From Pseudopyrenochaeta lycopersici (lineage: Eukaryota > Ascomycota > Dothideomycetes > Pleosporales > Pseudopyrenochaetaceae), in NCBI GenBank assembly GCA_003313425.1, contig NHZP01000005.1, forward strand, positions 1,674,001-1,738,000: a stretch of DNA of 64,000 nucleotides, written 5' to 3'. The notes below the pieces were generated by a model. The model was not told the DNA's origin. It did no database searches and worked only from the letters and a program-made list of their open reading frames with translations. Positions 1 to 64,000 of this stretch are shown in pieces. Every line of letters starts with the position of its first letter. The first letter of the stretch is position 1. The translations under genes were made by a program, and so were the position numbers.

Positions 1-571
1 TACGTCTCTCAGACGCAGTTACCACCTTGACGGACCCTCCTACGCCCATGGTAAAGCCAGTCTCGTCAAAGTTATAGGTATCTTCATCTAGGACGCCGTA
101 CTTGGCTTTGATGTTGCGTACAAGGTCAAACCAGGGGCTAATAACAGCTGGATCGCTGCATAGGACTCTCTGGTAGTCGCGTGGCCTACTTAGTTGGGAT
201 TTAATCTCAGGCTTACGAGAGACGAAGTTTCTGGCCCATTTTTCTCCCACCTGGCCACTACCACGAGCAGCTAGCAACTGATTCGCTATCTCACGGAGAT
301 AAGACAGTGTAGGGGCAAATCCTCGCGCGTCTAGCTTCCTTATATATTGGATAATCGCGTCTTCCTCGTGCCTGTTAAGCTTTGACGAGTTAGGTTGGCT
401 GTCGCGTCGTGAAAGCTTTCCAGCGCGTCGGTCGCGGAGAGTCCTTCTAGGAACGTTGTAGACTGCTGCAGCTCGTCGATCACTTAATGTCGCGTCTTTT
501 TTCATTGCTTGGATAGCTAAGATAATTCTATCCTCACAAGGGAGTAATTCAATATTAAGTTGTTGAGACAT
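1..571 (-). CDS. pogo-family transposase, N-terminal 190 residues, open to the window edge
   Basis: The start codon at 571-569 opens MSQQLNIELLPCEDRI and the frame stays open to base 1. It reads through an N-terminal helix-turn-helix region (SDRRAAAVYNVPRRTLRDRR, residues about 31-50), a CENP-B/Tc5-like DNA-binding segment, and the first catalytic block NFDETGFTMGVGG near residue 170. The transposase would cut and paste the element at TA sites. The copy at 31928 has stops at sites where this copy reads CAG, for example at the Gln following EIAN and in the RDYQRV segment, so this copy looks unmutated as far as it can be seen. Whether the remaining two thirds is intact cannot be judged here. 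Confidence 0.9.
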   Translation of the reverse strand, partial: MSQQLNIELLPCEDRIILAIQAMKKDATLSDRRAAAVYNVPRRTLRDRRAGKLSRRDSQPNSSKLNRHEEDAIIQYIRKLDARGFAPTLSYLREIANQLLAARGSGQVGEKWARNFVSRKPEIKSQLSRPRDYQRVLCSDPAVISPWFDLVRNIKAKYGVLDEDTYNFDETGFTMGVGGSVKVVTASERR

Positions 572-652
572 TGCAGTTGAAGGTAGAAGGAGGTGTGGTC
601 TTGGCAAGAGTGGGCGTTTCGCTTACCTGGGCGTTTCGCTTGCCGCTCACGT
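1..652 (-). mobile_element. pogo/Fot1-type DNA transposon, 5' part, cut by window edge
   Basis: The element's 5' terminal repeat lies at about 605-652 and reads outward as ACGTGAGCGGCAAGCGAAAC; it is followed at 653-654 by TA, the half of the target duplication that is visible. The sequence is nearly identical to the complete copy at 31928-33773, which has the same TIR at both ends and TA on each side. Within the TIR the motif GGGCGTTTCGCTT occurs twice about 18 bp apart. The other end of the element is outside the window. Confidence 0.93.
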
Positions 653-1816
653 TACTATAAAGTATAATATTAAGTTAAACATAATAAGCTATAAGAGTTT
701 ATTACTATAATCTATATATATAAGGAGTCTTATAAGACTATACTATTCTTAACGAGTCTTATATAGAGACTGTATGTTAGCGTGTGAGATTCCTGAGACC
801 GTGAGACTCGTAACGAGTCACGTGTTTCTTAGGTGCAGCCTTGTGCCTTAGCGCACGTACCAGGCCGCGGGGCTTCTTAAGGCGGTTGTCCCTCGGTACA
901 TTCTTGGATCGTAACACTACGCCTCCAGCGCATAAAATAAAGAAACAAAAACCTTGCCACCTGCCAACCTGCACTCCGCATTTTTCGCAATTAATAAAAC
1001 CTCCGCCCGACTTTGCCTCTCCCAAACAGTCGTCCAGAGAGAGAAAGGCGACATGCAGTAGGGTGCAAGCGAATTAAATCTAATCGCCCGCATTCCGGAT
1101 CGGGGAATCTGGCGGGCAGCGGGCTTCTAGAAGGGCAAGGGAAGGATTTGAGAGCGACGGTTTGGGAATGGCGGGATGGCATCGCGGGATGGGTTCTAAT
1201 ATACAAGTGTATGCGTCAAAGTATAAGTCCGCTTTTGCGGTGGAAACGAGCTATGCCATCTATCTATCTGCGTCGTCCCTGTCGCAACCAGGGCGCCCCG
1301 AGCGTGCCGGTAGCCGTTTTGAGGCGCTAGGATGCTCGCGATGAATGATTGCCATTAAAGGGGAGGGTGCTCATGTTCCTAGGAACGATGTAGCGCAGGA
1401 CCTGATTTTCACTATAGCGACTCGTTCCGATAGCCGTGGGCAATGGCCCGGTGCAATTTCCAACGGTGATGCGAGCCGAGATGGGATGTGTGGTGCAGCG
1501 AGGGTGTGAGGAGCACCCCGCACGACTTGTTATATGCGGAGGCGAGGCTTGCGGAATGGTTAGCGGAAAATAAGGGTAACGGCCTGGTGAGCGTGCATAG
1601 TCGTATGAAAGGGACGGGGTGATGGGATCGGAGCTTGTTTAATTATTTAGGAACCCTGGTAAAAGACAACGATTGTTTATATCTAGCGAATTGTCGTTGC
1701 GAGTACAAAAGGGTTGAGGGAGTCGCGCTCTTTTTTATTGTTTCGGCTGTCTTGTGAGACAGGTGTTTTAACTATCTCGATTGCCAACGGTTTTTTGTCT
1801 TGTCTGAGTGGAAATC
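653..1816. other. Intergenic; AT-rich patch then normal-composition DNA upstream of the GH43 remnant
   Basis: 655-780 is AT-rich with no coding signal. 780-1640 has ordinary base composition; overlapping short open frames on both strands lack recognisable motifs, and I call none. The stretch just before 1817 is pyrimidine-rich, as is common in fungal promoters and leaders, and probably belonged to the interrupted gene that follows. Confidence 0.5.
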
Positions 1817-2046
1817 ATGAAGCTTCCTCAGATCCTCCTTGCGCTTAGCAGCGCCCTTGCTACAGCCAATGCCGCCACGCCCTGGATTGTACCTGGCGCG
1901 GAATGGAAGACGACGTCGGGTGCTAAGATCGATGCTCATGGTGGCATGGTTTATCAGGAGGGCGATACCTTCTACTGGATTGGCCAAGCTGTCAGCGATG
2001 GTATGTTGTCGTCTGTAAACTAGAAAGAATTGCTGACAAAACCTAG
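1817..2046 (+). pseudogene. GH43-like secreted glycosidase, first exon only (interrupted)
   Basis: From ATG 1817 the frame encodes a clear signal peptide (MKLPQILLALSSALATANA) followed by a mature start whose motif W(K)TTSGAKIDAHGGMV and DTFYWIGQ matches the N-terminal blade of glycoside hydrolase family 43 proteins of the exo-beta-1,3-galactanase type (subfamily 24). In that group the conserved pattern is W-x-D/T-x-x-G-x-x-I-x-A-H-G-G and YYW-x-G. The enzyme would trim galactan side chains outside the cell. A canonical intron appears at 2001-2046: donor GTATGT, branch GCTGAC, acceptor CTAG. The next exon is missing because gypsy sequence begins at the acceptor. The start at 1808 (MEI) is also possible but adds residues before the signal peptide. 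Family call is moderately sure; subfamily less so. Confidence 0.68.
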
Positions 2047-2049
2047 GCG

Positions 2050-2760
2050 TGTGTTGCGATCTTAGTAAAGTCCTTAATAAATTGTCAATTAAAGTTAACA
2101 AATCCTAAGAATAACTAGATGTCTTTAACTGTTTGTAGCGTTTTCTATTCTTAGATTGTCCTAATTTTTAATTCGCTAATCTGCACTCCTTATCTTCTAA
2201 CTATATGTCCTAGGAATTCTACTTCTTCTTTATAAAATTCGCATTTTTCTAGTTTTAACTTAAGGTAGTAGTTCCTTAATTATCGTAGTACTTCCTTAAC
2301 ATGTTCCTTATGTTTATTTATATTTCTAGAGTAAACTAGAATGTCGTCTAGGTAGGCTATAGCATATATATTAAGACATTCTACTAAGATGTTATTAATT
2401 AAATCTTAACACGTTACTAGTACGTTTATTGGGCTAAAGGGCATTACTATGTACTTATAATATCTGTATTATGTTCTAAAGGCAGTTTTCTACTCTTCTC
2501 TTTCTTTTATTCTAATAAGGTTATACGCTCCTCTTAGGTCTAGTACAGTAAAGTATTAAGCTCCTATTAATCTATCGCGTAGTTCTTATATATTAGGTAG
2601 CGGGTAGCAGTTCTTTTTAGTAATGTTGTTTAACTTCCTATAGTTAATACATAACCTTAACGCTCTATCCTTCTTTAGCGCGAACAGAACAGGATATCCT
2701 ACTAAGGACTTAGATTTCCTAATAAAACCTTTTACTAAATTTTTATTAATATATTTCTTT
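2050..2760 (-). pseudogene. gypsy reverse transcriptase remnant
   Basis: The minus-strand frame reads [52 protein letters not shown], the catalytic AYLDDILVYS at about 2330-2360, LKLEKCEFYKEEVEFLGH and FVNFN-x-QFIKDFTKIAT, the last block ending at about 2050. These are RT blocks in the usual gypsy order. The YLDD aspartates are retained although several Gln/Trp codons have become stops. The truncation after the FIKDF block coincides with the GH43 intron acceptor. Confidence 0.9.
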
Positions 2761-4679
2761 AGGACGCCTAGCTCGTAGTTGCTTAGGCAGTATATTAGTA
2801 TAAACCTAAGCTGCTTACCTTCTATAAGTTCTATCTTATAGTCCTACTCTTAGTGTTTTAGTAGTACTTCTCTTCCTACCTTTTTAGTAAATATATCTCT
2901 AAATTCCTTATATTCTTCTAGGATCCTAAGAGTAGTAACTAACTCCTTATTCTTCTTAGCGTTCTTTGCTAGCTGCTAACGAAGTAGCTATTTCTTAGCT
3001 TTTTACAAAGGTTTAATATTTATTATCGTCTTCTTATCTACTAAGGCATGCAACTATTACGTAGGCATTCTTACGTTATTCTTTATACGCACAGAGACTC
3101 TTTATTTCGTCTAGTTAATTACTAGGTTACAGTGCCTTAACTAAAGTAGCCCTAGTATAATATCGTAGGCAGCTGTCCTAAAGACGTCTAGTCTAACCTA
3201 GTATATTTCAGAGGCTAGGCTAAGGCTAGTAGTAACCTTATAGGTTATTATCCCTCCTAATTTTCTGTTCGCTACTATTATCTAGTAGGGTGTTTTCTTT
3301 AAGACAGGTTATAGCCCTGCTTTTAACATAGCTGTCCTAGAGATATAGTTTACTTATAATCTAGAATCTATTAGTGCCTTTAGCTCCTTTCCTTAGAGTT
3401 CTATTCTAAGTTAGAAGAGACTCTTTTCCTTTTGTTAGATAGCCTAACATTATTTATTAGTACTGTCTAGTTATAGACAAATCCCTTATCTAGTTCTAGC
3501 CTTCTTACTATAGGAAGGTTTAACTTCTAGTTTCTGTCTAAAAAAGAATTTTCCTTAAAACTATTTGCTTCCTTTTCTAGCTTGTAGCGCTTACATCCTA
3601 GATTTATGCAGGTTTACTATAATTTATTAGTGTATTGCTTATTTATAATAATATTTTAGTTTATAGTGTACTTATTATTATATCTTAGGAAATAATTTGT
3701 TGTTCGTTTATCCTATAAGTAGTTAATACAATTATCCTGTTAACAGTTATACTATTACTATTTACACGCCCCTTTTAGTATTAAGAAGTATCCTTCTTAT
3801 AGCTTAGTAGTGTAATAGTAATTACAGTAATTATATGTGCAGCAGAGGTATAATAGTAGCCCGTATTTTAAGTTTCTCTAGTCGTAGTTATATTAGAAGA
3901 GTTTCCGTCCCTTCTCTACTTAGGCTAAAGCTTTTCGTTTAATTTATTACTTAGCTTATTCTGTAGAGAATCTAAAACACTTAATATTCTCTATTACGCA
4001 TTCCTAACACACATTATTCTAATTTAAGGGTTTACATTTTATCTTCTAGTCTTAGTATCGCACGCATACGTATTTTCTGCTGTGTATTTTCTATAGTGTT
4101 AGTATACCCTATATTCTCTGTATTTTATTATCTAGTACCTATACTTCCTTAATACTTTCTATAGGTAGTAGTTAGTCCTAGTTAACTAGGGTCTCTAGAT
4201 ATAGTTCTACTAGAGCCTTATTATTCTAGTTAATCTCCTAAGTGTTTAAGGGAACCTGTCCGTAGGTTCTTATAATCTAGTTATTATCCTACTGTAGTAG
4301 TAATAAGGGTCTAGTGCTATAGTTAGGTGTAGTAACTACCTCCTAGTCTCTAAATTAGGTGTTATTAAAGTTTTTAATTATATTAACTTTAAGTTAGGTA
4401 ACTTTATTCTTATGCCTATAATTTTTTGCGAAGTGTCCTTTCTTCTTATAATTATAGTAATTACCTTTTATCTTCTCTACATCTATCTTCTAGTTTCTTA
4501 CCTTCCTATTCCTTTACTTCTTATTAACGTTATCTAGATATATTAGTTCTAGTTTATTAGAAGTGTAGTAGCTAGTAGTATAAGTATTCCTTAGGTAGCG
4601 AACATAGCTTTTCTATTTACCTGTGTAGTTTATTCTTCCTTTTCTATAGCTTTATAGTTCCTAGTTTAGTTTATATAGG

Positions 4680-5664
4680 TTATTATTAATCTTTATATAG
4701 TTATTAATTAGGTTGTTTAGGTCTTTAATAACAAATCCTGTTCTTATAAGTTCCTCCTTAACCTGTAGTTTTAGGCCCTACTAGAATATTCTTTTAAGAG
4801 CTTCGTTGTCCTATCTAATAATTATAGAGTATTATTTAAACCTATTAGCGTAGTTAGCAACAGAGGTGTATTATTTTAGTTCCTATATATATTATTCTGC
4901 TGTAACTTTCTTAGTCTGTATCCTAAAGATCTGCTAAATATATTTTTTAAACTTATCTTAATCTTTAAATATTTCTGTGTTCTCTGCATCTACAATTCCT
5001 TAGTCTATATATTATTCTAGTTATAGTATAACCTAGTCTAGCGCCTTACCCGTAAGGTAAGTAATCGCGATAAGTGCCTTATTACTTTTATTAATATCCT
5101 TATAGAGGTAAAAGTAGAGGTTGAGTTAGAGCAACTATCCTTTAAGGTGTTATTAGTTACTACTAAATATAGTAGGTTTGCTAATTAGGCGTCCTTTAGT
5201 AGACACGGTTAAAGAATTAGGGGTGGCTACGTATTTACTAGGGCTGCTTATCTTAAGAGTAATTAAAATATTAAAGATCTAATTAAGTAGTTATAATATA
5301 AAGTAACTAGTATTAACTAGTAGATATCTTTAGAGTATTCTTTAGATATACAGGCTAGGTTAAAAGTAGAAGTATTAGATAGTAGTATACTTATAGATTA
5401 TCTTAAGTTAATCACAATATGCTGTAGAGCCACATTATGCGAGTCTATATACATGATTGTCTTATAGGATTCCTATAAGGCCTCCTTTGGGATTTCTAGG
5501 TTTGTCTCTGTCCTATAGGACATAGTCCGTCTTGGCGTAGGTTTCCTGGGATCACGTAATCCTAGCGTTATTGGTTGGTTCAGAGGCTTAGTCTCCTCGC
5601 TGGCCGTCTGTGCCTCTTCCCTCATCCTCATAACCGCCGCCTTCCCACTTCCTGTTCGTAACAT
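4680..5664 (-). pseudogene. gypsy Gag (capsid) remnant
   Basis: ATG 5664 begins a basic N-terminus (MLRTGSGKAAVMRM) that is open for 63 codons and hardly mutated, then passes into RIP-mutated sequence. Around 5150-4680, reading mutated Gln stops through, the frame shows capsid-type sequence: ALIAITYLTGKALDQ, then YIQELKQYTSVANYANRF, typical of gypsy Gag (retrotrans_gag). Gag would package the element RNA. The contrast between the clean 5445-5664 stretch and the mutated rest is odd and may mark a recombination junction. Confidence 0.72.
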
Positions 5665-5665
5665 T

Positions 5666-6140
5666 AACTAGGTGCTACGACTACAAGCTTATAGCAAAAA
5701 AATTTAGAATAATACTACTAGCCTAGGCTATGTATACTAGTCTAATAACTATAAAAAACTAGCCTATAGGCAGCTTGAAATAACTATAGTTAATTTTAAG
5801 AAATTTGTACGCATATAAGTAGAGCTAGCGCAGTTAGAATTAGAACAGCTTTTCCTTTTGCACGAGGAAGAAAGGCGAGAAGATGTTATACTAACATTTA
5901 AGCTGCGCGATCTAAAGGACAATCTAGCTAAAAATATAAAAGGATAGAGCTTTCTTAAAGACCTATATAACAAGTATATTATACTAAGTAAAAAGTAATA
6001 GATACTTAACTACGTTTTAGAGGCTAACTAGCTGCAAGATAAGTTTATAGAGGTACGTAAGAAGGATTCTAGAGTTATCTAGAAGCTTACAGCAGTAAAG
6101 AGATATATTATAAAGATAAATAGTTTCCTTAAATAACTTC
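5666..6140 (+). pseudogene. OrsD/telomere-linked-helicase-type protein, internal fragment (copy A)
   Basis: This is the same reading frame as copy B at 35527-36000, mutated independently. Reading stops as Gln/Trp gives VELAQLELEQLFLLHEEERR, LRDLKDNLAKNIKG-x-SFL and VKRYIIKINSFLK, segments characteristic of the long fungal proteins that start with C2H2/OrsD-type zinc fingers and in many fungi continue into a RecQ-like helicase. In copy A the first 1.4 kb of the gene is missing: homology starts exactly beside the gypsy gag start codon at 5664. Function of the segment is unknown. Confidence 0.6.
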
Positions 6141-8164
6141 TTCTTATTATTTACTTTGTAGGCTAGGTAGCTAGGATTAAGAGGGTCGCGTTCTTACTAG
6201 GGTGTAATAGCTAGTGCGCGCTTGCTAACTAAGGATCGTCGCAGCTAAGACAAATATATGAGTTACGCTGCGATAGATAAAATAGCGCTGCGAATGCATT
6301 TTAGACGAGGAAAAATATATAAAATAAGAGGAAGTAGATTATTTGTGCAAGTAATACTTTAATTTATTAGATAATTACTATATAGCTGTGCTATAAAGGG
6401 CGTTTAGTAGCCTAATCCCTAAAATAACCCCCCTACAGAATTAGTAACCCCCTCTGCAGAACTAGAACTAGTGCCCCTTATAAAGTGCTTCTAAGGTTTA
6501 ATACTTAAATTTTGTTTACACCTAGTCGCATTATTATAATAGTGCTAAAACATAGTCTTATATAAACTATTAAATAGTAACCTAAAGCCTAATCTACTAA
6601 CGTATAGTAATAGCGAGAAAGAATCCTTCTAAGCTAAAATATCCTCTTAAAAAGTATATCCTACTCTTACGCGCGAAGAGGTAAAAGAGTAAGAACAGCT
6701 AAAGTAGAGAGAAAAGAGAGCTTACTAAAGAGCTAAGAGAGCACAAGACGCTGTAAGAAATATAGTATTATTAGAACCGTAAATCTAATTAGTCTCTTTT
6801 AACGTAGGCTAGTTATAGTATAAGAACTCCCTTTTATTAGAAATTAATACTAATAAAACAGAAGTATAGGCTTAATTAGCAGACGTATTAAGCTAGAGCT
6901 ATTTAGAGAGCCTTTAAGCCCTAGAGGTTAGTAATATAAGCTAAGAGAGGCGGGACTAATAGGACGCAATATTATGTTAGATCCTAGCCTTTTGAAGGGA
7001 GGGGTACAGAGATAATGCAGGCAATACAGCAATAGACTAATTCTGTTACTTTCTTAGAAGGGAACTACAGCTATTATTAAATAAAGGCGCTAAACTCGCT
7101 AGCTATCTAGTAATTACGCGATCGCAGACCTACTTACAGCTATTAGCTTATTCGCCCGTGCTTTCGTAACGCTTACTCTTACTACCCCCTACTCTAAATT
7201 ATCTAGACAGGTCCGCTCTATTTATTTTACCTAAACTTCCTCTAGTAAGCTTAACTAGGTTAGAATACTCTAGAGAATATAACTATTATTCTAATTAATG
7301 CCTTAACAGCGTAAGGATACATAACATTATAAATAAGGAGGGAGACTATATAAGCTCGCTAAACTTAGTAAATAACCTCTAGCTAGAGAATACGCTATTT
7401 AAGCTAGAGCATAACTATCGCTTCCGTGTACCCTCTCTAATAGCGTAAAAACACGTAGTCCTGTAGCTGTTATACTCCTATCGCTTCATCTAGCCTGCTG
7501 CGTTTAAGGCTCTTAGATAATATTCCTACTATATATACTTATTAAATTTACCTATAAAGTAATGCGGCTTTTAAAGTGTCTCTTTAGCAGAAAATAAAAC
7601 TAAGATCTACAATAGCTAGATTAGGCACAGACTAGCATTACACCCTAGTTAGCAATTATATCTAATTATAATTTCTTATACTTATCTAAAATTTTTAGCC
7701 TAAATCTTACTAGTTATTTTATATAGTCCTATTTAATTTATTACGCTACTTAAACTAATAGGTGCTACCGCGCCTATTAGGCTACTAGATCTAGTAATTT
7801 ATTTTAGTAAGGGTTTTAAGAACTCTAAAGACTAGACCCTACTAGAACAGGACGCTAAATAACAGTGCGGGACAGAGTATAGTTTAGCCTATTAAAGACA
7901 AATTGTTAGTATAAGTAAGTGTAGCCTTAGTATTAGGTCTTATGTATAAATGTATTATTATGTGTAGGTACAAGTAAGTAATCTAAGTATAAGAGGCTGC
8001 GTAAAGGTTGCTAATGCCTAGTAACAGGATTATATTTAATAAAGAAGAAAGCTATCTTAGGAGTAAGGCAGTATTTATATCAGCCTAACTCCTCTTAACT
8101 CTGTAATTGAGAAACTTCTAGAAGTTTCTAGGACTCTAAAGGTTCTACTAAGGAGTATTATAAC
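6141..8164 (+). pseudogene. RIP-degraded reading frame of unknown function between the OrsD-type remnant and hAT (copy A)
   Basis: At about 6660-7230 one plus-strand frame, apart from TAG/TAA/TGA at RIP-type sites, is continuous: it reads TREEVKE, REKRAY, RAKRAQDAVRNIVLLEP, then NTNKTEV, LRRELQLLLNKGAKLASYLV and LLLLPPTLNYLDRSALFILP. It is basic and coiled-coil-like at first, then leucine-rich. Copy B at 36001-38025 has the same frame with different stops. I do not recognise the family. Whether it is the continuation of the OrsD-type gene (helicase half not recognised) or a separate gene cannot be decided from sequence this mutated. Confidence 0.4.
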
Positions 8165-11100
8165 TAGTAAAGGAAATAGATTAGCGCGAATATAGAGTAG
8201 CTAGAGTAACGCGGATTTAGCTAGAGTAGCGTAGGCTTTATTTTCTTAGCAGCTAGAGCAGCGCAAAAGTCTGTAGAGCGCTTAGCGCTCTAATATAACT
8301 TCCTTATTTAGGAAGATAATAATTCTATAGACTATATCCTATAGTGTTAAAGTTTTATATTTATACTAATAATACTTAAGGGTATTTAATTAGGCTAATA
8401 GATATTACTTACCCCTGTCCTACCCTAATTTCGTAGCTAATTAGTAGTCTGTTATTATCGCCGCGGCTATATTACGTTACGTACTTTTATTTTTAGTCTT
8501 CCTTCTCTTCTTCCTTTTTTATTATCTGCTAAAATATTAACCTAAAGCACTATTAACTAGAGCAGTAATAGCGCTACAAATCCTCGCCTTAGGCCTACTA
8601 AATTTAGCTAGTATATTAGTGTTCTAAAGCCTCCTTTCTCGCCTAATTAACTAGACGATATTAGGGTAAATAGCTATAGGTATATTTAGTGTTATACTCT
8701 CGCGAAGAAGGTAAAGAAGAAGCAGATATTAGTTACTTAGTATTACGGAGAAGATATTAAGCTAGTTAGCGAGCTAAAGCTAGTTACATACTAGTACTAC
8801 TATCTCTGCGAAAAGGAGAATTAGAAGCAGGAACTACCTTAGGTTAGTAACAGTACTAATACTACGCTTAGCTACCTAGAAACTAAGTATAAGATTTATC
8901 GCGAAACTAGCAAAAAGATAGAGCTATTACTAAAGGAACCCTAGCAGCTGACAATAGAGTAGTATTAAGAGCTTATAACTATTTATATATTTAACTAGTT
9001 TAAGCTTCTACTTATCTAATAGCTTATATATTATTATATAGCCTTCTTCTAGTTTAAGAATAGGTACTTCTGTAAGCTTTTAACTTTCTTATATCCTAGC
9101 CTTAATAGTCTTATTCTAAAAGCCAGGCGTACGATAAAAGGGTAGGTAATAGATAAGTTTTAGTTCTAGAAAGAAGATCTTAAACTTAAGATATTAGTAG
9201 CTATAATAAATATATATATATCCTTTAACTTATAGACGTCGCTAAATTAGAAAGCAGTTCTCGCGATTATCGCCTATTTTATTAATTAGATAGGTAAGAG
9301 AAGAATAGCTCTTCTCGCGCTTTAAGAAGTTAAAGGAACATATTCTAAAGCTAATATTATAAAGGTAATATTAGCTGTATTTAAGGACTATAGTATTTAG
9401 TAAAAGATTAAGTTCTTTATAGCTAATAATATAGATATAAATAACACTTGCCTTAATATTGTCCTTTAAAAACTAAACCCTTAGATAATAAGAAAGTAGT
9501 AGCTACGTTAGCGCCTTTGCTGCTTTAGCTATATCGTTAATCTATATACCTAGGCGTTCTTAATTAGTAAGGATACAGAGAAGATTTACTTAAAGATTAA
9601 CTATTACACCTAAGAAGGTAACTAGAAAGCACTTAGTAACCTCTAGAGGAAACGAGGAGCGATTAGAAGGCTGTATAACGTTATTAGGTATATTAGGATA
9701 ATACCTTAACGCTGCGCTAAGTTTAAAAGGATTATAATAGGCGGTAATCTAGCTGAATTTAACTATCTAGAGGTAAGTTTAACGTACGCTAAGGGACGTC
9801 TAGATAGTGTTCTTGCTTTACTAACTCTTTTACAGCTTATTTAAGATAATACAACGCGCTAGAATAGCTTTTTTATTACTATTAGACGGGCTCTTAATAT
9901 ACGTAAGCAAATTAACTAATTCTGTAACTCTTACGTGCCTATAAAGGGCACAAAAGGCGTTAATAAAGACTGCCTTTATAATTACTACTAGAAACAACTC
10001 TAGCACCTTTATAACTAGCTTAAAACCTTCTATAAAGCAACAGTTAAGATTAAAGGCAGAAACTTATATGTATATAAGCATTTTCTATTATTAGATTAGA
10101 TTCTTTAAGAGATAGAGCGAGTAAGGTAGAAATACAAGGAGCTTTTAGAAGAACAGTTAAATCGCCTCTACAAAACTAACTATAAATAGCTTACTGGCTG
10201 CGTAGAGGTAGTATAGAATAAGTGCGAGAAGTACTATAACAAGATAGGCAATTCAGTTACTTATTTCTCTTTAGTTATTCTTAATCTAACGTATAAAATA
10301 GCTTAGTTTAACGACGCCTAGCTTTACTATCTAGAAAAGATATATTAGCTTAAGCCTACTTAATAATAAATTAAGAATCTTTAGCTTAAGGAATATAAAG
10401 GATAATATTTAAAGACTGCAACTAACAAGAGCGATAATAATAGCTCTTCTCCCTAAGTAGTAGTCTTAGTAATAAAAGTAGTAAACGCCTTTACTTCCCT
10501 TAAAGTATATAAGCGGCTTAAGCTAGCGCATACTATAGACAGTTTGCCCTAGGAAGTTAATAATTTTAGTTAGTATCTTAAGACTAATTATTTTAAATTT
10601 AATAGTCCTAACTATAAGTGTTTTAACTGTATATCCTACTAGATAGACTGCTGTTAGTTAACACTAGATCTTGCTCGCTTTACTCTTAATATGCTTGCGA
10701 TACCTCCTATGTCTAATAAGACTGAACGAGTCTTCTTAGCCGCGAATATACTACTTAACGATTGCTGCTGTCGCCTTAAGATAGACATTATTAAAGTAAA
10801 TAAATACCTTTATTACTAGTTTAGTCTACTACTAAAAGGTATATTTAAATAAGCTAATATTAGCTATAAGTAAGGAGAAGAAGGGTATAGTAGATAGAAG
10901 CTTAATTCTATGCAGTATAAAGATTAGGAATAGGAGTTAGAGGACGGCGACGATAATATTTAAGACGATGAACTTAAAGGTATTAATATAGGTTTTTTAC
11001 TAGGCTCAAGCCTTAATATTAGCGAAGATAAGGATAATTAGTATATACAAATTTATATTACTAATTACATAGCGCTGTTATAGCGCTTTAAAAAATAGTC

Positions 11101-11190
11101 TAGCGCGCTTAAGTTAGAAATAAGAGCAAATTCTAGCTAGAGTAGCGTAAGGCTCTCGCGCTGCTTTACGCTAATCTATTTCCTTTACTG
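8165..11190 (+). mobile_element. hAT transposon, RIP-degraded (copy A)
   Basis: Terminal inverted repeats TAGTAAAGGAAATAGATTAG at 8165 and its complement ending CTTTACTG at 11190; the unmutated form, seen at the right end of copy B, starts CAGTGAAGGAAATGGATCAG, a typical hAT CAG start. The flanking octamers (ATTATAAC left, CCTCTATA right) do not match, so no 8-bp target duplication is visible. Length 3026 bp, equal to copy B once a 125-bp insertion plus its duplication is removed from B. Confidence 0.85.
8600..11085 (+). pseudogene. hAT transposase pseudogene (copy A)
   Basis: With RIP stops read as Gln/Trp the frame gives an N-terminal BED-type finger (YYGEDIKLVSELK then YYYLCEKEN and SYLETKYKIYRE), the RNase H-like core (KAVLAIIAYFI, LLAL-x-EVKGTYS, FFIANNIDINNTCLNIVL, ending in NALNIRKQINQF-like sequence) and, at about 10670-10840, the C-terminal dimerisation block NMLAIPPMSNKTERVF followed by RLKIDIIKVNKYL. 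The dimerisation motif corresponds to the P-x-S/T-x-x-x-E-R-x-F-S signature of hAT. Dozens of nonsense changes make it non-functional. Confidence 0.88.
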
Positions 11191-11989
11191 CCTCTATATC
11201 CTTAGTATTCTTCTCTACCTACTTCTTTACTAATATTTAAAGGGCTGCTTAGAGAGAGACTTACTGTACTTTCTTTCCCTTTAGCTCTTTAATATTAACG
11301 TAGACTTAATATAGATTTACTATATAAGTCCTAGCGTTAGTAGTAATAGTAGTAGCTTAGGGTTTCCTATAGCTGTTACAGTCCTTATAATATATTAGTA
11401 ATTACCCTAACTTATCGCGTATTACTTTATTATTCTCTAGCTTCTAAAAGTGTATTTATATATTAGTAGCACGCCTCTTTCTTAACTTTACGTCCTTACA
11501 GCTACAGTTAGGTTAATATAGTTTATTATTAAAGAAGTGCTATAGGCTAAGAGAGGCTCTAGAGGAAGGCGTAGTAGGTAGAGAAAGTATAGATAAGAAA
11601 GAAGAAGGTTAGATAGGCTAACCTTAGGAGTTCTAGGAGGCTATAATATTATAGAATAGTTTATAGTAGTAGTTATAGAGTATATAGTAGAGAGATAAAC
11701 TAGTAGATACCCTAGGATTTGCACGTAAAAGGTGTAAAAAAGGAAAACGTAAAAGGACGCGAAAGGGCGCGGAAGAACACTAAAAAAGGCAAAAAAAGGC
11801 GAAAAAAGTAAAAAGGTAGTAAGAAGTAGGTGTGCACGTGCCCTTATTAATACTTATTAATATTAAATTAATAATAATATCCTATATTAATATTGCCTAC
11901 TTAGATAAATATTAATATTAATTAATAAGAACATTAATAAGCACATATTACTGACAAGTCTATCTATTTCTGTTAGACACTAGCGTTGT
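11191..11989. other. RIP-mutated AT-rich DNA without a recognisable gene
   Basis: No open frame or known motif. 11715-11820 is a purine-rich run with AAAAGG-type repeats, and 11840-11940 is AT-rich with repeated TATTAATATTAA. It is the left remainder of the locus into which Copia and the giant gypsy element later inserted; the locus resumes at 29877. Confidence 0.6.
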
Positions 11990-11994
11990 TTAGG

Positions 11995-12169
11995 TGTCAG
12001 ATAAGAGGCATAAAAACTGAAGTATACGAATACTGCATCGTGGACGGTATCACCTATGTATCATCGATGTATCAGGTCTGTGTTTAAAAAGGAGAGAAAA
12101 CAGAACCAACGAAAATACAATAAATTCTGATCAACGATCATGACCAAAAAGATTCATTAAATTCTGACA
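11995..12169 (+). repeat. Copia 5' LTR
   Basis: TG...CA ends, 175 bp, matched by the right LTR at 17079-17253. It carries the element promoter and polyadenylation signals by family knowledge; no individual box is assigned. Confidence 0.95.
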
Positions 12170-12206
12170 ATTAAGAGTCTCACTGACCCTATAACGAGCG
12201 AGGACC

Positions 12207-15200
12207 ATGTCTCACGCAAATATTACCGGCGTACGCGACGCTACAATCATCCTCACCGACTACACGAACTACACGCCATGGTTACTACAACTCAAAGCAA
12301 AAGCAGAGTTCCACGACGTATAGGTAATCGCAGACCCTGATAGAACTAGAGAACCTTTACTGGAACCGATCCCCCCAGTCCTACCACGATTAGCTGACTA
12401 CGTACCGGCTGTAGTCCAACGACCGGCACCCAGCGCGTCGTCAAACTCTCGGGGTAACCGGGTTGGATCATCAAGCCAGCCAACAAGATCAAACCCGTCC
12501 CGAACCGATGCAACTCCAGCTACACCGACGAAACTATCAGACTTATCACCTGAAAGCCAGGAAACATACAAGGCCGATCGAGACGACTACAAGGTACAGC
12601 TCGAAGCCTACAAGATCGACGAGAAGAAATACGACAGAGAACGGGCTAACTATCAGTTACTTGCAACGCACATTCAGAGCACAGTATCAGCGCACATTCA
12701 GCGCAACTGCTGCCTCCCTGGTACCACGATTCGCCGATGGATTATTGATATCCGAAGGACAGTAGGAATCAACCCACTCGAAGAACGCCAACGAGCACGA
12801 ACAAGATATCACAATGCATTGAAGCCAATAAGGACCCCAGTAAACTGGGATATCTGGCTTGCCAAATACAATCGAGCAGCAACTGACGCTGAGACCGAAG
12901 AAGTCGCGGAGGTACAACATAATAACGACATTATAGAAGATTTCTTGTCGGCAGTAGAAAAGGTAGCACCTATATAGGTGACTGCCTTCTCTAGCCAGGT
13001 GGCCAGAGGTGACCCAGACCATGACAGAAAAGAAATGATAAAACTCTTCCGGGAGCATATGAGCCGCTCCTACCCACAAAAGGGTAAGCAGAAGAGCGCT
13101 TTCGCTGCTGGAGACGCTGCATACCCCGCTGGCGGTGAATCCGACTAGGGCGCACAGAGGGACGCCTCCGGTGTAGCTGAAGAAGCATCATCAGCCTTAC
13201 GGGGCAAGAACCGTGGTAGAACACGGGGAAAACGCAAATTTAGGCAAAGCAGCACCAGATCCAAGCATTCCTCTCTGGAGGATACGGCGGCAGTCAAAGG
13301 CACAAAATGCTATGCTTGTAAACAGCGCCACAATCTTTTCAATTGTTTCTATCTAAACGAAGATAGGGCACCTGCGTAGTTTACACCAGATTCAAGGATA
13401 GCCAAACTCGTTAAGTACAAAAGAAAGTATAACCCAGAGCTAATCAAATTATTAGACTCAAAGCGCCAACGATTAAAGACGCCGCTGATTAAGAATTCGC
13501 AAACACCAACACCCGAAGTCTTAAAAGATTAACTAGAAGGAAGAGTTATATTAACAATCGAAGCCGCGTATACCGCGTCAGTATTCTCAATAAAGAACCA
13601 ACCGTATCCGCTAAAGAATGCATTCATCCTCGATTCGGGCGCGACAATACACATCTGCAACATAGCGCAACGCCTAACTCACCTCCGTCCACCTATCCCC
13701 AGTGACTGCGTGTGGACAGGCGACGCACGAATATAGATTAAAGGGTATAGCACCGTACATATCAAAGTCAAGTCACCATATAGCACAGAGATACTCCAAT
13801 TAGAGAACGTTGCCTTCTACCCGGAGATTCTATGCAACCTCGTCTTATTTAGACTACTCAGACGACAAGGAATTTGGTGGGATAATAAGAATGAACCTAC
13901 GTCGTTAAAGAGATGGGACAACTCCATCATCGCATACCTGACGGAAGCACACAACTAATAGGTACTCAAGCAATCAGATGCAAACGACAGTGCCTTTCAC
14001 ACCCGATTCAACTCTCGAACCAAGCGGTCGCCACAAAGAGCAAGTGCGATACTATGGCACAAGCGCCTAGGGCATCCAGGGCCCGCAGTGATCGAACACC
14101 TCGTCCAACAATCTAAGGGGGTGCGCATCAAAGGCGTCACTACAGTCGAGTGCGACGCATGTGGGAGAGCCAAATCAAAGCGCAGGATCCGCAGAGAACC
14201 TCGACTGAGCGAAGAAGGACCAGGAGAACGAATCGCGATCGACTTTCACGACTACGAAGTGGGGAGCTACTTAAAGGAAAAGAGCCAAATGCTTATCACT
14301 AACTGATTCTCGGCATATAACTAGGATTTCTACTTTACCAACAACAGACCAGCACGATCTATTATTCAGTTACTAGATAATTTTACTTACTTCCTCTATA
14401 CGCAGTTTAATATTTCTGTAAAAGTAATTAAGACGGACAACAAGATAGTGACCGTCAAGCCAGAAGTTAAGAGATGGTGCACGTCCAAAGGCATAAAGGT
14501 CGAGCCTTCTGCTCCTGATACCCAATCACAGAATGGCGGAGGAGAACGCTCAGGGGGTGTGATAAAAGAAAAGGCACGCACGATACGACTAGATGCTAAT
14601 CTTCCCTGGGAACTATAGCCAGAAATCACAAGAGCAGCAGTATACCTGTACAATAGAACGCCGAACTACTCAAACCGCTGGAAAAGCCCATACGAGGTAT
14701 TCTTCACAAGGGTCGCTGCTATAAATAGTATCGTCACTAGACCACGGAAACCAAACCAAGCTCATCTTAAAGCATATAGCTACAAGGCATTTGCAATAAC
14801 CAACGATACCCACCGAGGAAAGTCGCGACTGCAACGCTTAGATCCAAAGGCCTGGATTGGCTATCTTATTAGCTATCAATCTACAAACATCTACCGCGTT
14901 TAGATCCCGTCACTAGCTAAAGTTATCAGCACAAGAGACGTAGTCTTCGACGAAAGCGTAGTGTTTAGCGGCAAAACGGAAGACCTCATAGACAACCTTA
15001 TGCACAACACCCTGCAGGAGATTGCAATGTAGGTGAAAACGATTGAACTGCCTACACCACCGCGACAGGAACAGCCTGAGACTAGGTCGTTCTACGAAGA
15101 CGATACAATAATAGGAGAGAGTTTAAGTCCACAAGGTCAAAAGTCAAGAGGTTACCGAAGTAGAAAAGCGATGGACTCATACCCAACGCCGCCAGACACT

Positions 15201-17030
15201 CCGCCACCTGTAGCTCTCCTTAGCCAGGCGTAGACCGACGAACTTGAAGCTAATAGCATGACGACACAGGGCTCGTCAAAAACAGAACCATAGGCAGCAG
15301 CATTTATAGCCGGCACTCAAGCAGGGCACGTAGGGGAACACGAAGGCAAGCTCATTAACAAGGCACAGCTGAAGAGAATGCTGGCAAAGGGGGTGAAGCC
15401 TCACCAAAACCAATTGCCACCTCTGCCGACGACTTACTTAAAGCTTGAAGATCATCCTCTGTACGAAATATTCAAGGAAGCAGAACGAGAACACCTAAGG
15501 AGCCATGAACAAATGAAGTCCTAGGCTGAAGTGCCAATCACTCCCATCAAACGGAAAGGTCACCAAATATTAGACTGCATGTGGGTGTATACCTACAAAT
15601 TAGACAAACACCATCGCCTTATTAAATGCAAAGCACGACTAGTCGTTCGCGGCAATCAGCAACGAAACATCACGTCACAAGACACATACGCAGCCACTTT
15701 AGCCAGCAGGTCTTTTCGAATGCTCATAGCAATCACTGCCAAGTTCAACCTTAAACTCAAACAGTACAACGTTACTAACGCATTCGTGCATGCAACCATA
15801 GATAGAGAAATCTACATAAGAATGCCACGAGGATACCAGAAGCCTGGAACAATCCTTAAGCTTAAAAAGGCACTTTACAGTCTTCGAATTTCACCGCTCC
15901 TATAGCAGAAAGAATTCGTCTTAACCCTCACTAAACTAGGCTTCAAACAAGTGCCACATAAGGCCTGCTGCATAATCAAGGATGGCATTATCATCTTCTT
16001 TTACGTCAATAACATTATCTTAGCCTATCACCAGAAGAAGGAGGTAGAAGCTTAACAAGCTATCAAGGCTCTTCAAGAAAGATACACCTTCACAGGTAGA
16101 GAAGACCTGCAATGGTTCCTTAGCGTTGAAGTTATTAGAGACCGAGAACAACGATTAATTCAACTCTCCCAGTTAGCCTATGCCGACAAAATTAGCAGAC
16201 TTGTAGATAAGAAAGATGTCCGACATAATACCCTAATAGCAAGCGTTAAACTCCAGCCACGCGAGGGATTAGCATCACCTTCAGAAGTCAACAAATACCA
16301 GCGTAAGATTAGTTCCTTACTATTTGCCGCCGTTACAACACGACCAGATATAGCCTTCGCAACATCGCGCCTTGCACGCTTCCTCGTCAACCCTAGAACA
16401 GAGCATCAGGAGGCTGCTGACAGAGTCCTGCTCTACCTTGCAGCGACAAAATCAAGAGCACTCTAATTAGGAGGAGGCGACAAGCTTAAAGTAGCCAGCG
16501 ACGCATCATTTAGCGATAATACAGTTAATAGAAAGAGTTCGCAAGGTTATGTAATTAAGCTATTCGGTGGTCTTGTTACCTGGAGAGCAAGTAAACAGGA
16601 CACAGTTACTACCTCAACGACTAAAGCAGAACTGCTCGCACTCTCCCAAGTAGCAAAGGAAGCTATCTTTACCTCGCGACTTCTCAAGGAGCTCCAGGTA
16701 TCATTGCCAGAGTCGACTATTACAATTCAATGCGACAATACACAGACAATTCAACTTGTTACAGAAGAGATTGCAAAACTTCAAACTAAACTTCGACATG
16801 TAGACATCCACAACCACTGGCTACGACAAGAAGTATTGCTGGGACGAATTTAAGTCAAATACGTAGCGTCCTCGCAAATGCTAGCAGACGGACTTACCAA
16901 AGCGCTGCCCTTAAACAAATAGGAGAACTTTCTTAATTAATTAGGACTAGTAAACAAGAAACCGGCCTTAGCAAAAGAGTTAAAACTCGAAGACATACAG
17001 ACTCAAATAGAGGATCTAACAATCGCATAA
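12207..17030 (+). pseudogene. Copia Gag-Pol polyprotein, single frame with about twenty stops
   Basis: One frame from ATG 12207 (MSHANITGVRDATIILTDYT) to TAA 17028 covers 1607 codons. Order: Gag with zinc knuckle C-x2-C-x3-H-x4-C at 13308-13346; protease DSGATIHIC at 13632; integrase with LGHPGPAVIEHL, CDACGRAKS (about 14060-14180) and core DNK / QSQNGGGER; reverse transcriptase (ARLVVRGNQQ, KLKQYNVTNAFVHA) with YVNN at 16002 where copia elements have YVDD; RNase H with VASDASFSDN and ADGLTKALP near the end. Protease-integrase-RT order defines copia. About twenty premature stops, nearly all TAG, and the loss of both RT aspartates make this copy dead; all are explicable by RIP transitions. Confidence 0.94.
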
Positions 17031-17078
17031 GATATAGGTTAGTAGCAGCTTAGAAGATCACTCTAAGCTAAGGGGGTG

Positions 17079-17253
17079 TGTCAGATAAGAGGCATAAAAA
17101 CTAAAGTATACAAATACTGCATCGTGGACGGTATCACCTATGTATCATCGATGTATCAGGTCTGTGTTTAAAAAGGAGAGAAAACAGAACCAACGAAAAT
17201 ACAATAAATTCTGATCAACGATCATGACTAAAAAGATTCATTAAATTCTGACA
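17079..17253 (+). repeat. Copia 3' LTR
   Basis: Same 175-bp sequence as the left LTR with a few G/A and C/T differences (for example ACTGAAG versus ACTAAAG), consistent with RIP after insertion. Preceded by the purine tract at 17068-17076. Confidence 0.95.
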
Positions 17254-17269
17254 TTAGGTTAAGACAGTG

Positions 17270-17640
17270 TGCCGTTGCACAGGGTACCTGGGCAATCAGG
17301 TGATGATGGGTTTCCTTTGTCAGCGAGATTTGATGATAAGACTTGGAGATGCGAGAGATCTCAACGTAATGCACCAAAACCTCATGCACCACACTCCACG
17401 AGAATTCACTTCAAAAACTGAGATTTTGTAAAGTAGCTAGTGCATTAGCTACGTTAATTCATGAGATTTCAGACCATTTTGTTTATTACTTTTAATCAGG
17501 CTCCATACTTACCTTCGTTTCTGGCAGACTGCACAGGCAGAGCTGCTCCTGTTATTCACGCACGTTTAGATTCCATCGTTACCTCTCATTCACAACACCA
17601 GAACTGCGGGATTGTGCCGAACCACCTTGTTAACTCCACA
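17270..17640 (+). repeat. Giant gypsy element 5' LTR
   Basis: 371 bp, TG...CA, matching 29506-29876 with about a dozen transitions. An open frame of 110 codons from 17461 lies inside it and runs into the leader; it has no known motif and is cut short in the right LTR copy, so I do not call a gene. Confidence 0.92.
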
Positions 17641-18186
17641 AATAATGGCGAAGCCCAAGGGGCACAACGGTCTGTTCTAGTTAGGCTATGGCTAATGAGA
17701 GCAGAAAAAGCCTACATGGCATTGAACTGTCAACGTCGAAAACACAAATATGAGAGCGCTACATTGCGATACAGAGATCATAGGATTACCTAGAAAGAGC
17801 TGGGTGTCTGTTTGACCCTGACAAACCTTTGAGAGGGATGGCGCTGTTGCGGCCACCCCCTCTACATTTTTGGAGCTAAGAGTTGACAGGGACCAGCTCT
17901 GTTGAGGCTGTATCCTTGTTATCTTGCTATGACAAATTAAGACTTCCTATATAATGAGCGGAAGCTAACTTAGTAACAGAATAGTAACAAGAACAAGAAT
18001 AAGATAACAGAAAACAGAAACGAGAACAGCTATAAACGATTAAGAAATAATTCAGAAGTAGTACAGTATCAGATTTTAGTTAATTATCAGCGTTAGCAAG
18101 GAACTGCCTAGTAGTTACAGTCTCCTTATTCAGTTATACCGAAGGGCTGCAGCAGCCTATTCAGGATTCAGCCTTCAGCCATCCTC

Positions 18187-21100
18187 ATGGCTGAATCGAC
18201 ACCAGATTCGCTGTCATTTAGATCAGATCTTACGCCGGCTATTAAGGTTATTAAAAAACATACTATAGATACCAGCAAAGTACTTGTGCCTATAAGGCTG
18301 GCAAGGAAAGACTTTCTATTTACAGGAAAAGACGTCACTAAGTTCCTAGATGACTTTAATCGCCAGGCAGACAATGGCGGCTATAACAACTATTAAAAGA
18401 TAAGAATCCTTCCAGACTTCTGTAACACTATGTGCAGAAGCTTTATTAAGAAAATAAGGCTATACAGGGTACCAGACTAGAAGAAGCTTTAAGAAGTAAT
18501 AAAAGAGCATTAGCACGATTAAGATGTAGCTTAACGCATAGGAACGCGAGCGTTCCTGGAGACCTATGTTTCTGAAACGTTAAGAAAATTCCTAGGACTA
18601 TCTGAGTATTCAACCAACTTCGCAGCGTACAGTAACGCTTGCATTAAGACAGGCCAGCTACATAGGACAGAGGCTGGCTTCTTTTTCGCCAGAGGCCTTC
18701 CAAGAGAAGACCAAGATATAATCTTTATCCACATGCATGAAGGGCCGATTCCAGACAAGCTAGAGAGTTTTGATATTAAGAAGATTTACACGTATCTTAA
18801 GCGCGTGTACCGCCAGAGAGAGGGGATGAAACAGATATCCCCTGGTCATGCAGAAAGAGAGGCTAAGCTTGCACACCAGATCCTTGATCAAGAAAAGAAA
18901 ACATTAACAGCTGAGCAGCTAAAAGACGCAGTTGATGAGTATAAGAAAAGCAAAGTTTAAGAGGAAGCTAGGCCTGCTCTTCTACCCAGTGTAGATCCAG
19001 AGGTTTAAGACCTTATTTCAGCCCTCAGCGACTGGAAGATTAGCCTAGCTGAGGTTAACGAGATGATAGTTCATCCCAAGCTTAGTCAGATTCTGAGGAA
19101 CCCAGCTACGTACGCGTACTTCATCGGCTAAGTCGTCTCAAGAGATAATGCCAAGCAGTCACTATCAGAAAGGAATAATGGCTCGTACATGACGACAGCT
19201 CCTCGCAACTTAAATCCTCAGCAAGGCGCAATCACTATCTAAGGACGTGAATATTAAAACACTTGTAATATGTGCAACCTCCCTAGTCACATTGCTAGAG
19301 AATGTGAGCTATATTAGCTGCTTTTACATCTTAGCTAGATTAGCTTTAAGTAGAACAAGGAAGTTAGATATAAGACTTACTATTTTGGTCCTTCGCACAA
19401 GAGGTTAGGGCAAATCCAAGGAACTACACCCTGAACGTTGCAGCTCTATTAGTTAAAACAGAAAATTCAGGAGTATTACGGAGTTACTAACGATGTCTTA
19501 GATTAGCTAGCATCAGCAGTATGTCCAGAGAAGTTTAATAGAGTAGACTTAAGGCCTACTCAATATCGAAAGCTTGGACTACCAGCTGTGCAGCAACAGA
19601 AGGTAGTTAGTCCTAATACGAATACGATTGCAGAAGATAGATATAGCAGGATAGCTATAAGCCCGGCCAAGGACCTACTAAACTTTCAGAACGTTAGGAT
19701 ATTGCCAAGAGGCTCGACTGAAGCGTGTTTTGCCCTTGATAAGGTCACATCTCAGGACATTATTCTTAGTGCTTTTAAGGAAGGAGCAGTAAATGCTGGC
19801 TTAACTTATGCAGCAACACGCTCTCAAACGCATCAGAATGTCGGGAAAGATCCAGTTCTTAAGAAAGTCAGGCAGAGCAAAGTTCAGAAGCAAGCTCCTG
19901 CCAAACCTCCTCATTCTGAACAACCAAAGCGAGTCACAGTCAAGGACTATCGTATGCCTGTTATGAGAGGCAACACTGCATTCGAACCAATAGATATTAA
20001 GGAGTTTGAACGAGTAGAGCTGATTCTATTCGCCAGCTAAGCCTATAATAAGCTATTCTCTCTTATACAGCCTCTAGACAACGATAGAAGCTTTCAGGAT
20101 TTAAAAGCTGAGCCTGAATTTGTTAGTCAGAACAAGAAAAAGAAGAACTAGAATAACGGCCTTACTAACACAGAGCTCCGTCATTTGCTAGGCCCGCATC
20201 CAAACTATATCGCCACCACTATACTGCGTTAGGAGGTGCGTGGTGTAACTTTTAGGGACCTTATGAGCCAACATCAGCTTCAAAAACAAGTTAGAAATAT
20301 ATTGAAAGTAATTAATAAGCCTGCCGCGTCGTTAGCCAGCGTAAACGCTGTGGAATTGAGTATTGGGCCAGCCAGCCAATCAGCAATTGCCAGGTCAGCT
20401 AAGCGAGACCTGTTGGAACCTGATTAGCTGACACTGCAGTACCTTACCCCGTACAACCCCGCGTCCGCCTATGTCATTAGGGATGTTTAGAGGCATTTTT
20501 CTAATAAAAAAAAGGTTAAATTAAATTAAGTAGAGACAGTTAGTCTCGAAAAAGGACTGAATTTAGAGCTTAACTCAATACAATTTAGGACTTTTAATGC
20601 ACAAACCAGGCATAAAGCCCCAGGAACATATAACACTTAGCATAAAGCTTCAGTTAATCCTACTAAATAAGAAGCCACAATAATTCGAAAGAAGATAGGC
20701 ATAGCCTACGTGCAGTGTAACCTTCTAACCTGCTAGGCCTCATTTAATGGGCATGCAGTAAAGTGTCTCATTAACACTGGCGCACAGATGAACCTTTTAA
20801 GATATAGTGCGGCCAAGGCATTAAAGCTTACATATGAAGACTATAAGTAAGGTAGCTCGCATCAAGATAGAGTAGTTACTGCGAATAGAAGCACTGATCC
20901 TTTTGTGGGAACTGCGTGGAGTGTCCCAGTCAAAGTAGGAGAGGTAACTGTTGTCAGTCACTTCAGGATCGTTCAAAACCTGACGAGATCAGCGATTTTA
21001 GGTAGACCTTAGTGCGCTTTAGCAAGGTTATTAATTCAGTATAACGTATATAGAAGGATTACGTACAGGATTATTTCTAAGAATAGAGACAGAAACGCCG

Positions 21101-21257
21101 TCTTCATAGCCTCTAATCCTGCTCCGCTGCATCCAAGAGACCATATGCCGACTCCTAAAGATAAGGAAAACATGTAGCAGACACCCTTTCTGGGGAGGAG
21201 TGTCTAGATTTAAGTAGAAGATACCTAGGGCGATGTTTCAGTTCAGAATCTTATTCA
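18187..21257 (+). pseudogene. Gag and protease of the giant gypsy element
   Basis: ATG 18187 opens MAESTPDSLSFRSDL and one frame, interrupted only by RIP-type stops, continues past 20430. It shows capsid-like helices (ARKDFLFTGKDVTKFLDDFN; then LRKFLGLSEYSTNFAAYSN), a coiled basic stretch to about 18960, and a zinc knuckle CNMCNLPSHIAREC (C-x2-C-x4-H-x4-C) at about 19264-19305. Further on, in the same frame, VKCLINTGAQMNLLR near 20762 is a retropepsin active site in which Asp of D-T-G-A has become Asn, followed by the flap region and a C-terminal ILGRP. Gag and protease therefore share one frame in this element. The frame ends near 21257 and pol continues in the -1 frame. Confidence 0.85.
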
Positions 21258-24200
21258 TCTTATGCTCAGGTTAAGTATATTCAGGAGGCTAAGTTTGTGA
21301 AAGCTTCTGTTGGATTTAGCGAATTTTCACCTATTTTTACGACTAATAATAAGCAGCAATTTAAAGAATAAGTAAAGCAAGTAATAAGCTATAGAGTTAG
21401 AGCCTCTAAGGATCCTTCAGCTGTGCGAGAATTAGAGTCTTTTTTAGTCATGTGTGAACTTAACCGTCAGGCGCAATGGGAAAAGAGAAGGAAGTACACA
21501 GGCAGTCAGGTCAATACCCTGCATAAGAGGGTAGCTGACAAGGTGCGACCTGTAGATATTCCTGCGGCATCAGATATTAAGGAGTTTGGGCGTGAGGATT
21601 GGAAGCGACATGCTGTTGAACTGCAACTCTTAAGAAAAAGTCTGAGACCTCTTAATATAGGGCCTTTTAATCACCTTTTTAAATGCAGACATGCAGCATT
21701 CCTATAGGGCATAAGATTAACACCAGAAAGGCTAGCCTCACAAAAGTTTAGATCTAAGTTAATAAAATTAGAAGTTTAGCTATTTATTAAAATGTTAATG
21801 AACAGAGAAGGCGCGATCGCTTTTACTTTCTCTGAGACAGGACAAATTATTAAGGATGTATATCCTCCATATAAGATACGGACTATTAAACATAAAGCTT
21901 AGCAAGAAAAATCGTTCCCAATAGCGCGAGCTATTAAGGAAGAGGTAGTTACAATATTTAATAACAGACTCAATAGAGGGGTACTAGAAAGATGCGCCAG
22001 TTAGTACAGAAACTCATAGTTTCTAGTCAAAAAGAAGGATAAGAGTCATCGGATAATACTTAGGTCAATTAAGATGAACGCAGTGTCTCTCAGGGATGCT
22101 AATCTGCCTCTGATAGCAGATAAATTCTCTAAGCATTTTAGTAGATGTCGTATTCTGTCTCTTATAGATCTATTCTTAGGATATAACCAGATCACACTTC
22201 ATCCAGACAGCAGAGACATAACTACCTTTCATACGCCAGTTAGTTTGCTTCGATACTGTACAATAGTTCAAGGCGCAACTAACTTAGTTACAGTCTTTTA
22301 GTAAGTAGTTACAAAGATTATAAAGGATTATTAGCTATATACTATTCCTTTTATAGACGACATTACTACTAGCAGTCCTAAAACTAACTATAGAGGAGAA
22401 GAAGCATTTCCTAGAGTAAGAAGATATGTGTTAGAACACATTCAGCAGCTAGACAGGGCTCTAGCTAACGTAGAAAGAGCTAGAGCTATAATTTCAGGCA
22501 AAAAGTGTTATTAGGGAGTCTCCAGATTAGGGGTAGTTAGATATAAGGTTACTACGCAAGGAAGACATCTAGATTAACAGAAAGTAGCTAAGATTCTAGA
22601 TTAGCTAGAATACAGAAACGTGAAAGAAGTAAGGGCGTTTATGGGTATCTATGTCTACTACAGGATATAAGTGCCTAGCTTTACTATTCGCGCGAAGCCC
22701 CTGTTCTAGTTAATAAGGACTAGCGTTGAATAGACATAGCAGGGGGCTTAACAAGAGGCTATGCGTACCTTAAAGCAATACATTACTTTAGCCCTAGTAT
22801 TAGTAAGTCCTGATTATAAGAATAGAGGTATGCTTTTTATAGCAGTAGACGCGAGCAAGGAAGGCGTAGGCGCGTCTCTTGAACAGATTAGAGCAGACGG
22901 AAAAAGACATCCGTGTCAATTTGAAAGTACAATATAGTTAAAAGCTGAGAGTCTCTAGCACTTAATAAAGCTTAAGTACAAGGCAGTATTATAGGCGCTA
23001 AAGAAATTCAGAACCTAGCTATATAGACAACATTTTACTATTAAAACGGACGCTTAGACGCTCATTCATCAACTCAACAGATCATCGCCTGACGTTCCTA
23101 GGTCAGTCCAAAACAGGTGGCTCGCAGCTATCCTTACCTAGGACTTTAACATTAAGCATATTCCTAGAAAGAAGAATATTATTCCTAATGCGTTGTCACG
23201 ATATCCAAAGCCAGAAGGATAGGAACAGCCAGACAAGACTAAAGACGACCTCGAAGATTTCATTAAAAACCTAGTCGCTAACCTCAAGTTTGCCTCGCCT
23301 GCTAAGACGAGTAGGGTACTAAATAAGCAATACTCAGACGAGTTAGAAGCAATTACTTAGTTCTTAATAAGATTCAAGAAGCCTAAAGGCCTCACGAGGG
23401 CACAACTTCGAGCGTAGAAAAAGAGGGCGATAAATTTCTTTATGCGAGAAGGCTATCTATTCCAAAAGTCTACAAGGAATATAGCTATTCGTCGAGTTAT
23501 AGATAATCCTAATCTAAAGACTGTAGCTATATAGGAAGTATATTAACAGACTAGTTACAGAGGAGTGAACAGCGTCTATTCAATGCTTACTCAACGATAC
23601 TAGTAGGAAAGGATGCATGAGGAGGTGCGACGCACGATTGCATCATGTGAATAGTGCCAGCGGAGATCATCAAGTCGCAAGCAAGAGATGCTAACAAATA
23701 CCTACTGTCACGCATTATAGGAACGAGTTACTATAGACGTTGTTTACATGCCGCATTATCAAGGAAAGAAATTTATCGTAATTGCACGAGAATACCTTAG
23801 TAGATGGCCAGAGGCACGAGCAATAGCTAACAACAAGTTATCTACTATCGCTAAGTTTTTATATAAGGAAATCTTGTGTCGCTAGAGTATAACAAGGACA
23901 CTTACTATAGACAGCAGACCTGATTTCAGAAAGGTAGTTAAAGCCCTTACTAAGATTTATCGTATTAGGAGGATCTAGGCATTAGCATATAACCCTTAGG
24001 CTATAGGAAAAATTAAGGGTAGTTACAAGCCAATATGCAACGCACTAGCAAAGCTTCCTAGACCTTAGGTTAATAATCTTCCAACAGTATTGTGGGCAGA
24101 CAGAATTTCTACTCAGAGTCAGACTGGATATTCTCCTTATCAGTTAGTTACTAGTCAGAATCCAGTACTTCCGATTAAGCTTGCTCTTCTAACATAGCAG

Positions 24201-24923
24201 ACATTGCCATTCAGACAAGTAACATTAAGAGGCCAGTTATTAGCGGTGCGAGCTATGCAGCTAGATTTAAGAGATCAATTTCTTAAGGACGCAGTGTCGA
24301 GAACTAAGCGCCTGCGACGCGAAAAGAAGGAATATTAGGATAATCACAGAGAGATTCGTCAAGAGGAAATTAAAGAAGATAACTTTGTACTAATGTAGGA
24401 CTTAGCTAGAAACATTAACATGTTAAGAGACAAGAAGCTTACGAGTAGATAGCTGGGACCATACAAAGTCTTTCATGCTGATTAGGATAAAGGTAACTAT
24501 CAACTTATAGACCTTAACAGCACGCGATTCAGAAACACTACCCTAGGATAGAGACTTAAGCTGTAGGTACCTTAAGATAAAAGCGAGGTCGCTCAGGAGC
24601 ATCAAGGTCGTGCAAAGCTATAGGATCCTTCGTTATAGGATACTGAAGCTGACTTTTTACTACCGCCTACTCAATCTAACAACTCTTAAGATGATAAGTT
24701 CACAGTCATTAAAAATCCTAACTAAGACGCGATTTAGTTACAAGAGACAGAGAATAATCCTCCTATAAACTTAGATTTATCTGAAGATATAATACAGCTA
24801 ACTGCACGCAGCTATCCTATTATTATACTAAGATCTTTGACAGAGACTAAGAGACGACAATATGTTCAAATACCTGATTCAGAAATTAATTCTAACTCAG
24901 AAGATAAGCTTACTTAAGCCTAG
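21160..24923 (+). pseudogene. Pol (RT, RNase H, integrase) of the giant gypsy element
   Basis: The frame opens about 21160, overlapping the protease frame by up to 100 bases, and ends with stops at 24915 and 24921. RT blocks: FLVKKKDKSHRIILRSIKMN, LIDLFLGYNQITLHPD and the catalytic FIDDITTSS at about 22350, with both aspartates kept. RNase H: MLFIAVDASKEGVGASLEQI near 22830 and NRWLAAILT. Spacer FNIKHIPRKKNIIPNALSRY. Integrase: the zinc-binding HEEVRRTIASCE-x-C, core TIDVVYMPHYQGKKFIVIAR with the partner acidic residues, and a chromatin-binding-like tail with SR-x-LGPYKVFHAD. Order RT-RNase H-integrase identifies the Ty3/gypsy superfamily. Many Gln/Trp codons are now stops. Confidence 0.9.
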
Positions 24924-25262
24924 GGGACGGGCTTTCATCTTAAAGCAGGGGAGGGGCTGTATTTCCTTTGTTAAATTTTCGCATATTTTTATACATTCAG
25001 CATCACACACACGCAGCGCAACCTCCCAGACACATAAAAATAAGTCAAAATTAAACGAAATATCATTTAGAGTCGCTGGGAGGTCGATCTCCTTACTGCG
25101 CGATCGAAAATAGTAGAGAAACCAGGGTGTTAAAGAATCTGGCCAATCAGCAATCGCCAGGTGAGCTTAGCGAGACCTGCTAAAATCTGATTAGCTGGAC
25201 AACTTAATATCTGCGCCAACAGCTGCAACGCAACTACGAGGCCACAGAGCAACAATTCGAAG
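24924..25262. other. Spacer between pol and the third frame, with an internal purine tract
   Basis: Contains AAAGCAGGGGAGGGGCTG at 24941-24958, which looks like a second polypurine tract directly after pol, and at about 25140-25198 a 59-bp segment nearly identical to the end of gag at 20374-20432. Otherwise AT-rich and without a gene. Confidence 0.6.
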
Positions 25263-28200
25263 ATGCAGAATCAATTAAAGGAGGTAGAAGATAAGGTAAT
25301 TAATGTTTTAAAGTGTGAAAGTAAGTTTATAGCTGCGTTTGGCAGTAAGATAAGACCCGCTCAGGAAACGTTCCTAAGTGGCCAACTCTTAAGAGGAACC
25401 GCTATGCCAGCCAATCAGGCAACAGGAAGGAGTTAAAATAATAGCAACTTCACCTTTTACTACGTTAACAAGCTTTAGCGGGGCTTTCAAGTAAAGTTAG
25501 GGAGGGAAAGATACCCTCCGCCGCTTAAACCCCCTCCAAATCTCAAGCCTGTGGTTAATCCTACAGGGCCTAAGTTTCTCTTTCTTGCTTCCTATCACTA
25601 TCTATTAAAACTTTCTGAGGTAGACACACGAGTACCTGTCAGGTACAAACTTCAAGCGATGTCACAGCCGCCTCAGACACCCAAACAGCCTGGGAAGCGT
25701 CCACCCCCACCGTCAAACCCAAATCCTTAACTAACCACAACTACAATTAAGCCTACGCCGACAGAGATTATGCGATTTACTAGTAAAGAAGCTATTAAAG
25801 ACTACAGAACTAAGCTTAAGCGTTATAGTAACGTTGAAGTCCCTTAGCACGCAGGGATCACAGTAGACACTTAGGTTTGAAGCTTGCTGTAAGTCTCGCC
25901 TGTTAAACAGAAGGGCATAGTAGATAATTAGATAGTAGCCTTAGCGACTTACTTTAACAAGACTTCGACCCTTATTATCGCGACTAGAGAATTTCTAAAA
26001 GGAAGACTGAGCCTAATATCGCAGTATAGAGGCGTCGCTGCTTTTAAGCAGTAATATCCTATACTTAAGGACATAGACACTTACAAGAAGAAGAGAAAAA
26101 AGGAGACAGAGAGCGCGTTTGCCTATCTGGACGAACACTATCAGCATGTACTGAGGCAGGTTCTTATTCCATATTCTGTTTAGGTAGTGTACTCGCACTC
26201 TGGCGTGACGGCAGTCTAATAGTTACTGCGCAGGACCTTGCTAGACAACCTCGCTCCCTTCTTTAATACAGCTCTTTACTATCAACGATAATCTGCGAGG
26301 AGGAGGCAGGATAGATTTGTTAATATTACTAACTAGGAAGAAGTACGTCAGCAGATAGCTAACATGCCTGCTTAGATAAAGAAGTATTATAAGGACGGCA
26401 ACGCTAAGTTGCGCAGCATCGTTAATAAGCATAAGATACCTGCCTCCAAGATCACAGCTAATAATATAGACACGCGCTCTAGACAAGGGTACCTTAACTA
26501 GATGTTCTAGACAGAGGCAATTAAATAGTATAGAAAGCAATTACATGCAGGGATGAAGCTTCCTCTAAATGTGCCTATTCCACCTAAGTGGCTGCAGGAG
26601 AATCATTTCAGGTATTATAAGCAGACTAAGTTACTTCTTCCTGCTGCTAGCAATAGCAAGAACGATTCAGCGACTAAGGCTGGCGTCCAGACGACAGCCT
26701 TAGCGATAACTGCCTCTAAACGTGCTAGAAGCTAAAGCCCAGCCACTTTATCAAACATTAGAGGGCGCACGCAAGTTATTAAGCCTTCTAGTCTTAGTTA
26801 TCAACGCACAAGCAAAGAATTTAGAAGCGATATCTAGAATAAGCTAGAGAAGCTAGGCGAGCCTTGAACGGACAGGCTGTCTGTTACAGCTGAAAGTATT
26901 CAAGAAATCCAGCTAGAAGAACGACGTTTAAGAGGAAACAGGCGCACTTAACAACAAGTTAAGGCAGTAGAGGCCCTTCAAGAGAAATTCCGTCTTAGGC
27001 GGCGTTAGAGATTTCCCTCTACGCAGCCTCTCGCTCCAGATAAGATTCGCGTAAGAGACTTAGAGTTAGTAAGGCAGTTACGCGAAGAGTCAGAAATGCT
27101 GCTAGCAACACTTAACGATAGTATTAACGTTCGAGACTCAATTAAAGAAGACATCTCGCTTGAAACCAGCATCGCAGTAAAATCGCGCAAGGGATGTAAC
27201 TGTATGAACAAACAGTCTACTCTAGTTAAGATGACCGCGTCGCTCACGTCTAGGAAGTTGAATAATGGTAAGCGCGTCCAGCTGATTGGTACCTGGTATC
27301 AAGAGTGTGTGAATTTCAGCACTCTCAAGGATAGGCAGGGTAGTCAGGTATTCAACCATCGCAGGGTGTGCTGGCAACATTACTGTTACGTGGCTAGCAA
27401 GATAGGCCTGCTTACTCGAAGCCTTAGCATTTCAAACACAGTTTAGCTACTCAAGATACTATACTATCGTCAGGATTGATAGGGTTAGCTTCAATCAGAC
27501 CCAGTAACTCAAGTTCTGTTCTTAGCCCCGTTTTGAGGAGACTATACGCATCAAGACCTGAAGAGCTATCGTTATCGCCCAGTAAAAGTTTGAGTCCAAA
27601 TTAACTAGGACGAAGTTGCTAAGGCTCTTGATTGGGGAGTATATGTTAAAGCATTCAAGGAATACAGCAGCATTACCTACGACGCCTTTAGCTGGATTTT
27701 TAAGGATCCTGAGCTAGTCTTAATCCTTAATTAAAGTTTTAATATGTACCTCTACCACACGCAGCTAATTGATAGCAAAAGCAACCTTAGCTAGTGTCAG
27801 GTAATGTATTATTCGTTAATACAGCAGCTTGTGCGAAGTGACGTTGAATACTAGCTGCTGTACGCAGTCTTGCGAAAAGAGCCTAACCTAATTTCCTACC
27901 CTTACTACACGAAATACACTAAGCCTGGGGATAAGACTTACTTCCGTTACGTTAACTTAAACATCTCTAAGGCTGTATACTCAGGCAGAGGCGTAGACAT
28001 TATCCAAGGAAGCGTCTCTTTTAACAATAAAGACAAAGACAACTACACGCAGATACTACGTGGCTTTCATAATATTATCCACAAGTACCAGAACTGGCGA
28101 GAAAACTCAGGACTCAAGAACTCCACTAGTTACATTAAGGGATAGGACGATAAGAGGGACTGGCCAGAGAGTTGCAGTGCGAAATTCCCTGACGTTGAAT

Positions 28201-29120
28201 AGTTCAGTCAGCCTTGCAAGGCTGGTCACGTCCGCATCTCTAATCCTAGGCTGCCTCATGGATCTACTAGGCCTGCAACTAAGCAACAACGAACTATCTT
28301 GCCTTAGTTTGTCAAGGTAGAAGAGGACATGACTACGATAGAGATTCCTAAGATGGGCTCCTATCAAGAGCTCGCTGCTGCCTTTCAAAGCTTGACTGCC
28401 GCGCCAAAGTCACCGTCTAGACACTCAAATCACTATAGCAGCGTCAAGTAGGCCTTTCCTAGAGATATTACACCAGTGTACTCGTCAAACATTGCTAAGG
28501 CTGTGAACTGTCAGCTAAGATAGGATTCTCCGCTAGTTTTAGAGGAACTAACTAACTTATTCACGGATTAGCCTGACCCTAGTTTAATCCGTCAATTTAT
28601 CAAGGATACTAGGAAGGCTACAGTAAAGATAATCAAAGAGCATTAGGTTATCTGCTAGCATCATGAGAAGCTTGCTTTTAGAGAAGACAAAGACATCAGC
28701 GTACCTAACAGGTCGTTCTTCTCAAATAAAGGTATAAATCCAGCTTAGGAAGCTGAGTGGTGGAAGCACGATAGGCAGGTTAAACAACGCACTGCCCTAG
28801 ACAAGGTTCTTAAGGAGCTTTCTAATAATCCTAATAGCAAGGCTGCTAGGATGCTGGACAGGAAGGAGAAACCGAGGCGCCTGTCCATCCGAAGCGCAAC
28901 TGAGTCTCCACAGACTTCAACTCATGCTAGTTCACGAAGGTCGTCATCGCAGCAACAGGCGCTAGGTCAGTATTCGCCTGGTCAGTCACCTATAGGACCT
29001 CCTCCTGCGCCTTCTCGTCCTGGGCAAGCGCAACCTGACATAAGCGCGTCAAATCTGCATACACCGTCGCAGACTCCTCATCGTAGCAAGAGGATTAAGG
29101 AGATCAAGAAGAAGAAGTAA
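25263..29120 (+). pseudogene. Third reading frame of the giant gypsy element, dioxygenase-like C-terminal region
   Basis: One frame of 1285 codons from ATG 25263 to TAA 29118, broken only by RIP-type stops, follows pol and precedes the polypurine tract, where an env-like gene would sit. There is no signal peptide or membrane segment. Visible parts: a proline-rich stretch (residues about 135-155), a long basic helical region (270-600), NHRRVCWQHYCYVASKIGLL near 700, then residues 870-1010: YPYYTKYTKPGDKTYFR followed by Y896-V-N898, then GSVSFNNKDKDNYTQILRGFH, and RISNPRLPHGS with H999 and R1010. The pattern H-x-D, a downstream H, and R about ten residues later is that of 2-oxoglutarate/Fe(II) dioxygenases; Y896 and N898 are one RIP transition from His and Asp. 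The C-terminus is Ser/Pro-rich ending in KRIKEIKKKK. Similar proteins are, I believe, encoded in other fungal genomes as hypothetical proteins; the dioxygenase call is an inference. Confidence 0.6.
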
Positions 29121-29505
29121 GGCTTGACAGACTCTGATTAGCTGAGTGCCTCCAGGTCGTTTAAGGGATACTAGGACGATGGCATACTTGCTAGCGTCTT
29201 CAACAGTAAGGTTAAGGCGCATTTTCTTTTGTTTTTCCTACTATCTTTAGGAGATTTAACGATAAAGTGCGGGAGTTCATAAAGGAACCTGCACAATTAC
29301 GAGGACTGCTCCTCCTACAGAAATGCAGCCTATACTGCCTTCCCTTTATTCATAAGGCAACAATTTCTTTCTTTCTTTCTTTCTTTCTTTCTTTCCTTTT
29401 CCCAGTTCTCTTCTCCTCCTACTAGTAGTTCTACTTGCGAGGAGAAGGAACAATAAGTAGGAGTTGTAAGCTCAATAGGACTGAGCTCGAAGTAGGGGAG
29501 GTTTA
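29121..29505. other. 3' non-coding region of the giant gypsy element with (TTTC)n and polypurine tract
   Basis: No frame of note. A (TTTC) microsatellite runs at about 29366-29400 and the polypurine tract AAGTAGGGGAGG lies at 29490-29501 immediately before the right LTR. Confidence 0.75.
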
Positions 29506-29876
29506 TACCGTTGCACAGGGTACCTAGGCAATCAGGTAATAATGGGTTTCCTTTGTCAGCGAGATTTGATGATAAGACTTGGAGATGCGAGAGATCTCAA
29601 CGTAATGCACCAAAACCTCATGCACCACACTCCACGAGAATTCACTTCAAAAACTGAGATTTTGTAAAGTAGCTAGTGCATTAGCTACGTTAATTCATAA
29701 GATTTCAGACCATTTTGTTTATTACTTTTAATCAGGCTCCATACTTACCTTCGTTTCTGGCAGACTGCACAGGCAGAGCTGCTCCTGTTATTCACGCACG
29801 TTTGGATTCCATCGTTACCTCTCATTCACAACACCAGAACTGCGGGATTGTGCCGAACCACCTTGTTAACTCCACA
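29506..29876 (+). repeat. Giant gypsy element 3' LTR
   Basis: 371 bp, same length as the left LTR, with more TpA changes (for example GGTAATAATGGG for GGTGATGATGGG). Preceded directly by the purine tract and a TTTA spacer. Confidence 0.92.
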
Positions 29877-29882
29877 ACAGTA

Positions 29883-30711
29883 AGTAACGCAAATTATTAT
29901 TATATAACGCGTTTAGGTTCGCATAATTATTTAGGGACTAAAGGATTAGTACGCTAACTATAACTCTTCTTAAATTATTAGAGAGAGAGTAGTAGAGTTA
30001 GTTAATCTAGGCTCCTTTGTTTAGGTTAGTATTAGCTACTAGCCTTCTAAAATCCGCGAAGTAGGATAAGAAGTTCTTCTTTCCTTATTTTAAGTTATCT
30101 AATTAGCTCTACGCAGTAAGTTCTTAGTTTAGATCTCTGTAGGTAGCGTTAAGGAATCTAATAAGTTAATCTATAGTTATAATATCTTTATCTATAAGAG
30201 GGTCTACTAGTATAGCAGAGTCGCGCTTAAGATAAGAGTGTGCGTAGATTAGGCGGGCTTCTTTATTTACGAATTAATTAGCGTTTCCTTTTAACTTATA
30301 TTATAGTTTTATTAGGAAGAGTAGGAAGTCCTTCTTCCTTCTACTAAACGCAGGTAGGTTAGGGAGTTATTCTAATTTTAGCCTAATCGCGGAGGGTTTA
30401 GAAAGGGAGGTTTAGGTTGTAGGTAGGGTAAGAGTTATAGGAGAGAATCTATTACTAGATAATGTCTCTTTATTACCTAGTTAGCTCTTAGCTTTAGTTA
30501 TTATAATAGCTAGGGTAGTAGCAGACTTTGTCTTAATTACCTTAAGTTCTTAGCGTAGAGTTGCTATCTCTTCGTAATAGCGGGCTTCCTGCTTAGACAG
30601 GGAGGCCTGTAAGGCTTTATTTCTAGCTTTTAACGCTTTACTACTAACTCTTAGTTCTTATAGCTGTTGCAGGATAAGCTAAAATAGATCTATATTTTCT
30701 TAAGAGGCTAT
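29883..30711 (-). pseudogene. Gag remnant of another gypsy element (host of the nested insertions)
   Basis: Minus-strand reading from about 30711 (start codon mutated ATG to ATA) gives a coiled coil (LQQL-x-ELRVSSKALKARNK, ALQASLSKQEARYYEEIATL), then capsid sequence LPNLPAFSRRKKDFLLFLIK, KEARLIYAHSYLKRDSAILV, TIDQLIRFLNATYRDLN and KKNFLSYFADFRRLVANTN, typical of a gypsy Gag that uses a fitness-type capsid fold. Stops are RIP-type. The reading runs to the giant element's insertion point at 29877; its continuation would be in 11989 and below. Confidence 0.78.
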
Positions 30712-30952
30712 AGTAAATAACGTAACGTAATATTATAAGAGGCTATAAGTAGGGATTTTAACGCTTAACTAATAGCTTAATTATTATACTACGTATAATC
30801 TTAGGTGTAATATAAGACGTTGCGTAAAGAAGAGAAGAGAACAGAAACTCAGGTGCAGAAGAATACTTAGGGGCCAGGCCTGTGCTCGAGCTCAGGCCTC
30901 GACAGGGCTAGCCAATTCAGGTGTTGCGGGAACTACAGTAGTTACTATAACA
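30712..30952. other. Leader region upstream of the gag remnant, mostly mutated
   Basis: AT-rich to about 30830, then a short less mutated patch (30861-30930) with the palindrome-like CAGGCCTGTGCTCGAGCTCAG. No gene is visible. Confidence 0.45.
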
Positions 30953-31813
30953 GAGAGTAAAGTAATAGAATAAAGTATAGAAGAAGAAAGATAGTAGAGT
31001 ATTACTAACAGCTATTATTTAGTTAAAAGTTAGGAGAGTAAAGAAATATACTATAGTATAGAGAGAGAAGAATAGTAGGGTTTTGCTAAGTAGTATTATA
31101 AAGTTTTAAAAGAAGAGAGTAAAGTAATATAATAGAGTATAGAGGGAGAAAGATAGTAGGGATTTACTAAGCGCTTTAAATAGAGTTAAGAAAGAGGAGA
31201 GCGAAGTAATATAATATAGTATTAAGAGAGAAAGATAGTAGGGATTTACTAATAGCTATTTATTAGATATAAGGCACATATCTAGCAGTAGTTAGATTAG
31301 ATGTGCGCATAATAAGGTGCGACGCTAGTGCAACGCTAGAGGAAAATCACACGTAAGGAGCGGCGAGTTAAAATTAAGCTCAGCCCCTCCAGAAGACAGA
31401 GAGCACAATTAATTAACACATCATCAACTTATTCTACATGAACACGCTATTAAGTATTAAATCTAACACTATTATAAAGTTAAGAGTTAAGAGAGTAAAG
31501 TAATATAATATAGTATAGAGAAAGAAAGATAGTTAAGATTTACTAACTACTTTTATAGGGATAAGAAAGAGGAGAGTAAAGCAATATAATAGAGTATAGA
31601 GGGAGAAAGATAGTAGAGATTTACTAACCGCTTTTATTAAGTTATAAAAGAGGAGAGTAAAGTAATATAATATAGTATAGAGAGAGTAAGGTAGTAGGGG
31701 TTTACTAACTACTTTTATAGAGTAAGGAAGGAGGGAGCAAAGTAATAAGGTATAGTATAAAGGGGGAAAGATAGCAGAGATTTGCTAGAGAGGTATTTAG
31801 GATCTGACTTAAC
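30953..31813. repeat. 81-bp tandem repeats, eight copies in two blocks
   Basis: Units begin GAGAGTAAAGTAATATAATA and end with GGGATTTACTAA plus a variable CTTTTAT-type tail. Starts at about 30953, 31034, 31115, 31197, then 31491, 31572, 31653 and 31733 give a spacing of 80-82 bp. The blocks are separated by about 230 bp (31261-31490) of different sequence that is less mutated in part. Position upstream of the minus-strand gag suggests they belong to that element's leader. Confidence 0.82.
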
Positions 31814-31927
31814 CCTTAGTCTATTTCTTCGCATCCTAATTTACTTAGTTTCAGCCTGCAGCTCGCCTTATTAAAGCATTTCGCAATAGTTATGCTCTAA
31901 TATTTACCTCTTAGCGTAGCTTTTATA

Positions 31928-33773
31928 ACGTGAGCGGCAAGCGAAACGCCCAGGTAAGCGAAACGCCCACTCTTGCCAAGACCACACCTCCTTCTACCTT
32001 TAACTACAATGTCTCAACAACTTAATATTGAATTACTCCCTTGTGAGGATAGAATTATCTTAGCTATCCAAGCAATGAAAAAAGACGCGACATTAAGTGA
32101 TCGACGAGCTGCAGCAGTCTATAACGTTCCTAGAAGGACTCTCCGCGACCGACGCGCTGGAAAGCTTTTACGACGCGACAGCCAACCCAACTCGTTAAAG
32201 CTTAACAGGCACGAGGAAGACGCGATTATCCAATATATAAGGAAGCTAGACGCGCGAGGATTTGCCCCTACACTGTCTTATCTCCGTGAGATAGCGAATT
32301 AGTTGCTGGCTGCTTGTGGTAGTGGCCAGGTGGGAGAAAAATGGGCTAGAAACTTCCTCTCTCGTAAGCCTAAGATTAAATCCCAGCTAAGTAGGCCACG
32401 CGACTACTAGAGAGTCCTATGCAGCGATCCAGCTGTTATTAGCCCCTAGTTTGACCTTGTACGCAACATTAAAGCTAAGTACGGCGTCCTAGATGAAGAT
32501 ACCTATAACTTTGACGAGACTGGCTTTACTATGGGCGTAGGAGGGTCCGTCAAGGTGGTAACTGCGTCTGAGAGACGTACTCGACCACTGGGGATACAAC
32601 CTGGCAACTGCGAGTGGGTGACGTTGATTGCTGGTATTAACGCTATGGGCTGGACAATTCCACCCTTCATTATCTTCAAAGCTAAGAACCACGACAAGTC
32701 CTAGTTGCCTGATCTATGTAAGGGCTGGCGTATAGGCCTTAGTAAGAACGGCTGGACTAACAACGAACTTGGTCTAGCCTGGCTACAGCACTTTATCCAG
32801 CATACAGCAGCCCGGACAGTAGGCAGTCACCGGCTACTAGTAATTGATGGCCACGAGAGCCATAATTCACTTGCCTTCTAAGATCTATGTAAGGAGAACA
32901 AGATAATTACCCTCTGTATGCCTTTCTATTTATCCCATATCCTGCAGCCGCTTGATGTGGGCTGCTTTGCGCTATTAAAGCAGGTATACCGGCGAGAGAT
33001 TAGGGTCTTAGCAGACAGTCACATTACCTACATTGATAAAAAAGCATTCCTAGCTTCCTTTAAGGAGGTATTCGAGACCTCATTCTTACAGCAGAATATT
33101 CTATCTAGCTTCTAAGCAACTGGCCTAGTCCCACACAGCCTAGAGGTGGTGCTATCAAAGCTTAAGGTGAAGCCTCGCACGCCGACACTACCTCTACCAG
33201 GGCCTACCCCCTGGCACCCTAAAACACCCAGCAACGCCTAGGAGATAGAGGCTTAAACAACACTAATTATGAAGAGGATTCGTGACTATAAGAGTTCCTC
33301 TCCTGATTCTATTATTAAGATAGTGTTACAAGTTAAAAAGGGATTAACATTGAAGGTACACTCACACACGTTGCTAGAAGCTAGAGTAGCTAGTCTTGAG
33401 CAGGCAAATAGAGCTGCTTCTGAGCAGAAAAAGCGTAAGAAAAAGCGGATCTAGCAGGGAGGGACCCTATTAAAGGAGGAGGGAGAGGACTTAATTACTT
33501 AGAGGGACGTTAATGCCCAACTTAAGGTGGAGAGGCGTGCGGAGAGGGCTCAAACAGGTGCTAGTACAAGGGGTATCCGACGCTGTAAAACTTGTGGAGA
33601 GGCAGGACATAATAAGCGCACGTGTAAGAAAGATATAGTAGAAATAGAGGATTAATTTAAGCTACTATAAGCTGTAGTAGCTTTTTGTAGGATTAAGTTG
33701 TTAACGTGCAAAGTTGTAAAGCTTGGTGGGGTGGGCGTTTCGCTTACCTGGGCGTTTCGCTTGCCGCTCACGT
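31928..33773 (+). mobile_element. pogo/Fot1-type transposon, complete copy 2
   Basis: TIRs ACGTGAGCGGCAAGCGAAAC at 31928 and the complement ending at 33773, each with the CGTTTCGCTT motif twice, about 45 bp long. TA lies at 31926-31927 and 33774-33775. Length 1846 bp, usual for Fot1 relatives. Same family as the copy at 1-652 but in opposite orientation and with RIP-type changes. Confidence 0.96.
32009..33655 (+). pseudogene. pogo-family transposase with C-terminal zinc knuckle, broken by stops
   Basis: ATG 32009 to TAA 33653, 549 codons in a single frame. First stop at codon 99 (TAG where the copy at 1-571 reads CAG). HTH region residues 31-50; catalytic blocks NFDETGFTMGVGG near 32510, LVIDGHESHNS near 32840 and LQPLDVGCFALLK near 32940 give a DDD triad. 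The C-terminus reads RRCKTCGEAGHNKRTCKK, a CCHC knuckle, seen in several fungal pogo transposases. Stops are TAG at former Gln/Trp sites. The knuckle may aid nucleic-acid binding. Confidence 0.93.
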
Positions 33774-33775
33774 TA

Positions 33776-34107
33776 CTCCCTTTATGCTGTATCTTAAACT
33801 AGTTTTAGTAATACTATTATAGGGCATGTAAGTGCCTAAGGAATATAATAAAGTCTTTAAAATATTTAAGAAAATAGCTATTTGTAAGGATTTTAGACTA
33901 TCTAGAACAGTAGTAGCAGAAGTAAAAAGGGGGAGATTAGATTCTAGCCCCTTAAATTGTCGCGATATAAAATAGTTTAATCTCTAGCATTAAAGGCGCT
34001 CCTAAAGTACGCACTCTATTACTTTAGCTTATCTATAATTTATATATTATAGTTCTCTTAAATAATAATCTGTTTACGCTTAAGCTATACCACACACTAA
34101 TCTTCCT
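33776..34107. other. RIP-mutated spacer
   Basis: AT-rich sequence, no gene or known motif, between the pogo copy and the OrsD-type remnant. It may hold the left end of the larger duplicated unit but no terminal repeat is recognisable. Confidence 0.45.
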
Positions 34108-36000
34108 ATGGACCTTTTTTAGTATCTAGACAAATGTTAAGCATAGGTTTGCGTTAGTTGCGACTATACGCCGAAACCGCAGCATTATATAAATTACCTG
34201 CGACGCTATTACGCTAATTATCTAAACCTTAACTCTTTAAAGAAAATACGTGCCGTTATTAAGGAGCTTCTGCAGAAGCCCGTAATTAATCCTAATAAAA
34301 CAAAGTTCTAGCCGCTGCCTATTAACTCGCTTGCGCTGCCGCACCTACCTATCTATAATAGCATCTCCTACCTGTAATATAGATTAGTTTATTACTCTAA
34401 GGAGACTATGCGTAAATACTACAGGATGCGACATACTAAAAGTAAACGCTCGCAGGGCCGCCCCTTAAAAGCTTATGCAGAAGTCCTACTACGCTAGAAG
34501 AAAGTCTTGTACTAGCGTCTGTTTATTACAGGCGCTAGTAGTTATTTCTTTGCTATTATTTTGCTAGCTAAAGTCTAAGAAGAGGAGGAGTCTTAATAGC
34601 GCTAGAGAATAGTAGACTCGCTCTCTAAAGTAGATTTTATTAAAGCCTAGATTAACAAGATGTTAGAAGAGAGTATGCAGGAGGTTACTGCTTTAGAGAA
34701 TGTTATCTTAGATAATGCGGCGCTGACTAAGGTATCTCTGTAGCTTAAAATAACATAGTAGCTACGTTATCTCTATAGATACGCCTTTAATAAAGTAGCT
34801 TGATTAGCAGCTCTAGTAGATTTAACCTCTAAACCTCTTCTAGTAGAATTTTCGCAAAGCCTTAGCTATATTATTTAAGAAGCCTACTAGTCTATCCGTA
34901 CTAATAAAGTTAATATATTTAACTAAGCGCAGATTAATAGCTTTATTTAAAAGTAGAGAGCCTAGGACTAGCCGCTTATAGTAAAGCTTCGAGACTTAAC
35001 GTATTAGGACTATAAGAAAGTCTTTTAGAGACTGCTCTGCTTTGTAGTCTGCAGCACCTAACTAGGCTAGCGCGTTATATTATCCTATTAATTAACTACC
35101 CCTTAGCTCGTATACCTTAACTAGATAATAGGGTTTAGTAAGAAGTTAGTTGCACTTAATAATAAGGAGAAGAAAAGTATTAAAGATAGGTAAGAGCAGA
35201 GCTTTCTTCGCGCGGAAGTTTAATTGCAGCTAGACCGTGCCTGTCTCTAGTTCTGCATGTCTATCCTAGATCATATATTAAAAGGCAACCTCTTTAAAAG
35301 TATTACTATTAGTTTTTTAGCTATACTTAAGGTAGATCTAGTTAAGAAGATCTTTAGAGATGCTTCCTCTTTTACACTGTACTTATCTGCGTTCGTAAAG
35401 ATATTACAGATACTTGTTATCTAGTAGTTAGTAATAATAGCGGAAGATAGGGATATTAACTACCTATCAGATATATTAGACGAGATAAGAGAAAGGTTTA
35501 TAATTTATGGAAGCTAATCTCTATTCAACTGGGTGCTACGACTACAAGCTTATAGCAAAAAAATTCGGAATAATACTACTAGCCTAGGCTATGTATACTA
35601 GTCTAATAACTATAAAAAACTAGCCTATAGGCAGCTCAAAATAACTATAGTTAATTTTAAGAAATTTGTACGCATATAAGTAGAGCTGGCGCAGTTAGAA
35701 TTAGAACAGCTTTTCCTTTTGCACAAGGAAGAAAGGTAAGAAGATATTATACTAACATTTAAGCTGCGCGATCTAAAGAATAATTTAGCTAAAAATATAA
35801 AAGGATAGAGCTTTCTTAAAGACCTACGCAATAAGTATATTATACTAAGTAGAAAGTAATAGATACTTAACTATGTCTTAGAGGCTAACTAGCTACAAGA
35901 TAAGTTTATAGAGGTACATAAGAAGGATTCTAGAGTTATCTAGAAGCTTACAGCAGTAAAAAGATATATTATAAAGATAAATAGTTTCCTTAAATAACTT
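34108..36000 (+). pseudogene. OrsD/telomere-linked-helicase-type zinc-finger protein, N-terminal part (copy B)
   Basis: From ATG 34108 one frame, broken by RIP-type stops only, reads MDLF-x-YLDKC then VCVSCDYTPKPQHYINYLR (a C2H2-like finger), LPHLPIYNSISYL, the block RHTKSKRSQGRPLKAYAEV, and later LDRACLQFCMSILDHILKG, FLAILKVDLVKKIFRDASSF, FNWVLRLQAYSKKIRNNTTS and VELAQLELEQLFLLHKEER. This order matches the long N-terminal region of fungal OrsD-type proteins, some of which continue as RecQ-like helicases near telomeres. Only this half is recognisable; a helicase domain is not seen. The 3' part from 35527 is duplicated at 5666. Role in the fungus is unknown. Confidence 0.65.
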
Positions 36001-38025
36001 CTTCTTATTATTTACTTTGTAGGCTAGGTAGCTAGGATTAAGAGGGTCGCGTTCTTACTAGGGTGTAATAGCCAGTGCGCGCTCGCTAACCGAGGATTAT
36101 CGCAGCTAAGACAAATATATGAGTTACGCTGTAATAGATAAAATAGCGCTGCAAATGCATTTTAGACGAGGAAAAATATATAAAATAAGAGGAAGTAGAT
36201 TATTCGTGCAAGTAATACTTTAATTTGTTAGACAATTGCTATATAGCTGTGCTATAAAGGGCGTTTAGTGGCCTAATCCCTAAAATAACCTCTCTGCAGA
36301 ATTAGTAACCCCTCCTGTAGAACTAGAACTAGTGCCCCTTATAAAGTGCTTCTAAGGTTTAATACTCGAATTTTGTTTATACCTAGTTATATTATTGTAA
36401 CAGTGCTAAAATATAGTCTTATATAAACTATTAAATAGTAACCTAAAGCCTAATCTACTAACGTATAGTAATAGTAAGAAAGGATCCTTCTAAGCTAAAA
36501 TATCCTCTTAAAAAGCACATCCTACTCTTACGCGTAAAGAGGTAGAAGAGTAAGAATAGCTAAAGTAGAGAGAAAAGAGAGCTTACTAAAGAGCTAAGAG
36601 AGCATAAGACGCTGTAAGAAATATAGTATTATTAGAACTGTAAATCTAATTAGTCTCTTTTAACGCAGGCTAGTCATAGTACGAGAACTCTCTTTTATTA
36701 GAAATTAATACTAATAAAATAGAAGCATAAGCTTAATTAGCAGACGTATTAAGCTAGAGCTATTTAGAGAGCCTTTAAGCCCTAGAGGTTAGTAATATAA
36801 GCTAGGAGAGGCGGGACTAATAGGACGCAACATTATGTTAGATCCTAGCCTTTTAAAGGGAGGGGTACAGAGATAATGCAGGCGATGCAGCAATAGACTA
36901 ATTCTGTTACCTTCTTAGAAGGGAACTATAGCTATTATTAAATAAAGGCGCTAAACTCGCTAGCTATCTAGTAATTACGCGATCGCAGACCTACTTACAG
37001 CTGTTAGCTTATTCGCCTGTGCTTTTATAACGCTTACCCTTACTACCCCCTACTCTAAATTATCTAGACAGGTCTGCTCTATTTATTTTACCTAAACTTC
37101 CTCTAGTAAGCTTAACTAGGTTAGAATACCTTAGAGAATATAACTATTATTCTAATTAATACTTTAACAGCGTAGGGATATATAACGTCGTAAATAAGGA
37201 GGGAGACTATATAAGCTCGCTAAACTTAGTAAATAACCTCTAGCTAAAGAATACGCTATTTAAGCTAGAGCATAACTATCGCTCCTGTGTACCCTCTCTA
37301 ATAGCGTAAAAACACGTAGTCCTGTAGCTGTCGTGCTCCTATCGCTTTATCTAGCCTACTGCGTTTAAGGCTCCTAGATAATGTTCCTACTGCATATACT
37401 TATTAAATTTACCTATAAAGTAATACAGCTTTTAAAGTGTCCCTCTAGTAGAAAATAAAACTAAGATCTATAATAGCTAGATTAGGCATAGACTAGCATT
37501 ACACCCTAGTTAGCGATTATATCTAATTATAATTTCTTATACTTATCTAAAATTTTTAGCTTAAATCTTACTAGTTATTTTATACAGTCCTATTTAATTT
37601 ATTACGCTACTTAAACTAATAGGTGCTACTACGCCTATTAGGCTGCTAGATCTAGTAATTTATTTTAGTAAGGGTTTTAAGGACTCTAAAGACTAGACCC
37701 TACTAGAATAGGACGCTAAATAATAGTGCGGGATAGGGTATAGTTTAGCCTATTAAGGACAAATTATTAGTGTAAGTAAGTATAGCCCTAGTATTAGGTC
37801 TTATGTATAAATACATTATTGCGTGTAGGTACAAGTAAGTAATCTAAGTATAAGGGGCTGCGTAAAGGTTACTAATACCTAGTAACAGGATTATATTTAA
37901 TAAAGAAGAAAGCTATCTTAGGAGTAAGGCAGTATTTATATTAGCCTAACTCCTCTTAACTCTGTAATTAAGAAACTTCTAGAAGTTTCTAGGACTCCTA
38001 AGGTTCTACTAAAGAGCATTATAAC
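36001..38025 (+). pseudogene. Unknown RIP-degraded frame (copy B of 6141-8164)
   Basis: Aligns base for base with 6141-8164 at an offset of 29861, differing by C/T and G/A changes. It holds the same basic-then-leucine-rich frame without a recognisable family. It ends at the hAT left terminus. Confidence 0.4.
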
Positions 38026-38459
38026 TAGTAAAGGAAATAGATTAGCGCAAATATAGAGTAGCTAGAGTAACGCAGATTTAGCTAGAGTAGCGTAGGCTTT
38101 ATTTTCTTAGTAGCTAGAGCAGCGCGAAAGTCTACAGAGCGCTTAGCGCTCTAATATAACTTCCTTATTTAGGAAGATAATAATTCTACAGACTATGTCC
38201 TATAGTATTAAGGTTTTATATTTATACTAATAATACTTAAGGGTATTTAATTAGGCTAATAGATATTACTTACCCCTGTCCTACCCTAATTTTGTAGCTA
38301 ATTAGTAGTCTATTATTATTACCGCGGCTATATCACGTTGCGTGCTTTTATTTCTAGTCTTCCTTCTCCTCTTCCTTTTTTATTATCTACTAAAATATTA
38401 ACCTAAAGCACTATTAACTAGAGTAGTAACAGCGCTATAAATCCTCGCCTTAGGCCTAC

Positions 38460-41080
38460 TAAATTTAGCTAGCATATTAGTGTTCTAGAGCCTCCTTTCT
38501 CGCCTAATTAACTAGACAATATTAGGGTAAATAGCTATAAGTATATTTAGTGTTATACTCTCGCAAAGAAGGTAAAGAAGAAGCAGATATTAGTTACTTA
38601 GTATTACAGAGAAGATATTAAGCTAGTTAGCAAGCTAAAGCTAGTTGCGTACTAGTACTGCTATCTCTGCGAAAAGGAGAATTAGAAGTAGGAACTACCC
38701 TAGGTTAGTAACAGTACTAATACTGCGCTTAGCTACCTAGAAACTAAGTATAAGATTTATCGTAAAACTAGTAAAAAGATAGAGCTATTACTAAAGGAAT
38801 CCTAGCAGCTGACAATAGAGTAGTATTAAGAGCTCGTAACTGTTCGTATATTTAACTAGTTTAAGCTTCTACTTATCTAATAGCTTATATATTATTATAT
38901 AGCCTTCTTCTAGTTTAAGAATAAGTACTTCTGTAAGCTTTTAACTTTCTTATATCCTAGCCTTAATAGTCTTATTCTAAAAGCTAGGCGTATAATAAAA
39001 GGCTAGGTAATAGATAAGTTTTAGTCCTAGAAGGAAGGTCTTAAACTTAAGATATTAGTAGCTGTAATAAATATATATATATCCTTTAACTTATAGACGT
39101 CGCTAAATTTAAAAGCAGTTCTCGCGATTATCGCCTATTTTATTAATTAGATAGGTAAGAGAAGAACAGCTCTTCTTACGCTTTAAGAAGTTAAAGGAAC
39201 ATATTCTAGGGCTAATATCGCGAAGGTAATATTAGCTATATTTAAGGAATATAGTATTTAGTAAAAGATTAAGTTCTTTATAGCTAACAACACAGATATA
39301 AACAACGCTTGCCTTAATATTATCCTTTAAAAACTGAACCCTTAGATAATAAGAAAGCAGCGGCTACGTTTACGCCTTCGCTGCTTTAGCTATATTATTA
39401 ATTAATATGCCTAAGCGTTCTTAATTAGTAAGGATGCGGAGAAGATTTACTTAAAGATTAACTATTACACCCGAGAAGGTAACTAGAAAGCACTTAGTAA
39501 CCTCTAGAGGAAATAAGGAGTAATTAGAAGGCTGTATAACGTTATTAGGTATATTAGGATAATACCTTAACGCTGCACTTATTTAAAAAGGATTACAATA
39601 GGCAGTAATCTAGCTGAATTTAACTGTCTAGAGGTAAGTTTAACATACGCTAAGGGACGTCTAGATAGTGTTCTTACTTTACTAACTCTTTTGCAGCTTA
39701 TTTAAGATAATGTAACGCGTTAGAATAGCTTTTTTATTACTATTAGACGGGCTCTTAATATACGTAAGCAAATTAACTAATTCTGTAACTCTTACGTGCC
39801 TATAAAGGGCACAAAAGGCGTTATTAAAGACTGCCTTTATAATTACTACTAGAAACAACTCTAGCACCTTTATAACTAGCTTAAAACCTTCTACGAAGCG
39901 ACAGTTAAGATTAAAGGTAGAAACTTATATCTATATAAGTATTTTCTATTATTAGATTAGATTCTTTATAAGATAGAGTAAGTAAAGTAGAAATATAAGG
40001 AGCTTTTAGAAGAATAGTTAAATCGCCTCTATAAAACTAACTATAAATAGCTTACTAGCTGCGCAGAGGTAGTATAGAATAAGTGCGAGAAGTACTATAA
40101 TAAGACAGGCGATTTGGCTGCTTATTTCTCCTCAGTTGTTCTTAATCTGACGTATAAAATAGCTTAGTTTAATAACGCCTAGCTTCACTATCTAGAAAAG
40201 ATACATTAGCTTAAGCCTACTTAACAACAAATTAAGAATCTTTAGCTTAAAGAATACAAAGGACGATATTTAAAGACTGCGACTAATAAGGGCGACAATA
40301 ATAGCCCTTCTCCCTAAGTAGCAGTCTCAGCAATAAAAGTAGTAAACGCCTTTACTTCCCTTAAAGTACACAAGCAGCTTAAGCTGGCGCATACTATAGA
40401 CAGTTTGCCCTAGGAAGTTAACAATTTTAGTTAGTATCTTAAGACTAATTACGTTAAATTTAATAGTCCTGACTATAAGCGTTTCGACTGTATATCCTAC
40501 TGGATAGACTGCTGTTAGTTAATACTAGATGTTGGCGGGCAGCAGGCAGGAGGAACTAGGTTGATTCCTATCAAATGAGACACAAGGGAACTATATATAC
40601 CCTGTGGATGCTTATATAACAGAGCACGTGAGGAGCTAACCGTGTTGGCTAACATAGATCTTGCTCGCTTTGCCCTTAATATGCTTGCGATACCTCCTAT
40701 GTCTAACGAGACTGAACGAGTCTTCTCCGCTACAAAGATACTATTTAATAATTACTGCTGTCGCCTTAAGATAGACATTATTAAAGCAAATAAATGCCTT
40801 CGTTACTAGTTTAGTCTACTACTAAAAGGCATGTTTAAATAAGCTAATATTAGCTACGAGTAAGGAGAAGAAGGGCATAGTAGACAGAAGCTTAATTCTA
40901 TGCAGTATGAAGATTAGGAACAGAAGTTGGAGGACAGCGATAATAACATTCGAGACGATAAACTTAAAGGCATTAACATAGGTTTTTTACTAGGCTAAAG
41001 CCTTAATATTAGCGAAGATGAGGATAATTAGCACATACAAATTTATATTACTAATTACATAGCGCTGTTATAGCGCTTTA
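38460..41080 (+). pseudogene. hAT transposase pseudogene (copy B)
   Basis: Same domain order as copy A: BED finger (about 38590-38740), RNase H-like core (KAVLAIIAYFI near 39110; FFIANNTDINNACLNII near 39270; LAEFNCLEVSLTYAKGRLD near 39610), and dimerisation block NMLAIPPMSNETERVF then RLKIDIIKANKCL near 40680-40800. Some sites are less mutated than in A (NETERVFSATKI rather than NKTERVFLAANI), so comparing A and B recovers the original residues position by position. The insert at 40530 splits the frame just before the dimerisation block. Confidence 0.88.
40530..40654. mobile_element. 125-bp TG...CA insertion, solo-LTR-like
   Basis: Absent from copy A, where ACTAGATCTTG is continuous. In copy B it begins TGTTGGCGGGCAGC and ends TTGGCTAACA; TAGA flanks both sides (40526-40529, 40655-40658; a 5-bp TAGAT reading is equally possible). 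The ends form a short imperfect inverted repeat TGTTGG/CTAACA. Inside are TATATATA and TTATATAA. The sequence is not RIP-mutated although the hAT around it is. A solo LTR or a small non-autonomous LTR element is most likely. Confidence 0.75.
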
Positions 41081-41179
41081 AAAATAGTCTAGCGCGCTTA
41101 AGCTGGAAATGCGAGCGAATTCTAGCTGGAGTAGCGCAAGGCTCTCGCGCTGCTCTACGCTGATCCATTTCCTTCACTG

Positions 41180-41458
41180 GTGTGGATCGCGTAGCTGCTC
41201 TTGCTGCACCACGTCTTTGATCATGTCCAACCTGCTCGTGAGCGCTTCCCAGCCCTCCTCCTTTGTCTGCATCGATTTGAGGTCGGGATTGTATACCGAT
41301 ACGACGACCAGCTTCTTTCCGCCTACATACGCTGCCACCGCCGTGATGTCCGCCGAGTCTATATGCACCTGTGTCGCTGCCACGTCTCTCGGCATCCAGA
41401 TGCACGATCGGACGGGGTACGAGCCTTCTCGCCTGCCAAACGGCACGAATACCGTCCA
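41180..41458 (-). pseudogene. LINE (non-LTR) endonuclease fragment
   Basis: Minus-strand frame reads RREGSYPVRSCIWMPRDVAA, VHIDSADITAVAAYVGGKKL, VVVSVYNPDL then LTSRLDMIKDVVQQEQLRDP, matching the start of the apurinic-like endonuclease domain of fungal non-LTR retrotransposons (Tad1-like). The expected next motif, the GDFN block, would follow where the hAT right end now lies. The sequence is GC-normal, unlike the adjacent hAT. About 90 codons remain. Confidence 0.72.
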
Positions 41459-41640
41459 GTCAGTGCTCCTACTAGTCCGAGGACGGACTGGGTGGACTGA
41501 TTACGTAATCCGTCCGTCTTGGACGGACTGGGTCAGTCCAGCGCTGTAGGACGGACTGATTGGAGTCAGGACGGACTGGTTCTGCCGGGCTGGGACTGGT
41601 AGGACTGGTAGTCCTGGCGTTACCCGATTAAGAATAGTTA
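41459..41640. repeat. Iterated GGACGGACTG motif, possible hAT subterminal region
   Basis: GGACGGACTG occurs at 41480, 41521, 41549 and 41569, with inverted CCGTCCGTC at 41508 and shorter GGACTGG/GGACTGGTAG variants up to 41625. CAGTCAGTGCTCC at 41459 could be a hAT terminus beside the LINE fragment. Clustered short motifs in both orientations are usual in hAT ends, where transposase binds, and a hAT gene lies just to the right. Confidence 0.5.
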
Positions 41641-41689
41641 GAGCAAGGACTCAGAGTTAGGGAATAAGGACACCGTGTTATCTAATTTA

Positions 41690-43457
41690 CCTTAGAAACC
41701 TCACGATGTATTACCAACGTTGATTGTGAGGAGTCATTACGTGTTTCTAAGCGTAACATAGCTTCTCAAATATCTTTTCCTCATCTCCAGCCCCTGAATT
41801 ATTAGTTTCTCAACAATGCGGAGGAGAATTAATAATTTCATTAGTTACTAGTTAAGGGGAGCTTGCAACTAAGAGAACCTCCTCGATATGGGACTACTCC
41901 TATTACCCTCGCACTAAAATTCACCGTAATACAAAAGGCCAGAGTATTTAGCGTTATGCTTATTACACACAAGAATACGTCAATACTAGGACTAAAAATC
42001 AGCGCAACCACCTGAACACAAATCACGGCTCCAAACTACGTACATATTACTAAGAGCGAATTAGAGAGTATCAAGGGCGAATTGATCTAGCCCAGTAGCG
42101 TGTTGACGCACAGGAAGGAAGTCACAAACGCCGTAAACTTGGCAAGGGTACAGAGGAGGAAACAACAAAAGACAACAGTCAATCAGGGCGTGATATTGAC
42201 CCTGATATGTTAGAGAATCTATATATACAATAGGTTACAGCTTGTAGTGTTTCATTTGAAATAGTAACGCGTGAGGAATTTCAAGCGTTAGTTGCTCAGA
42301 TCTCTCCTTACTTTATCAGTGACTAACAAAACATCTACAGATTAACACGTTACTTAAACTCTAATGTCGATTAATATCTCCCAAGCTCTAGTAATACTAT
42401 TCAAGTATAGACAATGCGAACATACGAAGCAATAAAACTCTTAATTAAGAAGCAACTAAAGCTTACAAAGTCGAAGATTCACATCACTGGTGACCTGTGG
42501 TCGTCTAGAAATCACAAATCTATTCTTGGTGTTGTAGCTCACTATATTAATAAGCATAACAAGCTTACACACCAAGTTCTAGCTGTACGAGAGCTTCAGG
42601 GTTCCCATGCAGGTAAGAATCAAGCTCAAGCAATTGCAGCTATTATTTGTGATTATAAAATTAAGAAGGTGCTTAGATTCTACGTTGGCGATAATAATTC
42701 AAAGAATAACACTATGTGTGTCTCGCTTTCTAAGTGTATATTAGTTCTCCCCCCTTTTATGTTTCAATAGTAGCTTATCTTATCAAAGGGCTGAAAGAGA
42801 ACAAGGACGTTGTTTAGGACCCAGTATTTCGACGTCTACAATATAATGGCCATATCATCAATCTCTCTGCATTCCTTTTTCCAAAACTCGATAATGAACC
42901 ACTCTCTCCTAAAGAAGAAGAAAAGAGACTCGAAGCCGCTATTAATGGCCAGCTTCCTCCACAAGAATATACTAAGAAAGAGATCAAGCAGTAGCGACAG
43001 AAAGGCCCCTTAGGCAAGCTACATAATACAGCAGTTTTCATTAAAGGAAGTAACCAACGGCTCGAGCGGTTCTTGTACTTATTAAAAAACCTTCACCTTC
43101 TACGAGATAATAATACACGCTAGAACTCGTAGTATAAGATGTTAGAACGAGCCATTCGACTCAGAGAGCCAATCACTTAGTTCAACAACATGGAGCGTGC
43201 CGATATAGAGGCAGACACTCTTACTAACGCTAAATAGGATAATCTTAAACTTCTAATAGAGTTTCTAGAGGCTTACTCTCACGCAACACTTACTTATGAA
43301 GGCTACTATGCTACAGTTAAGCGTGTCCTTCCTATTATAGAGTTCCTACTTAATATCTTAGAGAAGGGCAAGGATAAGTATACTAAACATCCATTCATAG
43401 GCCCCTATATCAAGTATAGGTAGGCAAAGATAGAGAAGTATTACAAGCTAAGTAATA
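41690..43457 (+). pseudogene. hAT transposase pseudogene, second family, 3' end lost
   Basis: Pieces in order: BED-like finger (WDYSYYPRTKIHRNTKGQSI, QRNHLNTNHG; about 41890-42030), the pre-core FRLTRYLNSNVD and SSNTIQV, then the open stretch 42414-42770 with SKIHITGDLWSSRNHKSILG, VVAHYINKHNKLTHQVLAVR and RELQGSHAGKNQAQA, then after a frameshift RYNGHIINLSAFLFPKLDN, KKEIKQ, GKLHNTAVFIKGSNQRLERF, and YATVKRVLPIIEFLLNILEK up to 43450. The dimerisation block is missing; the frame is cut by the TIR element starting at 43458. More distant from copies A and B, closer in pattern to the element at 62139. Confidence 0.82.
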
Positions 43458-43850
43458 ACGTGCATCCCTTCGTAACGGAACAACCGCCGTAACGGACAAA
43501 ATTGTAGGTACTTGGACTTTGCAGCAATACAAAAATCTGTACGCGCGTTAATAATCTGAAATTCCTATTACCCTACATACTAAGATGACCCCTGAACCTA
43601 TCCACGTGCATCTGTACAAAAATTACAGTCGCATAGTCGCTTGCCCTTCCGATCCGCGAGGAGACCTTCTTCATAGCAATAACGAACCTCCCCCAACACA
43701 GAGCCACCACCATCATTTCTATCTATCGCAACACATGCGCAGCTTTCGTATACGTCTAGGGATCCAATAGAAACACTTAGGAGCCATGATTAGCCGTGCG
43801 GGCTGATCTAGACGCGGATTCATGCGCGATCATTACGCAAACCAGTACAT
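43458..43850 (+). mobile_element. Truncated relative of the TIR element at 57723
   Basis: Starts ACGTGCATCCCTTCGTAACG after TA (43456-43457), closely matching the left TIR at 57723 for about 65 bp, then drifts: GACCCCTGAACCTATCC versus GACAACTCCTGAGTCGA. No matching right TIR was found downstream, so this copy seems one-ended. Confidence 0.65.
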
Positions 43851-44967
43851 TCGTTAAAAACCCTCCAATCAGAGCAATTCTTGTCAAAGCTGACATAACA
43901 TTGCCCGTTTATGATTAAATCCGGCTTGGGATTGGGAGCAGTGCCAAGATCCGCACGGCCACGGCGCTTGTCAGCCAACGTGTTTCCAGCGTCGAAGCGG
44001 TCAACACAGCTACCCTACGCAAATTGAGATGCGGTCCAACGCACGATGACCTCGATAGCTTCCTCGCCCTCAAGCCCCGAAACCCACTGTTGTTCCCTCC
44101 GCCGACCGAACGAAAGACCTAAATAGGCTCACCATGTGCCCATGTCTCAAGCCCACTCGAGCCGATTCCTAGACCAAGCAGCAGCCGAGATCTAATCTCA
44201 GCTCGTTGAGGGGGAATACGATGACACAAGAGGGGTATAAAATAAGATGGAGTGCCGTAGCCCTGGAAATTGGCGCCTACGCTTCGGCAAGTGGGTTGAG
44301 CGTCGCTGGTGGAACGCCGTCGTTGGAAGCGCATATGAAGGTGGAAGGGCTCGATATGTTTTGGTGATACAGCTATCGTATGGTCAAACAACAAACAGCT
44401 CCCTACGTGAGCACTGCAATCTTTAGGGTTGTAGAGATGTGCTTTAGCTTGACATGTAAGGGACATAAGCGGTTTAGATTGTTCATGTTCGCGATGGATA
44501 AGGATAGCAGAGCTGTGATGGTAGCAATACTTGGCAAGGCACTACACTATCTAGGGCTGCATGCCGTTCTCTGTCAGCGGAAACGATCGTTATATCTCTT
44601 CCCAACGCCATCCATTCTAGACGTTCACGGCAAGGGTGTGGCCGGAGCGGGTCGGCCGTCCTCCCTGCTAGCGGTGGCGAGTCGAAGTATTCTATGCTTT
44701 AATTTTCTGCCTATATATACCGCTAATTATGTTGCCGCTGAACCCCTTTCGTGCAAAGAAAAAGTGCGTTGGTAGATGGTCGCCCCGCAGCCAAGCATGT
44801 GGCAAAACTGCTCAGATTCACATCAGGCAGCAGTCCTGGCAGTGAGCTTTACCCATAGTCAAACGTCATACAGGTAGACGAAGCGTATATGCAGATTATG
44901 CTCATAAATTGAAATTGAGTCCATGTATGCACGGTTACTCTGCCAGATTTTTCTAACGCGATGTCGT
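43851..44967. other. Intergenic, no gene supported
   Basis: Normal base composition. Overlapping open frames on both strands around 44119-44775 (up to 131 codons) show no domain, signal or codon pattern that would support a call. Confidence 0.5.
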
Positions 44968-45684
44968 TCACACAACTCGCACCTTGACGCTCTGTCTCAC
45001 CACGTAGCCATTCTGAATCAACCCAACTCCAACTCTCCTATACTCGCCATCCACACTAGTCGACCTAACAAGCAGTATGTAGTACTCCTTAACATCCAAT
45101 CTATTTCCACCCTTAATCTTATCCCTATCTTCGTTAGACTTCTTCCCGATGACAACACATCGTTCTTTACTAAGTTCCTCGCCCTCCTCAACATCATACT
45201 GTATCCAACCTCTTTTCATTCCACCGGAATCCAAGATCGCATGTTTCCCATCCGGTTCCATCGCAGGTTCCATCGTACAATCCCGGAAACCACCTACGTC
45301 GGCCATTAATGCAACTTCCCGCTCCTTATCAAATCGGAGGTTGTCGATCCAATCAACTTCGCCAAAAGTGATCTCCATGAACTGAATGCCTCCATTATAT
45401 GCCATCCATGACCACGACGGCACATGCCGGGTTTTGTACACAATCTTCTCCATCTTCATATCAGACGGCTGCCAGAGGAGATTCCTGTGAAGGTACGTCT
45501 CAAAGATACCACATCTGCTTTTGCAGCCTAAGGCACGTGTAATACGGACCTCTAACCCAGATGTTGCCACACATCTGTCAGTCTCCTTTGTAAGCCCACG
45601 CTTTGAGTAGTTCTGGGAAAGAAAGTGGAACCTTAATAGCAGAGGAACCGCCACAGGCCCTAACGAGGCGAAAACTTCGTGCAT
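44968..45684 (-). pseudogene. HET-domain protein, C-terminal fragment
   Basis: 238-codon frame whose sequence fits the region that follows the HET domain in fungal heterokaryon-incompatibility proteins: YSKRGLTKETDRCVATSGLE, YLHRNLLWQPSD, then TRHVPSWSWMAYNGGI with the hallmark PSWSW, and near the end YILLVRSTS and VGVGLIQNGYV. HET proteins act in non-self recognition after hyphal fusion. The N-terminal HET domain (the ALSYxWG part) is absent: sequence upstream of 45684 is non-coding with a GAA microsatellite. An ATG at 45684 exists but is probably not the original start. Confidence 0.75.
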
Positions 45685-45774
45685 GTAACTTTACATTCAC
45701 AATACTGTATTTAAAGGATAGATCTTAGTAGTGGTAGCCTGCATATCCCACGGGAGAGGTCAGGGTAAATGAAA

Positions 45775-45815
45775 TAAGAAGAAGAAGAAGAAGAAGAAGA
45801 AGAAAAAGAAGAAGA
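45775..45815. repeat. (GAA)n microsatellite
   Basis: About twelve GAA units with one AAA interruption upstream of the HET fragment. Confidence 0.95.
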
Positions 45816-45986
45816 CTGTACCGGATCCTAAGTAATTCTTACTGATATTTCCAGAGAGGGTTTGTTAGATCATGTGCTGAGGCTTGCTGACAATGCTGAC
45901 AGCATCTTGGTCTCACTGGGGTGATTCATTGCCATGATAAAGCTGCCTCGCCTAACACATCCAAACCGAGATCAGTTTAAGCAGTT

Positions 45987-46298
45987 ATGCCTCTGACTGC
46001 TTTGCCCGCCGAGATTCGCAATGAAATCTACAATATAGTGCTCTCAACATCGACTCCCCTGGTTTTTTGGGTGGACCCTGCCGGAATCTTGCGCATCTGC
46101 AAACAACATACGCGTGCACGCGCAAAAATAACATATCAATTCTCATCATATGGAGGTGGGAGCGAAGTGGACTTCAATCAGTTGAAGTACGTTAGCCGCA
46201 TGCTCTACAGAGAGACTCGAGGCTTAGAACGTCGCTACAACAAAATTTCTGCAGCGTTCTTACGTGGCCCAGCGTCAAGGGTTTCAAGGGGACGGTAA
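45987..46298 (+). CDS. 2EXR/F-box-like small protein, possibly first exon
   Basis: Begins MPLTALPAEIRNEIYNIVLS; LPAEIRNEIY is the conserved start of a large fungal family of short F-box-like (2EXR-type) proteins that usually have 200-350 residues. Later RICKQHTRARAKITY and FNQLKYVSRMLYRETRGLE also fit that family, where the second block reads L..VCRQLY.ET.GLE. At 103 residues it is short; the stop overlaps a possible donor GGTAAGC at 46295, so an unplaced further exon or a 3' truncation is likely. Function is unknown; such proteins may recruit targets to ubiquitin ligases. Confidence 0.6.
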   Translation: MPLTALPAEIRNEIYNIVLSTSTPLVFWVDPAGILRICKQHTRARAKITYQFSSYGGGSEVDFNQLKYVSRMLYRETRGLERRYNKISAAFLRGPASRVSRGR

Positions 46299-46467
46299 GC
46301 AGTATGCCGGTGCCATGGACCATTTCCAGCATGCCTTAAGACCCTGATCTCAACGCAAAGTACTGTATTCATCTCAAATTAGTGTATAATGTTAGGCCAC
46401 TTGAAATTGCGTTTAAATTATATAGTCTACCGAGGATATATGGACGTTTATCTTCCTCAGTCGAGCG

Positions 46468-47433
46468 TTACGCTGTACAATTATAGCTGACATAACGCCT
46501 AAGACAAGTTGACAAGGGTGGGTCCACAACCATATGAGCTGCACTACATGGCTCAATTCCACATCTCATCCAATGCGAAAAGAACTCGTTGGCCAACCAC
46601 ACTTCGAATGTTATGCCTACAAGCCTAGCAGGAGGTCGACGCTTTCCCGGTCCTATATTAGAATGCAGAGGCCGGCTGGTCACACAGTGCGAGCCAGACT
46701 CCATGTATAGAGACCACATGCACGCCTGGCGGCCGCTACGGTGCTCATGGCAGAAGTCTATCATGTAGCCATCGCCTCCGTTCTCTACGTAGTCAGCTGC
46801 TTTCTTTGCATGGCTCTGTTGAGGCAGCCAAAAGCTGTATGGAAGCCTCTGCATCAGACGTGCATCAGACATGAATTTGATGAAGCTTCCCGGCACGGCG
46901 AGACCGAGCCGGCCAGTATCGCGATAGATAGACTTTCGGTCTTCTGAAGTGAGAGTGCTGTAGTAAGCGTCGTTGCTGTGGTCTGTGCGATCCTCGCTGC
47001 TCACCGGAGGCAGCCAATCAAGCGTTTCATTGAGATGCAGGAATGCAATGGCATGCTCGTGTCTCATTTTTCTAAGCATCAGCGGCCTATTGGCAAGTCG
47101 CCAGTACAGCAGTTCGTGCGTCCAGCCCGCCTCCCACATTTCGTCTCCAACCACAATGACAATGTCTTGGGCCTCTCCGAAGATTTTCTCAAAGCGATGC
47201 CTGCGCATCGAAATCTGCGTAATAGGCTGGAGGATCTTCGCGCATGGCTGCCCGACCACACAGCGTAGTCGTTTATTCCATCGCACCGCATCGAAGAGTT
47301 TCGAGACGTCTGTGATATGCAAAAGATCGAGAATATCGAACACTAACTCTGCAGGAAGATCATCGCGCATGCTGGCCAAACCTGCGGCCCCGAAACGGTT
47401 AAGGCTGAACAGAGGTCGATTGTACGACTTCAA
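46468..47433 (-). CDS. F-box-like protein, 321 residues
   Basis: Uninterrupted frame. Residues about 24-60, DDLPAELVFDILDLLHITDV followed by LFDAVRWNKRLRCVV, form an F-box-like helix bundle (LP.EL...IL..L...D...L). The rest holds no known domain; it is rich in W, H and R (WLPPVSSEDRTDHSND; RLPYSFWLPQQSHAKKAAD). Met1 or Met22 (MRDDLPAEL) may be the start; Met22 puts the F-box at the N-terminus as is usual. It would act as a substrate adaptor in an SCF complex if the F-box is functional. It is the largest intact host-like frame in the window. Open frames on the other strand are shadows. Confidence 0.72.
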   Translation of the reverse strand: MKSYNRPLFSLNRFGAAGLASMRDDLPAELVFDILDLLHITDVSKLFDAVRWNKRLRCVVGQPCAKILQPITQISMRRHRFEKIFGEAQDIVIVVGDEMWEAGWTHELLYWRLANRPLMLRKMRHEHAIAFLHLNETLDWLPPVSSEDRTDHSNDAYYSTLTSEDRKSIYRDTGRLGLAVPGSFIKFMSDARLMQRLPYSFWLPQQSHAKKAADYVENGGDGYMIDFCHEHRSGRQACMWSLYMESGSHCVTSRPLHSNIGPGKRRPPARLVGITFEVWLANEFFSHWMRCGIEPCSAAHMVVDPPLSTCLRRYVSYNCTA

Positions 47434-48769
47434 ATCAACACTTTATGTAGTGCGGCAGAGGCCAAGCAGGCCTCCCAGCTGACCGAAAGTACCAGTCAGC
47501 TATACTGCTTTTCCCACCAACACCGCGCCATTGATTCCAATCTTAGACGCATCTGGTCTAACCGACTCAAATGGATTCCGTTTGTGGGCAACTGAATGCA
47601 AGAGTACTTGGCCTGTACTTGAGTAGTTAAGTAAGGTCACTAACTGCGACCCGAGACACAGGATAGCGAGACGCTCTAACACTGAGAACAAAAAACGACG
47701 CTCTGTCGCAAGGGCCTCGACCTGAAAACATCATAGTCGGTTCTGTAACCTTTTCTTGTTCAGACACGATCTTGTGACCGAAATCCTGTCTTGTTCACGC
47801 TGTCGATCATTTTGTTGACGCTCTTCTAGCCTTACTTATCTTTCTAACCCTGCGTCCAAGTCCCTAAGTGAATAAATTGACATTACGGAACGCAGAAAAG
47901 GACTTGTTTTCGTAAAGGTTGTATTCTCTTTTCCAGAGCATAGTCGATCTGTGTAGTTGAGTCAGCCCAGACGTCTTCAAATAAATGCATGGATCTCCTC
48001 TATGGGCGGTCGCGAAGGCCACAACCAAGAGCTTCTCCAATGCACGCAGCACACGTTCTAGCCTTCTTTCATTTACGGCCTTCAAAAGTAGGACCTCAAT
48101 CATATTCTAGTGAATGCTCTGTGCCGTTACGGTAGCTATGCTCTCCGTGGTTTTAGCACGATGTAACGGGCTAGGCCTATGTCCGAGGCTGCGCCATCGT
48201 GCACAGATATACGGCTCGTGCGGGTGGCTCGCGCTCGTGAACTTTATAACCTCGCGCGGCACTTAATCCTCCCCTTTTTCTTCCCATCTTGGTTGTAGAT
48301 AGCATCTGGACTAGATAGCTGGAATCCAGTTACTAGAGACCGCTCACACACGAGTTGTATGAATAGTTAGAGTTCAGCGTACTTAACATATAGCCACCAG
48401 AACACATCACGTCAACCTTGATCAACGAGAGAAGCTTTAAATAGTAGCCTTAAATCTTGTGCACTGTCATAACTAACTAGATACTTTGACATCTGTTACT
48501 GCTAATAATTTGCAGATCACGAGCCTCCTCTTCGCATACGTATGACACATCTGAGTTTAAATTATTGGCATACGCATGGAATCGTGAGTCCCATCTGTCG
48601 GCTGCTATGTTGATCGTAAATTAGCGTGGCCTTGATAACATGTCATGGAACAGCATACCCTTCAAAGCTTGTGACCTGAAATCGCAGATTGTGCATAAGC
48701 ATGCAAACGCTGACGAATACTTAATCGAGGGAGATGGAATTCCAACTCGCGGTAACTAGCATTGATTCC
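47434..48769. other. Intergenic, no gene supported
   Basis: Normal composition. A 79-codon minus frame at 47864-48103 has no known motif. The segment 48120-48300 is rich in short CT runs, as in promoters, but no gene start follows on either side. Confidence 0.45.
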
Positions 48770-49880
48770 TCAGAAACCTTCAAACGAAAGAATGTTCTTG
48801 ACTTCCGCAGTCGATAGGCTGACATCTCCTCTGCTCCAATGATGCCACTCACGCTCGTCTCTATCCAGAAACATGTGGACATTGCTGTAACAGACTCGCA
48901 CACTACGCACAATTGGTTTGTGTATCGTCTCAGACGTTTTGCGGCGAGTAGTCATTCGAGGTGTGTGAGGGTTCGATGGAGAGGGCGGCGTGTTATCAAT
49001 TATCTGTTCTATATCCTTGGTCGTGTATACTGTCCAGGCCTCCGTCGTCCCTGGAATAGCTACATGGGTACTCCAGTGCCCTAATCTAGAGATTTGAAAC
49101 TGGCGCTCGATGCATGCGTGTATGAATTAGCCCTTATTCAACTCGTCGGGGAATACCGCCTCGACAGCCGTTATCGAGCAGTCCCATATTAGAGATGAAA
49201 TATGGTGATCCTTAGAAGGCGTGCTTGGCGATTCACTTGCCATTTTGCATTGCAGCCACGAGTCGAGCGCAATCTAGGAGATATATTACCTTCATTAGTA
49301 TGCTACTGTGCGCTCCTCATCCTACGAATACGTTCCGAGCGTCGAAGAGTCCGCTGTAACCTCGTCTCGAGCCGCTGCTCCGTTGCTATTGGTATTACCT
49401 CGAGTCTACTCCGAATGTTAGCGCACCATGACAGATCCCAGGCCGGCTTACGGAAAATTCTGGTAGGCCTGGAACATCTGTTGATCGTTTGTCAGCAGGT
49501 CAGAATCTTCAACCAAAGCGATTTACCTTCCGAGGACACTTGAGTTCGAGCCATTTCGTCGTGTAGGTCACTCTGTCAGTGTTGTTCCAGATCGCCGTGG
49601 CGCATAGCCGGCTAGTAGAGGAGTCTTTGAATATGATCTCAATTCTAAGCTTGTCCTCCCAGCTCGTAAGCAGAGATCGCTTGAGGATCTTCTTCGCTTT
49701 ACACGCAGGAAGGCGTCCTTGCCTTTGGCGGGCCTTCGTGTCACTGAGAAAGCTTGGTGCTTTACTAAGTTTATTTATTACAATCTTTAAGGCTGCTCTA
49801 CGTCAGGCCTCGACTGGGAATAGATGTAGACGCAGACTCACCTGCGGTCGTGTGAATTGCCATTGCTGCGCCGTAGAGAA
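48770..49880 (-). pseudogene. Multi-exon gene of unknown function, probably degraded
   Basis: Minus-strand pieces: an exon at about 49527-49755 reading LLTSWEDKLRIEIIFKDSST, then ATAIWNNTDRVTYTTKWLEL; an intron 49478-49526 (donor GTAAAT, branch TGCTGAC, acceptor CAG); then a poorly coding middle with stops; and a C-terminal part 48770-49060 reading TTEAWTVYTTKDIEQIIDNT, then IVRSVRVCYSNVHMFLDRDE and WHHWSRGDVSLSTAEVKNIL, ending at 48770. I believe similar sequences occur as hypothetical proteins in other Dothideomycetes, but I know no function. Because the middle cannot be joined cleanly it is scored as probably broken. Confidence 0.45.
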
Positions 49881-49920
49881 ATGCCCCACGCGGACTCTAA
49901 TCAATGTCGCCGCCTTTTAA

Positions 49921-50364
49921 ACATTCACAGATGTAGCCAAGGCTTATATATGGCGATCCTGTTTGTCATAAAGAAGCCATAGCGGTCAGCACCGCTCCAT
50001 TCATCGCAGTGAAATTTTGCACGCAAAAACATGTAGGCGTTGGCCAAGTGTTGTCCTAAAGGCGCCTGAAGATGTTGTAAGTTAGACATACTAATAAGAG
50101 GCAACTGATAAGCGATAGAGCGCTTCCCAAGCCCAATATGCTTTTTGAGATCGTGACGATTGACCTGGTTCCATCCTGCCCTGAATGGTGTCGCGCTCCC
50201 TCTGCCTCAGTTGCCTCTTCGGCGTATTGTCACTTCTGTGACTTTGCGTGTCAGCAAACATATTAATTTTCAATGTGTCAGAGCGTACCTACCTATTTGA
50301 TGTCAATCCCACATGCTTCTCTTTAGCATCCTTTGACAGCGGCAGAGCTTCAGGTTTTGCCGAA
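49921..50364. other. Intergenic, upstream region of the cupredoxin-type gene
   Basis: No gene. An in-frame upstream ATG at 50248 would add 39 residues before the signal peptide and is not favoured. Confidence 0.5.
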
Positions 50365-51433
50365 ATGGATCAATTCAATGCGAAGAGGCTGATGCTTGCG
50401 GCTATAGTGCTCACGCTTCCTCCGGCGCATGCCACCAGCACGATGCAAGTGAGTACGAACGCAGCGACATCTTCAGCCTCAACTTCGTCGCTTGCAACGG
50501 CCTCAGCCACTGTAGTCTCGACATCCTCAGTCGCGTATATCAGTATGGCATCCAAGGTTCACTTGGTGAAAGCCGGTTCGGGCGGCTTCCACTTTGAGCC
50601 AGCTCAACTGGACAATGTATCCATTGGCGACGTTGTCACATTCGAGTTCTACCCTCCGGACCATTCAGTCGCTCGCGCAGAGTATGGGAGCGCATGCATG
50701 CCTTACGAGTACACTGGCAAGGGCAAAGCAGGGTTCTGGTCTGAAACACAATGGGTCGACACAGTAGGTGATGTACGCTATACACCAGGCTATTCAGATT
50801 GCCACAAGCTGATAGATCTCACTAGATCACCCATTGGAACCTGACTATCAACAGTACCGAGCCGATCTTTTACTATTGCGCAGCGCCAGACTCGTGCACA
50901 GGCAAGCTGATGATCGGCGCCATCAACCCCAACGGCACCCAAACACTTGACGCGCAGATTCGCGCTGCGCGGGCTGCAGATTTCCAAGTAGCTCCTGGCG
51001 AGGCTATTCCAAAAGAGATTTCGTCCTCATCTTCGTCGGAAACTACCTCCTCCACCTTATCAGCATCCCCTGCGCCGACTGATCGCATCGCATCAAAGCT
51101 TTCTGATGGAGCGATTGCAGGCATCGTCCTTGGCAGTGTATTCTTCCTCGTCCTTTGCGCAGGAGTACTTGTATATGTGAGACGAAGCATGCCTGTGGAG
51201 ACAATCAATAATCCCAGCAAGGCGGTCCGCACTACCCATCCTGAATATAGGTCCCCTACCGCCGATATGCAATCGCCTTAGAGTCCATACTCGAGCTACG
51301 AAATCACCGTGCCCCTATTTCCTCCACATGCGTAAGTCTCCCAAATCGGCAGTAGTTCACATCGGTATGACTTATTCTGCACAGAAATGCCGTCGCAGAG
51401 CTTCCTGTCAACTCGAAATTATTGACCTCATAA
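50365..51433 (+). CDS. Membrane-anchored Ser/Thr-rich cupredoxin-like protein; in-frame TAG at 51279
   Basis: Exons 50365-50772 and 50826-51281 (intron donor GTACGC, acceptor CTAG) give 287 residues: signal peptide to about 22, Ser/Thr-rich linker (30-60), cupredoxin domain (about 63-190) with GGFHFEPAQLDNVSIGD, PDHSV, IFYYCAAPDSC and LMIGAINPNGT, Ser/Thr stalk, and a membrane helix at 231-254 (GAIAGIVLGSVFFLVLCAGV). This is the fungal extracellular serine-rich protein type. Of the usual copper ligands H100, C154 and M165 are present, but the second His (before C160) is Ser, so copper binding is doubtful. TAG at 51279-51281 is followed in frame by SPYSSYEITVPLFPPHA, a clean intron 51332-51384 (GTAAGT..CACAG) and NAVAELPVNSKLLTS-stop at 51433, so the stop probably truncates the original C-terminus. 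Confidence 0.8.
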
Positions 51434-51782
51434 GTGGGAGCCGAATGCGATGATGCCGAGATAATCAGATTGCGTTTGGTGTCGTGATGTTGCAGCAGGT
51501 TATAGTAATCAGGACCGTTGGTTAAATGATTTCGACAAGGGGTGTGTTAGACCCACTCTACGACATGCGCACAGAGCCATGTCTGACACATATTAAATCT
51601 ATAAGTTAAGCCTCTGATAGTACATAGCTCTAATCCTACTTATGCTAGTTTAACTAGATAGAAGGGTGTCGCTTTAGATTGGCGAAACTGCTGGGATTTA
51701 CGTCCCTGCCTTAAATTGACCTGATACACTAACTTATAATGATTGCTGTCTGTGCACTTAATTCTGAAATGAAAATCATGTA
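51434..51782. other. Intergenic, no gene seen
   Basis: Contains nothing recognisable; ends with the TA target duplication (51781-51782) of the next element. Confidence 0.5.
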
Positions 51783-54379
51783 CTCGGGCCCTTGCGGTCA
51801 CTGCGTGATTTTTCAGAGAAAAAGCCCGTGCAAAGGCACGGGCCTCCTAGCTCAACGATCATCCCTAGCTCAACGATCACGACAACGCGTTTGACGTGTT
51901 CATGTACCCCACCATACAAATTTACGTGTAAAAGTACCTCACTATGTCTAAAAACTACCGTGATTCTGTTGCCAAGATATCTAAAGCAGTGCAAATCCTC
52001 CGCTCGATGGATAACCCCAACATCGCCGCCTTCGCACGCGACCATAACTTACCCTACCAGAGGCTCAAACGCGCCTATCGAGGCGGCCAAAGCCGCTCTA
52101 CACGCCTATCTACGAATAAGCTTCTTACAGAAGAACAGGAAGCTACTTTAAAGCGTTTCCTTGACGCGATTAACAATATTGGCTTTGGTATTCATAAGAG
52201 TCTCATCAAACAACAAACCGATGCCTTGCTAGCAGCGTCTCATCAGGATATTGGCCCACCACGTAGATGTGGCGATCACTGGGCAGAGAGGTGGCTTCAA
52301 GCCAATCCACAGTACCAAAAGGTAAAGGCGAAGCCTCTTAAGATCCAGAGGAAGCTTGCTTAAGAGCCTGAAGTTATTAAAGCTTAGTTTGAGAAGCTGA
52401 AGGCCAAAATTAATGAATTGGGAGTTCAACCAGAGGATATCTACAATATGGATGAAACTGGATGCCAGATTGGTGTTGCAAAGGGGAGCTACGTGTACAC
52501 GCGACTGGGCAAAGAGGTACCTGTCTATACTATACTATATGGCAAAGTACCAATTCTAATAGGCTCTTAGATCTATATGCCCCACTCGAACAACCGTGAG
52601 CTCATATCGCTCGTAGAGTGTGTGAACGCGAATAGCGACGTACTAGATCCAATAATTATTATCAAATCGAGTACAATCCTTGAAAAATGGATAGATAATC
52701 TACCAGATCAGTACCTTATTGGCATATCAGATTCAGGATACTCCAACGATGAACTTAGCTTTGAGTAGATTAAGCACTTTAACCTACAGTCTCGGCGGAA
52801 GTTGCGTGGCGTATGGAGAGTTCTCCTACTTGACGGATATGGATCTCATTATACGCGTGAATTTATCCAGTATGCATGGGAGAATCAAATACTCTTATTT
52901 ACTCTTCCTCCGCATACGACGCATTTCCTACAGGTACTAGATGTTGGCTGCTTTCAGTCACTAAAATGGTATTACAGTAGGATGCTCCACTGGGCCTTAA
53001 GGACGGGCGCCAAGGAAATAAAGAAGGAGGACTTCTTAGCAACTATCTACTAAATTCGGCGAGAGACCTTTCGCCGGAAGACAATCCTAAGCGGTTGGAG
53101 AGCAACTGGCATCTATCCCTTTCAACTAGAGGTTGTTTTGAAGAAGCTTCGCGACTGGGAGACTACATCTAGCCTACTAAAACGTGTTCGACCAGTGGAA
53201 TTTGAGGATCCTGAAGTCACGCGTCCTTAAACACCTACATTTAACTCATCAGATCTAGATAAGGATAGTGTTTCATCGAATAGCTTAAGAGATCGGGAAC
53301 TCCGTTGGAGCTACAAGGAGACTAGGAACAAGCTCTACAAGCTAAAATGGAGAGAGAGTTGCCCTAAATCAGCTCAAATACCCGTGCTTAAGCCTGGAAC
53401 TAAAACCTGGTCAATGCCAAACGATCTACCGACTCTTGAGGCTCAGATGAAAATGATCCGAGGCGTCATCAAGGATACGCTGCCACCATCTCAAGCTATT
53501 GATATTGAGAAGACGCTTATCACTGCTACTGCGTGGGCTGCTACGGCGGAGAGCTTCAGACGTCAACTTGGGCATACGAAGGCGGCCGAGATTGCTCGTG
53601 AGGAGCGACGGAGGCGTACAAGGCGCAAGCTTACGTTTAAAGGAGGTGTTGTTTACGCTTCAGATGCTCGAGCAATAGTGAAGAAGCGTAAGGAAGATGA
53701 GATTACAAGGCAGGAGAAGGACCTTCAAATACGGAAGGATCGCGAGGCGAGAGTACTTTGTAATAAGTACAAAAGGCTTCTGCTATCAATCCGTGCCGCT
53801 GCCTCAAGGATCCGGAAGAGACATCTCGCTAGAACGCCAATCTTCGTTACGGAAGGACTTGGTCTACTTAATCCTGACGATTGTCAAGCTGCCGCAGCAG
53901 TTTGTATGGAGAAGCTGACTAAACGGGGGCCGTTCAGACCACGCTCTGACCTATCTGAGGATATGCTTACTACGGCAGTGCAACAAGGGCTTGTTACGCG
54001 TAGTATCAACGATCCTTATAACTCAAAGGTTACAGCTGCTATTAAGGCAAAAGAATGGGAAGAATACTACAGGAACGCTAACAATCGAGCCCTTGATCAG
54101 CTAGATACACAGGCTACGGTTGTTGAAAGCGAGCTCGATGATATAAGTAACGACAGCGAGGTTGACTTTGGAATTGAAAGTAGCGATGCAGGAGACTCTA
54201 GTTGACATATTATATCAATTTGCGCGACATTAATACTTTATTTCCTATATAAATTTGTATGAGAGTTGAAGCACCTGCGTCGTGATCGTTGAGCTAGGGA
54301 TGATCGTTGAGCTAGGAGGCCCGTGCCTTTGCACGGGCTTTTTCTCTGAAAAATCACGCAGTGACCGCAAGGGCCCGAG
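51783..54379 (+). mobile_element. pogo-type transposon with about 100-bp TIRs (third family)
   Basis: TIRs 51783-51884 and 54278-54379 are perfect inverted copies beginning CTCGGGCCCTTGCGGTCACT. TA lies at 51781-51782 and 54380-54381. Each TIR contains a hairpin (GCCCGTGC-AAAG-GCACGGGC) and a doubled CTAGCTCAACGATCA. Length 2597 bp. Confidence 0.96.
51944..54205 (+). pseudogene. pogo-family transposase, 753 codons with several stops
   Basis: One frame from ATG 51944 (MSKNYRDSVAKISKAVQILR) to TGA 54203. N-terminal HTH and CENP-B-type region (FARDHNLPYQRLKRAYRGGQ; then HWAERWLQANPQYQ), catalytic blocks YNMDETGCQIG near 52450, LLLDGYGSHYT near 52820 and FLQVLDVGCFQSLK near 52926, then a long basic, coiled C-terminal extension of roughly 250 residues (REERRRRTRRKLTFKGGVVY and beyond) ending in an acidic tail. 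Stops occur at about 52361, 52385, 52568, 52766, 53051 and 53228, mostly TAG/TAA at Gln/Trp codons. The final 273 codons from 53384 are fully open. Longer than the 530-560 residues usual for Fot1 relatives. Confidence 0.92.
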
Positions 54380-54381
54380 TA

Positions 54382-54821
54382 AATATATCTTTGTTCAAAC
54401 TTTGCGATCAGCCTCTCCCTCCATGTAGCTTGTAAGAGCTGACTGTGAATGTGCCACGAACGGGGAGGTTTTTCCCAACCATGCAACCTCTTGCTGTTCG
54501 GATCGTGGCGCTATTTGCATCGTAACGAAAGAGTCCGAACCGGAACTGTCTGGCTGCTTTGATTTAGCAGAAAGATGCCAAGACTATCTGATGACCTACT
54601 GTCGAGACGCTGGTCACAGAGCTCCAGAAGGAAAAGGCGGTGATGCTTAGCTCATTCATTGATTCGATTGCTTTGCTGGTGGAGGGTGCACAAGGTAGGG
54701 TGGTAAGGGGCAAAAGAGAGAAGTGAGAGTAAGAGAGGACGATAAGGGGTGCCTGACAGCCTTCGGTCATCGAGCGGCCCGATGCATACGGGAAAGGCTC
54801 GGCTATTGGCCCTACCGTATA
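54382..54821. other. Spacer between two pogo elements
   Basis: Normal composition, no gene supported. An 88-codon minus frame at 54564-54830 overlaps the next TIR and lacks motifs. The last two bases (54820-54821) are the TA duplication of the next element. Confidence 0.45.
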
Positions 54822-56706
54822 CTCGCCCACCGCGCCAAGTTACTGCGTAACTTGGCCCTGTACAGTTCAACGCAAATCACCAGTTCAAATATTTTACAAG
54901 CGATCGTAAAATCAATTATAATCAACACAGTACAATAGCTTCAATTTACTGTCTCATTCAGAATGATACAGTAACAAATTCTAAATCGTTCTATGTACAT
55001 GATGAGGCTCCTGTCGCCGGTGTTGCTGCTCGTTGATTCTTTGCCTTTCGTACAGCAGCTCGGGCAGCCCTTTGGGCATCCTCCTTGACGCGTTTATCAA
55101 TAGCTTCACGAGCTGATTTTGCTGTGAGTACGCCTCCCTTTTGTACTTGACGGCGACTTGAAGATTGACGCTCCTTGCGTGCCCGTGCTGCAGCTGTAAG
55201 TGACTCGAGCTCCTGCACGATTAGTTCGTGTGAGTCGGTTAATGCCGCTGAAGCCTTTAGCAAGCGTAAAAGACGTGTATTTGACGCTCTATCTTCGTTA
55301 ATTTTCATCCTCGTACTATTAATAAATCGCTTTAAGGTCCGGTGGGTTGGCGGAGTAGGAGTTAAGTGCGGAGAGGATAAAATAGGTGGCGTTATAGGCC
55401 TTTCATCGCGGATCTTCTGGAGCACCTTTTCTGGATCCCATGGGTAAATCCCAGCTTGTGCCCATCCAGATTTAATGGTAGACTGTTTAAAGGCTTGTTG
55501 ACGGATAGCCTCAATTGCGTGAAGAAATTCAATCTTATTAAACTCTGTACAGCCCTGGCGAGTAGCGGCTTCAACAGTGCCCTTGTGATAGTGTTTATAT
55601 AGCTGAAAGACGCCTACATCTAATGGCTGTAGATTATGCGACGTATGCGGGGGCAAAGAGAAACACACGATCTTATGCTCGTCGGCGTAATCGAGAAACT
55701 CCTTAGTACAATGGGAGCCGAATCCGTCAAATATAAGCAGTCTCCATGCGCCTTGCCGGCTCCTAGCTGACCACTTATTGAAGTGCTTTAGCCAATCAAT
55801 CGATAGGGTATCGTTTGAGTAACCAGTCTCCGAGAGACCGACGGTGTAATCATCTGGGAGATCCGTATTTCTATACCACTTTTCTAGGTATACTGCGCCT
55901 GTAAGGATCAGGAAGGGCGGGATCGCGATGCCGGCGGCGTTAACAGCTTCAATCGCAGTACTATAATCACGACACGTCGCATTAGGTGACTGTACAGCCC
56001 TGCCGAAATCCATCGTAACTATCCACTGGCTGCCTCCTACGCCGATTCTAAAGCCAGTTTCATCCATATTCCAGCAATCATCCTTTGTAATACCGTACTC
56101 GGCCAGCGTACGCGAAAGATCGTGGAAGTGCTGCCAATACACATCGTCAGTATTAGCAGCAATACGGTTAATCTCTTGAGGTTTTTGCCTAACGCGTTTA
56201 CAATCAGGATTACGCTCCAGCCAGCGTGCGATTAGGTTTCTTCCGACAGGTTCAGCGCGTCCACTAGGATCGTTAAGATCGAGTACGGTTTGAAAAGCGG
56301 CGGTAAGTTGAGGGAGGAGGGCAGGCATCCGAAGCCTATCGCAACGCGTAATATACTGCTTTATACTAAGCTCCATTGCTGGTGTAAGTCTCTGGTTTGG
56401 GCCGGGGCGTTGCATCTTATTTTTACGTCCTTGAATGCGAGCGTACAGGCGGGGGTATGGGACGCGGAATCGGCGGGCTAGATCAGTAATGCGACCATCA
56501 AATCCATCAGTATAAACGCGGAGGGCATCAGAAATACGATCTTCAACTTGCTGATAAGTTCCTAGGATTGTATACATCGTGTTGCTGTTGAAAATACGCG
56601 TAAAAGTTATGTGGTGGGGTGGGTTGTAAAATATTTGTGTTGAACTGGTGATTTGCGTTGAACTGTACTGGGCCAAGTTACGCAGTAACTTGGCGCGGTG
56701 GGCGAG
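54822..56706 (-). mobile_element. pogo-type transposon, apparently intact (fourth family)
   Basis: TIRs of about 66 bp start CTCGCCCACCGCGCCAAGTT at both ends, with one mismatch, and extend to about 80 bp allowing a 5-base indel. TA at 54820-54821 and 56707-56708. Inside each TIR AAGTTACTGCGTAACTT is a perfect-arm palindrome. Length 1885 bp. No RIP-type damage is evident. Confidence 0.97.
54991..56577 (-). CDS. pogo-family transposase, intact (528 residues)
   Basis: Uninterrupted frame ending at 54991. The start at 56577 (MYTILGTYQQVEDRISDAL) is chosen because the upstream ATG at 56676 lies inside the TIR; it would add 33 residues. Domains: N-terminal HTH (residues 20-50, DLARRFRVPYPRLYARIQ), a CENP-B/Tc5-like DNA-binding half (LIARWLERNPDCKRV), and a DDE core with D172 (CWNMDETGF), D284 (LLIFDGFGSHCT) and D320 (LQPLDVGVF), 35 residues between the last two, so DD35D. 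A basic C-terminus (RSSSRRQVQKGGVLTAKSA) follows the core. It would excise and insert the element at TA. All catalytic residues are present. Confidence 0.96.
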   Translation of the reverse strand: MYTILGTYQQVEDRISDALRVYTDGFDGRITDLARRFRVPYPRLYARIQGRKNKMQRPGPNQRLTPAMELSIKQYITRCDRLRMPALLPQLTAAFQTVLDLNDPSGRAEPVGRNLIARWLERNPDCKRVRQKPQEINRIAANTDDVYWQHFHDLSRTLAEYGITKDDCWNMDETGFRIGVGGSQWIVTMDFGRAVQSPNATCRDYSTAIEAVNAAGIAIPPFLILTGAVYLEKWYRNTDLPDDYTVGLSETGYSNDTLSIDWLKHFNKWSARSRQGAWRLLIFDGFGSHCTKEFLDYADEHKIVCFSLPPHTSHNLQPLDVGVFQLYKHYHKGTVEAATRQGCTEFNKIEFLHAIEAIRQQAFKQSTIKSGWAQAGIYPWDPEKVLQKIRDERPITPPILSSPHLTPTPPTHRTLKRFINSTRMKINEDRASNTRLLRLLKASAALTDSHELIVQELESLTAAARARKERQSSSRRQVQKGGVLTAKSAREAIDKRVKEDAQRAARAAVRKAKNQRAATPATGASSCT

Positions 56707-56708
56707 TA

Positions 56709-57722
56709 TGAGAAAGGGGACTGCAAACCCCGTGCGACACGGATTGCTAGTGTCCAGAAGCAGAATTTAGTTCCGAATAACCTCTCGGTGTTTCATTCAT
56801 CCTATGGACATTCTGGTCAGGCTACTATGGAGAATAATAGCCACCCTACAGTGACCCCGCAAAAGTTTCCGCCGCGCATGCACGAGCCACCCTCTCAAGC
56901 ACATGTACACCAAACTTCAACACCATATATCTCAGCCAAAATATTAACTAACTACGTTAACGTGGATCCCTGCGTGGCGGACATCCCGCCGTACCGGAAC
57001 ACCAGAATCACCTTCTATTACAGCCACCCCGACAGTGATTCGAATATGTAGATAATCTCGGAATAGAATCTTTTAGACCTAATATCTACCGTCGCCTTAA
57101 ATTTATTGCGTTGACTATCTTGCTTACTATACAATACCACAATCTACAGCGAGCACCTACAACACTACCATCTCGGACGATCTCGGGTAAGATAGAATTG
57201 TACAAAAGCTTGCTGAGCCATGAAATACTCTTTAAGGAATGTATCCCGAGCGCAGAATTGTGCCTTGAGGAACGAAGAGACGAGAGGCTCTCTGGACGTG
57301 CGCGAGAGAAGAAACCCCCCAAAAACTCTGAAACTAAAAATCTGAAACGTAAGGTCACCTGACTTTTACGTAACATTTACGCCACACTATGTAGGTTGCG
57401 CCACATTCTACCCAGGACTTCTGCCCTGATTTATTCCGGGCCAAAACTACAGATCATCAGAACCAACAGAGAACATCTCATTTTTAGCTCATCTTTAAAT
57501 CAAGGAGACTCTCATTGAGACTTTAGTTCTACTTCATTATCTTAATTCTGAGCATTTTTCTCTTCCTCTAAGCTATAATCTCCCCGTACCACGTTACTAC
57601 GTAGAGTGCGATAGCATCCTTTAGCAACTATTCCTCAATCTTACCGCATTACTCTCGCTTCTATTTGTGACACTTCAGGATGAAAGTATGTAAATTTAAG
57701 ATTAACGTATGTAAGCAGGGTA
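56709..57722. other. Intergenic between pogo and TIR element
   Basis: Open frames of up to 117 codons have no motif. 57259-57292 (TTGTGCCTTGAGGAACGAAG, then AGACGAGAGGCTCT) recurs with few changes at 61310-61342 and, inverted, in part near 61590. Possibly traces of a short repeat family. Confidence 0.45.
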
Positions 57723-58957
57723 ACGTACATCCCTTTGCAACGGAACAACCCCCGCAACGGACAAAACCATAGGTACTTAGACTTTGCAGCTGTTCTCAGC
57801 TAGATAGGCACTCCAATAATTCTAGGCTTTCTCATGCTATATACCAGGACAACTCCTGAGTCGATCTGCGTCCTTGTATACAAATATTACAGTGGCGTGG
57901 CTGTTTAACCTAATGACTACGAAGTGGATGACTTCATTGCGATAGCTGATCCTCAACTAAGTCAGCGCTACTACCATCGGTTTTCGACTATATGGACGTC
58001 GTCGCAGATATCATACACGTCCAGGAATCTAGCATGTCGCTTAGCACCTGTACACAGCTCTTATCGCTGATGTGCGGACCGATTTATACGTGATCGCCAT
58101 GCTACTTGGTACTTGCGGAATGATTCCTCCAATCAAAATGCGCTTACGTGGGTTAAAAATTTTACAGCTAACCCAGTTAAAATGGCCAATCATGGATTGG
58201 CAGCCAATTCTAGTCACGTGATTTCTCATCGCTCTTCAAGACAACAAGGGCTGCAGAAGGTTGGTAAGCACATAGTAACATTAGAGCGATAATGCACAGT
58301 AGTACGAGGGACATTACCATGTCTAGCTCGAGCAGAGACGCTCCTGCGAACATCTGGGGGTAGTTCTAACGCCAGTGCCTGACTGGCCGGGTCCATGGTT
58401 GCTGTGGTTCACAGACGCTCTGAGTTGAGCAGACACGACCAGTTGCAGGCCATCCTCATGGCTATGTGCTAAGAATAGAACAATGGAATGTGCTAGAAGT
58501 CGGTTCACGTGATAACTCACGTGGATGATCACGTTGGTGTTCTTTACAGATGACAAAGCTCTTCTTAAATTCTCACGCCAAATCATCGCAACAGCTTCTC
58601 AACGGAGAAACCTTAGTATTACCGCCATATATCGATATCGATTATTCTGAGACGCGAGACTTGAAATTTCATACCTAAAGCTACCCCGTATACCACCGAC
58701 ACACAGATTTAAATTAAAATGATGGCTTAGGCTAAGGTGGAAGGCTGAGGCATGAAATGTCGCCGTCAGCAGATTGATCGCTACTGGCCGCAACGCTGCG
58801 TATTTTTCCATCTAGGTGTTAGCAGTACATGATTATAAGCATAGAAAACATTTAAGAACTTCATCATATCCTTTAATTAGGTTTTCTACTTTTTATGTGC
58901 TGATTCCACAGATTTTGTTCCGTTGCACCGGTTGTTCCGCTGCGAAGGGATGTACGT
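57723..58957. mobile_element. Non-coding TIR element with TA duplication
   Basis: Left end ACGTACATCCCTTTGCAACG at 57723; right end inverse, ending GGGATGTACGT at 58957. The TIR extends about 45 bp, including GGAACAACC and CAACGGA. TA at 57721-57722 and 58958-58959 fits the Tc1/mariner/pogo class. The 1235-bp interior has only short frames without motifs, so it is either a non-autonomous derivative or an eroded copy. Confidence 0.85.
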
Positions 58958-58959
58958 TA

Positions 58960-59459
58960 GTGATGAAAAGTCATGTATTATCCTGACGTGTTTCTGTGTA
59001 TCAAGTGAGGCTAATATACATGTAGGAATGGACGGATTAGTCAGTAGTAAACCACGTGACTGCAGATGTCCTGGGCTTACAACGTATAATAGTGTTTATT
59101 ATCTATATATAGACGCAGTGTAAAATATGTAAGAAGATAGTATCCATCTTACGCGAACCACTCATGTGTGAGTCTCACGGCGTGGTTCCCCTCAGATCAG
59201 GAAGAGATGTCATCTAATCTTCTTAGTGCAAAGATCACTAAGAACTAGTCATATGTGCCTTAGGTCTTGGCGCCAATTGCTCTCTAGCTAGAACACCAAT
59301 GATTGCTGAGAAAATCGATCTTATTGAAATCTACAAGAGTCCAGTAAATGTAGGAGCAATAATTACCGCAAAAAGTCATGAAGGTTCTCGAATTCCTAAG
59401 AATTCATTGTCTACATTATATTATGAAGTATGAGGGTAGCCTGGAACCCTACATCAGAG
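58960..59459. other. Intergenic upstream of the HET pseudogene
   Basis: No gene seen. A possible extension of the HET gene's N-terminus lies at its right edge but could not be read cleanly. Confidence 0.45.
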
Positions 59460-61295
59460 GACAAATTCTCAATCCTCAATAGATTGATTCAGACCTTCCA
59501 CAGCTATGGGAGACTACTTGTACGCGTCTTCACAGTAGCATATGCAAGAGTTTCCCAAACAAGATTCTGTATACTCTAAAGCCAGTTTGGTTGGTAGATG
59601 TCTAGCAGCAGTGCGTCATTAAAGCTCCTAAACAATGCTCTTACCTTGCTCTAAGCTACGTTTGGGGTGACCATGTTACTTTGCAAGCTATGCGCAGCAA
59701 CATATACCAACTTCAGAAGCCAGGCTCGCTTTCCATTAATCAAACCGCAATACCAATTACAAGAACAATTCGCGACGCAATAAGAATCGTGTAGCTTCTG
59801 AAAGAGAGGTACCTATAGGTCGACACTCCATACATCATATAAGATAACAGATTATAAAAGCATGCTAAGCTAACAAAAATGGTAGCTATTTACGCCAACG
59901 CTTTAGGCACTATTTTAGCAGTTCAGGGAGAAAATGCCAACAGCAACTTGAAAGGATTTCGTAGGGTCTCCCAACCAAGAGACAGACCAAATCATCCATC
60001 GCCTTGGAACAGAGGTGACAGTAGCTCAGAACCTAATACGAGGAAATGAACTCAAGCGAGCAACTAACAACTCTGTATGGAAAACTCAAGGGTAGACCTA
60101 TCAAGAACATTTATTCGCAAGAAGGAAACTGATTTTTGATGGCAACTCAATACGGTGGGGATGTTCTACAAATATCTGGCGGGAACACTAAATTATCTCA
60201 TGACCTCAAACCATTGCACATCATCTATCACCTATTTGAGTCTTCAATACCCGATTTGAGAGTGCTTACAACCACTTTACACGACTACAACCAGAGATCA
60301 TTTACCTATCTAGAGGACATACTCAACGCATTTTCAGGAATTGCATCTATATTGGGTGCATCTTTCGAAGGCGGCTTCGTCTCTGGTCTACTAATAGCCT
60401 TATTCGACCTCGCCTTACTCTAGCTTCCGTACGATAGACTAATACGTAGGACTGCAAAGTATCTATACGCAAAACATTGTCTCCCAAGCTAGAGCTAGGC
60501 TAGATGGTTAGGGCTAATCAATATAGATGACAGACTCGGCTCAGATTTCATGAGAAATACGCCAGATTTTAATCAACCTACGAGGATACAATGAGTAGTA
60601 AGATTGTTATCATGGAAATATCATGAGACTTTGGAAGCGCCTAGGAAACAGATTCACGTTAGCATCTTTGCTTACAAAGAGTCTTATCTAGGGGCTCAAA
60701 TCTGATGCCCCCCAGGTTAGACCTAACATCATACTTCGGAAACCCAGACGCCATCTACGAGGCCCTAGATCCCAGGTCTCCACCTTCATCGTTCTATAGA
60801 AACACATAGCATCCAAAGCTTGAATTCTAATATCTGATCCTACTTCCAAGACTAGAAGACTTGTTTCCTAACATCTTAGCACCTTATATTTCATGTAGAA
60901 CGCAGCAAGCTTGGCTTTTTGTGGTAGAGGAAATTCTCCTAAATAATGGATATCAACTAACTGTATCACTTCGAAACTAAGTAGAGACATGGGTTAGGGT
61001 TCTTCTACCACACAATAAGCTTTCTATGTTCAGTAGGCTACACAGAATGCTAGTAGATCCTATTGAGTTGGTTGAGATAGCCATAGGACTCTGTAGAGAC
61101 GCTACTTCGCCATAGCTAGGACTGGTTGAGATCCGACATCTAGATAGGATTAAGACTGAGCAGTGGTATGAATACTACTAGGTGATGTGGATAGAATGGA
61201 TAGAGGGAGTTGCATATTGCAAAGGCCTAGGTCGAGTTTGTAAACATGTTTGGGAGAGTCAAGATAGGAAGCCAGTTGACTTGATGCTCGGTTAG
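59460..61295 (+). pseudogene. HET-domain protein, nearly full-length but broken
   Basis: Pieces in several frames in the order of a HET protein: KPVWLVDV, then CSYLALSYVWGDHVTLQAM (the ALSYVWG hallmark) at about 59640, TAIPITRTIRDAIRIV, YL-x-VDTPYII, HAKLTKMVAIYANALGTILA and VQGENANSNLKGFRRVSQPR at 59850-59985; after frameshifts the open 60136-60423 with HDLKPLHIIYHLFESSIPDL, RSFTYLEDILNAFSGIAS and FVSGLLIALFDLALL, then CLPS-x-S-x-ARWLG; finally WYEYY-x-VMWIEWIEGVAY, GLGRVCKHVW, DLMLG and stop at 61293. Multiple TAG stops at Trp/Gln sites and frameshifts show it is dead. HET proteins trigger incompatibility cell death on fusion of unlike hyphae. A paralog's C-terminal part is at 44968. Confidence 0.85.
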
Positions 61296-61935
61296 ACTAA
61301 GGCAGGCTCGTGCCTTGGGGAACGAAGAGACAAAAGGCTCTAATTTACTCCTGTCCCTACCAGCCTTATAGAAATACATCCTTTCAAACCATGAATAGAA
61401 CACCCATGCCCCATAAAATTAGCCTAAGTAGCTTTCCCCGCTCCCTAGCTCCCTTGCGCCCTGCACCTCAAGAAAACATCCGAAAATCCTAGCTAGTTCT
61501 ATCTCACAATTCGTTCCTTAAATACTTCCTTTATTATAAATACTTTATTGTAAACGATTAAAATTGCCTTCCATAACTTCATTAAACTTCGTTCCTCAAG
61601 GCTCTTCTTGCAAACCGCGCCTCGCGGGTTGCGTCTCCTGTTTTCGGTGAAGCGGTAATTAATTCAACCACTGATTTGCCCTCTTTCCGGTTTTTCCCTC
61701 GTGACCGTTATGGACCCCCTTGTTATGCTTGATTGTTTAGGTATAGTAGAGTAATTTATTGACCGCTGCATTGGCCTCTTTCATTTCTTGTCCTCATGAC
61801 GTCACCGTCATGAGCAACACCCCCATCGTCTGTGGATTACCGCTGTGCGTCCCCCAACTCTATACTGGCCACACTGCTTTGTCTAGAAGAATACGGCCTT
61901 TGCTAACTTGCTAACTAATTGAGTTGCTAGTTTGA
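61296..61935. other. Intergenic, no gene seen
   Basis: Includes 61310-61342, the second copy of the short repeat described at 57259, and a partial inverted copy at about 61585-61606. At 61895-61940 TTGCTAACTTGCTAACTAAT and TTGACTAGTTTG are small internal repeats. Confidence 0.45.
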
Positions 61936-62138
61936 CTAGTTTGAAGAAGGCCAGTTCCTTGCCTCTACCGCCCGAATCGTTGCTTCGCTGAGCTCCTCCA
62001 ACCTCTTCTCCGCCGCAACCATATTCTCTGGAACTGTGTTGCCGATGATATCCCTCTCTCGAGCCTTCGATAGGAGCATTATGCCCTCAAGCGACGGACT
62101 CCGGGACAGTTGTACGTACAGGCTATATGGGTCACACT
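61936..62138 (-). pseudogene. PIF1-like helicase, C-terminal fragment interrupted by hAT
   Basis: The minus frame reads CDPYSLYVQLSRSPSLEGIM, LLSKARERDIIGNTVPENMV and AAEKRLEELSEATIRAVEAR, stopping at 61936. Y-x-x-Y/L-V-Q-L-S-R-x-x-S/T-L-(E/D)-G-I is the last conserved motif of PIF1-family DNA helicases (in the UvrD-like C-terminal domain), and the acidic helical tail is common in fungal members. PIF1 helicases unwind G-rich DNA and act at telomeres and mitochondrial DNA; it could instead be a copy from a Helitron-type element. Upstream codons are replaced by the hAT terminus at 62139. Confidence 0.58.
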
Positions 62139-62149
62139 CAGTGTGTCCA

Positions 62150-62260
62150 ACAAGCAAGTAAAGTAAAAATCTACCCCTTTACTTTACTTGCTTGATGAAA
62201 ACCTTTGCTTTACTTGCTTGCTTGACGAGAATCCTTTACTTTACTTGCTTGCTTGACATT
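62150..62260. repeat. hAT subterminal repeats (TTTACTTTACTTGCTTG)
   Basis: Three direct units at about 62177, 62207 and 62231 (30- and 24-bp spacing) plus one inverted unit at 62151-62169 sit inside the hAT 3' end; the first inverted and direct units can pair as a hairpin. Confidence 0.75.
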
Positions 62261-62298
62261 ACTTGGTGATATTTCCTGATTTTGAATCTATGATAGAC

Positions 62299-64000
62299 CT
62301 ATGAAAGTATACCGGTTCGAAGAAGGTGCTTTTAACATTCGATCGCTGCCACAGTGTCTGAATTAAGGCGATTTTGTTTATCTGTGATGACCTTCTTCGT
62401 TTGTGAGAATACGCGCTTATACTCAGAGCTTATTGCCGGACAACTGAACAAATCAAACGCCATCTTAGAGAGCACAGGGTAATTAGATGCATGGTGAACC
62501 CACTACTCCAGAGGATCCTCAACATCCTAATTGGCCTTATTAGCCCTAGCTATAAACTCATTAAGCTCAGAGGTAAGTTTTGTCTGCTTCCTTCCTCGCG
62601 TAATAGACGCTGAAGTAGCGGCGAGCCGCTGACGACGCTTACGAGCTTGCTTGAAAAGATTAAGCGAAGTATCGCTATCAGTAGTAGCATCATTATCCTC
62701 CTCTTGTGTTGATTCAGCTATATCTACTTCCGCAGCTGCTTCCTCGTAGCGTGCGTACACATCCTGCACTACCTGCTTTGCCTCAGCGATCCATTTCTTC
62801 TCATGACTCCATTTGAGCTCGAAATAGGTAAATTTGTTCGCAGGATGCAGGGCAACGGCGTATTGGTACGCTGGCGTAGCATCCGTAAGGGTGTAGTATT
62901 CTTTAAGCTTGGCGCGGGCAGTATTAATGGCGCATAAATAGTATTCAGAAACCTCCTTGGGGTGATCGTCTGCGAACTTTCCGGCCTCCTGGAGCTTCTT
63001 AAAGAGGATATTAAGAGACTCTAGTGTCTTATAGAGTGAGCTATGTGCTCCTTTAAGGCCAGCTTTATTAGCCTGGCCTTCCATGCGTTTGGTTAGGTCT
63101 TTAAATAGTTTTAAGACATGGAAGATGTGCTCTAAATTAGCCCAATCACGCGGGGTAATTACGTCCTGTGAGATATCGTATCCCTCACTACTATGGTTAT
63201 AGTGGAGAAAGAATAGATTAATTGCGTGGCGGAGCTTGAGAGCTCTCTTGATTATGGCATACACAGAGTTCCAGCGGACGCCGCTGTTGACTAATAACCT
63301 AGTGTAGAGTTGTTCGATGCTGCCTTGATTGTACGCCTGCAGGATATACCGTTTCAGAAGCTCCCGCTGCTGGTCACTCTGGTTAATCTACACGCAGAAG
63401 TTGTGGAGCTTACCGATAAAGCTCTGCTTCCTCCATATCTCAAATCGTTTATTGTTGGATGCGCCACAGAGCTCTTTCTCCAGCTTGCTGACACCCTGCC
63501 TAAAGAGGAGAGCTTTGACAATGAGACTCAGTATATGGCCGACGCATTGAAGGCGGCTCTGCTTTGTGATTGTGGGGTACTGCTTTGCTAGCTCTTTAAT
63601 ACATGTGTCGTTATTGCTAGCGTTGTCTATCATGAAGAAGCCAACGATAGCGGGTATATCGTACGACTCGATAACCGTCGACAGCACCTTCGCAATGTTC
63701 TCGCCAGTGTGAGGGCCCTTTAGAGGCCGGAGGTCAAGAAGAGCTGTTTGCAACTTATGCTTCTCGTCCAGGAAGTGAGCAACAACTGCCACATAGTTCG
63801 TTCCTTCTTCAGACGTCCAGGTATCAGTTGAGAGATGGATCTTGCTTTTGGTAAGATAGAGCTTTTCTTTCAGCCAAGTACGCCTCCCAGCATTACCGTC
63901 CCACATCTCTTTAATCCAGGTGCTAAGAGTTGACGGGCTCTTTGGCAGAACCTTATCTATATCCTCTAGGCAGCTGGCAAAGATGTTACGGGTGCGTTGA
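62299..64000 (-). pseudogene. hAT transposase, 3' two thirds, four premature stops
   Basis: One frame from the window edge to TAG 62299: pre-core NIFASCLEDIDKVLPKSPST, then SKIHLSTDTWTSEEGTNYVA, VVAHFLDEKHKLQTALLDLR, GFFMIDNASNNDTCIKELAK, RLQCVGHILSLIVKALLF, RWNSVYAIIKRALKLRHAIN, and the dimerisation block NYPVLSKMAFDLFSCPAISS, EYKRVFSQTKKVI. Stops interrupt it at 63388 (before INQSDQQ), 62527, 62503 and 62332, all TAG/TAA explicable as Trp/Gln codons hit by RIP-type transitions. There are no frameshifts. The BED finger and start lie outside. The catalytic acidic residues appear to be kept. Confidence 0.9.

What the first reader, a model, noticed from the sequence alone, without database searches (positions are those of the whole stretch)
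25263..29120. A gypsy-type retrotransposon carries an extra 1285-codon gene resembling a 2OG/Fe(II) dioxygenase
Seen: one frame, broken only by RIP-type stops, sits between pol and the polypurine tract of an element with matching 371-bp LTRs and target duplications, so it is inside the mobile unit. It is about 30 percent of the element. Known: gypsy elements may carry env-like or other extra genes there. Inference: the C-terminal third has the layout H/Y-x-D/N, a downstream His and an Arg ten residues later, suggesting a dioxygenase, perhaps one acting on nucleic acid or chromatin, as TET/JBP genes do in some basidiomycete DNA transposons. There is no signal peptide or membrane helix, so it is not an envelope gene.
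Basis: partly seen in the sequence, partly recalled or inferred. Interest (0 to 1): 0.88.

Follow-up and report, generated by a model that had tools for sequence, protein, structure and literature searches.

The report
Fungal retrotransposon carrying an oxygenase gene
A family of fungal jumping genes carries, besides its usual copying machinery, its own large iron-dependent oxygenase gene of a kind we found no report of in retrotransposons; it may help the element against host defences, but what it acts on is unknown.

Summary
A 12.6-kb Ty3/gypsy element (17268-29876; 373-bp LTRs, 4-bp target duplication) carries a third gene between pol and the polypurine tract. At least 40 copies exist, pol-to-gene spacing is near constant, and a second, diverged element family in the same genome has the gene in the same slot. 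The gene probably starts at 25659, not 25263 (1153 codons): an in-frame TAA upstream is shared by the nine copies examined. Breakage is CpA-type RIP. A less mutated copy has a 944-residue stop-free stretch that passes Pfam's PhyH cut-off. Twenty-eight unbroken relatives all keep the HxD...H...R site and a Cys-x-Cys...Cys-x2-His site; in this genome only 2 of 11 copies examined keep both HxD residues. Two predicted structures match 2OG oxygenases, nearest DUF1479/PhyH. So the dioxygenase call is supported; TET/JBP kinship is not; substrate and role are inferred. Closest precedents: an AlkB demethylase in orchid gypsy elements and TET/JBP genes in fungal DNA transposons; a 2025 paper reports no TET/JBP retrotransposon. 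New variant of a known kind. Genomic context of the relatives in other fungi could not be obtained.

The parts
17264..17267 (.). 4-bp target duplication ACAG, left
17268..17640 (+). 5' LTR, 373 bp, TGTG...CACA
   Evidence: 366 of 373 identical to the 3' LTR
18535..20040 (+). gag region (stop-free pieces 18535-18960 and 19507-20040)
   Evidence: first piece matches all three family B elements at 33-37%, second only C74 at 31%; no Pfam match
20375..20430 (+). hairpin module, copy 1, inside the gag-protease frame
20740..21177 (+). aspartic protease region (approximate ends)
   Evidence: piece 20851-21012 matches family B but no Pfam family; Pfam gag-asp_proteas in the corresponding part of the C27 copy
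21372..24917 (+). pol: reverse transcriptase, RNase H, integrase, in another frame than gag-protease (approximate ends)
   Evidence: window pieces: RVT_1 20 bits, below its cut-off of 29.6, and RT_RNaseH_2 38.8 bits, above; RVT_1, RNase H and Integrase_H2C2 above cut-off in C27 pieces; Ty3 RT 4ol8 E=8.1e-11 with a C27 piece
25142..25197 (+). hairpin module, copy 2, between pol and ORF3
25659..29120 (+). ORF3, probable extent; 1153 codons, 40 internal stops in this copy
27195..27380 (+). C-x-C...C-x2-H site of ORF3, possibly metal-binding (inference)
   Evidence: invariant in 28 of 28 relatives; positions
27594..28364 (+). 2OG/Fe(II) oxygenase domain of ORF3 (double-stranded beta-helix by fold match)
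   Evidence: maps to P0002 residues 666-925; 29 of 39 invariant columns lie here; fold
27948..27956 (+). HxD iron site; reads Y-x-N in this copy
28257..28292 (+). distal His and the two Arg positions ten and eleven residues on (reads H...QR here)
29488..29503 (+). polypurine tract (assigned by position and sequence)
29504..29876 (+). 3' LTR, 373 bp
29877..29880 (.). 4-bp target duplication ACAG, right

Best explanation
ORF3 is a genuine third gene of a Ty3/gypsy retrotransposon lineage. It encodes a large protein: a helical N-terminal part, a C-x-C...C-x2-H site and a C-terminal 2OG/Fe(II) oxygenase domain of the PhyH/DUF1479 structural group, with a complete iron and 2-oxoglutarate site in unbroken relatives. 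Shown: membership of the mobile unit, presence in two diverged element families, selective constraint, active-site conservation, predicted fold. Inferred: the protein works for the element rather than the host, by oxidising a macromolecule (methylated nucleic acid, or a chromatin or Gag side chain), most likely easing silencing (RIP or cytosine methylation). I give the anti-silencing step about 0.35; the confidence below is for the whole without that step.
Against: Several of the solved enzymes listed act on amino acids or small molecules. PhyH reaches E 0.1 in only 11 of 28 members. In this genome only 2 of 11 loci examined keep both His and Asp of the HxD site and every copy scored has stops in the oxygenase part, so any protection was incomplete. 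The N-terminal part was not tested alone. No genomic context for the 28 relatives.
Confidence: 0.78

Rival explanations
1. The enzyme modifies a small molecule or an amino-acid side chain (for example a proline in Gag, or a nucleotide pool) to help particle assembly or reverse transcription, without touching silencing.
For: Solved folds listed include proline hydroxylases, GriE and EctD.
Against: The large N-terminal part and the CCCH site look unusual for such enzymes (inference).
Confidence: 0.3
2. ORF3 is a TET/JBP 5-methylcytosine oxidase moved from fungal DNA transposons into a retrotransposon.
For: TET/JBP genes occur in fungal DNA transposons (PMC12730594, passages and section 26).
Against: No Pfam Tet_JBP match in any of 28 relatives at E 0.1; nearest folds listed are DUF1479/PhyH.
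Confidence: 0.05
3. ORF3 is an AlkB-type m6A RNA demethylase, as in orchid gypsy elements.
For: Same kind of element and same broad enzyme class (PMC9289625, abstract and section 12).
Against: No Pfam AlkB-like (PF13532) match in 28 relatives at E 0.1; PhyH matches instead.
Confidence: 0.05
4. A host gene captured once by chance and carried along without function.
For: Every copy scored in this genome has stops in the oxygenase part.
Against: Two diverged families share it in the same slot; codon-position constraint; invariant active site in relatives.
Confidence: 0.03

Closest known systems
Phalaenopsis Ty3/Gypsy elements with an AlkB 2-ODD gene (PMC9289625; abstract and section 12 seen)
   Same: A gypsy element carrying an extra open reading frame with a 2OG/Fe(II) oxygenase domain.
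   Different: Plant host, 25-kb elements, AlkB-type m6A demethylase, called recent and found only in two Phalaenopsis genomes of that screen; here a fungus, PhyH/DUF1479-type domain, two diverged families.
TET/JBP genes in fungal DNA transposons (PMC12730594; passages and section 26 seen)
   Same: Fungal mobile elements carrying a 2OG/Fe(II) oxygenase gene, with RIP or methylation as the suggested opponent.
   Different: DNA transposons and Helitrons; the paper states that no retrotransposon was found with TET/JBP. ORF3 relatives do not match Tet_JBP.
DUF1479-type proteins YPO2976, YbiU and GIG2 (PDB 7twe, 4rgk, 6akz)
   Different: 10-15% identity, no Pfam DUF1479 match in the relatives; cellular proteins of 409-451 residues.
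Extra genes in fungal gypsy elements: brtn of Botrytis Boty-like elements (PMC8365987, passages seen), additional genes and dUTPase in some fungal chromoviruses (PMC2774666, passages seen), 'complex transposons' with inserted domains (PMC3248453, passages seen)
   Same: Extra coding sequence in fungal LTR elements is known.
   Different: brtn is called antisense in a title cited there; the passages seen name no oxygenase; the complex transposons are described as multiple insertions into one locus.
VANC anti-silencing proteins of Arabidopsis VANDAL transposons (PMC5735166; abstract seen)
   Same: Element-encoded protein that counters silencing of its own kind of element.
   Different: Plant element, and the abstract names no oxygenase. 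Analogy of role only, and that role is inferred here.

Membership tests
Ty3/gypsy LTR retrotransposon | paired LTRs and target duplication | tested here: met
   9 of 10 copies with identical 4-bp duplications, an eleventh dropped
Ty3/gypsy LTR retrotransposon | protease-RT-RNase H-integrase order | tested here: met
   Pfam on window and C27 pieces in that order
Ty3/gypsy LTR retrotransposon | RT nearest Ty3 among solved structures | tested here: met
   4ol8 E=8.1e-11, 7q5b Ty3-G 4.8e-10, with a C27 piece
Ty3/gypsy chromovirus | integrase chromodomain | tested here: inconclusive
   no chromodomain in the stop-free pieces scanned; weak SH3_Tf2-1 in a C74 piece only
PhyH superfamily (PF05721) | Pfam gathering score | tested here: met
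   C27 copy 22.6 and P0014 24.8 bits against 22; the other 7 relatives are below it or without a match; 11 of 28 at E 0.1; none with the window frame
PhyH superfamily (PF05721) | HxD...H...R active site | tested here: met
   28 of 28 relatives; own-genome loci keep both HxD residues in 2 of 11; window reads Y-x-N...H...QR
PhyH superfamily (PF05721) | double-stranded beta-helix | tested here: met
   two models matched to solved enzymes of that fold
DUF1479 | Pfam match | tested here: not met
   not among the 8 families matched at E 0.1 by 28 relatives
TET/JBP (PF12851) | Pfam match | tested here: not met
   no match in 28 relatives at E 0.1
TET/JBP (PF12851) | structure closest to TET/JBP | tested here: inconclusive
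   not in the 50 rows shown, which excludes nothing by the tool's note
TET/JBP (PF12851) | oxidation of 5-methylcytosine or thymine | not testable with these tools
   needs an assay
AlkB (PF13532) | Pfam match | tested here: not met
   no match in 28 relatives at E 0.1
Envelope-like gene | signal peptide and membrane helix | not tested

The most novel reading that the evidence does not exclude
An old gypsy lineage carries a PhyH/DUF1479-type oxygenase that removes or alters host silencing marks: a nucleic-acid or chromatin oxidising enzyme outside TET/JBP and AlkB, perhaps guided to the element through the duplicated hairpin motif.
Probability: 0.17. Interest if true: 0.87.

Novelty: new variant of a known kind. 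Interest (0 to 1): 0.64.

Why it matters
A 2025 paper found no TET/JBP gene in any retrotransposon and offered a possible reason (PMC12730594, section 26). A retrotransposon lineage with a different, conserved oxygenase makes the question of element-encoded oxygenases against silencing testable in a new setting, and hints that such genes were acquired more than once. If the substrate is a silencing mark, it would be a new enzyme class for that job.

Tried and rejected
Pfam and PDB sequence search with the window frame, X at stops: no Pfam family, one chance PDB hit at E 0.92; P0002 alone against PDB: none. PDB profile search with 28 relatives: 8 weak matches, best Nop58 (E 0.0016) and Serrate (0.0038), in helical parts, taken as chance. 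Profile search of the large protein database: returned only P0002, uninformative. Viral contigs and genome-contig scans for context of relatives: 3 and 31 pattern matches, none confirmed. NCBIfam: four families, one member each, E 0.045-0.084, taken as chance. TET and AlkB structures are not among the rows shown in the fold lists; by the tool's note this excludes nothing. Tet_JBP in the own genome: no match, but no control rang either. Rfam: no match in 17200-29950 at E 1. Hairpin covariation: paired cells 93.0% against 90.0% shuffled (0 of 500 as high) and 13.5-42.5% when slid; covariation score 0.207 against 0.164 (5 of 500); cells with two-sided change 14 against 9.5 (20 of 500); but pairs with two-sided change 5 against 5.3 (394 of 500) and further pair types 11 against 12.5 (488 of 500). 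Most changes look RIP-like, so I call it inconclusive. Nested insertion or lone host gene: rejected. Literature searches for a fungal retrotransposon with such a gene, judged from listings and the passages named; none seen. One search lists 20 of 198 papers, none of the 20 with the phrase 'phytanoyl-CoA dioxygenase'. The library lacks most subscription journals. One search (RIP at CpApG) found nothing and bears on RIP only.

Full report
What was checked. The window is part of contig C5 of an unnamed 62.7-Mb genome. A single frame from 25263 to 29120 has 42 internal stops, against 81 and 134 in the other forward frames. It lies between pol and the 3' LTR of an element whose LTRs I place at 17268-17640 and 29504-29876, 373 bp each, 366 of 373 identical, flanked by the 4-bp duplication ACAG.

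It belongs to the mobile unit. These are lower bounds, since only the best 40 of 146, 99 and 134 candidates were scored. From the listed coordinates, 32 of 40 start copies follow a listed pol copy at 3261-3264 bp (once 3356), 8 of 40 have no listed pol copy, and 5 of 40 pol copies have neither ORF3 piece in the capped lists. Eleven copies were tried for ends; one was dropped because its 5' LTR was not in the fetched piece. Of the other ten, nine have identical 4-bp duplications and one differs at one base. LTR pairs differ by 1 to 13 bases, 55 transitions and no transversion in all.

A second family. Hits at C74, C23 and C60 are elements with LTRs of about 328 bp (100%, 97.9% and 93.6% identical) and the same order gag, protease, RT, RNase H, integrase, ORF3. 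Their RT piece is 62-63% identical to the window's and their ORF3 is 39-40% identical to the relative P0002 over the longest match. The gene has therefore stayed in this slot while the two families diverged. Transversions between the families, which RIP does not make, fall 306, 241 and 412 on codon positions 1, 2 and 3 (C27 against C74), so the frame was under protein-level selection. The signal is stronger in the C-terminal part (165, 121, 241) than in the N-terminal part (141, 120, 171).

Extent of the gene. The ATG that fits the N-terminus of P0002 is codon 133, window 25659. I therefore place ORF3 at 25659-29120, 1153 codons, with 40 stops in this copy. Other copies have from 2 stops upwards over the matched part; the C27 copy has a 944-residue stop-free stretch. 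No copy scored was free of stops over its match to the oxygenase part.

RIP. Eight copies compared with the C27 copy show C-to-T rates of 0.24-0.43 in CpA, 0.06-0.22 in CpG and at most 0.03 in CpT and CpC contexts. The genome has three cytosine-methyltransferase loci. The piece at C11 is 71% identical to an unnamed protein and 51-53% to its three best named relatives, from Ophiobolus, Setomelanomma and Plenodomus, which I place in Pleosporales from recall; two further named relatives are at 33-34%. That is my only evidence for the host group. That this piece is a RID-type enzyme is recalled motif knowledge and comes from no call.

The enzyme. A search with residues 600-1100 of the frame found 28 proteins at E 1e-3 or better, the best 53% identical; two have a species name, Alternaria tenuissima and Trichoglossum hirsutum. 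All 28 keep His787, Asp789, His890 and Arg900 (numbering of P0002), and Cys532, Cys534, Cys591 and His594; Arg901 is kept in 27. Twenty-nine of 39 invariant columns lie in residues 666-925. Pfam PhyH passes its cut-off in P0014 (24.8 bits) and in the C27 copy (22.6 bits); it reaches E 0.1 in 11 of 28. Of 11 own-genome loci read at the site, 2 keep both His and Asp, 10 keep the distal His, 10 keep Arg900, and 8 keep all four CCCH residues (one was covered only in part). The window copy reads Tyr-x-Asn, His, Gln-Arg, so this copy is dead at the stops and at the site alike.

What it does. The fold, site and selection make an active oxygenase likely in unbroken proteins of this family. That the host is a RIP genome, and that other elements carry oxygenases thought to counter marks (PMC12730594, PMC9289625), makes anti-silencing the leading guess, at about 0.35; a role on Gag, amino acids or nucleotides is close behind at about 0.3. 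Nothing here reads out a substrate.

A side finding. A hairpin of about 56 bases occurs twice per element, once before the protease and once between pol and ORF3, in all 5 family A and 3 family B copies examined. The outer stem is shared, the inner stem differs between families. Covariation tests are inconclusive. It may be an expression or processing signal, or a protein-binding palindrome.

Compared with the literature held. Orchid gypsy elements carry an AlkB-type gene (PMC9289625, abstract and section 12 seen). Fungal DNA transposons carry TET/JBP and no retrotransposon was found to (PMC12730594, passages and section 26 seen). Some fungal gypsy elements are known to carry additional genes (PMC2774666, PMC8365987, PMC3248453, passages seen). 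PMC3538342 (passages seen) describes extra genes in a hAT transposon, not a retrotransposon. I saw no paper on a PhyH-type gene in a fungal retrotransposon in the listings, in a library that misses most subscription journals.

Noticed in passing
window 20375-20430 and 25142-25197: A two-tier hairpin module of about 56 bases, duplicated per element, at matching places in both element families although the sequences of the two families have largely diverged.
   Followed up: partly
window 21177-21372, and L049-L052: The gag-protease and RT-integrase frames differ by an apparent -1 step in the window and in the four further copies examined; in C27 a stretch between them has no clear frame.
   Followed up: partly
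window 54819-56709: A DNA transposon with terminal inverted repeats of about 85 bp at 93% and a 561-residue open frame with a DDE_1 domain.
   Followed up: no
window 5666-11190 and 35527-41179: Two copies of a repeat of more than 5 kb, 94% identical over the main part; the first copy has only two stop-free stretches of 75 residues or more.
   Followed up: no
window 11994-12169 and 17078-17253: A 176-bp direct repeat at 98%, the second copy ending 14 bases before the 5' LTR, perhaps the ends of another element that lies beside this one.
   Followed up: no
window 1-654 and 31926-32579: A 654-bp inverted repeat at 97%.
   Followed up: no
window 51932-52360: A stop-free piece with a weak Tc5-type DNA-binding domain, below Pfam's cut-off.
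   Followed up: no
window 30953-31787: Two arrays of an 81-base tandem repeat.
   Followed up: no
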